A stretch of DNA of 64,000 nucleotides from Chryseobacterium capnotolerans (GTDB lineage Bacteria > Bacteroidota > Bacteroidia > Flavobacteriales > Weeksellaceae). A program made the translations under genes and the position numbers. Below are positions 1-64,000 of this stretch, in pieces (position 1 is the stretch's first letter; every line of letters begins with the position of its first letter). The stretch covers positions 2,051,001-2,115,000 of the forward strand of contig NZ_CP065589.1 of assembly GCF_021278965.1 (NCBI RefSeq), written 5' to 3'. The notes below the pieces were generated by a model. It ran no database searches. It was not told where the DNA came from and was given only the letters and a program-made list of their open reading frames with translations.

Positions 1-518
1 TCCGTAAGAAGGTTGACAATGGTACGGTAATCTCCGTCAATATCAGTAAGGCTGCGATCCATTAATCGTTCATTCGAAGCGAAATCTTTCATGAAATTGA
101 AACTGTCCACTACAGTTACCATAGTATCTACATAGCTGAAACGGGAAAGGTCTATTCCGCTTTCTTCATCTATATACGTGAAGGTTTGTGCTACAGGAAT
201 AGGTTCACTGATGCCGGTGCTTTCAATTAAAAGATAGTCGAAACGATCCTCATGCGCCAAGCGTTCCACTTCTATCATAAGATCTTCTCTTAAGGTACAG
301 CAGATGCATCCATTGCTCATTTCAACCAGCTTTTCTTCTGTTCTTGAAAGGGTATTCTGATTTTCAACCAATCGGGCGTCAATATTAACTTCACTCATAT
401 CATTAACAATGACTGCTACTTTTAAGCCTTGTTTATTATGCAGAATATGGTTTAGTAAAGTTGTTTTTCCAGCCCCTAAAAAACCGCTGAGTACTGTTAC
501 AGGGAGTTTCTTTTTCAT
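1..518 (-). CDS. CobW/COG0523-family GTPase, putative zinc chaperone (C-terminus outside window)
   Basis: Reading leftward from ATG at 518 the protein begins [20 protein letters not shown], where GFLGAGKTT is the P-loop of the CobW/COG0523 G3E GTPases. About residue 75 follows the CxCC metal-binding signature (CICC), then an ESTG switch motif. Known family members move zinc or cobalt to target proteins under metal limitation. The reading frame stays open to base 1, so only about the first 172 residues are seen. It is followed upstream by a MerC-like membrane protein with a 6 bp gap and faces a Fur/Zur-type regulator across two palindromes, which supports a zinc role. The exact metal is inference. 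Confidence 0.9.
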
Positions 519-524
519 ACCTTC

Positions 525-863
525 TTAATGTTTATGATTTTTAAAGTTGATAAGATGTGCTGTAATCAGTCCTGCTGCACCTGCATAGATGAAGGGCAAA
601 TGAATTTCAAACAGAAAGTCAATCAATATTGAAATAGCAATGCATCCAATGGAAGCCCAGAATAAAATTCGTAACCAATTATTGGTCATATGTCTTGTTT
701 GCCTGTATACCACAAAGGTTCCGATAATAAGGAATGCAAGGTCGATATAAGGATTATGTGATATCCCTAAAGGAATAATAAGCAACAAAGGGAAAATAAT
801 ACAATGAACCAGGCACAGAACGACGGCTGATATTCCTACTGCATCAAGAATTTTTGACTTCAT
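525..863 (-). CDS. MerC domain-containing small membrane protein
   Basis: The protein (about 112 residues from ATG at 863) has four hydrophobic segments and, in the first, the pattern AVVLCLVHCIIFPLL, i.e. a Cys-x3-Cys pair (CLVHC) typical of MerC-domain proteins, which are otherwise known as inner-membrane mercury carriers. In Bacteroidota such proteins are often found in zinc-regulated loci, where a metal import role is likely. A longer in-frame start at 977 would run through the regulatory palindromes and into the divergent gene, so I prefer 863. It lies 6 bp upstream of the CobW-type gene, so both are probably one transcript controlled by the Zur-like repressor. Substrate is not known from sequence. 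Confidence 0.8.
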   Translation of the reverse strand: MKSKILDAVGISAVVLCLVHCIIFPLLLIIPLGISHNPYIDLAFLIIGTFVVYRQTRHMTNNWLRILFWASIGCIAISILIDFLFEIHLPFIYAGAAGLITAHLINFKNHKH

Positions 864-889
864 AAAAAGATTAGGATTTAAAATTGTTA

Positions 890-906
890 TTGTAACTTTG
901 TTGCAA
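890..906. promoter_or_regulatory. Probable Zur-type operator, box 1
   Basis: TTGTAACTTTGTTGCAA is a near-perfect inverted repeat (half-sites TTG-AAC / GTT-CAA). It sits about 27 bp upstream of the MerC-like start on the minus strand. The same core recurs 41 bp away as box 2, and both lie between the Fur-family gene and its likely targets. Operator function is inferred from position, symmetry and repetition. Confidence 0.7.
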
Positions 907-929
907 ATGTATATATAAAAAATCAAATA

Positions 930-946
930 ACGCAACTTTGTTGCAT
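930..946. promoter_or_regulatory. Probable Zur-type operator, box 2 (autoregulation)
   Basis: GCAACTTTGTTGC at 932-944 is a perfect palindrome around a TTT centre and matches box 1 at 11 of 13 positions or better. It ends 10 bp before the ATG of the Fur-family gene, so a bound repressor would block its transcription: likely autoregulation. Inferred from position and symmetry. Confidence 0.7.
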
Positions 947-953
947 TAAAAAT

Positions 954-1346
954 ATGAAACAGGTTAGAAATACCCACGCCAAAACTGAAATTTTAAACCT
1001 TATTAATGGCTCTGAGGTAGCATTGAGTCATTCTGATATTCAGAAGAAATTAGGAGAGCTATGTAATAGAGTTACGATTTACAGGGTTTTAGAACGTCTT
1101 GAAAATGAGGGAGCTATTCACAGGATTGTTAATGTGGATGGTGTCGTAAATTTTGCGAAATGCAGTGGAAAATGTAGTCATGAACAACATTTTCATAATC
1201 ATGTGCATTTTAACTGTAAAAAATGCCATTCAGTGACATGTATTGAGAATGCAATCCCTGAAATTAGCTTACCGGAGCATTTTATTGCGGAAGAATATAA
1301 CTTTATTATTAGCGGAGTGTGCCCAAAATGTACGATAAAGGCATAA
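954..1346 (+). CDS. zur: Fur-family transcriptional repressor, probably Zur
   Basis: A 130-residue Fur-superfamily protein. The N-terminal half carries the winged helix (RVTIYRVLERLENEGAIHRI, residues about 39-58). The C-terminal half has the His-rich regulatory site (HEQHFHNHVHFNC, about 76-88) and the structural zinc site made by two CxxC pairs (CKKC near 88-91, CPKC near 123-126). Its divergent partners are a COG0523 GTPase and a MerC-like protein, and two palindromic operators lie between them, so a zinc-sensing Zur is more likely than an iron-sensing Fur or peroxide-sensing PerR. The metal assignment is inference. Confidence 0.8.
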   Translation: MKQVRNTHAKTEILNLINGSEVALSHSDIQKKLGELCNRVTIYRVLERLENEGAIHRIVNVDGVVNFAKCSGKCSHEQHFHNHVHFNCKKCHSVTCIENAIPEISLPEHFIAEEYNFIISGVCPKCTIKA

Positions 1347-1366
1347 ATAAGCTTCCAGATTCATTT

Positions 1367-2242
1367 TTAATTTCCTCTGTAAGCAGAAGGCGTCATACCG
1401 GTGTATCGTTTGAAAAACCGACAAAAGAGGGATGATTCAGCAAAATTTAGTACATCAGTAATTTCCATGACTGAAAGATTGGTTGTTTTCAATAAAGATT
1501 TAGATTGTGCTATAACTGCTTCATTGATCCAAATCAGGATAGACTTCCCTGTCTGTTTACGGATTATTGTTGTCAAATATTTACTGGTAAGATGCATTTT
1601 CTGTGCATAAAAGGAAACGCTTCTTTCTTCTTTATGATGCTGATATAATAAATCAAAAAAAATAGTAGTTAATTCTGCTGCCCTTGTATGTTTTTGAACC
1701 TGTTCATTATTCGTATTATATACATCTTTTATTTCTGCTAAAAGAGCTAATAAGAGGAACTGAAGTATATCTGTCTTACTCCTGCTTTCTTCTCTATGAT
1801 AATGCATAGAAATATTTGTATGATGTTGGCTAAAGATTTCAAAACCGGTATTATTCAGCCTGATACATGGTAGTTGTCTTATTTCATGGAAAAGCATGTA
1901 GTTATTGGAAAGAGAATTGCTGGAAATACAATCAGGATCGAAAAAAATAGTATCTATATGCAGATCTTCTGATATTTCTATCGGCTCCATCATAGAACCG
2001 GGAAGTACAACCATCAGGGTATGGGGTTCCAACAATCTTTTCTGAAAATTTATTTTCAGTTCTGCTCTTCCTTTGATACAGATGGCACAGATAAAACCAT
2101 TAACAGTATGTGGATAATTTGTTAATCCCTTTCGTACAGAATCTTCTGCTCTGTTTACCACAATTCCTTCTACATTTTGTAATCCTATCTTCTCAGATAC
2201 ATAAGGTATACTGTAACTTTCAACATCTTCCATGGTTTTCAT
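1367..2242 (-). CDS. AraC-family transcriptional regulator
   Basis: About 292 residues from ATG at 2242 (an upstream in-frame Met at 2269 is possible; another is at 2233). The C-terminal 100 residues are a double helix-turn-helix of the AraC type: SFYAQKMHLTSKYLTTIIRK for the first motif and the conserved RFFKRYTGMTPSAYR end. The N-terminal part looks like a cupin-type ligand domain (LEPHTLMVVLPGSMMEP). It diverges from the M24-fold gene starting at 2389 with about 146 bp between, so it probably controls that gene. The ligand is unknown. Confidence 0.85.
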   Translation of the reverse strand: MKTMEDVESYSIPYVSEKIGLQNVEGIVVNRAEDSVRKGLTNYPHTVNGFICAICIKGRAELKINFQKRLLEPHTLMVVLPGSMMEPIEISEDLHIDTIFFDPDCISSNSLSNNYMLFHEIRQLPCIRLNNTGFEIFSQHHTNISMHYHREESRSKTDILQFLLLALLAEIKDVYNTNNEQVQKHTRAAELTTIFFDLLYQHHKEERSVSFYAQKMHLTSKYLTTIIRKQTGKSILIWINEAVIAQSKSLLKTTNLSVMEITDVLNFAESSLFCRFFKRYTGMTPSAYRGN

Positions 2243-2388
2243 CCTGTAAATTAAATTTAAGATAAACAAGATACTTATTTTTTAGCAAAACAAACGTATT
2301 GCACATTTATTATTCTTTTGGGATAATATCCTTCGCTCACCGATCTGCTTACTTTGCATCAGCTTTAATAATTAATAAAGAATGAGTT

Positions 2389-3657
2389 ATGAAAACAAAG
2401 ATGGAAATACCATTACCTCTATCGTTAAAAGAGCGTGACCGTCGTTGGGATATTGCACGCACTATCATGAGAAAAAATGAACTGGACACTCTTGTTATCT
2501 ATGGAGACAGAGAATCTGCAGCACCAGCTCCGTTTTGTATTGATCATTATTTTACCAATGACAGACTTGGATCTGTGGTGATATTTCACAAAGAAGAAAA
2601 GCCAATTGTTGTAACTTTTGCTTCAATGATGGTGGCCGACCATATGCAGGCTTCCCATCGTGGAGATCAGCAATGGATTGAGCCTGAGCAAATCTATGTT
2701 GGTAAAACCGGAGCCGGTATTGGAAATATCCTTAAAAAGATGGGACTTTCAAATACACCCAGGATAGGGATCATCGGTTTGGAGCCTTATCCACCCTTCT
2801 ATTTTGACGGAGCACTTCCCTATCGCACTTGGAAAGGCATCATGGAAGCCTTTCCAAACGCCGAATTAAAGCCTGTATATATGGATTTTTTCAAACTGAC
2901 TGCTCCCAAAAGTGATGAAGAACTGGCTTTAATCAGACATGCGGCCCACATCGGGGAAGCAATGAGTGAAGCGATGCGAATGACAATTAAGCCTGGAGTA
3001 AGTGAAGCTGAAGTAGCTGCAGTGATTACTTCGACCTGTATTTCAATGGGCGGATTTACGGCTGAAATATTAATGGGGTCAGGACCTGAATATATTGGCT
3101 GGGGGCCGCCGGCTTGGCAATACCGGTCACAACCTCCTAGAATCATTAAAGAAGGAGATATTGTTTTGTCTGAGATCTTTGCGCTGTATGGAATGTATGA
3201 AACTCAGCATCAGGCCGCAGTAGCAGTTGGAAATATACATCCGGATCTTGAACGTGCAGCTCTTGTTGCCCGCGAGTGTTATGAAGCAGGTGTTGATGTT
3301 TTGAAATCGGGAAAAACATTTGGAGAAGTTGTTGATGTCATGGAAAAACCACTTTTAGAAGCTGGTGGATGGCATGTACATCCTTTGATACATAGTATAA
3401 ACCCTTATGGCCCAATTGGATTTGGAACCGCTCCGGGAATTGAAAAATTGCCACAAGCTGCCCGATACGGAAATGTTGGTAGACTGCCTAACCCTGGTAG
3501 AGATTTAGTCCTACAGGAAGGGATGTGCTTTGCCTTTGAACCCAATTGTGCTTTTGGAAATCATCTTGCCAATATCGGCGGAACTGTAATTGTTGGCAGT
3601 GACAGAGGGATTGAACTCAATACCAACTCTACTCATCTGATGAGGGCAGAATATTAA
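2389..3657 (+). CDS. M24-family (creatinase/aminopeptidase P fold) protein with lost metal ligands
   Basis: A 422-residue protein with the two-part layout of creatinase and Xaa-Pro peptidases: an N-terminal creatinase-like domain (about 15-170) and a C-terminal pita-bread domain (about 175-420, LIRHAAHIGEAMSEAM). Of the five metal ligands of M24 peptidases (D, D, H, E, E) the equivalent residues here appear to be E262, Q273, H335, E384 and G397, so at least three are changed. It may be a metal-free hydrolase like creatinase or an amidohydrolase of another kind, rather than a peptidase. The divergent AraC gene suggests substrate-induced expression. A strong terminator follows. Confidence 0.75.
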   Translation: MKTKMEIPLPLSLKERDRRWDIARTIMRKNELDTLVIYGDRESAAPAPFCIDHYFTNDRLGSVVIFHKEEKPIVVTFASMMVADHMQASHRGDQQWIEPEQIYVGKTGAGIGNILKKMGLSNTPRIGIIGLEPYPPFYFDGALPYRTWKGIMEAFPNAELKPVYMDFFKLTAPKSDEELALIRHAAHIGEAMSEAMRMTIKPGVSEAEVAAVITSTCISMGGFTAEILMGSGPEYIGWGPPAWQYRSQPPRIIKEGDIVLSEIFALYGMYETQHQAAVAVGNIHPDLERAALVARECYEAGVDVLKSGKTFGEVVDVMEKPLLEAGGWHVHPLIHSINPYGPIGFGTAPGIEKLPQAARYGNVGRLPNPGRDLVLQEGMCFAFEPNCAFGNHLANIGGTVIVGSDRGIELNTNSTHLMRAEY

Positions 3658-3685
3658 TAATAGAAATATATTTGTAGACCATAAA

Positions 3686-3718
3686 AAAGCCTCCTTAAAG
3701 TTGTTTTAAGGAGGCTTT
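3686..3718. terminator. Bidirectional intrinsic terminator
   Basis: A 14 bp perfect stem (AAAGCCTCCTTAAA with its complement at 3705-3718), a 5-base loop, then ATTTTTTT on the plus strand and an A-rich/T-rich arrangement that also gives a U-tract on the minus strand. It ends the M24 gene and, from the other side, the orphan gene at 3734-4216. Confidence 0.85.
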
Positions 3719-3733
3719 ATTTTTTTATATCCG

Positions 3734-4216
3734 CTATAAAGGAGAGATATACACTTCTATTTTAGTTCCATCATAGTTGAACGTTCCATCGGAATTAATT
3801 TTCCCAAGGACCCATTTCATATCTACCGGAACAGACCATGCAGAGCCTAAGGCAAATCCGTTAACAGATCTGATTTCATTACCGTTTCCTGTGGTAATTG
3901 CTGAATGAAACCATGTTTTGTCGATAGGTCTGTAGAAACCAATAGCTTTTCCTTTAGCAATAGGAGAATATCCATCCCATTTTTTTCCTCCGGTATAGTT
4001 GAAGGTTTCTAACCATTTCTGACCTGCTGAACCTGCTAATTGATCAGGACTGATGCTGGCTCCTCTCATGTAAAGGGCATAAGCAACCACATCGTGGCAT
4101 ACCCCATTACTGTATTTTGAAATATTTTCTGCTCCTGAAAGAACGGCGTGTGCAACGGGTGCCCTTTCGGATAAAGATAACTGAGCCTTCCTGGCTCCTT
4201 CTGCTGTTACTGACAT
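3734..4216 (-). CDS. Uncharacterised protein with Cys/His pair (possible cysteine-hydrolase fold)
   Basis: I do not recognise this 160-residue family. It has no signal peptide or membrane segment. A small helix with GVCHDVVAYALY (C40, H41) and a later WFHSAITTG (H104) resemble the Cys-helix and His-strand spacing of papain/NlpC-like enzymes or toxin domains, but that is only a visual likeness. It is monocistronic, ending at the shared terminator. A decayed copy of its first 34 codons and its upstream region lies at 25607-25745 in this window, so the gene has been duplicated in the past. Function unknown. Confidence 0.55.
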   Translation of the reverse strand: MSVTAEGARKAQLSLSERAPVAHAVLSGAENISKYSNGVCHDVVAYALYMRGASISPDQLAGSAGQKWLETFNYTGGKKWDGYSPIAKGKAIGFYRPIDKTWFHSAITTGNGNEIRSVNGFALGSAWSVPVDMKWVLGKINSDGTFNYDGTKIEVYISPL

Positions 4217-4309
4217 ATTAAGAATATTTTGTTTGGTTATTGTAAAGATAGTCTTTTTTATCCAAACGACATTTTCTAGGCATCAGGTGCTTGCGGAAGT
4301 ATCTGTTAT

Positions 4310-5455
4310 TTAATCTTTTGCCTGTGAAACCCTTGTGATATTATCAATAATGATGTCCATTGCTGTATCTGATTTGATTTTAATAGTATATCCATTAGTA
4401 AAGGAAGAGGAATCTGCTACAGTAGTGAGATAGAAAACAAGATTTCCTGTAGTAACTCCGTTAGGAGCAACAGCCGTCTGATCTATTGAAAATGTATTAT
4501 TCATATTAGACATATTAACCGTTACAAATGCTACCGAACCATTATTTTTGTTTTCATATTTGGCAATGATTCTCCAGGTGTGAACCTGTCCTGCTACTGA
4601 ATTATCAAGAAATCTACCATTACTTTGGTCATATATATTGGCTACGGTTGGAGAAACAATGTTCTCTGGCCAGCTTGTGGCTGGTGTTGGTGAGAAATCT
4701 GTTACAATATTAACGGGAGTCTGATAGATGATATTCTGATAATTGTTTAAAGAAACTCCTCCTGATGATCTAAAGGCAAATGAAGGTTTTATTCCTGCTC
4801 CACTGTTCATTTTTACAACCCCTTCATTGGCTGTTGTAAGCGTTTGTGAGGAGATCATTGTACTCCATTGGGTTCCGTTATAATAACGTAATGTTTTATT
4901 GGAAGAGTCGTATATAATCATGCCTGCTACAGGATTGGTTATATTGGCTGGCGGATTGGCATTTCTGGGTAGTATGAGTGTTGAATTTGCAGAATTGATA
5001 TCAACAATTCCTTGTGGAGCATTGGTTCCGATTCCAACTTTTCCATCCGAATCTATTCTTACTCTTTCATTATCATTGGTTTTTAAAATGAAAGGCTGTG
5101 CGTTGGTACTTCCTATAAAGTCTGTAGCAGAAAGATTATTACCAGTTGTTTTCCAACTGCTAGATAGTATTGAGTTTAAAGTGAGGGCATCAATTACTTT
5201 AGTCCATGAAGTACCATTACTCAGATAGATGCCTGGTGTTACATCATTGGCCGTGGCAGTATTATAAAGAAACATTCCTTCACTGTATACATTGGCTGTG
5301 GTGGAGGTAAGTGCTACTTTGTTCAAAAGCAACCCTTTATTGGAAGACCCTAAGGTAAGATCAGAGTTCAGATCAGGAGTTGTTGTACCTATCCCTACTT
5401 GAGCTGATGAAAGTGCAGCATACATAATGCTGATAAGTAAGCTAATTTTTTTCAT
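4310..5455 (-). CDS. Secreted surface/appendage-like protein with VGIGT repeats
   Basis: A 381-residue protein with a clear signal peptide (MKKISLLISIMYAALSSAQ). The mature protein starts VGIGTTTPD and repeats VGIGTNAPQ near residue 141. This motif and the Ser/Thr/Asn-rich, beta-strand-like sequence are common in tail-fibre-like or adhesin-like surface proteins of Flavobacteriia. The C-terminal 170 residues have no repeat and no obvious sorting domain. It lies just downstream of the exopolysaccharide cluster on the same strand, separated by 65 bp, but it need not belong to it. Role unknown; cell-surface location is inferred. Confidence 0.65.
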   Translation of the reverse strand: MKKISLLISIMYAALSSAQVGIGTTTPDLNSDLTLGSSNKGLLLNKVALTSTTANVYSEGMFLYNTATANDVTPGIYLSNGTSWTKVIDALTLNSILSSSWKTTGNNLSATDFIGSTNAQPFILKTNDNERVRIDSDGKVGIGTNAPQGIVDINSANSTLILPRNANPPANITNPVAGMIIYDSSNKTLRYYNGTQWSTMISSQTLTTANEGVVKMNSGAGIKPSFAFRSSGGVSLNNYQNIIYQTPVNIVTDFSPTPATSWPENIVSPTVANIYDQSNGRFLDNSVAGQVHTWRIIAKYENKNNGSVAFVTVNMSNMNNTFSIDQTAVAPNGVTTGNLVFYLTTVADSSSFTNGYTIKIKSDTAMDIIIDNITRVSQAKD

Positions 5456-5520
5456 GATCGTATTTTTAATGGTTAATGAGAGATTAGAATGTCAATTTCA
5501 TTCAGGTTGGGAGACCTGGG

Positions 5521-6588
5521 TTAAAATGAAGTTTCCATTTCTTTTATTTTGTGTTTCCAGATGTTAAAAGTTCTTATCATATGCAGAATCTTATAATAGG
5601 ATAAAACCGCAGTAATACAAATGACGAAAACTAAATTGATATTAAAGGAAACTAATAAATAAGCTGTAACCAGAAGACTGAGATGGATTAAAAGAATAGA
5701 AAATCCAATTTTTTTAGGGGTTAATCCAATTTCTGTCATATAGTGATGAAGATGAGTTCTGTCAGCCGTAAAAGGTGATATTCTTTTGATCATTCTTCCG
5801 ATACAGACCCGTATAAAGTCAAAAACGGGAAGCATAAAAACAAATAGAAAATACAGAAGTTGTGTTTTCTGCTCTTTCTCAAAATCGTATCTGAGACAGT
5901 AAATTCCAAGACTGACAAGGAGAAATCCAAGGAACAAACTTCCGGAATCTCCCAGAAATATTTTCTGATGTTCAGAAAAATTATATTTAAGAAAACTGAT
6001 AAGGCAGCCGATAAGGATGATGCTCATTTTAGCCAGCATTATATGGTGACTGTAAAGGCTGCTGAGTAGTAAGAAAGTAAAGCCTGATAATGCTATGATT
6101 CCGGCAAGCCCGTCTACTCCATCCATTAAGTTAAATGAATTCACAGCTCCGGTAATTAAAAGTACAGTAATCACATACTGCCCATAAACCGGAAGTTCAT
6201 ATATTCCTAAAAAACCAAATAATGAAGTGATTCTGATGCCGTACAGAGCCATTACGAAGCTTATACAAAGCTGGATAAACAATTTGTGTTGTGCTTTTAC
6301 ATCTTTCTTATCATCAATAGCTCCCAGAATAAATAAGATAACTGCTCCAGTCATTATAATAAATATTTCTTTATTGAATACAGCCTGCATGATACAACCT
6401 GTAAGGATAGAAATGCATACAATAACAATTCCTCCAATTAAAGGGATAGGATTACGATGTACCTTTCTGTAATTAGGATAATCAACCAGATGTAACTTAA
6501 CAGAAAGTTTAGATACCAAAGGAGTTACAATAACAGACAATACATATGCCAGTACTCCGCCTATAAAAAATTCTAAAATGGTTCTCAT
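5521..6588 (-). CDS. Undecaprenyl-phosphate sugar-1-phosphate transferase (WecA/MraY family)
   Basis: About 355 residues with some ten membrane segments. The cytoplasmic-loop motifs of polyprenyl-phosphate sugar-phosphate transferases are present in order: DDKKDVKAQHK, NLMDGVDGLAG, FLGDSGSLFLGF and the histidine loop DRTHLHH. Such enzymes load the first sugar phosphate (commonly GlcNAc-1-P) onto undecaprenyl phosphate at the inner membrane, starting a repeat unit. I place the start at 6588 (MRTILEF), 4 bp after the preceding glycosyltransferase stop; an upstream Met at 6642 would overlap it. It is the last gene of the polysaccharide cluster. Confidence 0.9.
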   Translation of the reverse strand: MRTILEFFIGGVLAYVLSVIVTPLVSKLSVKLHLVDYPNYRKVHRNPIPLIGGIVIVCISILTGCIMQAVFNKEIFIIMTGAVILFILGAIDDKKDVKAQHKLFIQLCISFVMALYGIRITSLFGFLGIYELPVYGQYVITVLLITGAVNSFNLMDGVDGLAGIIALSGFTFLLLSSLYSHHIMLAKMSIILIGCLISFLKYNFSEHQKIFLGDSGSLFLGFLLVSLGIYCLRYDFEKEQKTQLLYFLFVFMLPVFDFIRVCIGRMIKRISPFTADRTHLHHYMTEIGLTPKKIGFSILLIHLSLLVTAYLLVSFNINLVFVICITAVLSYYKILHMIRTFNIWKHKIKEMETSF

Positions 6589-6592
6589 AGCT

Positions 6593-7804
6593 TTAGTATT
6601 TTGATTGGAAAATCTGATTGTTTTTAAGATGAACTGCTTCATATTCTGACAGAACCTTTTCTTTAAGTGCAGATGCCTGGGAAAATATCCCTTGTTTGGT
6701 ATTTACCTCACAGGATTCCCGAATCAGGTTTCTGTACCTGCCTGCAATCTTTTTCCAGATGTATTTTCTTTCAGCAATTTTTCGGAGCGCCAAGGAACAG
6801 GTATTCAATTCTGAAGAAGTTGTAGTAAGAAGTAAAGAAGTAAGGGTCTCTGTATCACGGAAATAAAATGCGGCATTTTCTGTCGTGACTCTATTATATG
6901 ATACATCAAACGCAAAAACAGGCAGTTTCAGATACATTGCTTCTACTAATGAAGGGTTTGTTCCTCCGGCAGAATGGCCATGAATATACATTTCGGCATT
7001 GCTTCTTATGAGATCAATTTCTCTTTGTTGATAAACAGGATCCAGAATACAGATATTAGGGGAATCTTTATACTGAGCCTTGAGGTTTCTTCCGTATTCG
7101 CTGTTTTGCCAGTTTCCTATAATCACAAGAGTTTTGTGCTGAACGGTATGAAACACTTCCAATATTTTGTGAACATTATTTTCGGGTTCTATTCGGCAAA
7201 CTTTTACCGCATATGGGCTTGTAAGAAAAGGATATTTATAGAGGTCTTCGGGGGTTATGGTTCCATCCGGGGTGGCATGATCAGCACCATATTCGATAAT
7301 CCTGCTCAGTGTTCCATATCGTAATGCTGTGTAATCCTGTATGGCTTCGTTATCTGAAATATCAATATGAGAAAATTTGACAGCAATTTTTTCAGCCCAC
7401 CAGAGATACAGTTTTGCAGGGAGGCTCCATTTTTCTCTTTTCCATTCAATTCCATCAATAGAAATGATAATTTTTCTGTTGGTAAAAAGTCTTACAAAAG
7501 GGAGGATCCATGATCCAGCAACTCCCAATATAATTAAAACTTTACTAAAAAATAGTGCATGGATAATACTGAGCGTATCATAAGGGATACTTTGTATTCC
7601 ATTGGCATTTAGAGGAATGTATTTCAGTTTTGCTCTTTTATAAAGAGGCTTTCTTTCTTCTTTTTTATATCGTTTTGAAGAGCAATATACCGTAAAATCA
7701 AACTGATCCGATAATTCTTCTACAAGATGTTCAGTTAAGGTTTCAAAACCTCCATAATTGGCAGGAAGTCCTACTGTTCCGATAATGGCTATTTTTGTTT
7801 TCAT
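6593..7804 (-). CDS. DUF1972-type glycosyltransferase (rhamnosyltransferase-like GT4)
   Basis: 403 residues. The N-terminus MKTKIAIIGTVGLPANYGGF-ET is the hallmark of DUF1972 glycosyltransferases, which have a GT-B fold and include rhamnosyl- and other deoxyhexosyltransferases. The C-terminal half has the GT4 donor-binding stretch (GTNPSLVEAMYLKLPVFAFD). It heads a two-gene unit with the WecA-type transferase. Its upstream region carries the palindrome TTCCAGATTATGGAA at 7897-7911 and a possible -24/-12 element at 7826-7843, so it probably belongs to the sigma-54-controlled units of this cluster. Sugar specificity cannot be told from sequence. Confidence 0.85.
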   Translation of the reverse strand: MKTKIAIIGTVGLPANYGGFETLTEHLVEELSDQFDFTVYCSSKRYKKEERKPLYKRAKLKYIPLNANGIQSIPYDTLSIIHALFFSKVLIILGVAGSWILPFVRLFTNRKIIISIDGIEWKREKWSLPAKLYLWWAEKIAVKFSHIDISDNEAIQDYTALRYGTLSRIIEYGADHATPDGTITPEDLYKYPFLTSPYAVKVCRIEPENNVHKILEVFHTVQHKTLVIIGNWQNSEYGRNLKAQYKDSPNICILDPVYQQREIDLIRSNAEMYIHGHSAGGTNPSLVEAMYLKLPVFAFDVSYNRVTTENAAFYFRDTETLTSLLLTTTSSELNTCSLALRKIAERKYIWKKIAGRYRNLIRESCEVNTKQGIFSQASALKEKVLSEYEAVHLKNNQIFQSKY

Positions 7805-7825
7805 TTTTTTACTTTTTTAAAGATA

Positions 7826-7843
7826 AATCCACAGGTGTGCCTT
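7826..7843 (-). promoter_or_regulatory. Possible -24/-12 (sigma-54-like) promoter
   Basis: On the minus strand AAGGCACACCTGTGGATT has the GGCAC of the sigma-54 -24 element and GA instead of GC at the -12 position (GG-N10-GA). The promoter candidate at 20377-20394 has the same GG-N10-GA arrangement (AAGGCA...TGATT). It lies 22 bp from the ATG and 55 bp downstream of the palindrome at 7897-7911. Confidence 0.4.
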
Positions 7844-7896
7844 TGTTTTTAATCATTGATATTCAATTGTTTATGTGATTTTATTTACTTTATTAT

Positions 7897-7930
7897 TTCC
7901 AGATTATGGAATTATTAATGGAATTTGGAA
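7897..7930 (-). promoter_or_regulatory. Candidate enhancer (UAS) of the sigma-54 activator, copy 1
   Basis: Palindrome TTCCATAATCTGGAA (minus strand) at 7897-7911, plus a further TTCCA half-site whose first base is 19 bp upstream (7926-7930). The same layout occurs at 13351-13385 and 20436-20469, each time about 85-115 bp before a gene start. The half-site overlaps the end of the preceding gene. Confidence 0.6.
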
Positions 7931-8991
7931 AATATCTTAAGGGATTGTTTTTCAAAGTTGTCGATAGAAAAAAGCTTACTTTTTTGCTGAGCATACAGAC
8001 TGAATTGTTGGTAAAGGTTGGGATTATTAAGTAATAATTTCAGTTTCTGTGAGATCACAGTAATTTCCTTAGAATTGATACAGAAACCGTTTTTACCATC
8101 ATCTATTAATTCGGTTACACCTCCTATCGGTGGAACAATGGCAGGCAGACCATAAGCCATACCTTCCAGAATGGTAAGCCCAAATGTTTCTACCCAAAGT
8201 TTTGTATCAGAAAGATTCAGGATCACATCCGCTTCTTTATAAAACCGATGTGTGTCTTGCTGGGTAGGATAAATATATAGGTTTTCAGGAAGCTGTTTTT
8301 TTTCAAAATAGGAATGAATATCATACACTGACGCATTCAGGACAAGCTTAAAGGTAAATTCAGGATTTTGCTCTGATAGTGTCACAAACTCATCTACTCC
8401 CTTGTATTTTTTTAAAGAACATAACATCAAAACTATTTTACGCTCATTGGCTTGCAGGTTTTTGGGAACTGCCTTCTCAATAAAGTCTTCTTCCAGAACA
8501 TTATAAATAATTTCTGATTTTTTACAGATTGGTTCTTGTAAAGCAAGAAATTGAGATACATATTTTACTTCAGAAGCCGTTACAGAGGCTATTCCAAATA
8601 AGAATTTTTTCAATATTTGAGGTTTTACGGAAGTTTCATGCACATGGTAGACTATCCGGCAGCCTTTTAATTTTGCAATAACCGCAGCACCAAAAGGCAA
8701 TACAGTATTGATATACACAATATCCTGCTTTTTCAGAAAAAATAATAACCGGATGGCTAATGCAAACTGACTGATGATAAAAAATAAAAGTCTGATTATT
8801 GGATATCCGGAAAAACGGTATTCATATCCATGATAATGTATACCTGAAATATCGGAAAGAAAACCTTTATTTTTTCCACCGATAAAAAGATGGGTTTCTT
8901 TTCCGTTCTTTGTCCATATTTTCAACAGCTGCATAAGTACTTTTGGACTTCCGCTGTAATCGTTTAATAAGTGTACGGCTATTATTCTCAT
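7915..8991 (-). CDS. GT4-family glycosyltransferase
   Basis: 358 residues with a GT-B layout. The N-terminal acceptor domain starts MRIIAVHLLNDYSGSPKVLM, and the C-terminal donor domain shows VETFGLTILEGMAYGLPAIV with the E-x7-E nucleotide-sugar motif of family GT4. Its ATG overlaps the stop region of the preceding glycosyltransferase by 4 bp (ATGA), so the two are translationally coupled. It acts at the cytoplasmic face of the membrane, adding a sugar to the lipid-linked repeat unit. Donor and acceptor are unknown. Confidence 0.85.
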   Translation of the reverse strand: MRIIAVHLLNDYSGSPKVLMQLLKIWTKNGKETHLFIGGKNKGFLSDISGIHYHGYEYRFSGYPIIRLLFFIISQFALAIRLLFFLKKQDIVYINTVLPFGAAVIAKLKGCRIVYHVHETSVKPQILKKFLFGIASVTASEVKYVSQFLALQEPICKKSEIIYNVLEEDFIEKAVPKNLQANERKIVLMLCSLKKYKGVDEFVTLSEQNPEFTFKLVLNASVYDIHSYFEKKQLPENLYIYPTQQDTHRFYKEADVILNLSDTKLWVETFGLTILEGMAYGLPAIVPPIGGVTELIDDGKNGFCINSKEITVISQKLKLLLNNPNLYQQFSLYAQQKSKLFSIDNFEKQSLKIFSKFH

Positions 8992-10216
8992 GGCTCAAAG
9001 TTTTGATAAATAGTATTCAGATAATCACCTCTCTTATCCCATGAAAACTTTTCTTCATAATATTTTCTGGCTTCTCTACTCATTTTTTCTGTCAGAGAAG
9101 GATCAAGAAATAGTTTTAATAAATTATGGCAGAGGCTATCTACAGTTGTATTGTAAGAATTTTCACTGACCGTAAATCCGAATTTTGAATGAATATATTC
9201 GCCAGGACCTACATTGTTCAGTGCTATTACAGGAAGTCCAAATGATAAAGCTTCTGCAACTACCATTCCTGCTCCTTCATGAGAGGGAAATAGAAAAGCA
9301 GAGGATTCTTTATAGGTATTCATAAGTTCTTTTCGGTCAATCCATTCTATAATTTGCACATAGGGTTCAATGTGATGCTTTGAGATCAATTGTTGATAAA
9401 GTTTTTTTTCCGGACCGGTTCCCACAAGTGTTAATCTGCAGGAAGCACGGTTTTTCTCAGGGATATGTTTTAAAAAATCAGCAAATGCATTGATCGTGAG
9501 ATCAAAGCCCTTTAATGGAACAAATCTTCCCACACTAAGAATCTGAAAACTCTTTTTAGGTTTGAAACCTTCGAAAAAATCTTCTGTAGCTACGGAGGGA
9601 TAAATAGAATAATGTGATTTGTTTAATGGCAGAGACTCTGAGACACTGGAATTCATGCACCAGATATGGTTTGCATTTTTCACAGAATTTTTCAGGGCCG
9701 GCGAAAACTTCCAGGAGATCTTTTAACAAGCCATTTTAGCCTGTCATTCAGAAGAGTTCTGAAACTATAAAATCTGAGATATTGTCTAGGAATTTTAGGA
9801 TGATGCCCTACAGGACCCCAAACAAGAGGTTTATGAAGTTTCCACAAAAATGTGGGAGTCCAGTCGTTATGGAAATTGAGATTATGGACAATATCAAAAT
9901 CAAGTTGTTTACTTTTAATAAAACCAATTATATTTCTCTGCCACAGGTAAAAATAAACCATAGCTCCTCTGCTGCCTTTTTTCCAGAATCTTGCCCAATA
10001 AGGAAGATCAAAATAAAGAAACTGTATATTTTCAAAAATTTCATCAGGATTTTCCTTCATGTATTTTTCAATGGAAGAACGGTTGTTTTCTCTGGTAATG
10101 GCAATTACTTTTCGGAACTTTGCAATCTGACATACAAAATTCCATCCCATAGCATCTTCCGATCCTTTATACGGATTTACGGCATAGCAGGTTGCTAAAA
10201 TGGTTGTTGTTTTCAT
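8988..10216 (-). CDS. GT4-family glycosyltransferase, frameshifted near 9721
   Basis: Two fragments form one glycosyltransferase of about 410 residues. The first (from ATG at 10216, MKTTTILATCYAVNPYKGSE) covers the N-terminal GT-B domain and runs into a stop near 9692 after LKWLVKR. The second continues with SWKFSPALKNSVKNANHIW and holds the donor domain (ILSVGRFVPLKGFD, EGAGMVVAEALSFGLPVI). Adding one A to the AAAA run (plus-strand T run 9721-9724) joins them in frame, so this is probably a sequence error. The start lies 50 bp inside the preceding acyltransferase gene, an unusually long overlap. Confidence 0.85.
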
Positions 10217-10907
10217 GGCCGTCTCTTGTTTTAATAATTTTTGCAGGAACACCTCCTATGACAGAATTTTCAGGAAAGCTTCTGTTGACTACACTTCCGG
10301 CAGCAATGATGCAGCCATTGCCGATTTCAACACCATCCAGAATGGTCACTTTACTGCCAATCCAACAGTTTTTTCCTATTCTTATCCCTTTTCTGTTTAC
10401 ACCCTGAAGCCTTATGGGAGAAGTGAGATCTTCATAATTATGATTTTCAGGATGGCAGCTCAGGTACTGACCTGTTATGCAGTCATCTCCTATTTCCAGT
10501 CCTCCGGCTCCTCCTAAGTAGGCATATTCACCAATACCTACATTATTCCCGATCTTTATCCCTTTTCCCATATGATTGAATGAGGTAGAAATGATAATTC
10601 TACTGAATGCTCCGATGGATACATTGTTACCTAAATGAACGCCGTCTCTGCCCATTGCAGAAATATAAACGTTGTCTCCCAACCGGAGAAACCGGCCCCA
10701 GGTTATTCTTGAAAGGCAGAAAAAATGAACCTGCCTTCCGAGTAACAATCCTTTGCTTTTTTTTAATGCGAAGAGTACTTTCATTCCCCGTAAAAAGCTC
10801 ATCCCCTGAATCAGAATAAACTGCAGAATCATACGGGAACTTAGATCTTTATCAAAAGAGAAAGAGGGATTTCTCTTTTGTAAAATTTGTAAAATAAACT
10901 TTTTCAT
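10167..10907 (-). CDS. Hexapeptide-repeat acyltransferase (left-handed beta-helix)
   Basis: 246 residues with many hexapeptide repeats ([LIV]-G-x4), e.g. VHLGNNVSIGAFSRI, IKIGNNVGIGEYAYL, IRIGKNCWIGSKVTI, and the usual end VVNRSFPENSVIGGVPAKII. This fold carries O-acetyltransferases that use acetyl-CoA; in an exopolysaccharide cluster the likely role is acetylation of a sugar in the repeat unit. Its ATG overlaps the stop of the preceding fusion gene by 4 bp. After the family's normal end (VPAKIIKTRDG) the frame continues for about 17 residues over the next gene's start. Confidence 0.85.
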   Translation of the reverse strand: MKKFILQILQKRNPSFSFDKDLSSRMILQFILIQGMSFLRGMKVLFALKKSKGLLLGRQVHFFCLSRITWGRFLRLGDNVYISAMGRDGVHLGNNVSIGAFSRIIISTSFNHMGKGIKIGNNVGIGEYAYLGGAGGLEIGDDCITGQYLSCHPENHNYEDLTSPIRLQGVNRKGIRIGKNCWIGSKVTILDGVEIGNGCIIAAGSVVNRSFPENSVIGGVPAKIIKTRDGHENNNHFSNLLCRKSV

Positions 10908-13252
10908 TGTGTAGTTAGAATCATGTGTGTTAATGTCTGGAGTGTGGTAGGAAGATCGCTGTTCTTCAATGAGGTGTAGATGTTCTTTCTTTTTCTTTCT
11001 GCCAATCCTTCAAATAAGTTTTTGTATTCTTGAGTGAGGAATTCTATGGTATCCTTTGAAAGTTCTTTTTTTCTTTGCAGAATGACCTGAGAGTCTTCAT
11101 ATAGGAAAACATTATAATCGGGTTTCAGAAGGAAAAAATAGCCTGTTCTGAAAAGCTTTTCGGGAAGAATGATATTGCTTCTTTTGCCATCAACAATAAA
11201 GTCAAAATAATATCGATCATAGATCACCACATACCCTCTCAGAATATATTTAAAATATATAATGAATTGTCCCAGAAGATAATCTGTATAATAATATCCA
11301 AATCTGAATAATGAAGACAGAAAGCTTCTGTTTTTTCCTTGTCTGGGTAAAGATTCTATAACTTCTTTATGTGCTTTTTCTTTTCCTTTTGTCCATACAC
11401 TGAGAATGGGTAAAAAAGAGGGGCGATGACGCAATATTACCGAGGGCTTTCTCAATTTTTTCTCGATAATTAAGGATAAATCGGAGATGACCGTAGATTT
11501 CCCGGCACCATCTACCCCGCTTAGTGTAATAATAAATCCTTTTCCGGAAAACAGATCCATAAAATAGTGGATAGTGTTGAGGAAATAACTTAATCCTTTA
11601 TTGGACTTTTCTTTTTTTAAAGCTTTTATTATTACTTTTTCATCATTGTATAAAGGGCCAAACAATACTTTGTCTACATTATTTTCTGACGTTTGATTGA
11701 AGTTGATATTTATAATAGAATTGTGTTTTTTAGGGACGTCAGATTTGTTTAGTTTATAAAACAGGAGGATGTATTTGGCAGTGTCTTCTTCTGAAACGTT
11801 CTTGATTCCGAAGTTGTTGATATAGCTGTTTGAAATGAGCTTTTTAGCATCAAGTATCTGAATGTTTTTCCATTTTAGCTGGTGGATACAGTCAATAGAC
11901 AGAATTTCATAATCTTTGGTAATAATTTTTATATGGGTTAAGAATGATTTTTTTTCCAGAATAATTTTATGAGTATATATATGATGGCTGAAGTAGGAAT
12001 AGAGATCCTGTGCTACAGATTTACTGCAGATAAGATCGATATCCGAATATTCAGGAAGTTTTTCAGGAGATCGATCAGGAAATTTCAATGCAGCATACTC
12101 TTCATGATTAATTCTACTGAAAAGGTCTAAAATGATGAGCTTTCTGTGGCTGTATTGGTCTTCCAGAAATGTATTCAGAGATTCGTTCCATACGGAGAGC
12201 AGCCAGTATACCTGTTGATGCCATTTTTCCTGTTCCGAATAGATATTGATATGTTGCAGGATGTTGATGAGAAGGTATAATTTTAAATATTTATGAAGGG
12301 TTTCTATTTCAAAATTGAATACAGAGTTGTTTTTGATCATTATTTCTCTGTAGATTTCTTTCCAGCATTTCTTTCCAATCAGAATATTATTTTGAATGAT
12401 AAAATGGAAATAATCAAAGCCTTGCGAGCGATTAAAAGCAGCCAGCTCCCAGTCATAAATTCCAAGTTTTTCATTTCCGATATTGGTATTCCATGCTGTA
12501 AAATCACCGTGTGAGAATCTTAGGCTGATTTCTTCCTGTTCAGGTAAAGAATTTAAAATATCTTTGATTTTTTGGAAAAAATTCGGAGGAAACCTTTTAT
12601 CCTGAGTTTCATAAAACTGCTTTTTCAAATCCTTAAGCAGCTTCCACTCTCCTATTTTTATTTTCCCTGAAAAAAAGGAATCCAGTTCTTTAAGAGCTTT
12701 CATATGCAATACTCCCAAAGCTGCAGTCTGATTTTGTTTTTTACAGATATCACTGGTCCTTAAGACTCTATCATTTAAAAGACTGGCCATAGGAATCTCG
12801 TAAAACTTTCCTGCCGGTAATGTCTTTAATATCTCCCATTCCTGCTGAATAAGCTGACGGGATGTTTCTGAATTCGCTATTTTATAAAAATATTTTTGAT
12901 AGTATAAAATAAGCTTATTATTAGGTCCGGCTGTCCCTGTAAAAAGAGCCCATTCTTCCTGAAGGTTACAAATGGGAGCAATGATAGGATCGTCATAATA
13001 CAGCTTTGCTTTTTTGAACAGAATATGCTGTAATTTCATAAAGAAAACTAGTCTGATTAATGCTGCTGTTAATAATGAAGAGAAAGAAGATGTGGAGTAA
13101 AATTTCAGGAATACAGGATTTACATTTTTAGCATTCCAAATCCATCGCAATGTTCCATCTGTATTTTTGATAGACAATACGGTTATTTTTTTTTGGTATT
13201 CATCTGGATGTAGAGAAACCTGATATCCTAAATTTTTAAATACGTTTTCCAT
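10904..13252 (-). CDS. Three-domain fusion: APH-like kinase, nucleotidyltransferase-like, thymidylate-kinase-like
   Basis: 782 residues. Residues about 100-370 resemble aminoglycoside/choline kinases: HGDFTAWN (248-255) matches the catalytic loop HxDxxxxN and IYDWE (265-269) the magnesium-binding DxE/D. Residues about 395-480 contain EYSDIDLIC (401-409), like the GS-x-DxD centre of nucleotidyltransferases. Residues about 570-782 are a P-loop kinase of the thymidylate-kinase type: GVDGAGKST (579-587) and DRYYFDFIVDG. All three domains keep recognisable catalytic motifs. It sits in the polysaccharide operon, 4 bp overlapping the acyltransferase. A role in phosphorylating or activating a glycan precursor, or in controlling chain length, is conceivable but not shown. 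Confidence 0.7.
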   Translation of the reverse strand: MENVFKNLGYQVSLHPDEYQKKITVLSIKNTDGTLRWIWNAKNVNPVFLKFYSTSSFSSLLTAALIRLVFFMKLQHILFKKAKLYYDDPIIAPICNLQEEWALFTGTAGPNNKLILYYQKYFYKIANSETSRQLIQQEWEILKTLPAGKFYEIPMASLLNDRVLRTSDICKKQNQTAALGVLHMKALKELDSFFSGKIKIGEWKLLKDLKKQFYETQDKRFPPNFFQKIKDILNSLPEQEEISLRFSHGDFTAWNTNIGNEKLGIYDWELAAFNRSQGFDYFHFIIQNNILIGKKCWKEIYREIMIKNNSVFNFEIETLHKYLKLYLLINILQHINIYSEQEKWHQQVYWLLSVWNESLNTFLEDQYSHRKLIILDLFSRINHEEYAALKFPDRSPEKLPEYSDIDLICSKSVAQDLYSYFSHHIYTHKIILEKKSFLTHIKIITKDYEILSIDCIHQLKWKNIQILDAKKLISNSYINNFGIKNVSEEDTAKYILLFYKLNKSDVPKKHNSIININFNQTSENNVDKVLFGPLYNDEKVIIKALKKEKSNKGLSYFLNTIHYFMDLFSGKGFIITLSGVDGAGKSTVISDLSLIIEKKLRKPSVILRHRPSFLPILSVWTKGKEKAHKEVIESLPRQGKNRSFLSSLFRFGYYYTDYLLGQFIIYFKYILRGYVVIYDRYYFDFIVDGKRSNIILPEKLFRTGYFFLLKPDYNVFLYEDSQVILQRKKELSKDTIEFLTQEYKNLFEGLAERKRKNIYTSLKNSDLPTTLQTLTHMILTTQ

Positions 13253-13350
13253 GATAATAAGTTGTCTGTACCAAAGTATAAGATAAAATTGAACCTAATT
13301 TTCAATATGTTGATTTTCAGTATTTTAATTGCGTTTTACTTGTGGTTTTA

Positions 13351-13385
13351 TTCCAGATTATGGAATAAGAATTTTATTTCTGGAA
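13351..13385 (-). promoter_or_regulatory. Candidate enhancer (UAS) of the sigma-54 activator, copy 2
   Basis: Palindrome TTCCATAATCTGGAA (minus strand) at 13351-13365, identical to copy 1, with an upstream TTCCA half-site at 13381-13385 (offset 20). It lies about 100 bp before the fusion gene start at 13252. At the same 55 bp distance as in copy 1 there is a GG (in TTAGGTTCAATTTTATC, near 13281-13297), but its -12 half is poor. Confidence 0.6.
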
Positions 13386-14677
13386 TAAATCCGGCCGTTT
13401 TCTGTAGAGTTTTATCCTTTGAAATGAGGTAAGATATTTCCTGTTTTCAAATGCTATAGAGAAAATAATGATTTGAAAGAACAGAATTCCATAATTACTT
13501 TCCCCAAAAATTCCAAATTCTGTAAAAGAATTGATAAGAACAGGGATAAGAATTCCGATCAGCATCAGTTTTTGTTTTTTTTTTGTGCAATAATAGCCTT
13601 TATGGTAAAGAATACCTGGCCAATAACAATCATAAGACCTACAAAACCTAGATTCATTAATACCTGCATAAAAGTATTGTGAGTCATTTTTCCCGGATAA
13701 GTGTGGGTGCTTTTAAAGAATTCTCCATAATCAATTCTCATAAAACCAAATCCGAATAATGGTTCTCTGGGTAATCCCTCAGTGATGAGAGCTTTCCAGA
13801 AAGGAAGTCTTCCGGTAAGGCTCATAATTTCCTCAAGTCTGTCTTTGTCTCCACCTTTTAAAATAACCTGATAGACCGCAAATGGAGCTACTGCCAGCAC
13901 TGCCATAATAATGATGGCTTTGAGACCTTTTCTTTTAGTCTGATTGATATGAAAAAATATAATAATTAGTACACCTATTAACGAAGAACGGGAGCCGGTC
14001 ATAAACAGAGCATAAAAAATGACAGCAATTTTTATGATGATCCAAAGCTTATTTTTTTTCCTGTACAAATCAAAGATCAGACATGCAATACCCACTCCTG
14101 CCAGCATTCCCAATTCGTTAGGATTCATAATGATTCCTCCTAGACGTGCTTCTTCACCACCGTTGGTAAGTCTGAAAAAAGTTTCGGGATCCACCCACAT
14201 TCCCACAACAAATACTGTTTGTAAAATAAATACAACATTTCCCAGAAGGTTATACAGCCGGATAGGATGCCCTTCAAAATAAATATCCAGTGTTGTAAGG
14301 CTTTTGATAAAAAAATAAGCGAAGACAAAGCTTTGAAAAACCATCAGCCATTGCAGTGCACTAAATCCCGGATTGGTACTCCATGCAAAGGAAGCTAATC
14401 CCAATATAAGATAACCGAGATAAAAAACGGGAGAGAATATATTTTTATATCCAAGACTGGATGCTGCACCGTATCTGATAATGCGGTAGTAAATGAAAAC
14501 CGATGAAAACATAACTCCCATTCTTCCTACTACTTTTATGATTCTGGTAATGATAATATTTTCGCTCCAGGTAAAGAATCCGGCAATCATCAGCAGAAGA
14601 ATGATAAAAAGAAATAGGTTGGTGTTTTTTAGAAACTTCTGATGTCTGTTCTCTGTAGAAAGGTTAGATGTTTTCAT
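13374..14677 (-). CDS. O-antigen ligase/Wzy-type polymerase, frameshifted at 13575-13584
   Basis: A polytopic protein with about 12 membrane segments and the large periplasmic loop of Wzy/WaaL proteins (residues about 270-330, GRLPFWKALITEGLPREPLFGFG, with the conserved THNTFMQVLMNLGF). It polymerises or ligates undecaprenyl-linked repeat units in the periplasm. The first fragment (13565-14677) stops in a run of ten A; the second (13374-13565) holds the typical C-terminal end LINSFTEFGIFGESNYGILF. One more A in the run (plus-strand T run 13575-13584) restores about 434 residues. Its ATG overlaps the preceding glycosyltransferase by 14 bp. Confidence 0.85.
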
Positions 14678-15780
14678 AGAGTTCCGTATTTAATCGGTTT
14701 AAAATGATGTCCCAGTCAAATTCATACTTTACCATTTTAATGGCCTGACTTTCCATTTCGTGGAAGAGTTGTTTATCAAGCCATGTTTTATAGATCTGAT
14801 GCATGGCGAGGGTTAGTTTTTGGGGGTCATTTGAGAAAAGACAATTCCGGCATTATATTTTTCAACTTGTTCGCCAATATTGGTATTGGTACTCACAATA
14901 CAGGGTTTTCCGAAGCTGGCTGCTTCCAGTACGGCAGCAGGAAGTCCTTCGTTGCGGGAGGGATGGAGGAAAATATCCATCTGCTGAAGAATTTCATTTT
15001 TTTCTGCACCAAATTTGGGACCTAATAGTTGTATTTTATTCTGTAGCTTTTTAGTTCTGATGGTCTTTTCAAGCTGTTTGGCCTGGTTACTGCTGCCAGC
15101 TATCCAGAGTTCTGAATCGGGAACTTCTTTCTGAAAATTATCAAAAGCGTCGATCATCAGATCGAGTCCTTTAGTATAAATATCTAATCTTCCTAAAAAA
15201 CCGAATGTTATTCTTGCATTATCATCTTTTTTGCGGGAATTTATGTTTTCAGGATCAAAACCGTAAGGAATGAGTACCGTTTTGTTATTTTCATACATAT
15301 TCTGGAGTCCATAAGTTTCTGAGTTTCCAATACAGTGAATTCTGCCTGCATTTTCAAGAAGTTTTTTTTCAAAAAAATGGAAGTATATTTTTTCAGATAA
15401 TGGCTTTTTTGCATGGCAATTGTGTTGTAGGCACCATGAGCTGTGATGAGAAACTTTCTCTTGTTGCCGGATAGAAAATTCCCTAATGAGGAATACAACG
15501 GAAGCCAGCCCCCATGAAGATGAAAGATAGTTTGGCTGTTTTTCTTCAGAATTTCTATTTTTAATTGCTCATTAAGGTGAAAAGGATTCATGCTTTTTTT
15601 GAAGAGTAATGTTTCAAAATTTCTTTCAGGATAATTTCTTTCCAAGGTGTCTGTAATACCCCATACGGATACTTTTATACCTGCAGCAGCCTGTTTGGAG
15701 GCAAGCTGATATACTACTTTATTCACTCCGTTCATTCGTTCAGGGTTAGCCTTTCCCAATATGATGTGTATTATTTCCAT
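14664..15780 (-). CDS. GT4-family glycosyltransferase, broken by two frameshifts
   Basis: Three fragments in different frames make one glycosyltransferase of about 372 residues. The N-terminal part starts MEIIHIILGKANPERMNGVN at 15780. The middle (15298-14813) holds the donor domain (ITFGFLGRLDIYTKGLDLMI, EGLPAAVLEAASFGKPCIVS). The C-terminal tail, read from about 14836 to the stop at 14664, gives LTLAMHQIYKTWLDKQLF and ends ELYENI. One missing base in the A run 15371-15377 and one in 14836-14839 (plus-strand numbering) explain both breaks. It overlaps Wzx by 10 bp upstream and Wzy by 14 bp downstream, as in an intact operon. Confidence 0.85.
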
Positions 15781-17018
15781 AATGAAGAATTGTTTTTACG
15801 AAGTTGTAGTTTCCAATACAGGATGAGGATGATCTGACTCATCATAAGTCCTGTAATAGCACCGTATAATGCGGTATATTTTAAAAGAAAATGAAATATA
15901 GTCAGAATAAATACCGTTGAAAAAATATAGCCGTAGAAGAATATTTTATTGAGTTCCGTTACTCTCACAGCAATCCGTACCGGATATCCCCAAAAGATCA
16001 GCAGATAAAGCAGAGACATTAGCTTAATTACATATCCGAAATGCTGGTATTGAGTACCCCCAAAAAGAATCATGATTTCCTCTGAAAAAATAAATATTAA
16101 AAGAAGAACAGGTCCTAAAATGAAAAAGCCATAACGTTTGATTGAGAATAAAAATTCTTTGGCTTCATTTGTATCTTTATGATAAAGACGGGCTGTTTTG
16201 GGAAGGAAAAAATTTTCCACAGTCTGTAGGATAACATTAAAAATACCAAAGAAAGACTGTGCCAGTCTTAAGGCGGCTAAAGCCTCTAACCCCAGATATA
16301 AACCTGAAATCAGTACAAGGAAATTTCCCGAAAACCATTGGAGTAAAGCTGAATACAAAAACCATTTTCCATTGCTTTTATAGTATTGCAGGTAGGGCTT
16401 ATCCGAAATAGGAAATACTGCATTTTTTAAGAAGTACAAAATCCCTGGAAGTGAAGATAATAGATTACCCACTCCAATAATTAATAATACCTTTCCCAAT
16501 GTGAGTGATGTACATATAATAAGAGGAAATACACATAAAAAGAGAAGATCAATACAAAGTACGGCAGGCAGTTCCTGTATAGCCAGCAATGATTTTCTAA
16601 AAAAATCCTGAATAAAATAACCAAGAATAAAAATAGCCGCTTCTCCATAATGTACTGCTAGGAATTCTAAATTTTCCATAGATAGCGAAGGTTTTGGAGG
16701 AAATTTTAAGAAAAGATAAATCAGGCTCAGCAGAATAATAAGAAACAATAAAAATCCGGCTGATACTTTACTGATAAAACCTAATGATTCACAGTGCGGG
16801 CTTTTGGATACCATGATTTGGTAAGGTTGTATGATGAGTGCGTTCCCTATATTCAGAATAAAATAAGATCCTATTAAAACATAAGAGTATATTCCAAATT
16901 CCTGTATACTCAGAGTTCTGGCCAGAAGAAAAGTGAGCAGGAAATTGCTTCCGCTATACAGGGCCTGATCTGTAAAGACCATGACACTGGATTTTCTTAT
17001 GTTGACTAATGATTTCAT
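15771..17018 (-). CDS. Wzx-type oligosaccharide flippase
   Basis: About 415 residues with 12-14 hydrophobic segments and no charged domain, in the style of the MATE-like polysaccharide exporters (SSVMVFTDQALYSGSNFLLTFLLAR near the start, GNALIIQPYQIM). Wzx proteins turn the undecaprenyl-linked repeat unit from the cytoplasmic to the periplasmic leaflet before Wzy polymerises it. I choose the ATG at 17018, which overlaps the Wzc-like gene stop by 4 bp; an upstream Met at 17042 is less likely. It lies between the Wzc-like gene and a glycosyltransferase, matching a Wzx/Wzy-dependent pathway. Confidence 0.85.
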   Translation of the reverse strand: MKSLVNIRKSSVMVFTDQALYSGSNFLLTFLLARTLSIQEFGIYSYVLIGSYFILNIGNALIIQPYQIMVSKSPHCESLGFISKVSAGFLLFLIILLSLIYLFLKFPPKPSLSMENLEFLAVHYGEAAIFILGYFIQDFFRKSLLAIQELPAVLCIDLLFLCVFPLIICTSLTLGKVLLIIGVGNLLSSLPGILYFLKNAVFPISDKPYLQYYKSNGKWFLYSALLQWFSGNFLVLISGLYLGLEALAALRLAQSFFGIFNVILQTVENFFLPKTARLYHKDTNEAKEFLFSIKRYGFFILGPVLLLIFIFSEEIMILFGGTQYQHFGYVIKLMSLLYLLIFWGYPVRIAVRVTELNKIFFYGYIFSTVFILTIFHFLLKYTALYGAITGLMMSQIILILYWKLQLRKNNSSLWK

Positions 17019-19159
17019 TTGTTTTTCAATGAAGTGATACACTTTATCAGATATTTTATGATACTTGGGGTGTAGCCTGCTTTATTCAGTACAAACCATA
17101 GCTTTGGAAATTGATATTCTTCATTGAGTATCTCAACTTCCAATATTCTTTTTTCCGCAGTTTTTCTGCTATCCAGAATAAAAAGATTTTGATTGGCCAG
17201 GCTCATCAAAAGAAGAGCGAGTGTGTTTTTTTTAACTGCAACATTATTGATGATACATAATTCGTATCCTTGAGATGCTTCATGAATGAAGTGTTCAAGC
17301 TGTTTTCTGGGCTGAAAAAGAATTTCATTTCCGGAAAGATCAATGATATTATCAGACTGATAAGGAAAGTTTCCTGCAATATCAATAAGAATCACTTTTC
17401 GGTGTTGCTTTTCAAGAGCTTTCATCGTGTTTTCGATGAGAAAAAGGTGATCTTTTTCTTTATCATAGGAAGTCACAGTAATGGTATTATGATCTTTAAG
17501 AATACCTTTAAGCTCCATTTCAGTAATATTTTGCAAAAGGCGTGAAATATTTTCGCTTTCATTCTTGATGTAAGGGGTGGTAAATGCTATAGGAATGTTG
17601 CTGTTTTTTTCTATGGTATACACATCATTTACCTTTGCTTTTGCATAATGTACCAAATAAATAGCTGCAATGGATGTAATCATACCTATAATAGCTGCTA
17701 CAATAATGATGATAGACCGTACAGGTGATACAGGACTTTTAGGAATTTCTCCGGGAGTAATTACTTTGTGGAAGGAAATTTTTGCAGATTTTGCTATTTC
17801 CGCATCAATGCGTTTCTCATTCAGGAAATTATAATTCTTTTCGTAGAGATTAAACTCCCTGTTCAATACATTGAGGATTCTTTCTTTCTCAGGCAGTCCT
17901 ACAAAAGCCTGTTCTGCAACTCCGATATCTTTGTTGATATCTCTATATTTGATCTGTAAATTTTTAGCGGTATTTTTGATGCTTTCGGTCTGATAATCTG
18001 TAAGATCTTTCAGTTTGGCATCAATTATTTTTACTTTTTCATGTTCTGGAGTATAGGTAAGCAGTAATTCTTTTTTCTCAGCCTGTAAATTTTTCATATT
18101 CTTTACCATTTCTGTAGAAAGTAAGTCGTTGAATGCTTCAAAGTTTGGGGCCAGTTCAAGATAATTACTTTTCCCCTGAGAGATGTAATTGTTGAGATAA
18201 TTAGCGGCATCCAGATTCATTTTTATATTGCTTTGTTGAATTTTCAGCTGGGAAATTTTTCTGAGATCTGTTTCTGTTTCCTGAGGAATATTAATGATAT
18301 TGTTGTGATCTCTGTAATTCTGAATCTGGTTTTCTGTACTGGTAAGCTTAGCCCTTGCCTCTTTAATTTCATTTTTAAGGAAAACCGTGGTAGTATCTGC
18401 TGCTTTATATTTACTCTCGATATAATCCTGAATGTAGGTTTCAGCAAGGGTATTAACAAATAATTCTGCTTTTTCAGGTACATTACTTTTAAAATTGATT
18501 CTGATAACCGGTACATCTTTATCTACAGAAACAATGTCCAGATTTTTATTGGTTTTCTCCAGAAGTTTTTCATGACTTAGAAATTCAAATTCATATTCAT
18601 CAATCATCTTGAGTCCCGGTTTAGAAAGAATGAAGTTTTTATTAAGAGTAATGAGTAATTTCCCTCCTGAAATAGTAATAGGTTCACCAAAATTTCCTTC
18701 TACAGCAGTTTCTTTTCCAGGAAGAGTAAGTTGAAATCTGTTATGTGAAAGAATTTTCAGGGAGAATTTTTTATCATAATTTTTATCTGAACTGAAGGTA
18801 CCTTCTACAAAAAAGGGAGTGTTTTTGAACAATTCTGCTGAATGCAGATCTCCTTTTCTGTAAATCTCTGTGGAAAACGGAAGTTTTGAAAGTGTTTTCT
18901 CAATAAGTGATGAGGATTTGAGAACTTCAATTTCTGTATTGATTTTATTGGCAGACGCAAAAACGTCGAAATCTTTAAATAAATTGGCGCTTGGAACTCC
19001 TTCCTGAGTATCTGCAAGTTTAAGCATGGCTGTACTCTCATAAATAGGAGTAACATATCCAAGATATTTTTTCGCTGCCAATATAGACAGTACTATAGCC
19101 AGAATAATAAAGGGAAGCCCTCTATACAGTGGTCTTATAAATCTAATGTTCTCGTTCAT
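17015..19159 (-). CDS. Wzc-like polysaccharide co-polymerase with degenerate kinase domain
   Basis: 714 residues. Membrane segment 1 (about 13-30) and segment 2 (about 487-510) flank a periplasmic domain with long coiled coils (about 250-450), the Wzz/GumC pattern of chain-length control. The C-terminal 180 residues correspond to the BY-kinase domain of Wzc but have lost the Walker A loop: the stretch after the strand TITVTS reads YDKEKDHLF, with no GKST. The A' motif is weakened to VILIDIAGN, and the usual C-terminal tyrosine cluster is absent. So it is probably a structural co-polymerase without tyrosine kinase activity. It forms a unit with the Wza-like gene 11 bp upstream. Confidence 0.85.
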   Translation of the reverse strand: MNENIRFIRPLYRGLPFIILAIVLSILAAKKYLGYVTPIYESTAMLKLADTQEGVPSANLFKDFDVFASANKINTEIEVLKSSSLIEKTLSKLPFSTEIYRKGDLHSAELFKNTPFFVEGTFSSDKNYDKKFSLKILSHNRFQLTLPGKETAVEGNFGEPITISGGKLLITLNKNFILSKPGLKMIDEYEFEFLSHEKLLEKTNKNLDIVSVDKDVPVIRINFKSNVPEKAELFVNTLAETYIQDYIESKYKAADTTTVFLKNEIKEARAKLTSTENQIQNYRDHNNIINIPQETETDLRKISQLKIQQSNIKMNLDAANYLNNYISQGKSNYLELAPNFEAFNDLLSTEMVKNMKNLQAEKKELLLTYTPEHEKVKIIDAKLKDLTDYQTESIKNTAKNLQIKYRDINKDIGVAEQAFVGLPEKERILNVLNREFNLYEKNYNFLNEKRIDAEIAKSAKISFHKVITPGEIPKSPVSPVRSIIIIVAAIIGMITSIAAIYLVHYAKAKVNDVYTIEKNSNIPIAFTTPYIKNESENISRLLQNITEMELKGILKDHNTITVTSYDKEKDHLFLIENTMKALEKQHRKVILIDIAGNFPYQSDNIIDLSGNEILFQPRKQLEHFIHEASQGYELCIINNVAVKKNTLALLLMSLANQNLFILDSRKTAEKRILEVEILNEEYQFPKLWFVLNKAGYTPSIIKYLIKCITSLKNK

Positions 19160-19170
19160 TTTTTTAGTTT

Positions 19171-19905
19171 TTAAAGAAGTCCTATCAGAAGTGTAGCGGC
19201 TGTAGCAAAAGGAATAATCGTAGAAATACGTTTATCAAAGTCTTTACTTTTCTTAGAAGGTACAATCACAAAGTCTCCGGGATGAAGCTGGGTATTCTGA
19301 TAACTGAAGTCTCCGGGAGTGGTCATATCTATATTGGTAACTCTTACATTTTCTCCTTCCTGGCGGAGAATCTTTACCGATTTCAGATTGGCATAAGATT
19401 CAAATCCGCCTGATTCAGATATAATTTCCATCAGGGTGTTCTGATCTTTATCTACATGTATTACGGCAGGGCTTTTAACCTCCCCCAGCACTGTAATTTC
19501 TTTGTTCACAACCTTTATATCAACAATAGGAGTTACCAGCCATCTTTTTAGTTTATCCTTTATTTCCTCTTTCAGCTCAGGGATTGTTTTTCCTACAACA
19601 TAAGTGGTTCCTAATCTTGGTAATTCTATATTTCCGTTTTTATCTACCAGAAGCCATTTTCCATATACCTCATTGGAGTTATAAATGCCATATACAGAGC
19701 CTACACTCAGGTCGTCCTGACCCCAGACAGAAAGCGTAATTTTATCATCTTTTCTGATCTGATACTGGTAAGTATCCTGATACTTAAAGTCTGCTTTATT
19801 TTCAGTAGGTTTCTTTTCTTCAAAAAGGTTTTGTGTCTTGCATGAAGAAAGCAATAAGAGCAGGAAAAGTAAAATAACCGGGTGGATGTTGATTCTGGTT
19901 TTCAT
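19171..19905 (-). CDS. Wza-like polysaccharide export lipoprotein
   Basis: 244 residues with a lipoprotein signal (LLLFLLLLLSSC, lipobox before Cys22). A Poly_export domain follows (YQYQIRKDDKITLSVWGQDD, about 48-67) and then a SLBB-like part (ITVLGEVKSPAVIHVDKDQN, about 133-152). A hydrophobic C-terminal end (IIPFATAATLLIGLL) may span the outer membrane, as the helix of Wza does. It would form the outer-membrane channel working with the Wzc-like protein. It lies 11 bp before that gene and 11 bp after the receiver-only gene, so all belong to the unit starting at 20354. Confidence 0.88.
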   Translation of the reverse strand: MKTRINIHPVILLFLLLLLSSCKTQNLFEEKKPTENKADFKYQDTYQYQIRKDDKITLSVWGQDDLSVGSVYGIYNSNEVYGKWLLVDKNGNIELPRLGTTYVVGKTIPELKEEIKDKLKRWLVTPIVDIKVVNKEITVLGEVKSPAVIHVDKDQNTLMEIISESGGFESYANLKSVKILRQEGENVRVTNIDMTTPGDFSYQNTQLHPGDFVIVPSKKSKDFDKRISTIIPFATAATLLIGLL

Positions 19906-19916
19906 AGTTTATTTTT

Positions 19917-20354
19917 TTAAAAAAACATAGAAAAGAGACGGAAGATGCCATTGTTTCTGTTGCCTTTATCAATTTCTTCCTGTATCTTTAGAATTCTGTT
20001 GATTGTACTCTGCATTTTCTGACATACAGTGTTATCTTTGACCAGATAATCAAAAGCTCCGTATTTCAAAGCGTCTACTGCAATATTGATTTCCTTTTGT
20101 CCGGAAACCATAATGACATAAATATTAGGATTATATCTTTTAATTTTTTTAAGGGTTTCAAAACCGTTCATGTCATCCATACTATGATCCAGAAAGATGA
20201 TATCAGGCTTAAGATCAAGACTATTCAGACATTCGTCTCCCGTACCGAAGTAGAGAATGTCAGTATAATTAAGGTTTTTGAGATACTGCTCATAAGCATT
20301 TGCACAGAACAGATCATCGTCTACAATAAAGAATTTTAATTGATTAGGATTCAT
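19917..20354 (-). CDS. Receiver-only response regulator
   Basis: 145 residues, essentially one REC domain: acidic pocket VDDD (11-14), phosphoacceptor D56 in DIIFLDHSMDD, conserved SG and the late lysine in YLVKD. A short tail (about 125-145) has no output domain. Its N-terminus and D56 region resemble the REC domain of the sigma-54 activator at 24057-25402, so both probably take phosphate from the same hybrid kinase. It is the first gene of the wza-wzc-wzx unit, which starts after an enhancer-like palindrome and a -24/-12-like element. It may be a phosphate sink or act on an export protein; not known. Confidence 0.85.
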   Translation of the reverse strand: MNPNQLKFFIVDDDLFCANAYEQYLKNLNYTDILYFGTGDECLNSLDLKPDIIFLDHSMDDMNGFETLKKIKRYNPNIYVIMVSGQKEINIAVDALKYGAFDYLVKDNTVCQKMQSTINRILKIQEEIDKGNRNNGIFRLFSMFF

Positions 20355-20376
20355 TGTGTATATTTTTTAAAAATAA

Positions 20377-20394
20377 AATCATATACAATGCCTT
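20377..20394 (-). promoter_or_regulatory. Possible -24/-12 (sigma-54-like) promoter
   Basis: AAGGCATTGTATATGATT on the minus strand shares AAGGCA at the -24 side and GATT at the -12 side (GG-N10-GA) with the candidate at 7826-7843. It lies 22 bp from the ATG at 20354 and 43 bp downstream of the palindrome at 20436-20450. Confidence 0.4.
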
Positions 20395-20435
20395 GGTTTA
20401 ATTATTTGATTGTCAATTACTTGTGCTTTTGTCAT

Positions 20436-20469
20436 TTCCATTTTATGGAAAATAAGCTGATTTTTGGAA
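20436..20469 (-). promoter_or_regulatory. Candidate enhancer (UAS) of the sigma-54 activator, copy 3
   Basis: Palindrome TTCCATAAAATGGAA (minus strand) at 20436-20450 with an upstream TTCCA half-site at 20465-20469 (offset 19). Same layout as the copies at 7897 and 13351; the start it serves is at 20354. Confidence 0.6.
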
Positions 20470-20498
20470 AAAAATATGGAGAATAAAATCAACAAAAA

Positions 20499-20525
20499 AG
20501 CCTCATGTTTTCATTACACGAGGCT
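20499..20525 (-). terminator. Intrinsic terminator after the hybrid kinase gene
   Basis: AAGCCTCATGT pairs with ACACGAGGCTT (one mismatch), and on the minus strand the stem is followed by CTTTTTTG. It lies 22 bp after the kinase stop at 20547 and separates the regulator genes from the wza unit. Confidence 0.75.
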
Positions 20526-20546
20526 TCTGTTTTGGGGAATAATCTA

Positions 20547-23500
20547 TTATTCATTTGCTTTTAAGAGCTTTATTACTTCATAAAGAGTTTTTTCTATTGT
20601 GTCAGAAAGGTGTTGTATTTCTAAAAGTAATTCTGAGGTTTGCTCCTCCTCTTTTGCTTTTATTTCGAGTGTTCTGATATCTTCAACGATGGAATGAATG
20701 CCCATAGCTTCTACACCAGGTCTTATTTTATGCATCAATTTAGCCATTTCATGATAATTTTGCGATTGAAAGCAGGTACGCATCTGTACAATGGCACTTT
20801 CGGTCTGACTAATGAATATGGAAATCATTTTTTTTACAAATTCCTCGTCACCTCTGCTTAACGTACGAATGCCACCAAGATCATAAAGATGAGAATCTGA
20901 AGTTTCCGTAGTTTTATTTTTATAGCCCGATGCTTTTGAAAGCTTAGTATACTTATAAAGCACTTCCAGGAGTATTTCTTCCGAAAACGGTTTGGTAACA
21001 TAGTCATTCATGCCTGCTGATTTACATTTTTCAATTTCTGTTTTGAACGCATTGGCTGTAAGGGCAATAATGGGTGTGGTTAAGAGGTATTTTTTTCTAA
21101 GGATTTGAGTAGTTTCTATTCCATCAAGTTCCGGCATCTGAATATCCATCAGAATAATATCAAACTTTTCTTTCTTTAAGATCTGTATTGCCTGCTTACC
21201 GTTTTCAGCTTCCGTTACATTACATTCAAAATTCTGAAGTGTATTTTGGGCTACTACCCTGTTCATCTCATTATCTTCTACGAGCAGAACTTTAATCCCG
21301 GCAACAGAAGTGGCAGGGTAATTTTCTTTTTATCAGTATTTTGCTCAAGAAACCCTTTATAGAGAGATAAAGTAATTTGTATGACCGTACCTTTATTTTT
21401 TTCACTTTCAATGTTAATCTTGCCATGCATTAGCTTTACCAATTCCTGGGTAATAGCCATTCCAAGACCGGTTCCACCAAATCTTCTTGCAATACTTTCA
21501 TCTTCCTGATAGAATTTTTTGAAAATTTTGTCGGCAAAGCCTTTGCTCATCCCAATTCCGGTGTCAGAAACCATCAAACTGATTTTCTGAGTAGACGGGT
21601 GATCTTCCAATACCCTGCATTCTACTTTGATTTCACCTTTCTGGGTAAACTTTAACGAGTTCCCGACCAGGTTGAAAAGGATTTGTTCTATTCTTAACGG
21701 ATCTCCTTTGAAAGCAGAAGCCATATCCGGTGAATATTGTGAATAGAGTTTTAATTTTTTTTGTTTTGCTTTAGGACTGAGTATATTAATAATATTGTTA
21801 ATAGAGTCTTTTAAAGAAAAATCTTTCACCTCGAGGGACATTTCACCTGATTCAATTTTAGAAATATCCAGGATATTATTAATAATTGATAGAAGGTGTC
21901 TAGAAGCCTGGGTACTGTTTTCTACCAGGACAGCCTGAGATGAAGATAACTTTTGCCTTTCCAGTTCACGTAAAAATCCGATAATGGCATTAAGTGGCGT
22001 TCTGATTTCATGGCTCATCGTAGCAAGAAATACTTCCTTGGCTTTTGAGGCTTCCTGAGCCTTATCTTTTTGCTTTTGGAGGTCTTCTTCAAGCCTTTTC
22101 TGATCTGTAATGTCCAGGTGTATTCCTATGGAACCTATAAGATTGCCTTTATCATCATAATTGGGAGCTCCGCTTATTGCCCACCATCTCAGTTCTCCAG
22201 CCTTATTTTTTACGGGCACCTGGTATACACTGGAAACTCCGCTTCTTCGCAGCTGGATTTGTTTTTTTACCAATTCTACATCCTTTTCATGATGTATAAA
22301 AAGATCAGCAGGGTTTCTGCCCAGAATTTCCTCTACTTCATAACCGGAAACATTACAGAAGCTCTGATTGGCATATTGTATAACCTCATTCATATCTACT
22401 TCAAGAAGTCCCAGATTCATATTGGCAATCATATTCCGGTATTTCTGTTCCTGTAGTTTCATAGTATGCTCTATTCTTTTTCTTTCTGAAATATCCTGAA
22501 TAAAAGAACAATAAAACTCTTGTTCTTGTTGTTGGAATGAAATGATGGATATTTCCATAGGAAATTCTTCGCCGGATTTTCTGATAGCCGGAAGCTGAAT
22601 TTGTCTGTTAAGAACCGAGTTTTTTTCGTCTGCTACATAGTTTTTATAGCTCTCTACTTTTTTTTGTGGAATAATGGTTTCAAAGATATTTCTGCCTATG
22701 ACTTCATTTTTCTGCCAGCCAAATATGGTTTCTGCGCTTTTATTCCAGAATATAATTTCACCAACAGAGTTTATGGTGATAATGGCATTAATGGCTGAAT
22801 CCATAATCAGCTGGCTTCTTTGTTCACTCTGCTGTAAAAGGCCTTGGTTGGTTATTTTTTCTGTAACATCTCCAAATTTCCAGATATGACCATCCTGTTT
22901 ATTTCTAGTCTCAAAATTAAAATGATCAATTTCTAAAAACCTTCTGTCCCATGTTTCAGCAAGTCTTCCCATGACCTTCTGATCTTGGCTTTCTCCAATT
23001 ATTTTTTCTAAAAGATCATCTTCTTTGAAGTGGTCATTTATTTTTATTTCAGACAGTTTTTTGCCTATAATTTCTGAAGGGATTCTATTGGTTTTAAAAA
23101 TTTCACAGAAAAGCTCATTGGTGAAAAGAATACGTCCCTGAGGATCTTCCATCAATATTCCATACTGAAGATTAGAAATAAAGGTTTTGAGAAGCTCCAG
23201 AGTCTGGGTAAGGTTGCTTTTAATTATAAACCTTTCCTGAGCATTTACCAGAACTTTTGAAAAAGAGTAAGTAATTCTGTTTCGGTATCACTGAAATGAT
23301 GAAGTTTTCTTACCCAGTCAAAACCAATAAATCCTGTACATGATTCTTTTGACATCATGGGGATTACCATAAGGCTTTTGATATCCTGTGAAGAAAGAAG
23401 TTCTTTAAGGTTTCCATCATTTAAATTCTTTACACTGGGTATTGTAATGCTTTTCCCTGCCTTATTGGCTTCTACCCATTCCGGAATTGCTTCAAGAGGT

Positions 23501-24014
23501 ACATTCTGCAGATCATCCATCTGGGGTATAGTTCCGGAAGAACAGTATTCATAGGTATTGGAACATGTTCCTGCTTCAAAATTATAACTGAATATATAAG
23601 CTCTGTCAGCTTTTACAAAGTCTGCCATTTCTTTGAGCGACCTGTTCATGGCAGTATCTATCATTTCGAAAGAAATATTGATATAATCTGATGAAATCTC
23701 CATCAACAGCTTTTTCAGTTTATTCTGCTCAGTCAGCGCTGCCATTATTTCTTTTTTGTCTGTATCTGGCGGGAAATATAATCGATAAGCTGAAAACTGT
23801 TACGTAAAGTAATAGCTTTGATCTCCTTGTCTAAATGTTCTGTTTCCTTATAAATATATTCAATAGAGTCCTGCGGGATATCTTTTTTAGCCTTATCGAA
23901 AGATTGATAAGATAGATTAACAGCCTGAATAAACCGAGTAAGATCCGGATCTGAAAGATGATCTTGTGTAAGAAACTTTTTTATTTGACTTTCAAGTAAT
24001 TGATGAAATTCCAT
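20547..24014 (-). CDS. Hybrid sensor histidine kinase (GAF, PAS repeats, HisKA, HATPase, REC, HPt), three frameshifts
   Basis: Four fragments in a row make one protein of about 1,150 residues. Order: an N-terminal helical region (MEFHQLLESQIKKFLTQD), a GAF domain (DRAYIFSYNFEAGTC), a degenerate PAS and then two clear PAS domains each with a PAC end (ITINSVGEIIFWNKSAETIF; GLLEVDMNEVIQYANQSF). Next come HisKA with the phospho-His in SHEIRTPLNAIIGF, HATPase (NLVGNSLKFTQKG, DTGIGMS, GGTGLGMAI), REC (DIILMDIQMPELDG) and an HPt-like domain (LMHKIRPGVEAMG). Single-base changes in runs at 23771-23773, 23260-23264 and 21316-21318 restore the frame; the last recovers the REC start VLLVEDNEMN. No membrane segment is seen, so it senses a cytoplasmic signal. 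It lies just after the sigma-54 activator gene and probably feeds it phosphate. Confidence 0.85.
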
Positions 24015-24056
24015 GATGTCTTTTGGGGATTGGTTATACTGTTAGAAAATCATGAT

Positions 24057-25402
24057 CTATTTGTTCTGTAAAAGATTATAAATAGTTGATTTGCCAATAT
24101 CTAAAACCTGTGCAGTTTTCATAACATCATTATTATTTTTCTTAAGGTGATAAAGAATAATCTCTGTAGTAAATTGTTTAAGTGTTTTTTCTGCAGAAAT
24201 GAAAAGGTCTTCTTTATTTCCTATGGGGTTAAAATGAATGTCTTCCGGTTGTATTTCATTGTCATCTGCCATTACACAAGCCAGATCAATAACAGATTTA
24301 AGCTCGCGGACATTCCCGGGAAACGGATATTTTGTAAGCTTGTTCATTGCTTCGCTACTAAGTGCAAAGGGATTCATTCCGTTTTCTTTAGCAAATAATT
24401 TGATGAAATGTCTGGCCAGAATAATAACATCCTGATCTCTGTCACGGAGAGGAGGTAATTCTATAGGTAAGCCTACGATTCTATAGTACAGATCCTCACG
24501 AAAGTTTCCTTTTTTACTTCTTCTGCAAGGTTTTTATGGGTGGCAATAATAAGCCTGGCATCGAATTTTATTTTCTGTGTTCCGCCTATTCTTGTAACTT
24601 CTCTTTCCTGTAAAGCTCTTAGTAATTTGCTTTGGAGATTGATGTCCAATTCTGCAATTTCATCGAGGAAAATAGTCCCTCCATCTGCCTGTTCAAATTT
24701 TCCGGAACTTTTGGATAAAGCTCCTGTAAAAGCTCCTTTTTCATGTCCAAAAAATTCACTCTCAATAAGTTCCTTCGGAATTGCGGCCATATTGATGGCA
24801 ACAAAGGGTTTATTTTTACGGTCAGAATTATAATGAATGGTTTTGGCCACTACTTCTTTTCCAGTACCGGTTTCACCTGTAATAGATACATTGATATTGG
24901 TTTTTACAGCTTTACTGATCTTTTTGAAAACCTCCTTTATGGCATCACTTTGGCCTATAATGTTTTTTTCAAAAGAATATTTTTTTTCAAGTTCTTCTTT
25001 CAGTTCCTCTACTTCTTTTTTCAGAGAAATCGTTTCTTTCACCTTGAGGATGCTGTTCCATAACATTTCTTTGGTGTGTTCATTTTTCACGATATAATCA
25101 TGGGCACCTGATTTTAGAAAATTGATTGCCGTCTCAATATCGTCCTGGCCGCTAATAATAATGATTGGGACAGAGGGCTGTGCTTCCTTGAGTTTTTTAA
25201 ACAGAACATCTCCTTTCATATCAGGCAGGCCAAAATCAATACAGATAATATCCGGATTGAGATATAAGCCGGACAAACAATCTTTTGCTGTATCAAATGC
25301 AATGATTTCATGATCAGGATTAAGGGAGAGATGATATTTTAACATTTCACTAAAAAACATATCATCTTCCACAATGAATATTTTTGTGTAATTTGGTTTC
25401 AT
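24057..25402 (-). CDS. Sigma-54-dependent response regulator (REC-AAA+-Fis), frameshifted near 24508
   Basis: About 448 residues. REC domain 1-120 with D56 (DIICIDFGLPD), then the AAA+ sigma-54 interaction domain: Walker A GETGTGKE, the sigma-54 contact loop GAFTGA, Walker B GGTIFLDEI. The last 40 residues form a Fis-type helix-turn-helix (DVMKTAQVLDIGKSTIYNLL). The first fragment stops after AEEVKKETF. One more G near 24508-24509 gives AEEVKKGNFREDLYYRI, the normal family sequence, joined to RHFIKLFAKENGMNP. It is the top gene of the cluster and the likely activator of the units preceded by TTCCA-N5-TGGAA. Confidence 0.9.
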
Positions 25403-25929
25403 AAGTAATTATTAAAACAAATTTATCAAATAATATGTCATTTTTTAGCTATAGATAGTATTTTGTTTTAAAAAATACATTTTATTATTCCTGGTAGTGA
25501 TTTTGATCATTTTTAGTATTTTGATTTTTAGATGATTGGTTTTGTTTTTTAATTCTCCGTATGGAGATTTTATGAAAATGGTCAAATATTTTGAAAAGGT
25601 TCTAATCTTTGAAATATTTTCTGTTACTGAAAGAACGATATAGGCTACAAGCGCCTTTTCAGATAAAGATATCTAAGCCTTTCTGGTTTCTTCTGTTGTT
25701 ACTGATATATTAATACTGTTTGTTCGGTTAGTGTAAAGATTGATATTTTAAAATTAACTGGAAATGAATAGATTATAATAAAAGTAAAAGATGAAAACGA
25801 ACAGCTTTTAATATTTAAGTTTAATGATAGACCATTGTAACTTTTTTGTGTATATGTTTGACATATTGTATATTAAAGTGAATATTACTTGAATATAAAT
25901 GATTTAAAAATAAAAAATATAACACGATT
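25403..25929. other. Intergenic region of 527 bp: regulatory DNA and a decayed gene fragment
   Basis: AT-rich DNA between divergent genes. It holds the pseudogene fragment at 25607-25745 and an isolated small inverted repeat TCTCCGTATGGAGA near 25553-25566, about 150 bp upstream of the sigma-54 activator gene. A TATGTTTG at 25853-25860 fits the Bacteroidota -7 element for the hydrolase gene at 25930, though its -33 partner is not clear. No other open frame of note. Confidence 0.5.
25607..25745 (-). pseudogene. Decayed 5' fragment duplicating the gene at 3734-4216
   Basis: Read on the minus strand from 25708 this translates as ISVTTEETRKA, stop, ISLSEKALVAYIVLS and VTENISK. The intact gene at 4216 reads MSVTAEGARKAQLSLSERAP, then VAHAVLSGAENISK. 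The frame is the same, the start ATG is ATA, and one glutamine codon has become a stop. Similarity goes on upstream of the start (to about 25745 against about 4255), so the promoter region was copied too. Everything after about codon 34 is missing. Confidence 0.75.
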
Positions 25930-27018
25930 ATGAGATATCCAATTATATCAGTTCTTACTTTATTATTTTCATTTATAGTGTTTGGACAAGGTCAAAAACC
26001 CGGTAATGAATACCATGAAGCCCGGGAAATTATCAAAGATCTGGATTCTATAGTTGCTCCTAATGGAATTCAGGAAAGGTATAAAGCAACTATTGGTGGT
26101 GCTAAACAATGGGTATATGTTCGCGGGCAGAATAAAGAAAATCCTGTGATTTTATTTGTACATGGCGGTCCGGCCTCTCCTATTGCTCCGGTGATGTGGA
26201 TGTTTCAGAGGCCTATCGAAGAATATTTTACAATGGTAAACTATGACCAGAGAGCATCCGGTAAAACCTATAATGCCAATGATACATTAAGTTTAAAGAA
26301 TACCATTAATATCAATCAATATGTAGATGATGCCATAGAAATAGCTGAATTGATTAAGGAAAAATATAAAAAGAAAAAAGTCCTTCTTATAGGGCATAGC
26401 TGGGGAACAATAATCTCTATGAAAGCTGCATTGAAGAGGCCGGACCTGTTCTATGCTTATGTTGGAATCGGGCAGATTATCAATACCAGGGATAATGAAC
26501 GGTTAAGTGTTGATTTTGCAGTAAAAGAAGCTACCCGTCTGAAAAATGATGTTGCTTTAAAGGAGTTAGCTTCCATAGCACCTTATCCGGGAAATACTCC
26601 GATTACCCGGCAGAGAATCATTATTGCGAGGAAGTGGCCTCAATATTATGGTGGCTTGACGGCTTACAGAAACAATTCCAGATATTTCTTTCAGGCTCCC
26701 CTGCTGTCGCCGGAATATTCGTATGATGATGCTGAAGCTATTGGAAAAGGAAGTTTATTTACTCTTTCAAAAGTACTTTCCGAGTTTTTGGATACAGATT
26801 TTAAAAATGTGAAAACATTCCCGATTCCGGTTTTTATGTTCATGGGAAGACATGATTATACCACCCCATCAGCACCTACTGATGAATGGCTTAAAAACGT
26901 AAAAGCTCCTTTTAAAAAGGGAATATGGTTTGAAAACTCAGCCCATTTAATTCCTTTTGAAGAACCGGGAAAAATGCTGGTTACTTTACTGAATGATGTT
27001 CAACCGGTCTGTAAATAG
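25930..27018 (+). CDS. Secreted S33-family alpha/beta hydrolase (prolyl aminopeptidase-like)
   Basis: 362 residues with a signal peptide (MRYPIISVLTLLFSFIVFGQ). The fold is that of proline iminopeptidases: oxyanion-hole HGGPASP (about 77-83), nucleophile elbow GHSWGT (Ser about 159), an Asp in GRHDYTTP (about 305-312) and a late His in NSAHLIPFE. Family S33 includes enzymes that free N-terminal proline but also many esterases and epoxide hydrolases, so the substrate is open. It stands alone between a 527 bp intergenic region and a convergent GNAT gene. Confidence 0.8.
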   Translation: MRYPIISVLTLLFSFIVFGQGQKPGNEYHEAREIIKDLDSIVAPNGIQERYKATIGGAKQWVYVRGQNKENPVILFVHGGPASPIAPVMWMFQRPIEEYFTMVNYDQRASGKTYNANDTLSLKNTININQYVDDAIEIAELIKEKYKKKKVLLIGHSWGTIISMKAALKRPDLFYAYVGIGQIINTRDNERLSVDFAVKEATRLKNDVALKELASIAPYPGNTPITRQRIIIARKWPQYYGGLTAYRNNSRYFFQAPLLSPEYSYDDAEAIGKGSLFTLSKVLSEFLDTDFKNVKTFPIPVFMFMGRHDYTTPSAPTDEWLKNVKAPFKKGIWFENSAHLIPFEEPGKMLVTLLNDVQPVCK

Positions 27019-27026
27019 CAGAATGA

Positions 27027-27530
27027 TTATACTTCCAGTTGGAAAAGCCCCATGGTAGCGTTGTGATAATGATCCGGACGGCCTTCCGTATCGGTCATTT
27101 TCTTATCTCCAAGATAGGTAAATCCACATTTTACGTAGTAATCTGTTAATCTTTGATTTCCTGCTGTAGTATCCATTCTAACATATTGTTTGTTGTGCTG
27201 TGGAGCAAATTGTTTGGTCCATTCTACAATCTGTTCAACAAATTTCTGTCCTCGGAAATTGGGATTGGTAGCAATTCTGTGTATATAGATGGCAGGATCT
27301 TCATTTTTTTCTGCCCAAACCTGATGGTCATCGAAGGTAATACTCCAGACGCAGGCCACCTGCTCATCTACTGTAATTTTAAAATGACGACCTTCACGGA
27401 TTTCAGTTTCAATCATATTTCGATCAAATTCCGGCCATTGTATACCAGACACGGTTTTCTTAAAATCAGAAGCCATTTTGTATAAACCAAGGACTGCCTC
27501 CATATCCTGTAAAGATGTATTCACTATCAT
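27027..27530 (-). CDS. GNAT-family N-acetyltransferase
   Basis: 167 residues with a GNAT core. The acetyl-CoA pyrophosphate loop is IATNPNFRGQKFVEQIVEWT (R/Q-x2-G-x-G/A region, about 106-125). The late strand reads VRMDTTAGNQRLTDYYVKCGF, the N-x-x-x-x-x-Y-x-K-x-G-F end common in this family. The acceptor is unknown; it could be a small amine or a protein N-terminus. It converges on the hydrolase gene with 8 bp between stops and diverges from the unknown gene at 27684. Confidence 0.8.
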   Translation of the reverse strand: MIVNTSLQDMEAVLGLYKMASDFKKTVSGIQWPEFDRNMIETEIREGRHFKITVDEQVACVWSITFDDHQVWAEKNEDPAIYIHRIATNPNFRGQKFVEQIVEWTKQFAPQHNKQYVRMDTTAGNQRLTDYYVKCGFTYLGDKKMTDTEGRPDHYHNATMGLFQLEV

Positions 27531-27683
27531 TATTCCCGTTATGGGACGAAGTTACGAAAAATGCATGGCAATCTTTCCTTATTGTTATTCAGAATGGGTA
27601 TAAATACCGTTGGATTGCTCAGGTAACGTTGGGAAACGTAAATAAAAATACTATTTTTATCGGCTAAAAAGAAAAGACCAAGT

Positions 27684-28187
27684 ATGCCGACTGATGCTTC
27701 TCATAAGCTGATTCCGATGACTACCTTCGTGCTTGAATATTATGCCCACGAAGGATATGCCGATCTTCAAACTTTGAGTTTGATGAATAATTATGCTAAT
27801 TTTTTAAAACGATCCCTTACTTTGGGAATGTTTGTTCCTGTAGATCCCAACGGAAATGTATTAAAGGAACCGAAAAATTATACTTCATGGAAATCATTGG
27901 AGCATAACGACAGTGATGACGAAAGAACAGATATGGCAGGTTTTGAAGAATATGGTGAATATCAGAAAGCAGAACGTAAGTGTATGTTTGAAGGTTTCAG
28001 AGTAGACTATAACGGATATTCAAAAGTAAGAATTGTAGCTTCTTACGATACTTCCATAGAATTATCATTCAATAAAAATGATCTGATTCCTACAGGTTTC
28101 AATGATGTGGAGTCTTTGACTGTTTTTGACGATATCTTTTTAACTTCAAGCGCGTTGAAGCTGATCGGGATAAAGGATAGAAAATAA
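27684..28187 (+). CDS. Uncharacterised conserved-looking protein
   Basis: I do not recognise this 167-residue protein. It is soluble, acidic in the middle (LEHNDSDDERTDMAGFEEYG, about 73-92), without signal peptide, membrane segment or Cys motif. The composition and codon use match its neighbours, and the frame is open over its whole length, so it looks like a real gene. Function unknown. Confidence 0.6.
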   Translation: MPTDASHKLIPMTTFVLEYYAHEGYADLQTLSLMNNYANFLKRSLTLGMFVPVDPNGNVLKEPKNYTSWKSLEHNDSDDERTDMAGFEEYGEYQKAERKCMFEGFRVDYNGYSKVRIVASYDTSIELSFNKNDLIPTGFNDVESLTVFDDIFLTSSALKLIGIKDRK

Positions 28188-28554
28188 CCTATCTATTACT
28201 TAAAACATCAATATACAAATCCGGTTATTCTTATCCAGGTTTTGGTTTTTCACCATTTTTTACATAAAAAGCTATGTGTCCTTTAGTTTGTAAACTTAAT
28301 TTCTTTTTACAAACTAAAGGATACATAGATGAATGTCTTAGTTTATAAAACCTTTGCGGCAAATTCAAAATACATAAGATCTTTTTTTAAACGCAAAGAT
28401 TATTTTTATTGTAGCTGAATTTTAAGTGAGCAAAGAGGTAATCGATTTTCAATCGATAGGATGAAGCGGATGTATTATTGTACCCATTTATTCAATGGAA
28501 ATTGATACAAAAACCTTTATCAATACTGGATAAAGGTTTTGTATTTAAATAATT
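28188..28554. repeat. Intergenic stretch of 367 bp with three inverted repeats
   Basis: It holds a 23 bp inverted repeat (28272-28294 against 28306-28328, one mismatch, 11-base loop, stem TCCTTTAGTTTGTAAA). A weak direct copy of part of the arm follows (TCTTAGTTTATAAA near 28338). There is also a small palindrome ATCGATT-TTC-AATCGAT at 28441-28457 and the terminator at 28507-28543. No open frame worth calling. Confidence 0.6.
28507..28543 (-). terminator. Intrinsic terminator of the Cys-rich peptide gene
   Basis: ACAAAAACCTTTATC pairs with GATAAAGGTTTTGTA around a 7-base loop, 12 bp after the stop of the minus-strand gene at 28555. The minus-strand side ends in GGTTTTTG. Confidence 0.7.
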
Positions 28555-28782
28555 TTATCTTACACATTCTCCGGAATGGCATTGATATCCTAATGGGCAC
28601 AATCCATTGATACAAGGTCCTGCAATATCCGGATAACATTTTTCATCCGCTCTGCAATGGGAATTGGGTGGACATAAACCAATAAGATTTCCAATACAGA
28701 TTCCCACAGGAAGAGGTAAATTAATCTCAATACCAATCTCTCCGGCAATATTCTTTAACGTATTTCTGTTTAATTTTTTCAT
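28555..28782 (-). CDS. Cys-rich bacteriocin-like/RiPP precursor peptide
   Basis: 75 residues. The start MKKLNRNTLKNIAG is the leader type seen in Bacteroidota bacteriocin-like peptides (Lys-Leu-(N/S)R-x-x-L-K-x-I-x-G), here ending AG rather than GG. The core has eight cysteines, including two similar arcs: GLCPPNSHCRADEKC and GLCPLGYQCHSGEC. Eight cysteines suggest four disulfides or another modification after export through a leader-peptidase ABC transporter, none of which is encoded nearby. The gene is monocistronic with its own terminator. Antimicrobial or signalling role is inferred from family type only. Confidence 0.65.
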   Translation of the reverse strand: MKKLNRNTLKNIAGEIGIEINLPLPVGICIGNLIGLCPPNSHCRADEKCYPDIAGPCINGLCPLGYQCHSGECVR

Positions 28783-29040
28783 GGTCTTTGTTTTAAAAAG
28801 TTATTGTTTTAATTTGGATCAAACATGTTATTCAATGTATGAACAGATCAAAGATAACTATCCTTTTATGAAGACCATACAGTAGTTTTACTTAATCTTA
28901 CAGAAAGTGTTAAAGGTTTTGACGCTTTCACCTATGATATATTAAGAATAAAATCAATAGGCAAAAATAAAATTATCTAAAGTAAATAACACGGATTAAA
29001 AACCCTGTTATCGGGGATATATTTTACTTATAGTATTTAA

Positions 29041-29048
29041 TACTTTTG
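29041..29048 (+). promoter_or_regulatory. Bacteroidota -7 promoter element
   Basis: TACTTTTG matches TA-N2-TTTG, about 40 bp before the ATG at 29089. Confidence 0.45.
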
Positions 29049-29088
29049 TTTTATAATATAGCAATTAGACAAAATTCAATAGACGATT

Positions 29089-29241
29089 ATGAAAATTAAA
29101 TTTATCTTTACTCTTATTTATTCTTTAATCATACAATCTTTATTGCACAAACTGAATTTAAAAAGTCCGAAGAGACATTTGGATTTTATTTTGGTGTATT
29201 TCAACTCCAATAAAAATACGCTATTAGACAATAGTATGTAA
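29089..29241 (+). pseudogene. Remnant of a small secreted protein gene (frameshifted, truncated)
   Basis: From ATG at 29089 the sequence begins like a signal peptide (MKIKFIFTLIYSLIIQSL). In the frame as read it then loses sense. One base of shift gives a normal signal-peptidase end and mature start (FIAQTEFKKSEETFGFYFG), followed by a stop after about 14 more codons. This looks like a broken 5' part of a secreted protein gene. It could also be a real 50-codon gene; the evidence is thin. Confidence 0.35.
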
Positions 29242-29359
29242 AGTCTTACTGCTGTTATAAGTTTTATACTTGAGATTCCGTTGTAAATGTATTTGATTAG
29301 ACGTTAACGGTACAGAAAATCCGATTGATTTTAAAAATATTGAACCAAAATAAAATACA

Positions 29360-30070
29360 ATGAAAAAACTTTTAGTAACCTTTATCATTTTGCAAACAAT
29401 ATGTTCTTGTGGCAAACCTGCAACTTATTCTGCAAAAGCTGAATGCGGACTGAAAGGCGAAGTAAAACAAATGACATCCTATTTCTGCGATGTAAAGGAT
29501 GATAAAATTCCGAAAGATTCAACCGGCTATATGGTAAAATATACCAAGACTTTTGATAATGCTGGCAATGCTCTGGAGACTAATAAAATAATTAGGATGG
29601 ACGTGAGCGGAAGCATCCAGTCGTGCAAGTATAGAGGCCTGTTTTCAGGGAAAGGGAAAAGTATCTCTTATAAAGATATTTTAACTTGTGACAATAATCC
29701 CGCAGATGAAAGCAGCTATAAATACGTTTGGGCGGATAATTACCATTGTACTATTACACCGCAGAACAACAGCGGTTACACCACTAGCATTACGCTGGAT
29801 AAAAATTATCTATTGATAAAAAGTGTTTTGAAAAATAAAGATAAATTGCAGGTAACCGAGGAGCTGGAATACACCTCCAAAAACGATAAAATACAAAAAA
29901 TTAAAAGCAAGATTACTGAAAACAGAGATGGAGAAATCTTGACGAGATACCTGATACAGGTTTCAAAAAATTATGATGAACACAGTAATCCTACAATTGT
30001 TTATATATATGACAATGTTGATGAGCGAGCCATTAAGCAGGTTGTTTATAATAGGTATCTTTATTACTAA
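29360..30070 (+). CDS. Uncharacterised lipoprotein
   Basis: 236 residues with a lipoprotein signal peptide (MKKLLVTFIILQTICSCGKP, lipobox Cys17). The rest has alternating beta-strand patterns with Tyr and Asn and several short repeats of the type KYTKTFDNAGNALETNK, seen in YD-repeat-like Bacteroidota lipoproteins. The end reads YDEHSNPTIVYIYD. I cannot assign a function; a cell-envelope location is likely. It has no operon partner. Confidence 0.65.
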   Translation: MKKLLVTFIILQTICSCGKPATYSAKAECGLKGEVKQMTSYFCDVKDDKIPKDSTGYMVKYTKTFDNAGNALETNKIIRMDVSGSIQSCKYRGLFSGKGKSISYKDILTCDNNPADESSYKYVWADNYHCTITPQNNSGYTTSITLDKNYLLIKSVLKNKDKLQVTEELEYTSKNDKIQKIKSKITENRDGEILTRYLIQVSKNYDEHSNPTIVYIYDNVDERAIKQVVYNRYLYY

Positions 30071-30241
30071 AAAACATTGTGCATTTTAATCTTTTTGATT
30101 TATTCTCTTAGGGGGTTCAATTCAATGTGTACGTAATTGAACAAATCAATTTGAATTTCAGAAGATAAATATCTCTACGTTTGCGTCGATTATAGACACT
30201 TCGATCTATTTTTTGCCTATATCAAGTGTTTTTCAGACTTT

Positions 30242-30264
30242 AATAACTTCCCTCTTCCAGCTTC
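30242..30264 (+). repeat. Pyrimidine-rich intergenic repeat, locus C
   Basis: AATAACTTCCCTCTTCCAGC followed by TTC closely matches the repeats at 59846-59880 and 62341-62361. It lies just downstream of the permease fusion stop. Confidence 0.5.
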
Positions 30265-30272
30265 AGGCTTCC

Positions 30273-31794
30273 TTACTTTAGAAAAGATTTGCCAATCGTT
30301 ACCAGGCTCATCAGAATAACAACTATCCCAACCACCACAAACATCTTCTTTGTAGGAAGTTTGGAGGTAAGCATAGCAGAAAATGGAGCGGTAAATACAC
30401 CTCCCAACAGAAGGCCCAGAACAATATTCCAATGATGAATTCCAATGGTGAAAATAAAAGTGATGGCACTCGTTACCGTCAGTAAAAACTTGGCAACGGT
30501 GGAGCTTCCCACAACATAACGGGGAATTCTTCCTTCTTTAATTAACGTTCCGGTTACTAATGGGCCCCATCCACCTCCTGCAAAGGAATCTATAAAACCG
30601 CCAACAAGTCCCAGTACTCTCAGATTGGTTCTTTTTTTTTGTTTTGATACGGCTTTTGTTTTTGTCCTTAAAAGCATTTCTGAGAATATTTACTCCTAAA
30701 TACAAAGTATAACAGGCAATGATGGGCTTTACAATATGTGCATAATGCTCTCCGTAATGAGACAGGGTTAATGTTCCAATGATAGATCCTACGATAGCCA
30801 GCGGAAATAATACCCAAACCATTTTTTTATTGACATTTCCCAGTTTATAATGGCTAAATCCTCCGGCAGCGGTTGTAAAAGATTCTGCCGAGTGAATACT
30901 TGCACTGACAACGGGTGGCGGAACGTTTAACAGCAGCAATATAGTTGTACAGATAACGCCATATCCCATTCCCATAGATCCTGCAACAATTTCTGCCATA
31001 AATCCAGCAAACAGCATCCAGTAAAAAATATGACCATCTTTACTGAGAAAAGTCTGAATATCATCAGAAAGGTCAAACTGATAAACAACAAGTCCAAAAA
31101 TTCCCAAAAGAAGCAGAACTCCTATGATGGCAAGATAAATATTGGATTTTCTCTGAGCAATTTTAGTAATACTGATGAGTTTTTCTATCTCCAAATCTTG
31201 TTTTGCAGGAATTATTTTTCCATTAGACAGATATTGAGTTGTAATCTTGTTAAGTTCGGTTACTTTATGATTGAAGTCTCCTTTTAACTGGTTGCGTATA
31301 CTCTGCATATTATCCAGCACAAGGTCCATTTCATCCGGAATGGTTTCTGTAAAGGTTTCTCTGAGTCTCTTGGCAATGGTTGGTGATTTTCCATTCGTAG
31401 AAATGGCGATTTTAAGACTTCCTTTTTTCACAATGGAACCTAAGTAAAAATCACAGAGTTCGGGCTTGTCTGCAATATTGACCAATACATTCTTCTGATG
31501 AGCGTTTTCACGAATCTGTGCAGCTAATTCAATATCATTTACAGCGATAATGGCCACATCGGTATCATTAAAATCATCATCATGATAGGCTCTTTCGTAT
31601 AATTTTATATTTGAATACTGACTCTGTAAGGCTCTAACTTCAGAACTAATTTCCTTGGCTACCAATCTTATAGAGGTTTCAGGAGAATTACCCAATACTG
31701 ATTCCAGTTTTTCAAGGGCAATTTTTCCGCCTCCGATGATGAGTAGCGATAATGTTTCAAGTTTTAAAAATACGGGATATAAGGAATTGCTCAT
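30273..31794 (-). CDS. Precorrin-2 dehydrogenase fused to TauE/SafE-type permease, frameshifted at 30632-30640
   Basis: About 506 residues. Residues 1-200 form the siroheme-synthase NAD domain of CysG/Met8: MSNSLYPVFLKLETLSLLII leads to GGGKIALEKL, and STNGKSPTIAKRLRE marks the following helical domain. It oxidises precorrin-2 to sirohydrochlorin, a step towards the siroheme cofactor of CysI. Residues about 215-506 hold about eight membrane segments of the TauE/SafE permease family (AGFMAEIVAGSMGMGYGV and GLVGGFIDSFAGGGWGP), which carry sulfite or organosulfonates. The break after IKTKKK is mended by one more A in a run of nine (plus-strand T run). It ends the sulfate assimilation operon, 5 bp after the TonB receptor. 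Confidence 0.85.
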
Positions 31795-31799
31795 CTTGA

Positions 31800-34673
31800 T
31801 TACAGTTTTAAGTCATACGTAAAAGCGAGATAATATAAACCTCCGATTTCAGGCCCTGCTGCATACTGGAAGTAACGTCTGTTCAGTAGGTTGGTGGCTC
31901 CAATTTTTACATTCGCGTGAATTTCAGGAATCTTCCAGCTTGCCTGGGCATCTATGGTGTAATAAGCAGGAATTTTTCCTGAAGCTAATGGACTTTCCCA
32001 ATCAAAAGCATTCTGCCATCTGGCTACAACTGTAAATCCAATATTCTTAATAATTTCCCTGTTTCCTACACTTACATTCACCATCCATTTTGGGGTATTG
32101 AATGCCGTAATAAACAGATCTGAAGTGTTGTTGGAAGCCAGATCGTTATAAGATACATTGGCGTTGACATTATAGTTTTTAACAACATTATATCGGATTC
32201 CAAAGGAAGTTCCATAGCTTTTGTAAGTACTGTTGCTATTGGTATACACTCTGTATCGATCCTGTTTGCTTCTGTCCAGCATAGCAAGAACCGCTGTATT
32301 GCTTCCTATCTGACTGTTTTTGGGAACCGCTACTTCCACTTGTCCTAAGAATCCTTCATAGATATTGTAGTAAAAGTCCCAGTCCAGGGCCAGTTTATTA
32401 TTAAAGAACACAGATTTATAGCCTATTTCAAAAGAATTGATCTTTTCCGGCTGTAATTTTTGCAGATTGGCAACGGCTAAAAGCTGTTTATTGTCCTGAG
32501 CAGCCTGGTTCTGACTTTTTCCACCGTCAACATCAGTATTTACTGCTGCTGTAAACCTATCGATTGATGCTAAAGTGTAAGAGTTTTCCAGATAGCCTAA
32601 TCCGTCATTCACTTTTGTCAATCCACCTACTCTTCTTACATTCCCATTATTCACAAAGGATAAGGCTTCAAATAAAGAGGGAAAACGGTATCCGTTTTGA
32701 AAAGAGGCTCTGAAATTGTGCTGTTTCACAGGAGAATAGACAATGCTGATTCTTGGATTCAGCTTGGCTTCAAACTCAGGGTTTCTGTCAATACGGAGTG
32801 CTGCATTAATCTTCAATTTTTCATCAAAGAAAAGCTTGGTAACCTGGGCAAAAGCTCCATATTTCTGATAAATAACATCTTTACCGAAAGTACCATCAGA
32901 TAAAGGTATATTTCTTTCAGTAACCGGTCTGTTAAAATCTACAAAATTGTTTCCATCCGGGGTGATGCTGTACAAACGATAATCTATTCCGGCCAAAAGA
33001 CTGAAAACCTTTACAAATCTACTGAAGTCATAAGTAAGTTCTCCCTGATAAAATCTGGATTTTTGTTCCAGCTTTGCTCCTCCTGTTGCGGGAGCTCCGG
33101 CAATTCCTGCATTGGCAGAATCCCAGTTATTGATTCCGATAATGGTGTTTTTTAACTGTTCAAAGGCTGCTGTTCCGGGTACTGCTCTATTTTTATCAGC
33201 TTCACGACGGGCAAGAATAAGAGCATCATTCAGATTGGTGCCCGCATTGAGAGTATTTTGTAATGTAGTCTGGAAAATGTTTTTCCAATTATTGTTAGAA
33301 CGATTCGTTAAATCAAGATTATCAGCCAAAGGCTTCAGGTTATAGGAATCTCCTGTATTTTCTATGGAAACATAAGCTCTGAAAGTAAGTTCTTTGCTGG
33401 TAAGTTCAACCTTATGATTTTGTACGGTAGCATTTTGTAAACGGATTTTATTTCCTCTTTGAAAAGTTCCGTCAAGTAATCCGTAACGATAGACGTAAGA
33501 AGCTTTCCATTGATCTCCGAAACGGTAGTATAATCCGGCATCAAATTTTATATTCTTTACTTCCGGGCTTACCAGGTCTTTTTCCAGATACCCTGTTCTG
33601 GAAACATTAAATGTGGTTGGTTTTCCGTTATAATCTACTTTTACCGCTACCCTGTTGTTTCTTTCATCGCCGTATTTGTTCCAAAGGTCTTCTGCAGGAT
33701 TATTGGCCAAAGAAAAATTAGGATTGGCAGTGATTAATGAGTTAGGATTCTGATCAGTCTGATTATTTGAAATCCAGTCTGTTCCTGTAAAATAGGAAGC
33801 GTTCACTTTAACTGCGAAATTTTTATTGAATACCTTGGCAAATCTGATGGCACTTTCCCCTAAGGAACTGATTTTATGATTGTAATTATCTACATGATTC
33901 ACGCCGCCACGGAAATAGACGCTTATTCCTTCAGAAGTAAACGGATCTTTGGTCTGTAAACTTGCAAGACCATTGATAGCATTCATTCCATACAATGCGG
34001 AAGCGGCTCCCGGAGTAACTTCCATAGATTGAATATCCAATTCTGTAGGACCAATGGCATTTCCCAAGGGAACTCCTAAGGTGGCAGACTGCACATCTAC
34101 ACCATCTACCAACTGCATAAATCTGAAGTTGTTAGGCGAGTTAAACCCTCTGGAATTAGGGATTTTCAATGTAAGACTTGACGTTAAAAGTTGGAGACCT
34201 TTTACATTCTCCAGTGTTTCATAAAAGGATGCTGCCGGGCTTTCGCGGATTGTTTTAATATCAATCTTTTCAATAGCGATCGGAGATTTCAGTATTTTTT
34301 CCGGAATACGGGAAGCAGAAATAACAACATCATCAATAATGGTATTTTGAGGATTAAGTCCAATCGTAAGTTTGTTGGAAAGCGAAAGGATTTCCACTGT
34401 TTGGCTTGAAAAGCCGTCTTTATTGATAATCAGACGGAAAGGAATGGTAACTCTTGTTCTTATTTTAAAGTTTCCAAGTTGATCTGTTGATGCGGTATCC
34501 TGTGTATTTTCAATCTGAACTTTTACAGCATCAAGCCCTTTTTGGGTTCCTGTATTCTTAATGATTCCGCTTAATTCTATAAGCTGCTGTGCTTCTGATA
34601 GATTACAGAATAAAAATGTAAATAATATAACTCCTGTTTTAGGCAAGAAATATCCCTGTCTTTTGTTTTTCAT
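31800..34673 (-). CDS. TonB-dependent outer-membrane receptor of the sulfur operon
   Basis: 957 residues: signal peptide (to about 28, FLFCNLSEAQ), a carboxypeptidase-regulatory-like N-terminal extension (ELSGIIKNTGTQKGLDAVKV, about 33-52), a plug domain (IDDVVISASRIPEKILKSPI, about 113-132) and a 22-strand barrel region ending RYFQYAAGPEIGGLYYLAFT. Its place between cysI and the siroheme dehydrogenase/permease fusion (5 bp downstream) suggests uptake of a sulfur-containing compound or sulfate-linked ligand across the outer membrane. Ligand not known; the neighbourhood is the only clue. Confidence 0.88.
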   Translation of the reverse strand: MKNKRQGYFLPKTGVILFTFLFCNLSEAQQLIELSGIIKNTGTQKGLDAVKVQIENTQDTASTDQLGNFKIRTRVTIPFRLIINKDGFSSQTVEILSLSNKLTIGLNPQNTIIDDVVISASRIPEKILKSPIAIEKIDIKTIRESPAASFYETLENVKGLQLLTSSLTLKIPNSRGFNSPNNFRFMQLVDGVDVQSATLGVPLGNAIGPTELDIQSMEVTPGAASALYGMNAINGLASLQTKDPFTSEGISVYFRGGVNHVDNYNHKISSLGESAIRFAKVFNKNFAVKVNASYFTGTDWISNNQTDQNPNSLITANPNFSLANNPAEDLWNKYGDERNNRVAVKVDYNGKPTTFNVSRTGYLEKDLVSPEVKNIKFDAGLYYRFGDQWKASYVYRYGLLDGTFQRGNKIRLQNATVQNHKVELTSKELTFRAYVSIENTGDSYNLKPLADNLDLTNRSNNNWKNIFQTTLQNTLNAGTNLNDALILARREADKNRAVPGTAAFEQLKNTIIGINNWDSANAGIAGAPATGGAKLEQKSRFYQGELTYDFSRFVKVFSLLAGIDYRLYSITPDGNNFVDFNRPVTERNIPLSDGTFGKDVIYQKYGAFAQVTKLFFDEKLKINAALRIDRNPEFEAKLNPRISIVYSPVKQHNFRASFQNGYRFPSLFEALSFVNNGNVRRVGGLTKVNDGLGYLENSYTLASIDRFTAAVNTDVDGGKSQNQAAQDNKQLLAVANLQKLQPEKINSFEIGYKSVFFNNKLALDWDFYYNIYEGFLGQVEVAVPKNSQIGSNTAVLAMLDRSKQDRYRVYTNSNSTYKSYGTSFGIRYNVVKNYNVNANVSYNDLASNNTSDLFITAFNTPKWMVNVSVGNREIIKNIGFTVVARWQNAFDWESPLASGKIPAYYTIDAQASWKIPEIHANVKIGATNLLNRRYFQYAAGPEIGGLYYLAFTYDLKL

Positions 34674-35019
34674 TGTTCTTCTATTTTAGGTGAGTAAGAA
34701 TGGAGCTGTTTGATGTGGGTTTTTATTTAACCACCCCGTCAAAAATTCTTTGAATTGTTGCCACCCCTCCAGCGGAGGGGAATATGAAGTCCTTCAATTG
34801 TAACAAGAGGTTTTTACAAAACTTTAGTGTGCTTTTATACACAAAGTATGTCACTTGAATAACTTAAGTGTTAAAACTTTTGTGGTTTAAATAGAGTTCA
34901 AACAGCTTGTATATGTTGTCCGTATTGAAAATCAACAGCACATACACATTCGTTCACCTAGAAGAAATGGTTGATGTTTTTTTAGTTTTTTCGGGTTATC
35001 AAAAAGGCTGGTCATATTT
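34674..35019. other. Intergenic region of 346 bp with a G/C-rich hairpin
   Basis: The perfect stem-loop CCCCTCC-AGC-GGAGGGG is at 34764-34780, followed by an A/T-rich stretch. Just before it, AACCACCCCGTCAAAAATTC resembles a dispersed element rather than a gene. I looked for a SAM or cobalamin riboswitch and could not support one. The distance from cysI suggests the TonB receptor may have its own promoter here, but no clear TA-N2-TTTG is seen on the minus strand. Confidence 0.45.
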
Positions 35020-36693
35020 TCAGTTTAAGGTTTGTAAGTAACGGTATGAAAAGTCTCCAAATGTTTCTTCAGCATGTTTTTGCTGTACATAAACTCCGAA
35101 AAGTTCATCCAGCGTAGTCAGAATTTCTTCTTCACCAATGTTTTCTCTGTATTTCGTATTCAGACGCATTCCTAATCGGTCTCCTCCAATGTGAAGATTG
35201 TATTTCCCATAGGCTGTTCCTACAAATCCGATTTCAGCATTGGGAGATCTTCCGCATCCATTGGGACATCCAGTCATTCTGATGGTAATATCATCTTCTA
35301 AAAGACCATATTTTTCAAGAATAGGTTCTATTTTGGTAACCAAAGACGGCAAATAGCGCTGTGCTTCTGCTAAAGCCAGTGAACAAGTATTCAGGGCAAC
35401 ACAGGCCACAGAGTTTTTACGTAGGGCACTTGCTTTTTCAGTAGCCTCTGAAATTCCATATTCGTGTAAAAGATTTTCTATTGTAGCTTTATCTTCTTCA
35501 TTGATATCCGCCACAATCAGATTCTGGTTACAGGTAAATCTGAAATTCACAGGTGCATTCTGAGCAATTTTTAACAATCCGGATTTTAACGGATAGCCTT
35601 CAATATCAAGGACTCTTCCATGTTCTACAAATACAGTGTAAAACCATTTTCCTTCATGATTCTGAGTCCAGCCATAGCGGTCTTTTCTCTGTTCAAACTT
35701 AAATTCTCTGGCAGGTTCAAAACTGAATCCGGTTCTTTTTTCTACTTCGGTTCTGTACTGATCGATGCCAAGTTTATCAATGGTATATTTTAATCTTGAA
35801 AGCTTTCTGTCGCTTCTATTCCCGAAATCACGCTGTACAGTAATAATTTCATACACAGCTTTTAATGCTTTTTCTTCAGAATCTACAAATCCAAGCACAG
35901 AAGCTAATCTTGCATACGTAGCTTCATTACCATGGGTAGCTCCTAATCCGCCTCCGGCAGCAATATTATATCCTACGATCTGATTATTTTCAATGATGGC
36001 GATCAAAGCAATATCATTAATGAATACATCTACATCATTATTGGGGGGAACGGCAATTCCGATTTTCAGTTTTCTGGGAAGATATCTGTCCTGATATAAA
36101 AGATCTTCTTCAGTTTTCCGGTCTACAAGCAATTCATCATCAATCCAGATATCGTAATAAGATTTGGTTTTTGGGAGACACATTTCACTTATTTTACCCG
36201 CCAGCTCATAAGTCTGTTGGTGTAGTGGAGATTCTGAGGGGTTTGCCGTACAGGTCACATTTCTGTTTACATCACCACAAGCTGCAATAGAATCCAAATG
36301 ATTCAGATTGAAACTTTGAATGGTGGGTCTTAAATGAGATTTTAAAATACCATGCAGCTGAAGCGTCTGTCGGGTTGTTATTTTGATGGTTCCTGTGGAA
36401 TGGTCATTGGCAATATCATTCACTCCGATCCATTGATCTGAAGTCAAAAATCCCCCTGGAAGCCTTAGTCTTATCATGTAGGAATATAGCCACTCTAATT
36501 TTTTAGCTACACGCTCTTCCCTTCTGTCCCTATCATCCTGCTGGTACATTCCATGGAACTTAATTAAGGTCTGATCGTCTTCTCTTATGGCTCCTGTAAA
36601 ATCATCGGCAAGACTTTCCTTTAAGGTTCCTCTGAGTCCGTTACTTTGGGTTTTAATTCTTTCAACAGGGGAAAGATTATCTTTATGGTTCAT
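35020..36693 (-). CDS. cysI: Assimilatory sulfite reductase, hemoprotein subunit
   Basis: 557 residues. Contains the paired nitrite/sulfite reductase repeats, the substrate-binding arginine-rich stretch (TIKITTRQTLQLHGI) and the siroheme/4Fe-4S cluster cysteines: CVALNTC...(about 37 residues)...TGCPNGCGR. It reduces sulfite to sulfide with electrons from CysJ, in the cytoplasm. It lies 32 bp after cysJ in the same operon; the siroheme genes are also in the operon. Length is normal. Confidence 0.93.
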   Translation of the reverse strand: MNHKDNLSPVERIKTQSNGLRGTLKESLADDFTGAIREDDQTLIKFHGMYQQDDRDRREERVAKKLEWLYSYMIRLRLPGGFLTSDQWIGVNDIANDHSTGTIKITTRQTLQLHGILKSHLRPTIQSFNLNHLDSIAACGDVNRNVTCTANPSESPLHQQTYELAGKISEMCLPKTKSYYDIWIDDELLVDRKTEEDLLYQDRYLPRKLKIGIAVPPNNDVDVFINDIALIAIIENNQIVGYNIAAGGGLGATHGNEATYARLASVLGFVDSEEKALKAVYEIITVQRDFGNRSDRKLSRLKYTIDKLGIDQYRTEVEKRTGFSFEPAREFKFEQRKDRYGWTQNHEGKWFYTVFVEHGRVLDIEGYPLKSGLLKIAQNAPVNFRFTCNQNLIVADINEEDKATIENLLHEYGISEATEKASALRKNSVACVALNTCSLALAEAQRYLPSLVTKIEPILEKYGLLEDDITIRMTGCPNGCGRSPNAEIGFVGTAYGKYNLHIGGDRLGMRLNTKYRENIGEEEILTTLDELFGVYVQQKHAEETFGDFSYRYLQTLN

Positions 36694-36725
36694 AATTGTT
36701 TTCTTTTAAGGGTGCGGGTACTTTT

Positions 36726-38435
36726 TTAATAAACATCTTTAGCATATCGGCCGCTGAGTTCCATCTCTTCCAGATAATGAACGGCTTCTTCCTGGCTGCG
36801 TTTTCCATGTTGTTGAATAATATTGAGTAGTGTATTTTCTACATCGCGGCTCATAGGATCTTTTGTACCACATACATAGACTGAAGCTCCGTTTTCAAGC
36901 CAGTAAAAGACTTCCTGTGCTTTTTGCTCCAGTTTGTGCTGTACATATACTTTTTCAGCAGTATCTCTTGAAAAGGCAAGATCCAGATGAGTTAAGCTTC
37001 CTGTTTTAAGGAAATCCTGAAGCTCAGATTGGTAAATGAAATCTGATACAAAGTTTCGGTCTCCGAAGAACAGCCAGTTTTTTCCCTCTGCTCCAACAGC
37101 ATCACGTTCCCAAAGGAATGACCTGAAAGGGGCAATCCCGGTTCCGGGGCCAATCATGATAATATCTTTATCTGGTTCCGGTAAGCGGAAATGTCCTGCA
37201 TCCTGAATGTAGAATTCAACGTCACTGCCTTCAGAGAATTCGCTGAGGTAACCGCTGCACAGACCGTTGTGTTTCTGGTGGTCAATAAAGAATTCCGATC
37301 TGGCAACGGTAATATGGATCTCATTTTCTCCATGGGCTTCCGGAGAAGACGATATGGAATACAGCCGTGGTGCCTGAGCGGTTAATATTTGAACTACTTC
37401 TTCAAATTCTTCTGCATTTTTTACAGGATAAATTCTTAAAAGATCCAAAAGGCTTAAACGAACTTCCGGAATAGAATGTCCTGTAATCTTAGCATATTGA
37501 GTTACTACGGTTTTTAGTAAATAGCTAATATTAAGATGTTTGTGTAAAAGCTCTTCTACAGGGGCTGTAATTTTTGCAGTTTCGATCTGTTTTTTAGGAT
37601 CAATACCTGTTACAGCAATAATTTCATCCACTACAGATTTTGAATTGAAAGGAATAATTCCCAGCGCAGCGCCCGGCTGATAGCTTAAAACTTCCTCCGT
37701 TTCTATTTCGATGTGATAGGTTTCTTTTTCAGAGGTGATATCATTCAGATTAATAATGGCTGATACTTTCCCCAGATATTTTTTTCTTCCTGTTGAAGCT
37801 TTCTGAGCAGATGGATTTTTAACACTGCTAATAGACGTTTTATTGACAGCTTCAAAAACATGATCAATCCAGTTTTGAGCATCCTGTTCGTAATCAATAT
37901 CACATTTTTTTAATGGAATGATACGCTGTGCTCCAAGAATTTCAAATCGGGAATCTACGTCTTCTCCTGTTTTGCAGAATAAAGGATAACTGGTATCTCC
38001 TAACGCAAGCACTCCAAATTTTAAAGCGCTAAGATTGATTTCATTTTCATAAATATAATCATAGAACTTCTTGGCCAATACCGGTGGATCTCCTTCTCCC
38101 TGAGTACTGATGACCACAAAGAAAAATTCTTCTTTTGAAAGATCTTTAGGTTTATACTGAGAAAGATCTGCTAATTTCACCTGAATTCCTTTTTTCTTAA
38201 TGATTCCAGCAAGTGATGTCGCTAATTTTTTACTGTTTCCGGTTTCTGTACCATAAGCTAAGGTGATTTTCTTCACTGTATTCTGTTCCGGAAGAGTTAC
38301 CTGTAAAGGTGGCTGAACAGCGGTAAGCGGTGCTCCTGCCAATCCTGCAAGATACCCGCTTGCCCAGATGGATTCGTCTCTGGAAAAATCGCTGGAGATT
38401 TGTTTAAGGATATTTAATTTAGTTTCAGACAGCAT
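36726..38435 (-). CDS. cysJ: Assimilatory sulfite reductase, flavoprotein subunit
   Basis: 569 residues: flavodoxin domain (LAYGTETGNSKKLATSLAG, about 58-76), FAD-binding domain (APRLYSISSSP, about 350-360) and NADPH-binding domain (MIGPGTGIAPFRSFLWERD, about 427-445), ending SGRYAKDVY. It passes electrons from NADPH through FAD and FMN to CysI. Start ATG overlaps the siroheme methyltransferase stop by 11 bp, consistent with coupled translation. Confidence 0.93.
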   Translation of the reverse strand: MLSETKLNILKQISSDFSRDESIWASGYLAGLAGAPLTAVQPPLQVTLPEQNTVKKITLAYGTETGNSKKLATSLAGIIKKKGIQVKLADLSQYKPKDLSKEEFFFVVISTQGEGDPPVLAKKFYDYIYENEINLSALKFGVLALGDTSYPLFCKTGEDVDSRFEILGAQRIIPLKKCDIDYEQDAQNWIDHVFEAVNKTSISSVKNPSAQKASTGRKKYLGKVSAIINLNDITSEKETYHIEIETEEVLSYQPGAALGIIPFNSKSVVDEIIAVTGIDPKKQIETAKITAPVEELLHKHLNISYLLKTVVTQYAKITGHSIPEVRLSLLDLLRIYPVKNAEEFEEVVQILTAQAPRLYSISSSPEAHGENEIHITVARSEFFIDHQKHNGLCSGYLSEFSEGSDVEFYIQDAGHFRLPEPDKDIIMIGPGTGIAPFRSFLWERDAVGAEGKNWLFFGDRNFVSDFIYQSELQDFLKTGSLTHLDLAFSRDTAEKVYVQHKLEQKAQEVFYWLENGASVYVCGTKDPMSRDVENTLLNIIQQHGKRSQEEAVHYLEEMELSGRYAKDVY

Positions 38436-39271
38436 ATTCGAAGAAATTTTGAGTTTTAGGGACTAAGCTTCCGTTTTCAACTGATTTAAAATAAAGACCT
38501 TCCTGCTCGGCATTTTCAAGCCAAGAGAATTCTTCATGAAGATTCACAACTTTTCCGATCACCACCAATGAGGGTGAGGCGAAGGATTTGTCACCCAGTG
38601 TTTTGGTAAAATCCTCAAAAGATGAGGTATACACTTTCTGGTAAGGTGTGGTAGCCTGTTCAATCACAGCGATTTTTTTTCTCGTTTGAAACATTCAGGT
38701 CAATGAATTTTTCTACAAGACTAGTCAGGTTTCCTTTAGACATATAGAATACAAGGGTATCCTGAGTGTTGGCAAGATCTTTCCAATAGTCTTCGGTAAG
38801 AATTTCAGACTTATAATACGTAAGAAAACGAACAGATGTTGAATATCCTCTGGCTGTTAAAGGCATTCCCGCATAAGCAGCAGCTCCCAAAGCAGCTGTA
38901 ATTCCCGGAATAATCTCAAAAGGAATATGATGTTCCTTCAAGGCCTGTAATTCATCCAGAATATTAGAGAAAATAGAAACATCTCCGCCTTTAAGTCTTA
39001 CAACGGTTTTGTTCTGCAAAGCATAATCAACCATTAAAGTATTGATAAGAGACTGAGGTGTAGATGCATTTTTGCTGCATTCTTTGCCTACATAAATAAG
39101 CTCTGTGTTTTTGTTTACGTAAGTTTCTAAAATCTCAGGACTTACGAGGCGGTCTGCCAGAACAACATCTGCTTTGGCGATGGCTTTTACGGCTTTTACT
39201 GTGATCAAATCAGGGTTGCCGGGCCCTGCACCGATAAGGTAAACCTTAGGTGATTTTATAGTTGGATTCAT
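38425..39271 (-). CDS. cobA: Uroporphyrinogen-III C-methyltransferase, frameshifted at 38673-38680
   Basis: About 281 residues. Tetrapyrrole methylase fold with the usual motifs KVYLIGAGPGNPDLITVKAV at the start, RLKGGDVSIFS, and PGITAALGAAAYAGMPLTAR. It methylates uroporphyrinogen III twice using SAM, giving precorrin-2 for siroheme. The first fragment ends DLNVSNEKKN; the second continues IAVIEQATTPYQKVYTSSFE. An extra A in the run of eight (plus-strand T run) explains the break. The dehydrogenase for the next step is at the operon end (30273-31794). Confidence 0.88.
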
Positions 39272-39296
39272 TGAAATCGGTGTTAGTTAAAGGATT

Positions 39297-40208
39297 TTAG
39301 AAGAGTCCCTCAAGAGAAAGATACCTTTCTCCGGTGTCGTAATTAATGGTAAGAATTTTTGCTCCAGGCTGTATTTCAGGTAAATGCTTTGCGATAGCGG
39401 CTAAAGCGGCTCCTGTGGAAACTCCAACAAAAAGCCCTTCTTTTTTAGCGGCGTTGATGGCATATTCATACGCTTCATCCTTCCCTACTGTAATCACTCC
39501 ATCTAAAAGAGTAATGTCTAATATGGAAGGAACAAAACCTGCTCCTAAACCTTGCAATGGATGTGGTGCAGGACTTCCGCCGCTTAATACAGGAGATAAT
39601 TCCGGCTCTACTGCAATCACTTTAAGGTTAGGATATTTTTCCTTTAATGCTTTAGCAATTCCTGTGATATGTCCGCCGGTTCCTACTCCGGTAATCACAT
39701 AATCCAACCCTTCCGGGAAATCTTGTAGAATTTCCTGTGCTGTAGTTTCTACGTGTATTTTTACGTTAGCAGGATTATCAAACTGTCTTGGAATCCATGA
39801 ATTGGGAGTTTCTTCTGCTAATTCATTAGCTTTTTCGATAGCTCCTTTCATTCCTTTTTCTCTTGGCGTAAGCACAAATTCAGCACCATAGGCTTCCATG
39901 ATTTTACGACGTTCTATACTCATGCTTTCCGGCATTACCAGAATAAGCTTATATCCTTTTACTGCAGCTACCAATGCCAATCCTATTCCGGTATTTCCAC
40001 TGGTAGGTTCAATGATGGTACTATCTTTATTTAATAATCCTTTAGCTTCCGCATCTTCAATCATGGCTAAGGCAATTCTGTCCTTGATGCTTCCGCCTGG
40101 GTTGCTTTTTTCCAATTTAATCCAGATTTCATGGTCTGAATTGAATAAGTTATTGATCTTTACGACTGGTGTATTTCCAATGGTTTCTAGTGCGTTCTGA
40201 AATTTCAT
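39297..40208 (-). CDS. cysK: Cysteine synthase A (O-acetylserine sulfhydrylase)
   Basis: 303 residues, normal length. The PLP lysine lies in [20 protein letters not shown] (Lys about 42), the phosphate/substrate loop in [15 protein letters not shown], and the PLP-phosphate clamp in [12 protein letters not shown]. It joins sulfide and O-acetylserine to cysteine, using the product of the cysE gene directly upstream (29 bp). The fold type II motifs are all intact. Confidence 0.92.
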
Positions 40209-40237
40209 ATCAATACAATTTTTTGTTTTTTCTGTTT

Positions 40238-41068
40238 TTATATTACAAAGGTTAATGATTCCGGTAACGGATTGTTATCCTTTATTCTTATTTCGCTTTT
40301 GTTATAGACCAAGGAATTGGGTGGTACATCCTGTGTAATCCATACATTTCCCCCAATAATACTGTCCCTGCCTATGGTTGTATTTCCACCCAGAATGGTT
40401 GCTCCCGAATAAATAATGACATGGTCCTCAATATTAGGATGCCTTTTCTGGTTGGCTTTTTCTTTGGAGACATTCAAGGCACCAAGGGTTACTCCCTGGT
40501 ATATTTTGACATGATCGCCAATAGTAGTAGTTTCTCCAATGACAATTCCGGTTCCATGATCGATGAAGAAATATTCTCCAATCACTGCTCCGGGATGAAT
40601 ATCAATTCCCGTTTTGCTGTGTGCGTATTCTGAAATGACACGAGGTAAAACCGGTATTTCCTGGTTCCAGAGTTGATGGGAAATTCTGTAAACATAAGTT
40701 GCAAAATATCCCGGGTATGCAAGGTATATTTCTTCTAGAGAGGCTGCTGCCGGATCAAATTCAAGGATGGACTGTGCATCCTGAACGAGGTGGCTGTAGA
40801 TCTGGGGCAAAGCCTCAAAAAAAGCATTCACCTGTACTTCGGTAAGATCTTGGTCTCTTGTTATTGTGTTAATCAGGATTGAAAGATGATCCTGCAGTTG
40901 GGCAAAATCCTGTTTCAGCTGATCGGGAGTATTGACTTGCTGTGGAAGAAACAATACTTTATACAATTCTTTTACAAAAACCTTTACTCTTGCTCTGTCG
41001 AAGAATCCATGGGTTTTATGCTCTTTACTCTGTTGAATTCTTTCTATAAATTGGTTTGAAACTGACAT
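40238..41068 (-). CDS. cysE: Serine O-acetyltransferase
   Basis: 276 residues. An N-terminal helical domain (about 1-140) is followed by hexapeptide repeats of a left-handed beta-helix: [60 protein letters not shown]. The catalytic His-Asp pair is in [11 protein letters not shown]. It makes O-acetylserine for CysK, whose gene follows. It is of the longer, epsilon-type CysE found in Bacteroidota. Confidence 0.9.
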
Positions 41069-41074
41069 TTTTCT

Positions 41075-42313
41075 TTACTGAATTATGCAGGCTGCAACCG
41101 TTGAATTGGATGTTTCATCTACCAAAATTGCAGAACCTGTTCTTTTGTTATTGATAAAACTATCATAGACCAAAGGCTGTGCCGTTCGTAGGGTTACTTT
41201 TACCACTTCGTTCAGCTTAATATCGCCTTCTGCTTTTTCCTGGGTAAGGGTATTCACATCAATCTTATAATCAATCTCTTTCACTACGGTTCTTATCAGT
41301 CTGCTGTTTTGCTGTAAAAGGTATTTATTACCAGGCTGCAACGATTTTTGGTCGAGCCAGCATAACAGGACTTCAAGATCTTTTTCAACTACAGGAAGCT
41401 GTTCTTCGGTGGCAAAAATATCTCCTCTGCTGATATCTATATCATTGGTTACATGAATCACAACAGGTTGTCCTTCAAAGGCTTCTTCTTTTTCAATTCC
41501 GTTGATCTCGATTTTAGCAATTTCGCTGGTAATTCCTGCCGGAAGGATGTGGATTAGGTCTCCTTTCTGAAACTTTCCACTTAAAACCTGTCCTGCATAT
41601 CCTCTGTAATCGTGCAATTCCTCAGTCTGAGGACGAATAACATACTGAACCTGAAAACGACTTCCGGTATTTAACTCTTCATTCAGGGTAACATTTTCCA
41701 GATATTCTAAAAGTGAAGTTCCCTGGTACCAATCTGTTTGAGCTGACTTGGATACAATATTGTCTCCTTTCAATGCTGAAATCGGGAAATAGCTTACGTC
41801 ATTTAATCCAAGGTTTTCTGCAATTTTAGCATAATCTGCTTTAATGGTTTCAAATACTTCCTGTGAATATTTCACCATGTCCATTTTATTAATGGCTACG
41901 GCTACTTTCTTCAGTTTTAATAACGAAGCGATGATTGAATGCCTTCTTGTTTGTTCAATCACGCCTTGTCTAGCATCGATCAGAATGACCATCAGATCAG
42001 AGTTGGAAGCTCCGGTAATCATGTTTCTTGTATATTGTACGTGACCGGGTGCATCGGCAATGATAAATTTTCTTTTTGAGGTTGAAAAATACCTGTAAGC
42101 AACATCAATGGTGATCCCCTGCTCTCTTTCAGCACGTAATCCGTCTGTAAGAAGAGCAAGGTCTACGCCGTCATCATTTTTGTTTTTAGAATGTTTTTCC
42201 AGTACTTCTAACTGGTCCTGTAAAATACTTTTACTATCGTATAGCAGTCTTCCGATAAGGGTACTTTTACCGTCATCTACGCTTCCTGCTGTTATAAATC
42301 TTAATATATCCAT
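41075..42313 (-). CDS. cysN: Sulfate adenylyltransferase subunit 1 (GTPase)
   Basis: 412 residues with the GTPase motifs GSVDDGKSTLIGRLLYDSK (P-loop, about 10-28), DAPGHVQYTRNM (G3) and NKMD (G4), then two beta-barrel domains like EF-Tu. GTP hydrolysis drives the ATP-sulfurylase reaction of CysD. It ends without the APS kinase (CysC) domain that some Bacteroidota carry, in keeping with an APS (not PAPS) reductase at 43330-44048. Confidence 0.93.
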   Translation of the reverse strand: MDILRFITAGSVDDGKSTLIGRLLYDSKSILQDQLEVLEKHSKNKNDDGVDLALLTDGLRAEREQGITIDVAYRYFSTSKRKFIIADAPGHVQYTRNMITGASNSDLMVILIDARQGVIEQTRRHSIIASLLKLKKVAVAINKMDMVKYSQEVFETIKADYAKIAENLGLNDVSYFPISALKGDNIVSKSAQTDWYQGTSLLEYLENVTLNEELNTGSRFQVQYVIRPQTEELHDYRGYAGQVLSGKFQKGDLIHILPAGITSEIAKIEINGIEKEEAFEGQPVVIHVTNDIDISRGDIFATEEQLPVVEKDLEVLLCWLDQKSLQPGNKYLLQQNSRLIRTVVKEIDYKIDVNTLTQEKAEGDIKLNEVVKVTLRTAQPLVYDSFINNKRTGSAILVDETSNSTVAACIIQ

Positions 42314-42329
42314 CTGTTTGGTTTATGAA

Positions 42330-42401
42330 ATGGGCAATGAGTAATGGTGAATATCATAAGTAATAAGCTGTGAATCTAATTACTTATTACTCATTGCTGA
42401 T
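42330..42401. repeat. Imperfect inverted repeat between cysD and cysN
   Basis: GCAATGAGTAAT near 42332-42343 matches ATTACTCATTGC near 42390-42401, with inner arms AAGTAAT and ATTACTT. The 72-base hairpin lies in the 95 bp between cysD and cysN and may slow translation or mark a processing site; function unknown. Confidence 0.5.
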
Positions 42402-42408
42402 TACTAAT

Positions 42409-43317
42409 CTAAAAATAGCCTCCTTTTTTACGGTCTTCCATCGCTGCTTCGGTCACACGGTCATCAATTCTGGTTTCTCCGCGTTCAGAAATTCTGGTGG
42501 CAACAATTTCTTCAATCACAGCATCAATGGTTGTTGCTTTTGATTCTACGGCTGCAGTACAGGTCATGTCTCCTACTGTTCTGTATCTTATTTTTTTTAC
42601 GGTAATTACATCATCTGTTTCCAAGGTTGCATGGTCAGAATTGGCAATCCATTGTCCGTTAAGGTCTACCACTTCCCTGTCATGCGAGAAGTAAATGGAA
42701 GGGAGTTCAATTTTTTCTCTTCGGATATAATTCCATATGTCAAGTTCTGTCCAGTTGCTGATTGGGAAAACTCTTACATTTTCTCCTTTATGGATTTTTC
42801 CGTTGAAGATGCTCCATAATTCAGGACGTTGCAGTTTAGGATCCCATTGCCCGAATTCATCACGAACTGAGAAGATTCTTTCTTTAGCCCGGGCTTTTTC
42901 TTCATCTCTTCGGGCTCCTCCGATGCAGGCATCAAATTCAAATTCTTCTATGGTATCAAGCAAAGTATAGGTTTGTAACCAGTTTCTGCTTGGAAATTTT
43001 CCTTTAGGTTCTGTTAAGCTTTTCTTTTTAATGGTATCTTCTACTTTACGAACTACCAGATCAACTTCTAATTTATTCACAAGTTGATCTCTAAAATTCA
43101 GAACCTCAGGAAAGTTGTGTCCTGTATCTACATGAACAAACTTGAAAGGTATTTTTCCGTAACGGAAAGCTTTTGAGGCTAAATGAGCCAGCACAATACT
43201 ATCCTTTCCACCGCTGAACAGAAGTGCCGGACGTTCAAATTGTCCTGCTACTTCCCTTAAAATATAAATAGATTCAGCTTCCAACTGATCCAGGTAATCT
43301 AAATGATATGTTGACAT
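42409..43317 (-). CDS. cysD: Sulfate adenylyltransferase subunit 2
   Basis: 302 residues, normal for CysD. The PP-loop ATP site is LLFSGGKDSIVLAHLA (about 30-45). Conserved stretches FVHVDTGHNFPEVLNFRDQL and GGARRDEEKARAKERIFSVR are present, as is the usual end TEAAMEDRKKGGYF. It makes APS from sulfate and ATP together with CysN, encoded 95 bp downstream. Confidence 0.94.
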   Translation of the reverse strand: MSTYHLDYLDQLEAESIYILREVAGQFERPALLFSGGKDSIVLAHLASKAFRYGKIPFKFVHVDTGHNFPEVLNFRDQLVNKLEVDLVVRKVEDTIKKKSLTEPKGKFPSRNWLQTYTLLDTIEEFEFDACIGGARRDEEKARAKERIFSVRDEFGQWDPKLQRPELWSIFNGKIHKGENVRVFPISNWTELDIWNYIRREKIELPSIYFSHDREVVDLNGQWIANSDHATLETDDVITVKKIRYRTVGDMTCTAAVESKATTIDAVIEEIVATRISERGETRIDDRVTEAAMEDRKKGGYF

Positions 43318-43329
43318 ATTTTTTCTTTT

Positions 43330-44048
43330 TTATTGATGAATATGGAGACCGCATTCTTTTTTATTGGCATCTTCCCACCACCATCGGCCTGCTCTGAAAT
43401 CTTCTCCTTCCTGGATGGCTCTTGTACAAGGCTCACATCCAATGCTTACAAATCCTTTTTTATGAAGATAGTTGTAAGGAAGTTGATGGGTTTTAACGTA
43501 ATCTGTCACTTGCTCTGTATTCCAGTGAAGAAGTGGGTGAAACTTAATGATCTGATTATCTTCGTCCCATTCCAGTGCCGGCATATTCTGCCTGTTTGGG
43601 GAATGTTCTGCCCTTAAACCGGTGATCCATATTTTATATCCTTTTAAAGCAGATTTCAAAGGATGCACTTTTCTGATCGTGCAGCAGGCTTTCCTTTGTT
43701 CTACGGATTGATAAAATGAATTGGGTCCGTTTTCTGATACAAATTTTTTCAGTTCTTCAGTATCCGGGTAATAGGCTTTGATTTCTTTTTTGAAGAAAGC
43801 TTTTGTAGAAGCCCATGTTTCATAAGTCTGTTCAAAAAGCCTTCCCGTATCCAATGTAAAAATGTCTACGTTCAGATTTTTTATCAGATGAGTGATCACC
43901 TGATCTTCGTAGCTGAAACTTGTTGAGAATACTACTCCACCCGGAAATTTTTCTGTCAATAATTGTAAAATATCTTGTTGAGAAGACGTCCCGGAGGTTT
44001 CTTCTTTCAATTTTTCGAACTCGTTTTTCAGACTGTTTTCCATTTCCA
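43330..44048 (-). CDS. cysH: APS-type adenylylsulfate reductase (CysH family)
   Basis: About 239 residues. The 4Fe-4S ligands are visible as a CC pair in RKACCTIRKVHPLK and a CxxC in GCEPC, so this is an APS reductase of the plant/bacterial iron-sulfur type and not an E. coli-type PAPS reductase. The redox cysteine is in the final KKECGLHI. I take the start at 44048 (MEMENSL), because the promoter (TATATTTG, 44065-44072) lies before it; a longer frame to 44097 begins upstream of the promoter. First structural gene of the operon. Confidence 0.88.
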
Positions 44049-44064
44049 TTCCAATTTGTTGATG

Positions 44065-44072
44065 CAAATATA
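44065..44072 (-). promoter_or_regulatory. Bacteroidota-type promoter of the cys operon
   Basis: On the minus strand TATATTTG matches the -7 box TA-N2-TTTG, with a TTG at 44095-44097 as the -33 element 22 bp upstream. The ATG of cysH follows about 17 bp later. Confidence 0.6.
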
Positions 44073-44088
44073 TATAAAATTCTATAAC

Positions 44089-44107
44089 TCCTATCAAAAT
44101 AGTAGGA
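44089..44107. promoter_or_regulatory. Probable Rrf2 operator of the cys operon
   Basis: TCCTACTATTTTGATAGGA (minus strand) is an inverted repeat with arms TCCTA and TAGGA around nine bases. It covers the -33 TTG, so a bound repressor would block the promoter. The Rrf2-family gene ends just 17 bp upstream. Confidence 0.6.
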
Positions 44108-44123
44108 TTTAAATGAAAAAAAA

Positions 44124-44540
44124 TTATTTTTTATTGATAAACTTGGTCAGAGTGGCCTCCAGCATGCTATTTCTGGTTTTTTCACGAACGATGATTAATT
44201 CATTTCTAAGGTAACATTCTGCTTCATCTACACAATCATCACATGCTTCGTAGAAGTTTAAGGATACGCAAGGCGTCAATGCAATAGGTCCGTCAAAAAT
44301 ACGGTAGATATCCGCTAAAGATACATCATCAGGAGATTTTAGCAGATAGTAACCTCCTATTTTCCCTTGCTTACTGTTTACAAGTTTAGCTCTTTTAAGT
44401 TCAAGAAGGATTTGCTCCAGAAATTTTTTGGGAATGTTCTCATCCTGTGCAATAATAGAAGTGGGCAGATAGCCTTGATTGTAATTTCTTGCTAATCTGA
44501 CCATTGCTTTCAGCGCGTATTTGCAACGTTTGGACATCAT
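44124..44540 (-). CDS. Rrf2-family transcriptional regulator
   Basis: 138 residues. Winged helix of the Rrf2 type: MMSKRCKYALKAMVRLARNY, recognition part IPKKFLEQILLELKRAKLVN and wing SKQGKIGGYYLLKSP. Four cysteines around residues 91-110 (CVSLNFYEACDDCVDEAEC) could hold an Fe-S cluster or sense redox/sulfide state. The neighbouring cys operon and the TCCTA-N9-TAGGA palindrome suggest that it controls sulfate assimilation, like CymR/CysR-type regulators. The signal is unknown. The next Met at 44537 could also be the start. Confidence 0.85.
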   Translation of the reverse strand: MMSKRCKYALKAMVRLARNYNQGYLPTSIIAQDENIPKKFLEQILLELKRAKLVNSKQGKIGGYYLLKSPDDVSLADIYRIFDGPIALTPCVSLNFYEACDDCVDEAECYLRNELIIVREKTRNSMLEATLTKFINKK

Positions 44541-44649
44541 AATTTACGCAAGGTATAACAATTTATCTGATAAATGAAATGTTTTTACGGAATGAAAATC
44601 ACAGCTGTAAAATAATACATATGTAATGGAATGATTTATCAATTGAGCT

Positions 44650-45513
44650 TTACAGTCTTTGTGCTGTTTTATTTTCTTTTTTAAAGACAGACGGAGATTT
44701 GTTTCTATGGGTTTTGAATATTTTATTGAAATGGCTAACATCATTAAAACCAAGTCTGTCTGCAATTTCACTGATGTTATAATTACTTTGAAGCAGAAGC
44801 TTTTCAGCAGCCTTTATTTTATACTGAATAATATGCTGCTGGATGGAAAAACCGGTCTCTTTTTTTTACATAAATGCTGATGTAATTGGGTGAAATTAAA
44901 AATTCCTTGGCAATGTTTTCGATTTTCATCTTCTCTGCATCTTGAAAATTGACATTGATATAATATAATATCCGGTCTATCCTATTGATATTTTTAGAAA
45001 TCCATGTTTGATGGTTTTTAGTATTCATGGTATTTCTGGTGAGAATGGTAAAAATTGTTGAAAAAGATCTATTGAAATTTCTTTATTGTATAAATTTTTG
45101 TGGCTGAATTCATGCAAAAGAATACGTGATAGCTGAAGAAGGTGCGCTCTGTCTGATTTATTTTTAATCACTGATTCATATACAAAAGATCGGTCCTCCA
45201 TCAATAGCTGAATAATTTTCTTAAGTTCATTTGTCTTATTCATCAAAAGGTTTTCCCAGAGATATTCTTCTGTAAATTTTATATAGATGAATCTGGTTTT
45301 ATTTTGAATGGTAAATTCATGAGCATCACTGGGTCTGAGGAGAAATATATCTCCTTTTTGATAAGGAAATGTAATGCCGTTCAGATGATGGGTACCTTTT
45401 CCATTTTCAATGATAATCAGTTCATAGAAGTTATGATTGTGATATTCTATGTCCCAGCTCTCTTTTTCGATGCTGAAAACGTTAAAGGAATTGAAGTTGA
45501 CAATTCTTTTCAT
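44650..45513 (-). CDS. AraC-family transcriptional regulator, two frameshifts
   Basis: Three fragments form one regulator of about 288 residues. A cupin domain at the start (YELIIIENGKGTHHLNGITF) is followed by the two AraC helix-turn-helix motifs: NIAKEFLISPNYISIYVKK and, in the third fragment, ISEIADRLGFNDVSHFNKIF with the typical end. One missing A in the run 45050-45054 and one extra A in 44860-44867 (plus-strand T run) explain the breaks. It diverges from the deacetylase-DoxX pair at 45603 with 89 bp between and probably controls it. Confidence 0.82.
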
Positions 45514-45602
45514 GAATAATGGATTTTTACAAATTTAAGATTAATTTTTACAATAATAACTAATGGTTTATGAGCCAATTTTGCAGTATAAATACATGTA
45601 AA

Positions 45603-46583
45603 ATGAAATATATAAAACAATCAGCAATGGTGCTTGCTGCAACAGTGTTTTTAGTATCCGGATTTAAAGCTAATGATGGTATTGGAAAAAGAAGTCCAAA
45701 AGAAGAAAAACTTCCTGTAACTAAAAGATATTGGCCTAATGGTGCCCAATTGGTCATTTCTGTATCGATGCAGTTTGAAACAGGTGGACAGCCTGAAGGG
45801 GCGGAAAGTCCTTTTAGTAATACTCCACTTCCTAAAGGTTATCCGGATCTTCCTGCAGAAAGCTGGTATCGCTATGGTGGAAATGAAGGGATTTACCGGA
45901 TGCTGGATCTTTGGAAAAAATATAATATCAAAGTAACCTCTCATGTAGTAGGAACTGCTGCTGAGAAATATCCGGAAATTGCAAAAGCTATTGCTAATGG
46001 TGGTCATGAGATTGCAGCTCATGGAATTGCCTGGGACAATCAGTGGAATAAAAGTTATGATGAAGAATTACAGTTTGTAAAACAGGGGGTGGATGCCGTA
46101 GCAAAAATTACAGGACAGAAAGCTGTGGGTTACAACTGTAACTGGCTGAGAAGGAGTCCGAATACCCTAAAAGTATTGCAGGAATTGGGCTTCCTTTATC
46201 ATATTGATGATCTCAGCCACGATGAACCTTTCATTACCAGGGTAAAAGGAAGAAACTTTGTGGTAATTCCCTACACCCTTCGTAATAATGATATTGTCAA
46301 TATTGAAGGGAAACACTGGAGTCCGGATCAGTTTCTTGCTCAATTGAAGTTTGAATTTGACAGGCTTTATGAGGAAGGAGGAACAAAAAGAAGAATGATG
46401 AGCATCAGTTTCCATGACCGGATTGGCGGAACTCCGGCAATGGTACATGCAATGGAAGAATTTATTAAATATACAAAAGAAAAACAAGGTGTGGTCTTTA
46501 TGAGAAAAGATGATATTGCTAAAATGGTGATGAATGATCCGGACACTCCGGTTGATAACAGTGAAGCAGTCTTCAATAACTAA
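45603..46583 (+). CDS. Secreted polysaccharide deacetylase-like (CE4/PuuE-type) protein
   Basis: About 326 residues from ATG at 45603, with a signal peptide (MKYIKQSAMVLAATVFLVSG). NodB-type fold: KVTSHVVGTAAEKYPEIAKA, GGHEIAAHGIAWDN (the metal His site), and MMSISFHDRIGGTPAM near the end. It is close to the PuuE/allantoinase branch, whose members work on cyclic amides or on sugars. The catalytic Asp of classical CE4 enzymes is not evident. Divergent from an AraC regulator and followed by a DoxX-family gene. Substrate unknown. Confidence 0.75.
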   Translation: MKYIKQSAMVLAATVFLVSGFKANDGIGKRSPKEEKLPVTKRYWPNGAQLVISVSMQFETGGQPEGAESPFSNTPLPKGYPDLPAESWYRYGGNEGIYRMLDLWKKYNIKVTSHVVGTAAEKYPEIAKAIANGGHEIAAHGIAWDNQWNKSYDEELQFVKQGVDAVAKITGQKAVGYNCNWLRRSPNTLKVLQELGFLYHIDDLSHDEPFITRVKGRNFVVIPYTLRNNDIVNIEGKHWSPDQFLAQLKFEFDRLYEEGGTKRRMMSISFHDRIGGTPAMVHAMEEFIKYTKEKQGVVFMRKDDIAKMVMNDPDTPVDNSEAVFNN

Positions 46584-46626
46584 CAGGTTGCTCTCATATT
46601 GTAAATAATCATTAAAATATACTTTT

Positions 46627-47018
46627 ATGAATCAAAAAACAGCTTATTTTTTCCTTCGTTTATCAATGGGAATCAATTTTTTAGGACATGGCCTGGTAAG
46701 ATTAGCTAAACTTCAGGATTTTGCTGATGGAATGACCAAAAGCTTTGAAAAAAGCTGGCTTCCCTCGTTATTTGTGCAAATGTTCAGTACTGCACTACCC
46801 TTTTGGAATTTATTATTGGGCTTATGCTTATCATTGGTTTCAAAACAAGAATTGCAGCGATGGCAGGTACTTCACTGATTATTTTACTGCTCTTTGGCAG
46901 CAGTACGGTTGAAAATTGGGAAGCAATGGGAATTCAAATGATCTATGCAGGATTGTTTTATATCCTGATTTCCAGAATGGATGATAATGCTCTCTCACTG
47001 GACAGAAATAGTAAATAA
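46627..47018 (+). CDS. DoxX-family membrane protein, frameshifted at 46801-46804
   Basis: About 131 residues with four membrane segments: FFLRLSMGINFLGHGLVRLA, then MEFIIGLMLIIGF, AGTSLIILLLF and AGLFYILIS. DoxX-like proteins are small membrane oxidoreductase or carrier components. One more T in the run TTTT (46801-46804) gives ALPFLEFIIGLML and mends the frame. It is 43 bp after the deacetylase gene and probably in its operon. Confidence 0.75.
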
Positions 47019-47021
47019 TAA

Positions 47022-47062
47022 AGAGAAAGTAAACTGAACAATATTTTCAGTTTACTTTCTCT
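47022..47062. terminator. Bidirectional intrinsic terminator
   Basis: A perfect 17 bp stem (AGAGAAAGTAAACTGAA, 47022-47038 with 47046-47062) around a 7-base loop, between the convergent DoxX and GNAT genes. Confidence 0.85.
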
Positions 47063-47078
47063 CTTTCTGTTTCTTACT

Positions 47079-47579
47079 CTATTCTGATTCTTTTGAATAT
47101 AAAAAATAAGCCAGTTCTCTGTTTTCTTCTATCAGATTTTCATTTCGGTTAAATCCACATTTGAGAAGTACTTTTTGGGAACCAATATTATCAAGATCCG
47201 TTACAGCAACAATATCTCTTTTTTCGTCTGTTGATAGACAATAGTCCACAAGTGCCTGGCATATCTGGGTTCCGATACCTTTTCCCCAATAGTTTTCTCC
47301 AAGGATATATCCGATTTCTGTGTTGTCGGGATGATGATGAAAAGTTCTTGCCAAACACATTCCTACAAAATCATCATTCTGAGCATTAAATATTCCCCAT
47401 CTGCTGAACGGCCCTTCTTTATAATCTGATAATGCTTTTTCAAACATTTCTTTAAATTCTTCGGGAGATTTATAAGGCAGATAACGGGTAACATTTTCGC
47501 TTGTAAATAGATCTAAAAATAAATGAAGTTCCTGAGGAGTGAATTCCCGGATGATGATAGTATCGTTTTTATAGTACAT
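47079..47579 (-). CDS. RimJ/RimL-type GNAT acetyltransferase
   Basis: 166 residues with the usual pattern of ribosomal-protein/small-molecule N-acetyltransferases: TPQELHLFLDLFTSENVTRY at the start, the acetyl-CoA loop in ENYWGKGIGTQICQALVDYC (about 93-112) and the final NIGSQKVLLKCGFNRNENLI. Convergent with the DoxX gene across a terminator. Target unknown. Confidence 0.82.
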   Translation of the reverse strand: MYYKNDTIIIREFTPQELHLFLDLFTSENVTRYLPYKSPEEFKEMFEKALSDYKEGPFSRWGIFNAQNDDFVGMCLARTFHHHPDNTEIGYILGENYWGKGIGTQICQALVDYCLSTDEKRDIVAVTDLDNIGSQKVLLKCGFNRNENLIEENRELAYFLYSKESE

Positions 47580-47672
47580 AAGAATATTTTACGTTTGAAA
47601 TTGATACATAAAATTACGTAAATAAACTCACAATTGCCGATAAAACCTGATAATATTCGTCATAAAACAAAA

Positions 47673-47696
47673 ATGGACTTAAAAAATTAAGTCCAT
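47673..47696 (-). terminator. Intrinsic terminator after the M43 protease gene
   Basis: ATGGACTTAA-AAAA-TTAAGTCCAT, followed on the minus strand by TTTTTGTTTT, about 70 bp after the stop at 47764. Confidence 0.75.
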
Positions 47697-47763
47697 CTTT
47701 TATTCAACAAGTGAATAACTAAAATATCAATACTAAATTATTTCATTAAATGTATGTTTTATC

Positions 47764-49918
47764 CTATTTTTTAATGAATTTCTGGGAAGATTTCCCTAAA
47801 GAAGTCTCAATATCAATTAAATAAGTTCCGCTTAGGAAGTGTTTAACATCAACCTTATCGCCAATAACTTTAGCATTCATTTTTCTTCCAGACATGTCGT
47901 AAACAGAAATTGATTTAATTTCCCCTTTTGTTTTAATATTCAATACATCAGAAACTGGATTCGGATAAATGGATGTTTCTGAATTTGTTGTATCAACGTC
48001 TGAAGTGGATAATGGTGATGATAATGCACAAGGTGTTGTAATACTGCCATATGGTTGTGTATTATATGCAAACTCAGTTACAGAATAACCTGAACCATTG
48101 GCCCCAACATTCAGTTTGAAATAGCCGTTAATATTGTAGCCTTCGAATTGGTTTCTAAAACCAACATAAGCGGTTTGGCCAGACCAGGTAGTGTATGTAG
48201 GGGTGTACACGTCAAGTTGTCCAGGAGTACCCGTTGGATAACCTATATTATTTGCATTACTTATAGTGGTACAAGATGGAATTAAACTAATATTTCTTGT
48301 CCCTACTCCACATACTAATCCTTTCCAATAGGTTTCCAATTTTAATTGATTGGCGCCATAGTACCAAGCGCCATACCCTGCATCATCACTAAGCTCCGGG
48401 TTAATGATAAAGTATTTCCAAGGTGCTCCGGAATTGGTGGTTACTGTTGTTGGGTTTGGATTGGCATAACTTTCCAGAGGAGTTCCTGTAACTATTTTAT
48501 AGGGATCTTTGTAAGAAAAAGTTAATGCCAAAGATGTAGTTGAACCTAATGAAGTTACACCTCCTGTTATAGCAGGATTTAGGAACGTAATTGCTGAATT
48601 CAAGACCTGACTTTTAGGATGACTGGTTGCTGCACCGTTTATGGTAAGTGCAGCAGTAGTAGGGCTTGTAACTGCTATAGCTGCTGTTAGTCCTGCTGGT
48701 AATGAAGAAGTGAAATGTGTTCCTGCAATAAGAGTTGTTCCATTCGGTACGGCAAATGTTGCTCCGTTTAGCGTAATGGTTGATTTAGGAGCAGATGCTA
48801 CTGTTCCATCTAATGACACCGCTCCATTATTGTTTAAGTTCTCTGTAAAGGTACTGTTGCTAAGGGTTAATTTAGGCGGAGTATTGGCAACTCCTGTTGC
48901 CGCTAAGTTGGCAGGCTGCCATAAATTTATTCTTGACGGGTGATTTAATGCGGCTAACATTCTGTTAACTTGTCCATTGGTAAACATTTTATAACAACCA
49001 GCGGAACCATTGTATCCCATATAGTTTTCAACGTTCACTTTTTGTCCAAGACAATTGTTTCCAGTTGTACATCCTAATCCGGAAGAATTATTTTCTACAG
49101 GGGTGTCGGCAACTCCGTCACCATCATTACCAGGATTCGCCGTTGAGCAAAGAACATTGAACGTGTGTTGAAGATTTAACCAATGCCCAAATTCGTGAGT
49201 GAATGTATCAGAAAACTCGTTTGAAGCCACGGTTCCTGCAGCATCATATATATAACGGCCATTATAAACAACTCTTGCTGTATTTACTGAAGACATGTAT
49301 GAATCCGGGTACCAGGCAACTCCTGATTGATATAAATCTTTATCAGCATATAGGTCATTTTGTATATACACATTCATATACTTTGTATTATCCCATGCAT
49401 CTGCGCCAATTTGTGCATCATATCCGCCTCCGTTGCCATATCCACTTTTGAAAGGATGAAATACCACTCCGCTTGTTGCTTTTCCGGTTGGGTCAATTTT
49501 AGCTAAGCGGAATTCAATGCTTAATGTACCTCTAATAGGCTGGAAGTAAGAATCTATAGTGTTTGAATCGGTATTAATTCCATTGAAGTTTAAGTTGATT
49601 TGTTGCAGCAAGTCAACTACTTTTTTGGTAATTTACTTTTACATTACTCTGAGATTCTCCATACACATGAAAAACCACAGGGATGATGTAGGTGGGATTG
49701 CTGGCCTTTTTATTCAATGGAGTTTTGTTTGATTCCATTTTTTTTACAAAATCTTTGGTGAATTTTTCAAAATTTTCATATTCAGCCTTAGATTCAGGGT
49801 GCCGTTCGAAATGTTTTTTCATCATTTCATCAGCTTTACACTCATGAGGTCTGTTTTCTTGAGCAAAACCTATTATTGGAAATAGGGAAACAAGTAGTAG
49901 TAATTTAAATTTTTTCAT
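47764..49918 (-). CDS. Secreted M43-family zinc metalloprotease with type IX secretion domain, frameshifted at 49621-49626
   Basis: About 718 residues. Signal peptide MKKFKLLLLVSLFPIIGFAQ; prodomain to about 85 (one Cys in RPHECKADEM could act as a cysteine switch). The catalytic domain carries FTHEFGHWLNLQHTF, the HExxHxxxxxH zinc motif of pappalysin-type peptidases, and later ENYMGYNGSAGCYKMFT for the Met-turn. A Ser/Thr-rich middle and the last 80 residues (SIYPNPVSDVLNIKTKGEIK, ending SSQKFIKK) are a type IX sorting domain. An extra A in a run of six (plus-strand T run) breaks the frame after VKVNYQK. M43 enzymes such as ulilysin and mirolysin cleave extracellular proteins. Confidence 0.88.
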
Positions 49919-50131
49919 GATTTTTTGGATTTGTTTGTTAATAAATTATTTGAATAGTCAATTTTTTCTATGCTTTTGTCAACAACTTTACCATCTCCAA
50001 GGGTTCTAATTCTTTGCTTTCACAGGAATAGCAAAATAAGAACGCGTTAAAAAATGCAATCTTCATAATAGAATGTATTGCAAGAGTTACTGTTTTCATA
50101 AATAATAATTTTGTGTGTTATGTGATGTTTT

Positions 50132-51397
50132 CTAATTAAATCTTTCAGGGTTGAATATCTTTATCTCAACCGTTGGCTTTTGGTCATTGGCAAGTTCTGA
50201 AACTGTTTTTCCGAAAATAGGTCCGAGACTTAAGCCCATCATTCCGCCTCCACCAGCAATAATCAGGTTTTTTAGTTTGGAAGACTGGCCCAGATAAGGA
50301 AGCCCATCCGGAGCACAAGGTCTGTAGCCGAACCAGATTTCCGATTCTTTGGGTAATTTAACCTGAAAATCCGGCAAATATTTGGGAATAGATTGTACGA
50401 TTCCCTCTACCCTCTTCATATTAATTTTATTCTGATGGGAAGCCAGTTCCATAGTGCCTCCAAAACGGATCTGTCCATTCATAGGGGTTACCGCTACTCT
50501 TGCTTCCAGTAATAATGCTGCATGTTCCAATGTGTTGACTGGATTTTCAAGGGTATACATGAAAGAATAGCCTTTCCCTGGCATCAGCTGAGTTTTAATA
50601 CCTGCTTTTTGAGCCAATTCGGGTAAAAATGAACCTCCGGTCATAATGAAACGATCTGCTGAAAACTTTTTACCATTGGCGATTACTGCTTTAATGGTGT
50701 TTCCTGCAATTTCATAGCTTGTTACCCTATGCTGTGTGTGGAAAATGACTCCATTATTTTTAAGGTAAGAGATCATTTGTTTCATCAGCTTCATGGGATT
50801 CATGTGACCATCACATCTGTAATTAACTCCTCCTATAACATCCAGTTGAACATTGGGTTCTAGTGCCTGAATTTCCTTTTTGTCAAGGATATCAACAGGG
50901 AGTCCCAAATTGATGGCTTTATAGGCTAATTCTGTTTCTTCCTCGGCTACTTTTTCTGTTTTATAGAGCATCAGAATTCCGTTTTGATTCAATTCAAAAT
51001 CAAATTCTTCTTTTCCAGCAATTTCATTGTAAAGGCTGCTGCTTGCGAGATTAAGATCTCTGATTGCCTGTGCAGAACGGTCTACATGGTTTTGATTGGA
51101 ATGTTTCAGAAATTTCAATCCCCATGATACCAGTTGAGTACTCAGCGACGGCTTCACATAAAACGGACTTTTACTGTCGAACATCCATCGGATGCCCTGT
51201 GCAACAACTCCAGGAGCAGCCAATGGGGTAAAATGACTGGGTACAATCATCCCTGCATTGCCATAAGAGCAATTGTTACTAAGGTCATTTTGTTCCAGAA
51301 TTTCTACCTGCCAGCCTTTCTGTAAAAGATAATAGGCTGAGCTTAATCCTGCGATTCCGGCACCTATAATCAGTGCTTTGCCTTTATTTTGTGTCAT
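50132..51397 (-). CDS. D-hydroxyproline dehydrogenase/oxidase (DadA-like, FAD)
   Basis: 421 residues. N-terminal FAD site KALIIGAGIAGLSSAYYLLQ (about 5-24), the DAO/DadA domain, and a late FAD stretch IAGGGGMMGLSLGPIFGKTV. In the canonical pathway the enzyme oxidises cis-4-hydroxy-D-proline to pyrroline-4-hydroxy-2-carboxylate. Its operon with hydroxyproline epimerase, a DHDPS-like deaminase and an aldehyde dehydrogenase makes this assignment likely over general D-amino-acid dehydrogenase. It ends the operon, 15 bp after the epimerase. Confidence 0.85.
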   Translation of the reverse strand: MTQNKGKALIIGAGIAGLSSAYYLLQKGWQVEILEQNDLSNNCSYGNAGMIVPSHFTPLAAPGVVAQGIRWMFDSKSPFYVKPSLSTQLVSWGLKFLKHSNQNHVDRSAQAIRDLNLASSSLYNEIAGKEEFDFELNQNGILMLYKTEKVAEEETELAYKAINLGLPVDILDKKEIQALEPNVQLDVIGGVNYRCDGHMNPMKLMKQMISYLKNNGVIFHTQHRVTSYEIAGNTIKAVIANGKKFSADRFIMTGGSFLPELAQKAGIKTQLMPGKGYSFMYTLENPVNTLEHAALLLEARVAVTPMNGQIRFGGTMELASHQNKINMKRVEGIVQSIPKYLPDFQVKLPKESEIWFGYRPCAPDGLPYLGQSSKLKNLIIAGGGGMMGLSLGPIFGKTVSELANDQKPTVEIKIFNPERFN

Positions 51398-51412
51398 AAC
51401 TCGTTGTAAATT

Positions 51413-52411
51413 TTACATTACCTGAAATCCTTGCCAGTAAGGATCTTCATCATCAATAATAATCTGATTGTAGCCGGTAATTCTCGCCCAGCCTTCTACT
51501 GAAGGAATAATAGCCGGTTTACCATCAATAGTAGCTGTTCCCTCAATTCTTCCAATAAACTGGGAACCGATATAGCTTTCATGGATGAATTCTTCCCCTT
51601 CTTTTAATTTTCCTTTTGCATACCATTGAGCCATTCTTGCAGAAGTTCCTGTACCACAAGGAGAGCGATCTAATGCATTCTCTCCTACTAAAACAGCATT
51701 TCGTCCACTGGCTTTAGGATCTGTAGGGTTTCCCGTCCATTGAATGTGGCTTAATCCGGAAATATGTTCATTTTCAGGGTGGATGAATTGGTATTTTTCA
51801 TTAAGCAGTTTTCTGATGATCTTCCCATAATGAATAAGCTGGCTTGCCGAGAAATCAGAAATATCTCTGAAATTTTCCTGAGGGTCAATAATGGCGTAGA
51901 AGTTTCCTCCATAGGCCACATCTGCCTTTATCAATCCAAGATCGGGGCATTCCACCTCCAGGTTTTCAGCATAAAGGAATGATTTTACGTTGGTCAGTTT
52001 TACAGATTTTACTTTTTTGCCTTCCTGTATATAATCTATGAGAATAAGTCCTGCTGGTGTTTCCAATCGTAATTTTCCTGGAATTTTAGGAACAACCAGC
52101 CCTTCTTCTATGGCAATGGTAACTGTTCCTATGGTTCCGTGTCCACACATCGGAAGGCAGCCACTGGTTTCAATGTATAAAACTCCGATATCATTTGCTT
52201 CATCAATAGGTGGATAAAGAATGCTTCCGCTCATCATATCATGGCCACGGGGTTCAAACATTAATCCTTTTCGGATCCAGTCATATTCTTTCATGAAGTG
52301 AAGCCTGCGCTCCATCATAGAATTTCCATTCAAAATAGGTCCACCACCTGCAACAAGACGTACAGGGCATCCACAGGTATGGGAGTCTATGCAAAAAAAT
52401 GTTCTGTTCAT
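51413..52411 (-). CDS. 4-hydroxyproline 2-epimerase (proline racemase family)
   Basis: 332 residues. The two catalytic cysteines are visible: MCGHGTIGTVTIAIEEG (about 88-90 for CGH) and SPCGTGTSARMAQWYAKG (about 250-253). A pair of Cys bases marks racemase/epimerases; the third-site dehydratases have Thr in one of them. It turns trans-4-hydroxy-L-proline into cis-4-hydroxy-D-proline. The start overlaps the aldehyde dehydrogenase stop by 4 bp (ATGA). The start MNRTFFCIDSHTCGCPVRLV is typical of the family. Confidence 0.9.
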   Translation of the reverse strand: MNRTFFCIDSHTCGCPVRLVAGGGPILNGNSMMERRLHFMKEYDWIRKGLMFEPRGHDMMSGSILYPPIDEANDIGVLYIETSGCLPMCGHGTIGTVTIAIEEGLVVPKIPGKLRLETPAGLILIDYIQEGKKVKSVKLTNVKSFLYAENLEVECPDLGLIKADVAYGGNFYAIIDPQENFRDISDFSASQLIHYGKIIRKLLNEKYQFIHPENEHISGLSHIQWTGNPTDPKASGRNAVLVGENALDRSPCGTGTSARMAQWYAKGKLKEGEEFIHESYIGSQFIGRIEGTATIDGKPAIIPSVEGWARITGYNQIIIDDEDPYWQGFQVM

Positions 52412-53892
52412 ACGGTTTCTAATTGTAATGATCCTGAATTCACTTCTCCATCTACGATTCTGCTGATCTGCAATGGATTTTCATTTTTTAATTCTTCCGG
52501 TAAGAATTCTTCCGGCCAGTTTTGAAAAGAAATAGGGCGAACAAATCGTTTAACAGCATCTGGTCCTACGGAAGTAAAGCGGGAATCTGTAGTTGAAGGA
52601 AAAGGCCCTCCATGCTGCATGGCATACACAACTTCTACTCCGGTTGGCATTCCGTTGAATAACAGTCTTCCACACTTATCTTTCAAAAGATGAATCAGTT
52701 CAGAGTTCTCACGAACATCATCAGAAGTAGCTGCTACAGTAATGGTTAACTGTCCTTTTAAGTTTTGAGCAATCTGTATAAGCTCTTCTTTGTTTTCACA
52801 AGTGACAATGATCCCAAAAGGTCCGAAGACTTCTTCGCTCAGCACGGGATTATTGAGGAAATTTTGAGCAGTGGTTTTGATAATGACTGCACTTCCTTTT
52901 CCTTCTTCAGTTCCTCTTGAAGCAATTACTTCAATATCAGGCTGCTTTATTGCATTTGCTTTATGCTTTTCAAAGCTTTCATATATGCCATTGTGCAGCA
53001 TGTTAGCAGGGGTAACTTCCTGAATTTCCTTTTTAACTGCAGTGATAAAACGATTCAGGGATTCTCCTTTAACAGCAATAAATACTCCCGGATTGGTACA
53101 GAACTGTCCTACTCCTAATGTTAATGAGCCGATGTATTCTTTAGCTAAAGCCTCTGCTTTATTTTCAATCAAGTTTTTAAGTGCAAATACCGGATTAATG
53201 CTTCCCATTTCAGCAAATACGGGAATAGGGTTTTCACGGCGATTGGCGATGTCAAACAAAGCTTTTCCACCACTGAAAGAACCTGTAAATGCTACTGCCT
53301 GTATATCTTTGTGTTGCGTTAAATAAGCTCCTGTTTCATAAGAAGTTCCGGTAATATGACTGAAAATACCTTCATGCCATCCAATTTTTTTTACTGCATT
53401 TATTATAGTATCAGCCATCATCTGAGAGGTCTTAGGATGTGCCGGATGCGCTTTTACAATAACGGGGCAGCCCGCTCCTATAGCACTTGCTGTATCACCT
53501 CCGGCTGTGGAAAAAGCAAAAGGAAAATTACTGGCTCCGAAAACCACCACAGGTCCTAATCCTATATTATATTTTCTGAGATCTCCTTTCTGTTTTTCAG
53601 GCTGGGCAAGATCAATCCTTGGCTCAATGTAGATTCCTGAGGCTACAGCTTTTGCATAACTTCTCCATTGGCCTATTGTTCTGGCTTTTTCACCGGTAAG
53701 TCTTGCCAGAGGTAATGAAGTTTCAGCATGAGCAGTAGTTAAAAGTTCTTCTCCTAAAGCTTCAATTTCATCGGCAACAATATTCATGAATGCTGCCCTT
53801 TGTTTTATGGTTGTATTTTTCAGGAATTGATATGCTTCGGAAGCCATCTGAATCCTTACCTCAATGTTTTCTTTTGATGTTTCTTCAATCAT
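52408..53892 (-). CDS. Alpha-ketoglutaric semialdehyde dehydrogenase (NADP-type ALDH)
   Basis: 494 residues. Catalytic Cys in LTLGVGQFCTNPGVFI, the base Glu in FAEMGSINPVFALKNL, and the NAD(P) region VVFGASNFPFAFSTAGGDTA; FTGSFSGGKALFDIA follows. The family includes the 2,5-dioxovalerate dehydrogenase that gives 2-oxoglutarate, the last step of hydroxyproline breakdown. Genes before and after encode the other steps, so the assignment is strong. It overlaps the epimerase by 4 bp and follows the deaminase by 16 bp. Confidence 0.88.
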   Translation of the reverse strand: MIEETSKENIEVRIQMASEAYQFLKNTTIKQRAAFMNIVADEIEALGEELLTTAHAETSLPLARLTGEKARTIGQWRSYAKAVASGIYIEPRIDLAQPEKQKGDLRKYNIGLGPVVVFGASNFPFAFSTAGGDTASAIGAGCPVIVKAHPAHPKTSQMMADTIINAVKKIGWHEGIFSHITGTSYETGAYLTQHKDIQAVAFTGSFSGGKALFDIANRRENPIPVFAEMGSINPVFALKNLIENKAEALAKEYIGSLTLGVGQFCTNPGVFIAVKGESLNRFITAVKKEIQEVTPANMLHNGIYESFEKHKANAIKQPDIEVIASRGTEEGKGSAVIIKTTAQNFLNNPVLSEEVFGPFGIIVTCENKEELIQIAQNLKGQLTITVAATSDDVRENSELIHLLKDKCGRLLFNGMPTGVEVVYAMQHGGPFPSTTDSRFTSVGPDAVKRFVRPISFQNWPEEFLPEELKNENPLQISRIVDGEVNSGSLQLETV

Positions 53893-53908
53893 AGCTTTTG
53901 TTTTGGTG

Positions 53909-54814
53909 TTAGTCTAATGTTGGACGATTCGCTCTGCCCTCTTCAATAATCTTATTGACTTTTTGGGCTTCTTCCCCCTGAAGTTCAAGGCGTGGTGCTC
54001 TTACATATGGATTGCTGATTCCTTCAGCGGTAGCAGCCAGTTTGATATACTGAATAAGCTTTGGATGAATATCTAACTCTAATAATGGCATAAACCACCT
54101 GTAAATAGACACGGCTTTATCATATTGACCTGTTTTAGCATAGTTGTACATGGCCATTGTTTCATTAGGGAAAGCATCTACAAGTCCTGCTACCAATCCA
54201 TCAGCTCCAAGCATTAGGGTTTCAAGGCAGATGGTATCTACTCCGCCAAGAATTTTGATTCTGGTTCCAAAACGGTTAATCATTCTGGTTACATTCGCCA
54301 GATCTCTTGTGGATTCTTTAACTGCTTGAATGGTTGGATATTCTATAAGTTCACCAAACATTTCCAGGGTGACATAGATTCCGTAATCAACAGGGTTGTT
54401 ATAAATAAGGATGGGAAGGTCTGTAGCAGTGGCAACTGCTTTGAAATATTCTACCACTTCACGGCTGTCAGCTTTGTAGCGCATTGGAGGAAGCAGCATT
54501 AATCCGTCAGCTCCTGATTCTTTTGCTTTTTGAGCAAAGTTTATGGCATTTTTGGTTGTATTTTCAGAAAGGTTAAGAATAACAGGAATTCTGCCCTGTG
54601 TAATCTTTTTAGCATATTGGAGAAGTTCAAATTTTTCTTCAGTTTCCAACGCGCTGGCTTCTCCTAATGTTCCGGCAAGAATAATCCCATGAACTCCGGC
54701 TTTAATCTGGGCTTCTGTATTGACTGCAAACATTTCAAAATCAATCTTTCCTTCTCTTGTAAAAGGAGTTAATACAGCAGGATAAATACCTTCCCAGTTT
54801 AGTTTTGTACTCAT
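53909..54814 (-). CDS. DHDPS-family pyrroline-4-hydroxy-2-carboxylate deaminase
   Basis: 301 residues, TIM barrel of the DapA/NAL superfamily. Typical parts: GVHGIILAGTLGEASALETE (pyruvate/substrate site), LPILIYNNPVDYGIYV with Tyr, and the Schiff-base Lys in IQAVKESTRDLANV. Class I members of this group act as deaminase on pyrroline-4-hydroxy-2-carboxylate to give 2-oxoglutarate semialdehyde. Assigned by operon context; it is the first enzyme gene after the AraC regulator. Other DHDPS-family reactions are possible. Confidence 0.85.
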   Translation of the reverse strand: MSTKLNWEGIYPAVLTPFTREGKIDFEMFAVNTEAQIKAGVHGIILAGTLGEASALETEEKFELLQYAKKITQGRIPVILNLSENTTKNAINFAQKAKESGADGLMLLPPMRYKADSREVVEYFKAVATATDLPILIYNNPVDYGIYVTLEMFGELIEYPTIQAVKESTRDLANVTRMINRFGTRIKILGGVDTICLETLMLGADGLVAGLVDAFPNETMAMYNYAKTGQYDKAVSIYRWFMPLLELDIHPKLIQYIKLAATAEGISNPYVRAPRLELQGEEAQKVNKIIEEGRANRPTLD

Positions 54815-54902
54815 ATCAAATAATATTTATTCAAAACTAAGTGAATTTTAAAACGGTAAATGTTAATATTTTAATGTATTCTAACCGTATTTTAACATGT
54901 AG

Positions 54903-55786
54903 TTATTCGTGGTCAAAAGTAGCTTCTTTATAATGCTTCAGGTATTCTTTGGGAGAGTATTTCATAATGGATTTAAAAACCCGGTTGAAATTGGTCAAAC
55001 TATTAAATCCGCTGTTAAAAGCAACAGATGAGATGCTGTACATATTGCTGGAGGTTAATAATCTGCAGGCTCTTTGTACCCGTAACTCATTAAGATATTG
55101 AATATAAGTAATCCTTGTCCGTTTTTTAAAAGATCTGCAAAATGCCTGAGGCGTCATACAAGCTTTTTGGCAATGGTATCAAGGGTAAGTTTATGCTGGG
55201 TGAAATTCTTCTTAATATAGGATTGGGCATCTATAATTCGCTGGTCATTGTCGGAAATATGATTAGAGAGGTTCTTTTCCGAAGATAATGGAATATGCAG
55301 ATGCCTGTTTTGCATCAGGTGGTTTAAGATCTTGATAAAATCTATGATCTGTTCTACCCCTTGCGTCTTTTGCAAGGCTGACATGCTTTCTCCTACGCTT
55401 GATTTTAATTTTGAAGCAACCTGAAATCCTACTTTTGAGTGTTCGATGAAGTTTTTAAGTTCTTCAAATTCCGGTAGATCAAAGAAAGCGGATATTTTTT
55501 TATCAGGATCGAAAAAAATAGAGATCGCGTGAACTTTTTGTTTTTCATTTTCAGCAAAATCACCTTTAAAAACGTGTGATTGATTGGCTCCCAGATAGAA
55601 AATATCTCCGGGTTCAAAAGTGAAAAGGTTCTGTTCTATAGCAAGAGTACCATGTCCTTTAAGGATCCACATGATTTGTGTTTCAGTATGCCGATGGAAA
55701 TAAGGATAGAAATTAGGCATAATATCTTCCTGAATACGGATGCTTTTATTAGTGTCGGCTGGGACTGAAAACTGGAGACTCTTCAT
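54903..55786 (-). CDS. AraC-family regulator of the hydroxyproline operon, frameshifted at 55164-55168
   Basis: About 294 residues. N-terminal cupin (HRHTETQIMWILKGHGTLAI, PGDIFYLGANQSHVF), C-terminal double helix-turn-helix: LTLDTIAKKACMTPQAFCRS in the mended frame and ISSVAFNSGFNSLTNFNRVF. The first fragment stops after IAKKLV; adding one A to the run AAAAA (plus-strand T run) gives IAKKACMTPQAF. It lies 88 bp upstream of the deaminase gene on the same strand and 187 bp from the divergent PepP gene. It probably senses hydroxyproline or a breakdown product. Confidence 0.85.
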
Positions 55787-55973
55787 ACAAACAATATTTT
55801 ATAAGACCAATGAATGGATAGGTTAAAATATTGCCGAATTTAAACAAAATATGAACATAACCTATCATATTAAAATCCAAACTTTACATACTCATTATTT
55901 TAATGAAGAAAGGGCTTCAAATAGTACAAAATCGTAACTTTAACTTTTTAAAATAAAAACTATTCATAAATAT

Positions 55974-57369
55974 ATGTTTTCAGCACAAACTTATCAAGAC
56001 AGAAGAGCCGTATTGCAGGGCAATGTGGTGAATGGAATTCTATTAATTTTAGGAAATATAGAAAATCCTGTAAATTTTGAGCATAATCCTTATTATTTCC
56101 GTCAGGACAGTACTTTCCTTTATTATTTCGGAATCCAGGAGCCAAAGATTGCAGCCATTATTGATATTGATGAAAATAAGACCATTATTTTCGGAGATGA
56201 ATTGAGTATTGATGATATTGTATGGATGGGAAGACAGGAAACTTTGAAAGAAAAAAAGTCTGAAATCTGGTGTACACGAAACGTTACCGTATGCAGAGCT
56301 TTCCCAATATCTCCTGAAAGCACAATCCTCCGGGAGAAAGGTACATTATCTTCCTCCTTATCAGCCTTCCAATAAAATTTTACTGACTGATCTTTTAGGG
56401 ATTAAAATAGCAGAATTACAACCTTCTGTAGAGATGATTAAAGCGGTTGTAAAGCAACGTTCTATAAAAGAAGCCCAGGAAATCGTACAGATTGAAGAAG
56501 CAGTGAATGTATCCAATGAAATGCATCTGCTGGCGATGAGAATGGCTAAACCGGGTGTTAAAGAATATGAAATTGCCAATGCGATTCAATATCTTGCAGC
56601 TAATAAAGAATGTCAGATGTCTTATCCTCCAATTGTGACGATAAATGGTGGTATTCTTCATAACCATTATCGTCTTAATACGCTGAAGGAAGGTGATCTT
56701 TTCCTGAATGATTCCGGTGCTGAAACGGCGATGGGATACGCAGGTGACTTAACCAGAACATTTCCTGTAAGCAAAACTTTCAGCACGAAACAAAAGGAAA
56801 TGTATGAAATTGTTCTGAATTCATTTAATAATGCCCATCATCTTTTGAAACCTGGTGTTAAATTCAAAGACATTTATCTGAAAGCTTCCGAATATCTGGT
56901 TGAAGGGCTTGTAGATCTTGGACTGATGAAAGGAAACCCTGAAGAAGCGGTAAAAAATAATGCCCATACCCTGTTTTTTCAGTGCGGATTAGGGCATATG
57001 ATGGGATTGGATGTACATGATATGGAGGATCTTGGAGAACAATATATTGGTTATACAGAAGAAGAACCAAAAGATACCCAAACATTCGGTCTTAAATCTT
57101 TACGTTTAGGAAAAGCTTTGGAATCCGGATATGTAGTGACAGTAGAACCGGGTATTTATATGATTCCTGAGTTGATTGATATCTGGCAGGCTGAAAATAA
57201 AAACGCGGAATTCATTAATTATGATAAAGTGAATGAATACCGAAACTTCGGCGGCGTTCGTGTAGAAGATGATTTCCTGATTACAGATGACGGGTACAGA
57301 CTTCTTGGAAACGGATTGATTACTACAGTTGATGAAATTGAAAACTACAGAGCCGAATATTTAGCTTAA
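55974..57369 (+). CDS. pepP: Xaa-Pro aminopeptidase (M24B), frameshifted at 56251-56257
   Basis: About 465 residues. The N-terminal creatinase-like domain (1-170) has an extra A in a run of seven, after ETLKEK. Restoring the frame gives SLKSGVHETLPYAELSQYLL and joins to the peptidase domain. All five metal ligands are present: D in LNDSGAE and D in GDLTRT, H in GLGHMMGLDVHD, E in TVEPGIY and E in RVEDDFL. It removes the N-terminal residue from X-Pro peptides in the cytoplasm. It is followed after 14 bp by DPP IV, which points to use of proline-rich peptides. Confidence 0.88.
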
Positions 57370-57383
57370 TTGAGATCATATTT

Positions 57384-59555
57384 ATGAAAAATATAAAAAA
57401 AATAACGGCTATTGCCTTATACTTTTTGTGCCTGTCGCCATTGGCTGCGCAAAAAACACAATGGACTCCTGATGGGAATGCTTATTATTCGTTTACTCAA
57501 AATGGGGTTGGAATTATAGATGTGCTGAATCCCGGAAAAGATCAGGCTTTTTTAAGCAATAATGAATTGATTCCTTCCGGAAGTTCTACAGCTTTAGAAG
57601 TACAGAGTTTTCAGGTTTCTCCTGATAGCAAAAGTTTGCTGCTTTTCACTAATACCCAAAAAGTATGGCGGGACAATACCCGTGGGGATTATTGGATCTT
57701 TGATAAAAATACGAAAAAACTTACTCAGCTTGGAAAAGACTTGCCAACCTCATCATTAATGTTTGCCAAGTTCTCTCCTGATGGTAAAAAGGTAGCCTAT
57801 GTTTCTAAACATAACATCTATATTGAAGACCTTTCCAATAATCAGCTTACTAAGATTACGAATGATGGTACAGACCGGATGATTAACGGTACTTTCGATT
57901 GGGCTTATGAAGAAGAATTCGGTACTCAAGATGGTTTCAGATGGTCTCCTGATGGAAGCAAAATTGCTTACTGGAAGCTGGATGCAAGAGGTACCAAGAA
58001 CTTCCTGATGATTAATAATACGGATAGTTTGTACTCATTTACGGTTCCTGTAGAATACCCGAAAGTGGGTGAAAACCCTTCAGGATGCAGTATCTGGTTC
58101 TATGATCTTGATTCAAAATCTTCTAAGAAAGCAGATATTGCAGGTGATGAAGTACAGCATTATATTCCACGAATGGAATGGGTGCTGGATTCTAAATCTA
58201 TTATTCTGCAGCAGCTGAACAGGAAACAGAATCAAAGTAAAATTATGGTGGCTGATGCCCAGTTGGGAAGCAGCAAAACGATCCATACAGAGACTGATGC
58301 AGCATGGATTGATATCAAATCCCGTTGGAATGACAATGATCCAAGCGGCTGGGACTGGATCAACAATGGTAAAGAGTTTTTATGGCTTTCTGAGAAAGAC
58401 GGCTGGAGACATATTTATAAAATAGATATGAACGGTAAAGAAACTTTGCTTACCAAAGATGCCTTTGATGTGATAAAGCCAGAGTTTTTTGATATTCCGA
58501 ATAAGCAGATTTATTTTTTAGCTTCGCCAGATAATGCCACTCAGAAATATCTGTATAAAGTAAGTATGCAGGGAGGAAAAGCTCAAAGACTTACACCTGA
58601 AGCCTATACAGGATCCAATCAATATATGATTTCTCCCAATGGGAAAATCGCCATGTTTAACAACAGCAGTGTCAATGCACGTTCAGCCGGAGCTGTGGTA
58701 TCACTGCCGGAACATAAAGAACTTGTGGCGGCCAAAAGTACGTCAAAAGCTGATCCTGCAAGATCTAAAACAGAATTTTTCCAGATCACCACACAGGATG
58801 GTGTTACATTAGACGGATGGGTGGTAAAACCTAAAGATTTCGATCCCAACAAAAAATATCCCATTGTTTTCATGGTCTATGGCGAACCAGGCTCACAGAC
58901 GGTAACGGATAATTTCTATACTGGGAAAAATGGGTTATATATCGGAGATATGGCCCAAGATGGGTATTTATATGTTTCTCTTGAAAACCGCGGAACACCA
59001 GCTCCTAAAGGCCGTGAATGGAGAAAATCCATCTACCGTAAAATAGGGCAGCTTAATATTCGCGATCAGGCGATGGGCGCTAAAGCTTTATTTGCAAAAT
59101 GGTCTTATGTGGACACTTCCAGAGTGGCTGTATGGGGCTGGAGCGGTGGTGGTTCTTCCACATTAAACCTTTTAGGACAGTATCCTGATATTTACCAGAC
59201 CGGAATTGCCATTGCACCGGTAACCAATCAATTATTCTACGACAATATTTATCAGGAACGTTATATGGGACTTCCACAGGAAAACAGAGAAGATTTTGTT
59301 AATGGTTCACCACTGGCTTATGCTAAAAACCTGAAAGGAAATCTGTTATTGGTTCACGGAACAGGTGATGATAACGTACATTATCAGAATACAGAAGTTT
59401 ATATTAATGAACTTGTAAAATATAATAAACAGTTTCAGCTGATGTCTTACCCTAACAGAACGCACTCTATCAGTGAAGGAGAAGGAACATCGCTGCACTT
59501 AGCCACTATGTTTACAAAATATTTAAAAGAACACTGTCCTCCGGGAGGAAGGTAG
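57384..59555 (+). CDS. Dipeptidyl-peptidase IV (S9B)
   Basis: 723 residues with a signal peptide (MKNIKKITAIALYFLCLSPL, cleaved near AAQ). A beta-propeller of about 370 residues carries the DPP IV signature DWAYEEEFG, which binds the free N-terminus. The hydrolase domain has Ser587 in GWSGGGS, Asp662 in HGTGDDNVHY and His694 in NRTHSIS. It splits X-Pro dipeptides from the N-terminus of peptides in the periplasm. It is the second gene of the pepP unit. Confidence 0.92.
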   Translation: MKNIKKITAIALYFLCLSPLAAQKTQWTPDGNAYYSFTQNGVGIIDVLNPGKDQAFLSNNELIPSGSSTALEVQSFQVSPDSKSLLLFTNTQKVWRDNTRGDYWIFDKNTKKLTQLGKDLPTSSLMFAKFSPDGKKVAYVSKHNIYIEDLSNNQLTKITNDGTDRMINGTFDWAYEEEFGTQDGFRWSPDGSKIAYWKLDARGTKNFLMINNTDSLYSFTVPVEYPKVGENPSGCSIWFYDLDSKSSKKADIAGDEVQHYIPRMEWVLDSKSIILQQLNRKQNQSKIMVADAQLGSSKTIHTETDAAWIDIKSRWNDNDPSGWDWINNGKEFLWLSEKDGWRHIYKIDMNGKETLLTKDAFDVIKPEFFDIPNKQIYFLASPDNATQKYLYKVSMQGGKAQRLTPEAYTGSNQYMISPNGKIAMFNNSSVNARSAGAVVSLPEHKELVAAKSTSKADPARSKTEFFQITTQDGVTLDGWVVKPKDFDPNKKYPIVFMVYGEPGSQTVTDNFYTGKNGLYIGDMAQDGYLYVSLENRGTPAPKGREWRKSIYRKIGQLNIRDQAMGAKALFAKWSYVDTSRVAVWGWSGGGSSTLNLLGQYPDIYQTGIAIAPVTNQLFYDNIYQERYMGLPQENREDFVNGSPLAYAKNLKGNLLLVHGTGDDNVHYQNTEVYINELVKYNKQFQLMSYPNRTHSISEGEGTSLHLATMFTKYLKEHCPPGGR

Positions 59556-59570
59556 ATACATAATTAATGA

Positions 59571-59598
59571 AAGTCTCACAGGAATGTGGGGCTTTTTT
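59571..59598 (+). terminator. Intrinsic terminator of the pepP-DPP IV unit
   Basis: AAGTCTCACA-GGAA-TGTGGGGCTT (two G-U pairs) followed by TTTT, 15 bp after the DPP IV stop. Confidence 0.75.
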
Positions 59599-59685
59599 GT
59601 TGAAGTAAGGAAGAAAAGGAGAAAGGAAGATGGGGGCTGGAAGATGGGAGTACTTGCAGTCAGGAGGCAATTCTATTTTTTTAGT

Positions 59686-59880
59686 GTTTTTAAGTAGTAC
59701 TTTACTGAAGTTAAAAATATCATCCAGAAGTTATCAACGAAATAGTAACTTCCAACCTCCCTCTCCCCGCTTCCCTCTTTCTTTACTGTTTTTCAACAAT
59801 GCCTTACTGAAATTTAAAATGCCATTCAGAAGTTATAAACGAAATAATAACTTCCAACCTCCCTCTTCCAGCTTCCAGCC
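59686..59880 (+). repeat. Tandem duplication and pyrimidine-rich repeats, locus A
   Basis: Two diverged copies of about 82 bp, period about 102 bp (59686-59766 and 59788-59869). Both carry TTACTGAA, CAGAAGTTAT, AACGAAATA and the end AACTTCCAACCTCCCTCT. The final part (59846-59880) is close to short elements at 30242-30264 and 62341-62361. The rest of 59556-59936 (381 bp) holds the terminator and purine-rich DNA; no open frame I would call. Confidence 0.6.
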
Positions 59881-59936
59881 TTTTATTTAACAAATTATTA
59901 TTAATTTAGAGTAATAAACTACTAAAACCCACCCAA

Positions 59937-60542
59937 TTGAAACTACCTCTTTCCTATTACTATAATCAAGATGTTCTTTTTCTGGCTCAGGATCTTCTGG
60001 GGAAAGTACTTTTTACAGAAATTAATGGTGAAATAGCAGCCGGAATTATTGTAGAGACTGAAGCATACAATGGAATATCAGACAAAGCGTCTCATGCTTA
60101 TGGCGGCAGGCGTACAGACAGAACTGAGACTTTATATAATCAGGGCGGGATTTCCTATGTGTACTTATGTTATGGTATTCATCACCTTTTCAATGTGGTG
60201 ACTTCTATAGAGAATGCCCCTCATGCTGTGCTGGTGAGAGCTGTTGAGCCATTAATAGGAAAAGAAATTATGGAACTCAGGAGAAATATGCCGGCTTCCA
60301 AAGCAGCCATTTCATCCGGTCCCGGATCTGCTGCTAAAGCATTGGGGATTGATCGTTCTTTCAATAAAAAAGACCTGAATGGAAGTGAAATCTGGATTGA
60401 AGATCATGGGATTCGGTATCCTTCTGATACTATTGCTGCAGGGCCTCGTATAGGTGTTGCTTATGCACAGGAAGATGCTCTGTTACCCTGGAGATTTTTT
60501 GTGAATGGGAATAAATACGTAAGTAAACCGAATAAAATATAG
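59937..60542 (+). CDS. 3-methyladenine DNA glycosylase (AAG/MPG family)
   Basis: 201 residues. Start at TTG (59937) gives (M)KLPLSYYYNQDVLFLAQDLL; I see no better ATG nearby. Catalytic Glu lies in AGIIVETEAYNG, then DKASHAYGGRRTDRTETLY and YVYLCYGIHHLFNVV, all typical of the human-type AAG family. It removes alkylated bases such as 3-methyladenine and hypoxanthine from DNA. It is convergent with the uracil-glycosylase-like gene with 6 bp between stops. Confidence 0.9.
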   Translation: MKLPLSYYYNQDVLFLAQDLLGKVLFTEINGEIAAGIIVETEAYNGISDKASHAYGGRRTDRTETLYNQGGISYVYLCYGIHHLFNVVTSIENAPHAVLVRAVEPLIGKEIMELRRNMPASKAAISSGPGSAAKALGIDRSFNKKDLNGSEIWIEDHGIRYPSDTIAAGPRIGVAYAQEDALLPWRFFVNGNKYVSKPNKI

Positions 60543-60548
60543 AGCTTA

Positions 60549-61049
60549 TTATGGATGAATAGCCTGATAAAATTCTTTATAATATCCAACAAGATCATCC
60601 AGAGAAAATCGACGATTCAAGCCGCTGGTATTAGGTAAAACCCATATTTTAGCACCACAAAATTTCTCTGGTTGCTGCCCCCATTGAATTTCCTTCTTTT
60701 TAGAAAATGCTTTATAGGCTGCTTTACCCAGAAAAGCTACATATTGAGGTTGAAATTTCGTTATTTTGATTGTAAAAGCTTCAAGAGCTTCATCAAATTC
60801 ATCTTTTGAAAGTTCGTCAGCACGGGACGTTGCCCTGGCAACAGCTGTTGTTAAGCCACATCCGAAGTCTAGTATAACAGTATCATTCACTGCCTCAATT
60901 TCGTAAGGCGTAAATCCGGATTGATGCAGGACTTTCCAAAAGCGATTGTTTCTTCCTGAAAAATGATGACCATCATTGGATGATTTCAAACCGGGATTAA
61001 TTCCACAAAAAATAACATCGAGATTAGATTTAATGATATCTGTTAACAT
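60549..61049 (-). CDS. mug: Mug/TDG-type mismatch DNA glycosylase
   Basis: About 167 residues from ATG at 61049 (MLTDIIKSNLDVIFCGINPG); an upstream in-frame Met at 61103 is possible. The active-site motif GINPG with the following LKSSNDGHHFSGRNNRFW and the late LPNTSGLNRRF fit the Mug branch of uracil-DNA glycosylases (G.T and G.U mismatches). Convergent with the AAG-type gene. Confidence 0.85.
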   Translation of the reverse strand: MLTDIIKSNLDVIFCGINPGLKSSNDGHHFSGRNNRFWKVLHQSGFTPYEIEAVNDTVILDFGCGLTTAVARATSRADELSKDEFDEALEAFTIKITKFQPQYVAFLGKAAYKAFSKKKEIQWGQQPEKFCGAKIWVLPNTSGLNRRFSLDDLVGYYKEFYQAIHP

Positions 61050-61233
61050 ATTTGAAATAAATGAAATATTTCTATTCTTATTTTTATAGCTTAAAGGTAT
61101 CAAAATTTCAGATATTCAGACTTTGTTATTGATAATAAAATGTTTAAAACGGTTCATTTCTAATATGGGACACTTTATCAGTGTTTTTTGCAGGATCACT
61201 CAGTTTATGTATTTCAATATGAAAAGGGTATGA

Positions 61234-61241
61234 TAATTTTG
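61234..61241 (+). promoter_or_regulatory. Bacteroidota -7 promoter element
   Basis: TAATTTTG (TA-N2-TTTG) lies 67 bp upstream of the SMR-type gene. Confidence 0.4.
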
Positions 61242-61308
61242 TGTCGTAATAAGAAGAGTGAGATATCGAATAGAGAATATTTTCATTCCTAATCATTAAA
61301 AAAGTAGT

Positions 61309-61626
61309 ATGAACTGGATTGCCTTAATTATCGCAGGAATGTTTGAAATCGGATGGCCATTGGGTCTTAAATTATCTCAGCAGCCTGAAAGTAATAAATG
61401 GAGCTGGATCATGTTTTCAATAGCATGTATGACAGTAAGCGGCGCGTTTCTTTGGTATGCTCAAAAAAGTATTCCTATTGGAACGGCTTATGCGGTGTGG
61501 ACAGGAATTGGTGCGGTAGGAACTCTGTTGGTGGGAGTTCTGTTTTTCCAGGATTCTGCCAGTATTTTGAGATTGTTATCCGCATTACTGATTGTGGTTG
61601 GAATCATTGGGCTGAAACTTTTTTAA
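61309..61626 (+). CDS. SMR-family transporter of the SugE/Gdx type
   Basis: 105 residues with four membrane helices, normal SMR length. The active-site Glu is in GMFEIGWPLGLKLS (residue about 13) and the loop PIGTAYAVWTGIGAVGT is present. The W-x-L/x-GLK sequence is that of the Gdx (SugE) branch, whose members export guanidinium with protons, rather than the EmrE drug branch. It is monocistronic, and no guanidine riboswitch is visible upstream. Substrate is inferred from the branch. Confidence 0.85.
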   Translation: MNWIALIIAGMFEIGWPLGLKLSQQPESNKWSWIMFSIACMTVSGAFLWYAQKSIPIGTAYAVWTGIGAVGTLLVGVLFFQDSASILRLLSALLIVVGIIGLKLF

Positions 61627-61633
61627 ATGAAAA

Positions 61634-61666
61634 TTGGCTTAAGATTATTACTAATCATTAAGCCAA
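61634..61666 (-). terminator. Intrinsic terminator between SMR and lipoprotein genes
   Basis: TTGGCTTAA and TTAAGCCAA form a stem; on the minus strand it is followed by TTTTCATTT. It is 45 bp after the stop of the lipoprotein at 61711. Confidence 0.65.
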
Positions 61667-61710
61667 AACATTATTCAACATTCGAATAATAAACCAACCA
61701 CATTATATTA

Positions 61711-62154
61711 TTATTGTTTAGTGCCTTCGTAATAAAATTCCACATCACTGGCAGCTGTTTTTTTCGTACTGATCTGTAAAGCTTTTGTCGAGATAAGATA
61801 GTTAACGCTTCCTTCAGGATCATTTCCTCCCACTCCCACGCCTACAGGGTTTACAGCACTTAAGACTTTAGGTGTTGCTACAGAATACACTTCGCCGGAT
61901 TTGGGCTGAACCTTGATATGGGAAGCATCCACTTTTGAAACCACAACAATGGCATTATAATAATCCTGAGTAGCAATTCGTATGGTTCCTTTAAAAGTTC
62001 CAACTACCGGATCTATACTCTGTCCGGAACTTGGTGTAGGTTCATCATTATCATCATTACTCTTACAACTGAAAAATAAGCCTCCTATTATTACCATTAC
62101 AATACAACCACTTATCAGTCTTTGAATTCCATTTACCGTCATAATTTTAATCAT
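61711..62154 (-). CDS. Small uncharacterised lipoprotein
   Basis: About 147 residues (or 143 from ATG at 62142, MTVNGIQRL). Lipoprotein signal: MVIIGGLFFSCKSNDDNDEP, a typical Bacteroidota lipobox followed by an acidic, SusD/E-like linker. The mature part is beta-rich and holds GTFKGTIRIATQDYYNAIVV, with no motif I recognise. It lies downstream of the SusC/SusD genes on the same strand, so it may be a surface partner of that uptake system. Confidence 0.65.
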   Translation of the reverse strand: MIKIMTVNGIQRLISGCIVMVIIGGLFFSCKSNDDNDEPTPSSGQSIDPVVGTFKGTIRIATQDYYNAIVVVSKVDASHIKVQPKSGEVYSVATPKVLSAVNPVGVGVGGNDPEGSVNYLISTKALQISTKKTAASDVEFYYEGTKQ

Positions 62155-62256
62155 TTATTATTTACTCTTCAAAGGTGATGAAATGAAGGATAACCAGAAA
62201 AAAACATCTATAAAAGGAGAATTATTGTCTATGAATGCTCTTAAGGATCAAAGAAA

Positions 62257-62280
62257 AAGCCTGCATAGAAATACAGGCTT
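62257..62280 (-). terminator. Intrinsic terminator of the SusC/SusD unit
   Basis: AAGCCTGCAT pairs with ATACAGGCTT (one mismatch) and is followed by CTTTTTCTTT on the minus strand, about 95 bp after the SusD stop. Confidence 0.7.
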
Positions 62281-62340
62281 AAAGAGTGTACAAAATAATT
62301 GATATGAAAAAATAGAAAAATTTATACTGTGTTCAACACT

Positions 62341-62361
62341 AACTTCCAGCTTCCCTCTTCC
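62341..62361 (+). repeat. Pyrimidine-rich intergenic repeat, locus B
   Basis: AACTTCCAGCTTCCCTCTTC then C is related to the elements at 59846-59880 and 30242-30264; it lies 14 bp beyond the SusD stop. Confidence 0.5.
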
Positions 62362-62374
62362 TTCTCCCAGCTTT

Positions 62375-63811
62375 CTACTGAACATCCCAAAAAACTTTGG
62401 TGGTAAGCTTATCACCACCAATAGCCGCAGAAGCTTTAGCATAATTAGTACCATTGGTAGTAGCCTCTAACGTGGGATATTGAAGTCTCACAGGAACTTT
62501 TCCGCCCGCATTGGCAACAGCAGTTGGCGGAGCCTGTAAAATCGGATAATCTAATCTGCGATAGAAGTTCCAGGATATTACAGGGTGGTTATACATGGCA
62601 ACCCAAGCCTGTTCTCCGATAGATTTTTTCCAGTTGGAAGCATCATACGGATGATTTAAAAGATAAGTCTGTGCCTGCTGAGCAGAAAGTCCCCATTCCA
62701 AAAAAGAAGCCTGTACAGCATTCTGGTAAAGCGCATCAGGGCTTCCGCCAATTCCGAATCTTGCAGCAGCTTCTGTAAGGTAAAAAGCAACTTCAGTACT
62801 GGTCATTATTTTTCCAGGAGTAATAGGTATGTAAGCAAAAATTCCCGGAGCGGAAAAATCTGAGAAAACACCAGGTACCCCAATTGCCTGCCCGATATAT
62901 TCACCATGTACATCCTTAAAATATTGAGGCCTTCTGGGATCGGAAGTTGTATTCAGGAAGTCTATAAAAGGCTTTCCGCCAAAAAAATCATTCCGCCCGC
63001 TATTGGCAATATTTTCAAACAATGGATTAAAGTTCGGCGTTTCTTCCTGATATCTGAAATTGGCATTATCTGTTTCGTTGGTAATAACACCTCCATTAAT
63101 AGCTTCATTAATAGTAGATTGAGCCAATGATGGATTAACATCTGATAGAGCAATTCCTAATTTTAAAAGCAATGAATTTCCAAACTTTTTCCATTTTCCT
63201 ATATCTCCTCTATAAATAATATCTCCCGAACCGAAACTGCCTTCTCCTTCTTCCAGGTTATGAATATCTGTTTTTAGACGGGTAATTAATTTTTCGTAAA
63301 TCTGCGTATCATCATCATAGATGGGAAGAGGATATTTTTCATAATTAAGAGCCTGGCTGTAAGGAATATCGCCGAAAGTATCAACAATGGTTTGAAAGGT
63401 ATATACTGACAGTATATCAATAATTGCTAATTGATTCTGCTTTTTTACTGGCCATGCAATCTGTTCTGAAGCGGTGGGCTGATATTGCTCTATAAGCTCT
63501 TTAGCCTTATTCAGATTGTTCAAGACATTCACGTAATTGTCTGTCCATACATTATTGGAGACATTTCTTGCGGTAAAATTATAATTACTTTCACTCACAT
63601 AAGTCACTTCCTGCCAGTATTGCATCGTAAGACGGAAATTGTTTTCATTAACACTTGGGGTGGTCATATAATCGCTCAGTTCTTTTTCTGCGTATGTAAG
63701 GAGAGGCTCAGGAGCCATATTGTAGGCTACATTCGGATCATCATTCACATCATCTGATGTACAGTTCATGAGCACCAATGCTAAAAGAGAGCTTATCATA
63801 ATATTTTTCAT
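62375..63811 (-). CDS. SusD/RagB-family nutrient-binding lipoprotein
   Basis: 478 residues. Lipobox LVLMNCTSDDVND (Cys17). The helical TPR-like parts and late PDALYQNAVQASFLEWGLSA with VAMYNHPVISWNFYRRLDYP match the SusD-like family (the SusD_2 branch), which helps SusC-type receptors bind oligosaccharides or peptides at the cell surface. The SusC-like gene lies 11 bp upstream and ends the window. Ligand unknown. Confidence 0.88.
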   Translation of the reverse strand: MKNIMISSLLALVLMNCTSDDVNDDPNVAYNMAPEPLLTYAEKELSDYMTTPSVNENNFRLTMQYWQEVTYVSESNYNFTARNVSNNVWTDNYVNVLNNLNKAKELIEQYQPTASEQIAWPVKKQNQLAIIDILSVYTFQTIVDTFGDIPYSQALNYEKYPLPIYDDDTQIYEKLITRLKTDIHNLEEGEGSFGSGDIIYRGDIGKWKKFGNSLLLKLGIALSDVNPSLAQSTINEAINGGVITNETDNANFRYQEETPNFNPLFENIANSGRNDFFGGKPFIDFLNTTSDPRRPQYFKDVHGEYIGQAIGVPGVFSDFSAPGIFAYIPITPGKIMTSTEVAFYLTEAAARFGIGGSPDALYQNAVQASFLEWGLSAQQAQTYLLNHPYDASNWKKSIGEQAWVAMYNHPVISWNFYRRLDYPILQAPPTAVANAGGKVPVRLQYPTLEATTNGTNYAKASAAIGGDKLTTKVFWDVQ

Positions 63812-63822
63812 AGTAATCGTTT

Positions 63823-64000
63823 TTAAAAATTAACTTTCAGATTGAAGGCGAAGTTTCTGGTAGCAGGCAGTACTCCGGATTGATATCCCTGAATGCTTCC
63901 GGATGAAAGTCCAGATTCCGGATCTGCATAGGGAAGGTTCTTATGAATAATCCATAGGTTACTTCCAATCAAACCAAGAGTAAGGTTCTGGATGCCTGCC
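63823..64000 (-). CDS. SusC/RagA-family TonB-linked outer-membrane protein, C-terminal end
   Basis: Only the last 58 codons are in the window. The translation AGIQNLTLGLIGSNLWIIHK-NLPY continues with PESGLSSGSIQGYQSGVLPA and ends RNFAFNLKVNF, the usual SusC C-terminus with the aromatic last residue of an outer-membrane barrel. It precedes the SusD gene by 11 bp, the normal SusC-SusD order. The rest lies beyond base 64000. Confidence 0.85.
   Translation of the reverse strand, partial: AGIQNLTLGLIGSNLWIIHKNLPYADPESGLSSGSIQGYQSGVLPATRNFAFNLKVNF

Follow-up and report, generated by a model that had tools for sequence, protein, structure and literature searches.

A predicted locus-borne sigma-54 regulon for exopolysaccharide or capsule in Chryseobacterium

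The control of capsule and exopolysaccharide genes has been little described in Flavobacteriia. The polysaccharide cluster of Chryseobacterium capnotolerans raises the question of whether its three minus-strand units are switched on together, and by what. The initial annotation of this DNA had noted a palindrome TTCCA-N5-TGGAA upstream of each unit, two of them identical, with a further half-site before it, and had ascribed the three units to a shared sigma-54 control through an activator encoded in the same cluster. Comparison across genomes leaves this reading well supported: the cluster very probably bears its own sigma-54 regulon for exopolysaccharide or capsule, in which three operons would stand under an NtrC-type activator. 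The sequence itself holds conserved sites, promoter-like elements, spacings and a co-occurrence of genes. The features are collected in Table 1, where P1, P2 and P3 denote the regions upstream of units 1, 2 and 3.

Table 1. Features of the polysaccharide cluster and its putative control elements
Feature	Position	Strand	Evidence
NtrC-type activator: receiver and most of the sigma-54 AAA+ domain (GAFTGA)	24473..25402	-	PF00072, PF00158; frame breaks here
Activator remainder in another frame, including the putative C-terminal helix-turn-helix region	24057..24515	-	Residues 297-448 of the G057 orthologue align at 24515-24060 (tblastn)
GAF-PAS-HisKA-HATPase-receiver hybrid kinase, in frame-broken pieces	20547..24014	-	Domain matches
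P1 half-site TTCCA, 19 bp upstream of the palindrome	20465..20469	-	
P1 palindrome TTCCATAAAATGGAA (putative enhancer)	20436..20450	-	At most one mismatch in 36/36 receiver-gene loci
P1 middle element TGACAATCAAATAATTA (IHF-like core)	20399..20415	-	
P1 -24/-12-like element AAGGCATTGTATATGATT (GG-N10-GA)	20377..20394	-	GG-N10-G in 36/36 P1
Unit 1 first gene: single-domain response regulator	19917..20354	-	PF00072
Unit 1: wza, wzc/wzz-type, flippase-type, frame-broken glycosyltransferase, Wzy_C protein	13565..19905	-	Pfam
P2 half-site TTCCA, 20 bp upstream of the palindrome	13381..13385	-	
P2 palindrome TTCCATAATCTGGAA	13351..13365	-	Exact in 24/24 unit-2-gene loci
P2 middle element TGAAAATCAACATATTG	13303..13319	-	
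P2 -24-like element AGGTTCAATTTTATCTT, without -12 G	13280..13296	-	Offset of 63 shared with relatives
Unit 2 first gene (782-aa product of no confident family)	10904..13252	-	Weak P-loop / thymidylate-kinase-like matches only
Unit 2: hexapeptide acyltransferase and glycosyltransferases	7915..10907	-	
P3 half-site TTCCA, 19 bp upstream of the palindrome	7926..7930	-	
P3 palindrome TTCCATAATCTGGAA	7897..7911	-	At most one mismatch in 18/18 unit-3-gene loci
P3 middle element TGAATATCAATGATTAA (one off the IHF core spacing)	7849..7865	-	
P3 -24/-12-like element AAGGCACACCTGTGGATT (GG-N10-GA)	7826..7843	-	GG-N10-G in 17/18 P3
Unit 3: DUF1972 glycosyltransferase and WecA-type sugar-phosphate transferase	5521..7804	-	

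The three exact palindromes lie where they had been placed, and those at 7897-7911 and 13351-13365 are indeed identical. All three TTCCA half-sites are also present, with distances to the palindrome (start to start) of 19, 20 and 19 bp and not, as had been given, of 19, 19 and 20 bp. A fourth exact copy at 14751-14765, which had been overlooked, falls inside a frame-broken glycosyltransferase gene, at its 3' end. The window, that is, the whole 64-kb stretch analysed, contains four exact copies against a mean of 0.17 in shuffled sequences, and none of 100 shuffles reached four. Over the whole genome, a single contig of 5.36 Mb, the pattern occurs at 18 places and a reversed control pattern at 19; there is no over-representation, indicating that it is not the word itself that is special, but its placement. 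Fifteen of the 18 places were examined. Ten of them are inside open reading frames of at least 80 aa; the remaining five comprise the three sites noted initially, the copy at 14751 and L011, which lies between two genes. A wider regulon was not found among these 15 exact palindromes, L011 being the sole further intergenic place.

Close orthologues of the activator (71-100%) occur in 22 of 173 Chryseobacterium genomes, and the receiver gene that opens unit 1 is found in the same 22. The gene for sigma-54 itself, rpoN, on which the earlier proposal depended, has one match in the present genome and is carried by 172 of the 173 genus genomes, so that it would be the module, and not rpoN, that decides which genomes own the regulon. 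Loci were read from the 22 Chryseobacterium clusters, from three Flavobacteriaceae (L164-L166), from nine loci of a further genus (f3/g13), termed Flavobacterium-type for their likeness to L164 and L166, and from two loci of a third family (f7/g58). The motif is kept upstream of the orthologous units both within and outside the genus. At P1 it is present with at most one mismatch in all 36 loci that have the receiver gene (22 Chryseobacterium, 12 Flavobacterium-type and two of the third family), and is exact in 33. The P2 copy is exact in all 24 loci with a gene of the 782-aa type (18 Chryseobacterium and six Flavobacterium-type), a count that includes L275, whose palindrome is overlaid by a spurious open reading frame, and all 18 loci that have the unit-3 gene carry the P3 copy with at most one mismatch, 15 of them in exact form. 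Other upstream intergenic regions of the same loci carry the palindrome in only 3 of 315 cases at this tolerance, and in 2 of 315 when an exact match is asked for. The palindrome arms hold 1.96-2.00 bits per base, the spacer 1.1-1.25 and the flanks 0.6-0.65, with 1.3 upstream of P3, as calculated from 25 P1, 18 P2 and 16 P3 sequences (20, 14 and 13 without near-copies).

It could be argued that the palindromes are RNA hairpins, parts of terminators or products of chance. In several Flavobacterium-type P1 and P2 loci a terminator-like hairpin is indeed found right beside the site, but it is a separate sequence downstream of the palindrome, and the near-invariant arms between diverged flanks speak against this explanation. 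A chance origin is rejected by the shuffles and by the 315 background regions, and the explanation as a whole is extremely improbable.

Sigma-54 promoters have GG at -24 and GC at -12 as their consensus (GG-N10-GC). Elements resembling it (GG-N10-GA) had been noted in two of the units, and this is borne out for units 1 and 3. GG-N10-G is found downstream of the palindrome in 36 of 36 P1 and in 17 of 18 P3 regions, L280 being the exception, and the base following the -12 G varies between C, A, T and G. At P2, (A/T)GGC stands 62-66 bp from the palindrome centre in 23 of 24 sequences, with AGGT in this genome, where the candidate, placed as in the relatives, reads AGGTTCA with its GG at 13294-13295. 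The -12 G is found at P2 in none of the 24. This split could mean that only units 1 and 3 are under sigma-54 and the activator, while unit 2 has a promoter of another kind and makes a different use of its palindrome. Nonetheless, P2 retains the palindrome in every one of its loci, together with the (A/T)GGC (AGGT here) at an almost fixed distance, and we consider such a separate promoter for unit 2 unlikely. P2 is regarded as atypical because the mapped starts of Flavobacterium psychrophilum give an ordinary -24/-12 motif in the available part of that report (PMC9723704). The natural contrast of P1 and P3 versus P2 makes the -12 needs of the sigma-54 polymerase of Bacteroidota directly testable.

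The spacing between palindrome and promoter was measured from the palindrome centre to the first G of the GG. The values group near 51, 63 and 74 bp, approximately one helical turn apart. For P1 in Chryseobacterium, the spacing is 50-53 bp in 18 of 22 loci and 69-70 bp in the other four, and in the 14 other loci it is 62-65 bp in 11 and 81-82 bp in three. All 24 P2 spacings are 62-66 bp. At P3 the spacing is 73-75 bp in 15 loci and 63 and 65 bp in this genome and G088, and in L280 the GG is at 73 bp, without a -12 G. The longer P1 spacings (G049, G050, G053, G166, L166 and L280) can be accounted for by a second, degenerate copy of the site some 19 bp further downstream; no second site was recognised in L282. 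The first 25 P1 spacings come from one candidate each within a broad range of 47-84 bp. The period statistic R is 0.75-0.77 at 10.5-11.5 bp, which is descriptive only, since the ranges for P2, P3 and the later P1 were set post hoc, and which reflects few independent shifts, since the sequences are related by descent.

Between the palindrome and the -24 element, the Chryseobacterium promoters carry TGA-N3-TCAA-N4-TTA. In sigma-54 promoters that are assisted by IHF, the IHF consensus WATCAANNNNTTR lies between the enhancer and -24. The pattern WWTCARNNNNTTR, which we take to fit the IHF core, is present in 16 of 25 P1, 11 of 18 P2 and 11 of 16 P3 sequences, with shuffle means of 0.4-0.6. This genome has two genes of the HU/IHF family, for which HU and IHF are not told apart. 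The dyad TGA-N3-TCA fits 13 of 25 P1, 8 of 18 P2 and 8 of 16 P3 sequences, and for this reason a protein other than IHF may act at the middle element. The looser TCAN5TTR is absent in the three Flavobacteriaceae P1 sequences tested. Judged by these promoters, a requirement for IHF is not general across loci. In several P1 and P2 regions of Flavobacterium-type loci, the middle element is replaced by a terminator-like hairpin. As a search pattern for the regulon, the palindrome combined with TCAN5TTR proved unspecific and was discarded, as its matches are spread over 92 of 173 genus genomes, among them all 22 that have the module but also 70 of the 151 that lack it.

A more far-reaching proposal is a compact, helix-phased enhancer complex that serves polysaccharide control in Flavobacteriia, in which whole DNA turns would separate the paired palindromes, a bending element and the -24 box. 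P2 would then be a sigma-54 promoter with a strong -24 element that dispenses with the -12 G in two genera, and the single-domain receiver, which stays under its palindrome in loci that lack the polysaccharide genes, would be a second output of the switch. We put this forward tentatively, as a possibility that is on balance doubtful.

An activator with the GAFTGA loop had been reported in the cluster. It is present (PF00072 and PF00158), but in this assembly a frame break divides it. In 20 genus clusters the orthologue is intact, at about 447-454 aa, and that of G063 has PF00072, PF00158 and the AAA lid. An alignment of 17 orthologues shows GAFTGA, which reads GSFTGA in one row, and a C-terminal helix region that hardly varies. 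By our own reading of the alignment, the C-terminal region is probably a helix-turn-helix, for which no Pfam helix-turn-helix model was reported. In G063 the hybrid kinase is a single protein that includes receiver and Hpt domains, and a gene with a FIST domain lies between activator and kinase. The FIST gene is present in most relatives; it was not found in the stretch read from this genome, G011, G057, L276, L282 and L283. The frame breaks are likely to be assembly indels, given that unrelated genes are also broken (6 of 36 window genes compared with G057 fall in more than one frame), and that the comparisons of G063 with G050 and with G021 gave 0 of 15 each, versus 4 of 13 for G063 with the cluster studied here. 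Decay of the cluster is disfavoured as their source by these intact relatives and by the location of four of the six broken genes outside it. If the breaks are real, the switch would be dead in this strain and not in its relatives.

Given that activator and site are linked by co-occurrence only, and that this genome has three further strong sigma-54 activator genes, the palindromes could serve as operators for a different DNA-binding protein, such as a repressor, with housekeeping promoters downstream and the locus activator acting elsewhere. The lack of the -12 G at P2 would agree with this. On the other hand, activator, receiver and site travel together, and GG-N10-G follows P1 and P3 at phased distances, which makes an operator of this kind improbable.

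The favoured reading, a sigma-54 regulon under the locus activator, would work as follows. The hybrid kinase of the locus would pass phosphate to the NtrC-type activator, probably through its receiver and Hpt domains. The activator would bind TTCCA-N5-TGGAA before each of the three operons, with the half-site about two helical turns upstream, and, from the same face of the helix, would contact sigma-54 polymerase at a GG-N10-G that lies about 51, 63 or 74 bp further downstream. This contact would switch on the export, assembly and glycosyltransferase genes jointly. Activator binding, phosphorelay, sigma-54 dependence and the polysaccharide product are here predictions. Counted against this reading were the missing -12 G at P2, a palindrome that is genome-wide no commoner than its control, the frame-broken activator, and spacing classes that come from related sequences and in part from ranges set post hoc. 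The regulon so predicted can be put to the test, since it specifies an activator with its likely kinase, as many as three promoters in a genome, and an exact DNA site conserved across genera.

Control of this type has precedents. In the accessible part of a report on Vibrio fischeri (PMC10162802), the syp polysaccharide locus is transcribed with sigma-54 and the NtrC-type SypG, which is phosphorylated by the HPT domain of SypF, itself fed by the hybrid kinase RscS; syp has more than one promoter (sypA and sypP) and a defined upstream site, TTCTCANNNTGMDWN. As far as syp is described there, both systems combine a polysaccharide locus, an NtrC-type activator, a hybrid kinase/HPT, several promoters and an upstream site. 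They differ in phylum and in the site, TTCTCANNNTGMDWN for SypG versus the conserved TTCCA-N5-TGGAA here. What sets the Chryseobacterium cluster apart from syp as described in that text is a single hybrid kinase encoded next to the activator, a FIST gene shared by most relatives, and a predicted regulon whose first gene is a single-domain receiver. The simplest reading is that the cluster would work like the syp/SypG control, which is a likeness of working and not syp membership. The DctB2D2 system likewise pairs an NtrC-type activator with EPS clusters whose starts depend on RpoN, but it responds to dicarboxylic acids and acts also on dctA, whereas here the activator gene is within the polysaccharide locus. 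In F. psychrophilum, of the same class, mapped starts define a sigma-54 regulon with typical -24/-12 promoters and three PF00158 proteins; the sigma-54 genes selected in the available part of the report are chaperones, proteases, gliding and envelope genes, with no polysaccharide cluster in the selection (PMC9723704). The survey of Francke et al. 2011 argues that control of the cell exterior, including that of exopolysaccharides, is a widespread role of sigma-54, and its main text, as accessible, never mentions Bacteroid-, Flavobact-, Cytophaga or Chryseobacterium (PMC3162934). No example of a sigma-54 polysaccharide regulon in Flavobacteriia was found in the open-licence literature searched. 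The regulon appears to belong to a known type of sigma-54 polysaccharide control, with P2 as its odd point.

More distant activators seem to be without this arrangement. Eleven Bacteroidota loci with activators of 42-56% identity (L167-L177, some of them short sequences) have no exact palindrome and no intergenic one-mismatch copy. Exact copies were sought in nine paralogue loci (39-44%), of which only L101 has the palindrome, in an unclassified position. Among 29 loci from across the order whose activators are more distant (L281 and L284-L311), eight contain a stray copy that lies outside open reading frames and has no more than one mismatch. Within the conserved set, P1 and the receiver gene persist in G011, G057, G162, L166, L274, L276 and L277, although the sequence read there, which for L166 extends only about 5 kb beyond the receiver, yielded no wza, no wzc and no genes of units 2 and 3. 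The single-domain receiver may be an output of its own. G018 and G167 retain partial genes.

The palindrome TTCCA-N5-TGGAA recurs at places other than those before the units of the polysaccharide cluster, both in the third-family loci L282 and L283 and, with one mismatch, beside the more distant activators of the order-wide loci L286 and L290 (table below). The one-mismatch copies in the latter may reflect self-control of the distant activator gene.

Additional palindromes and the first gene of unit 2
Locus	Position	Feature	Setting
L282	6941	palindrome with GG-N10-G	upstream of >1500-codon ORF, between hybrid kinase and receiver
L283	8139	palindrome with GG-N10-G	upstream of >1500-codon ORF, between hybrid kinase and receiver
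L286	2954	one-mismatch palindrome TTCCAATTTTAGGAA	~50 bp upstream of distant activator gene
L290	2947	one-mismatch palindrome TTCCAATTTTAGGAA	~50 bp upstream of distant activator gene
Window	14751-14765	exact palindrome in glycosyltransferase gene	3' end; gene directly ahead of Wzy_C gene
Window	10904-13252	first gene of unit 2, 782 aa	

The glycosyltransferase-internal palindrome is found likewise, exact and in the same setting, in the relatives' clusters G039, G049, G050 and G067, and the codons that hold it apparently differ between these and the window genome. It is either a chance occurrence or a weak internal site.

At the Flavobacterium-type loci L273, L279, L272, L164 and L275, a terminator-like hairpin separates the palindrome from the -24 box of P1 or P2 (the sites before units 1 and 2), and the hairpin's T run continues into TTGGC. 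The first gene of unit 2 has been kept downstream of the P2 palindrome in two lineages, despite having no confident family, only a weak P-loop or thymidylate-kinase-like match.

Many window genes are split into two frames when compared with near relatives (at ~38.7, 49.6, 55.2 and 56.2 kb, and in the polysaccharide cluster), which likely represents uncorrected indels of the C. capnotolerans assembly.
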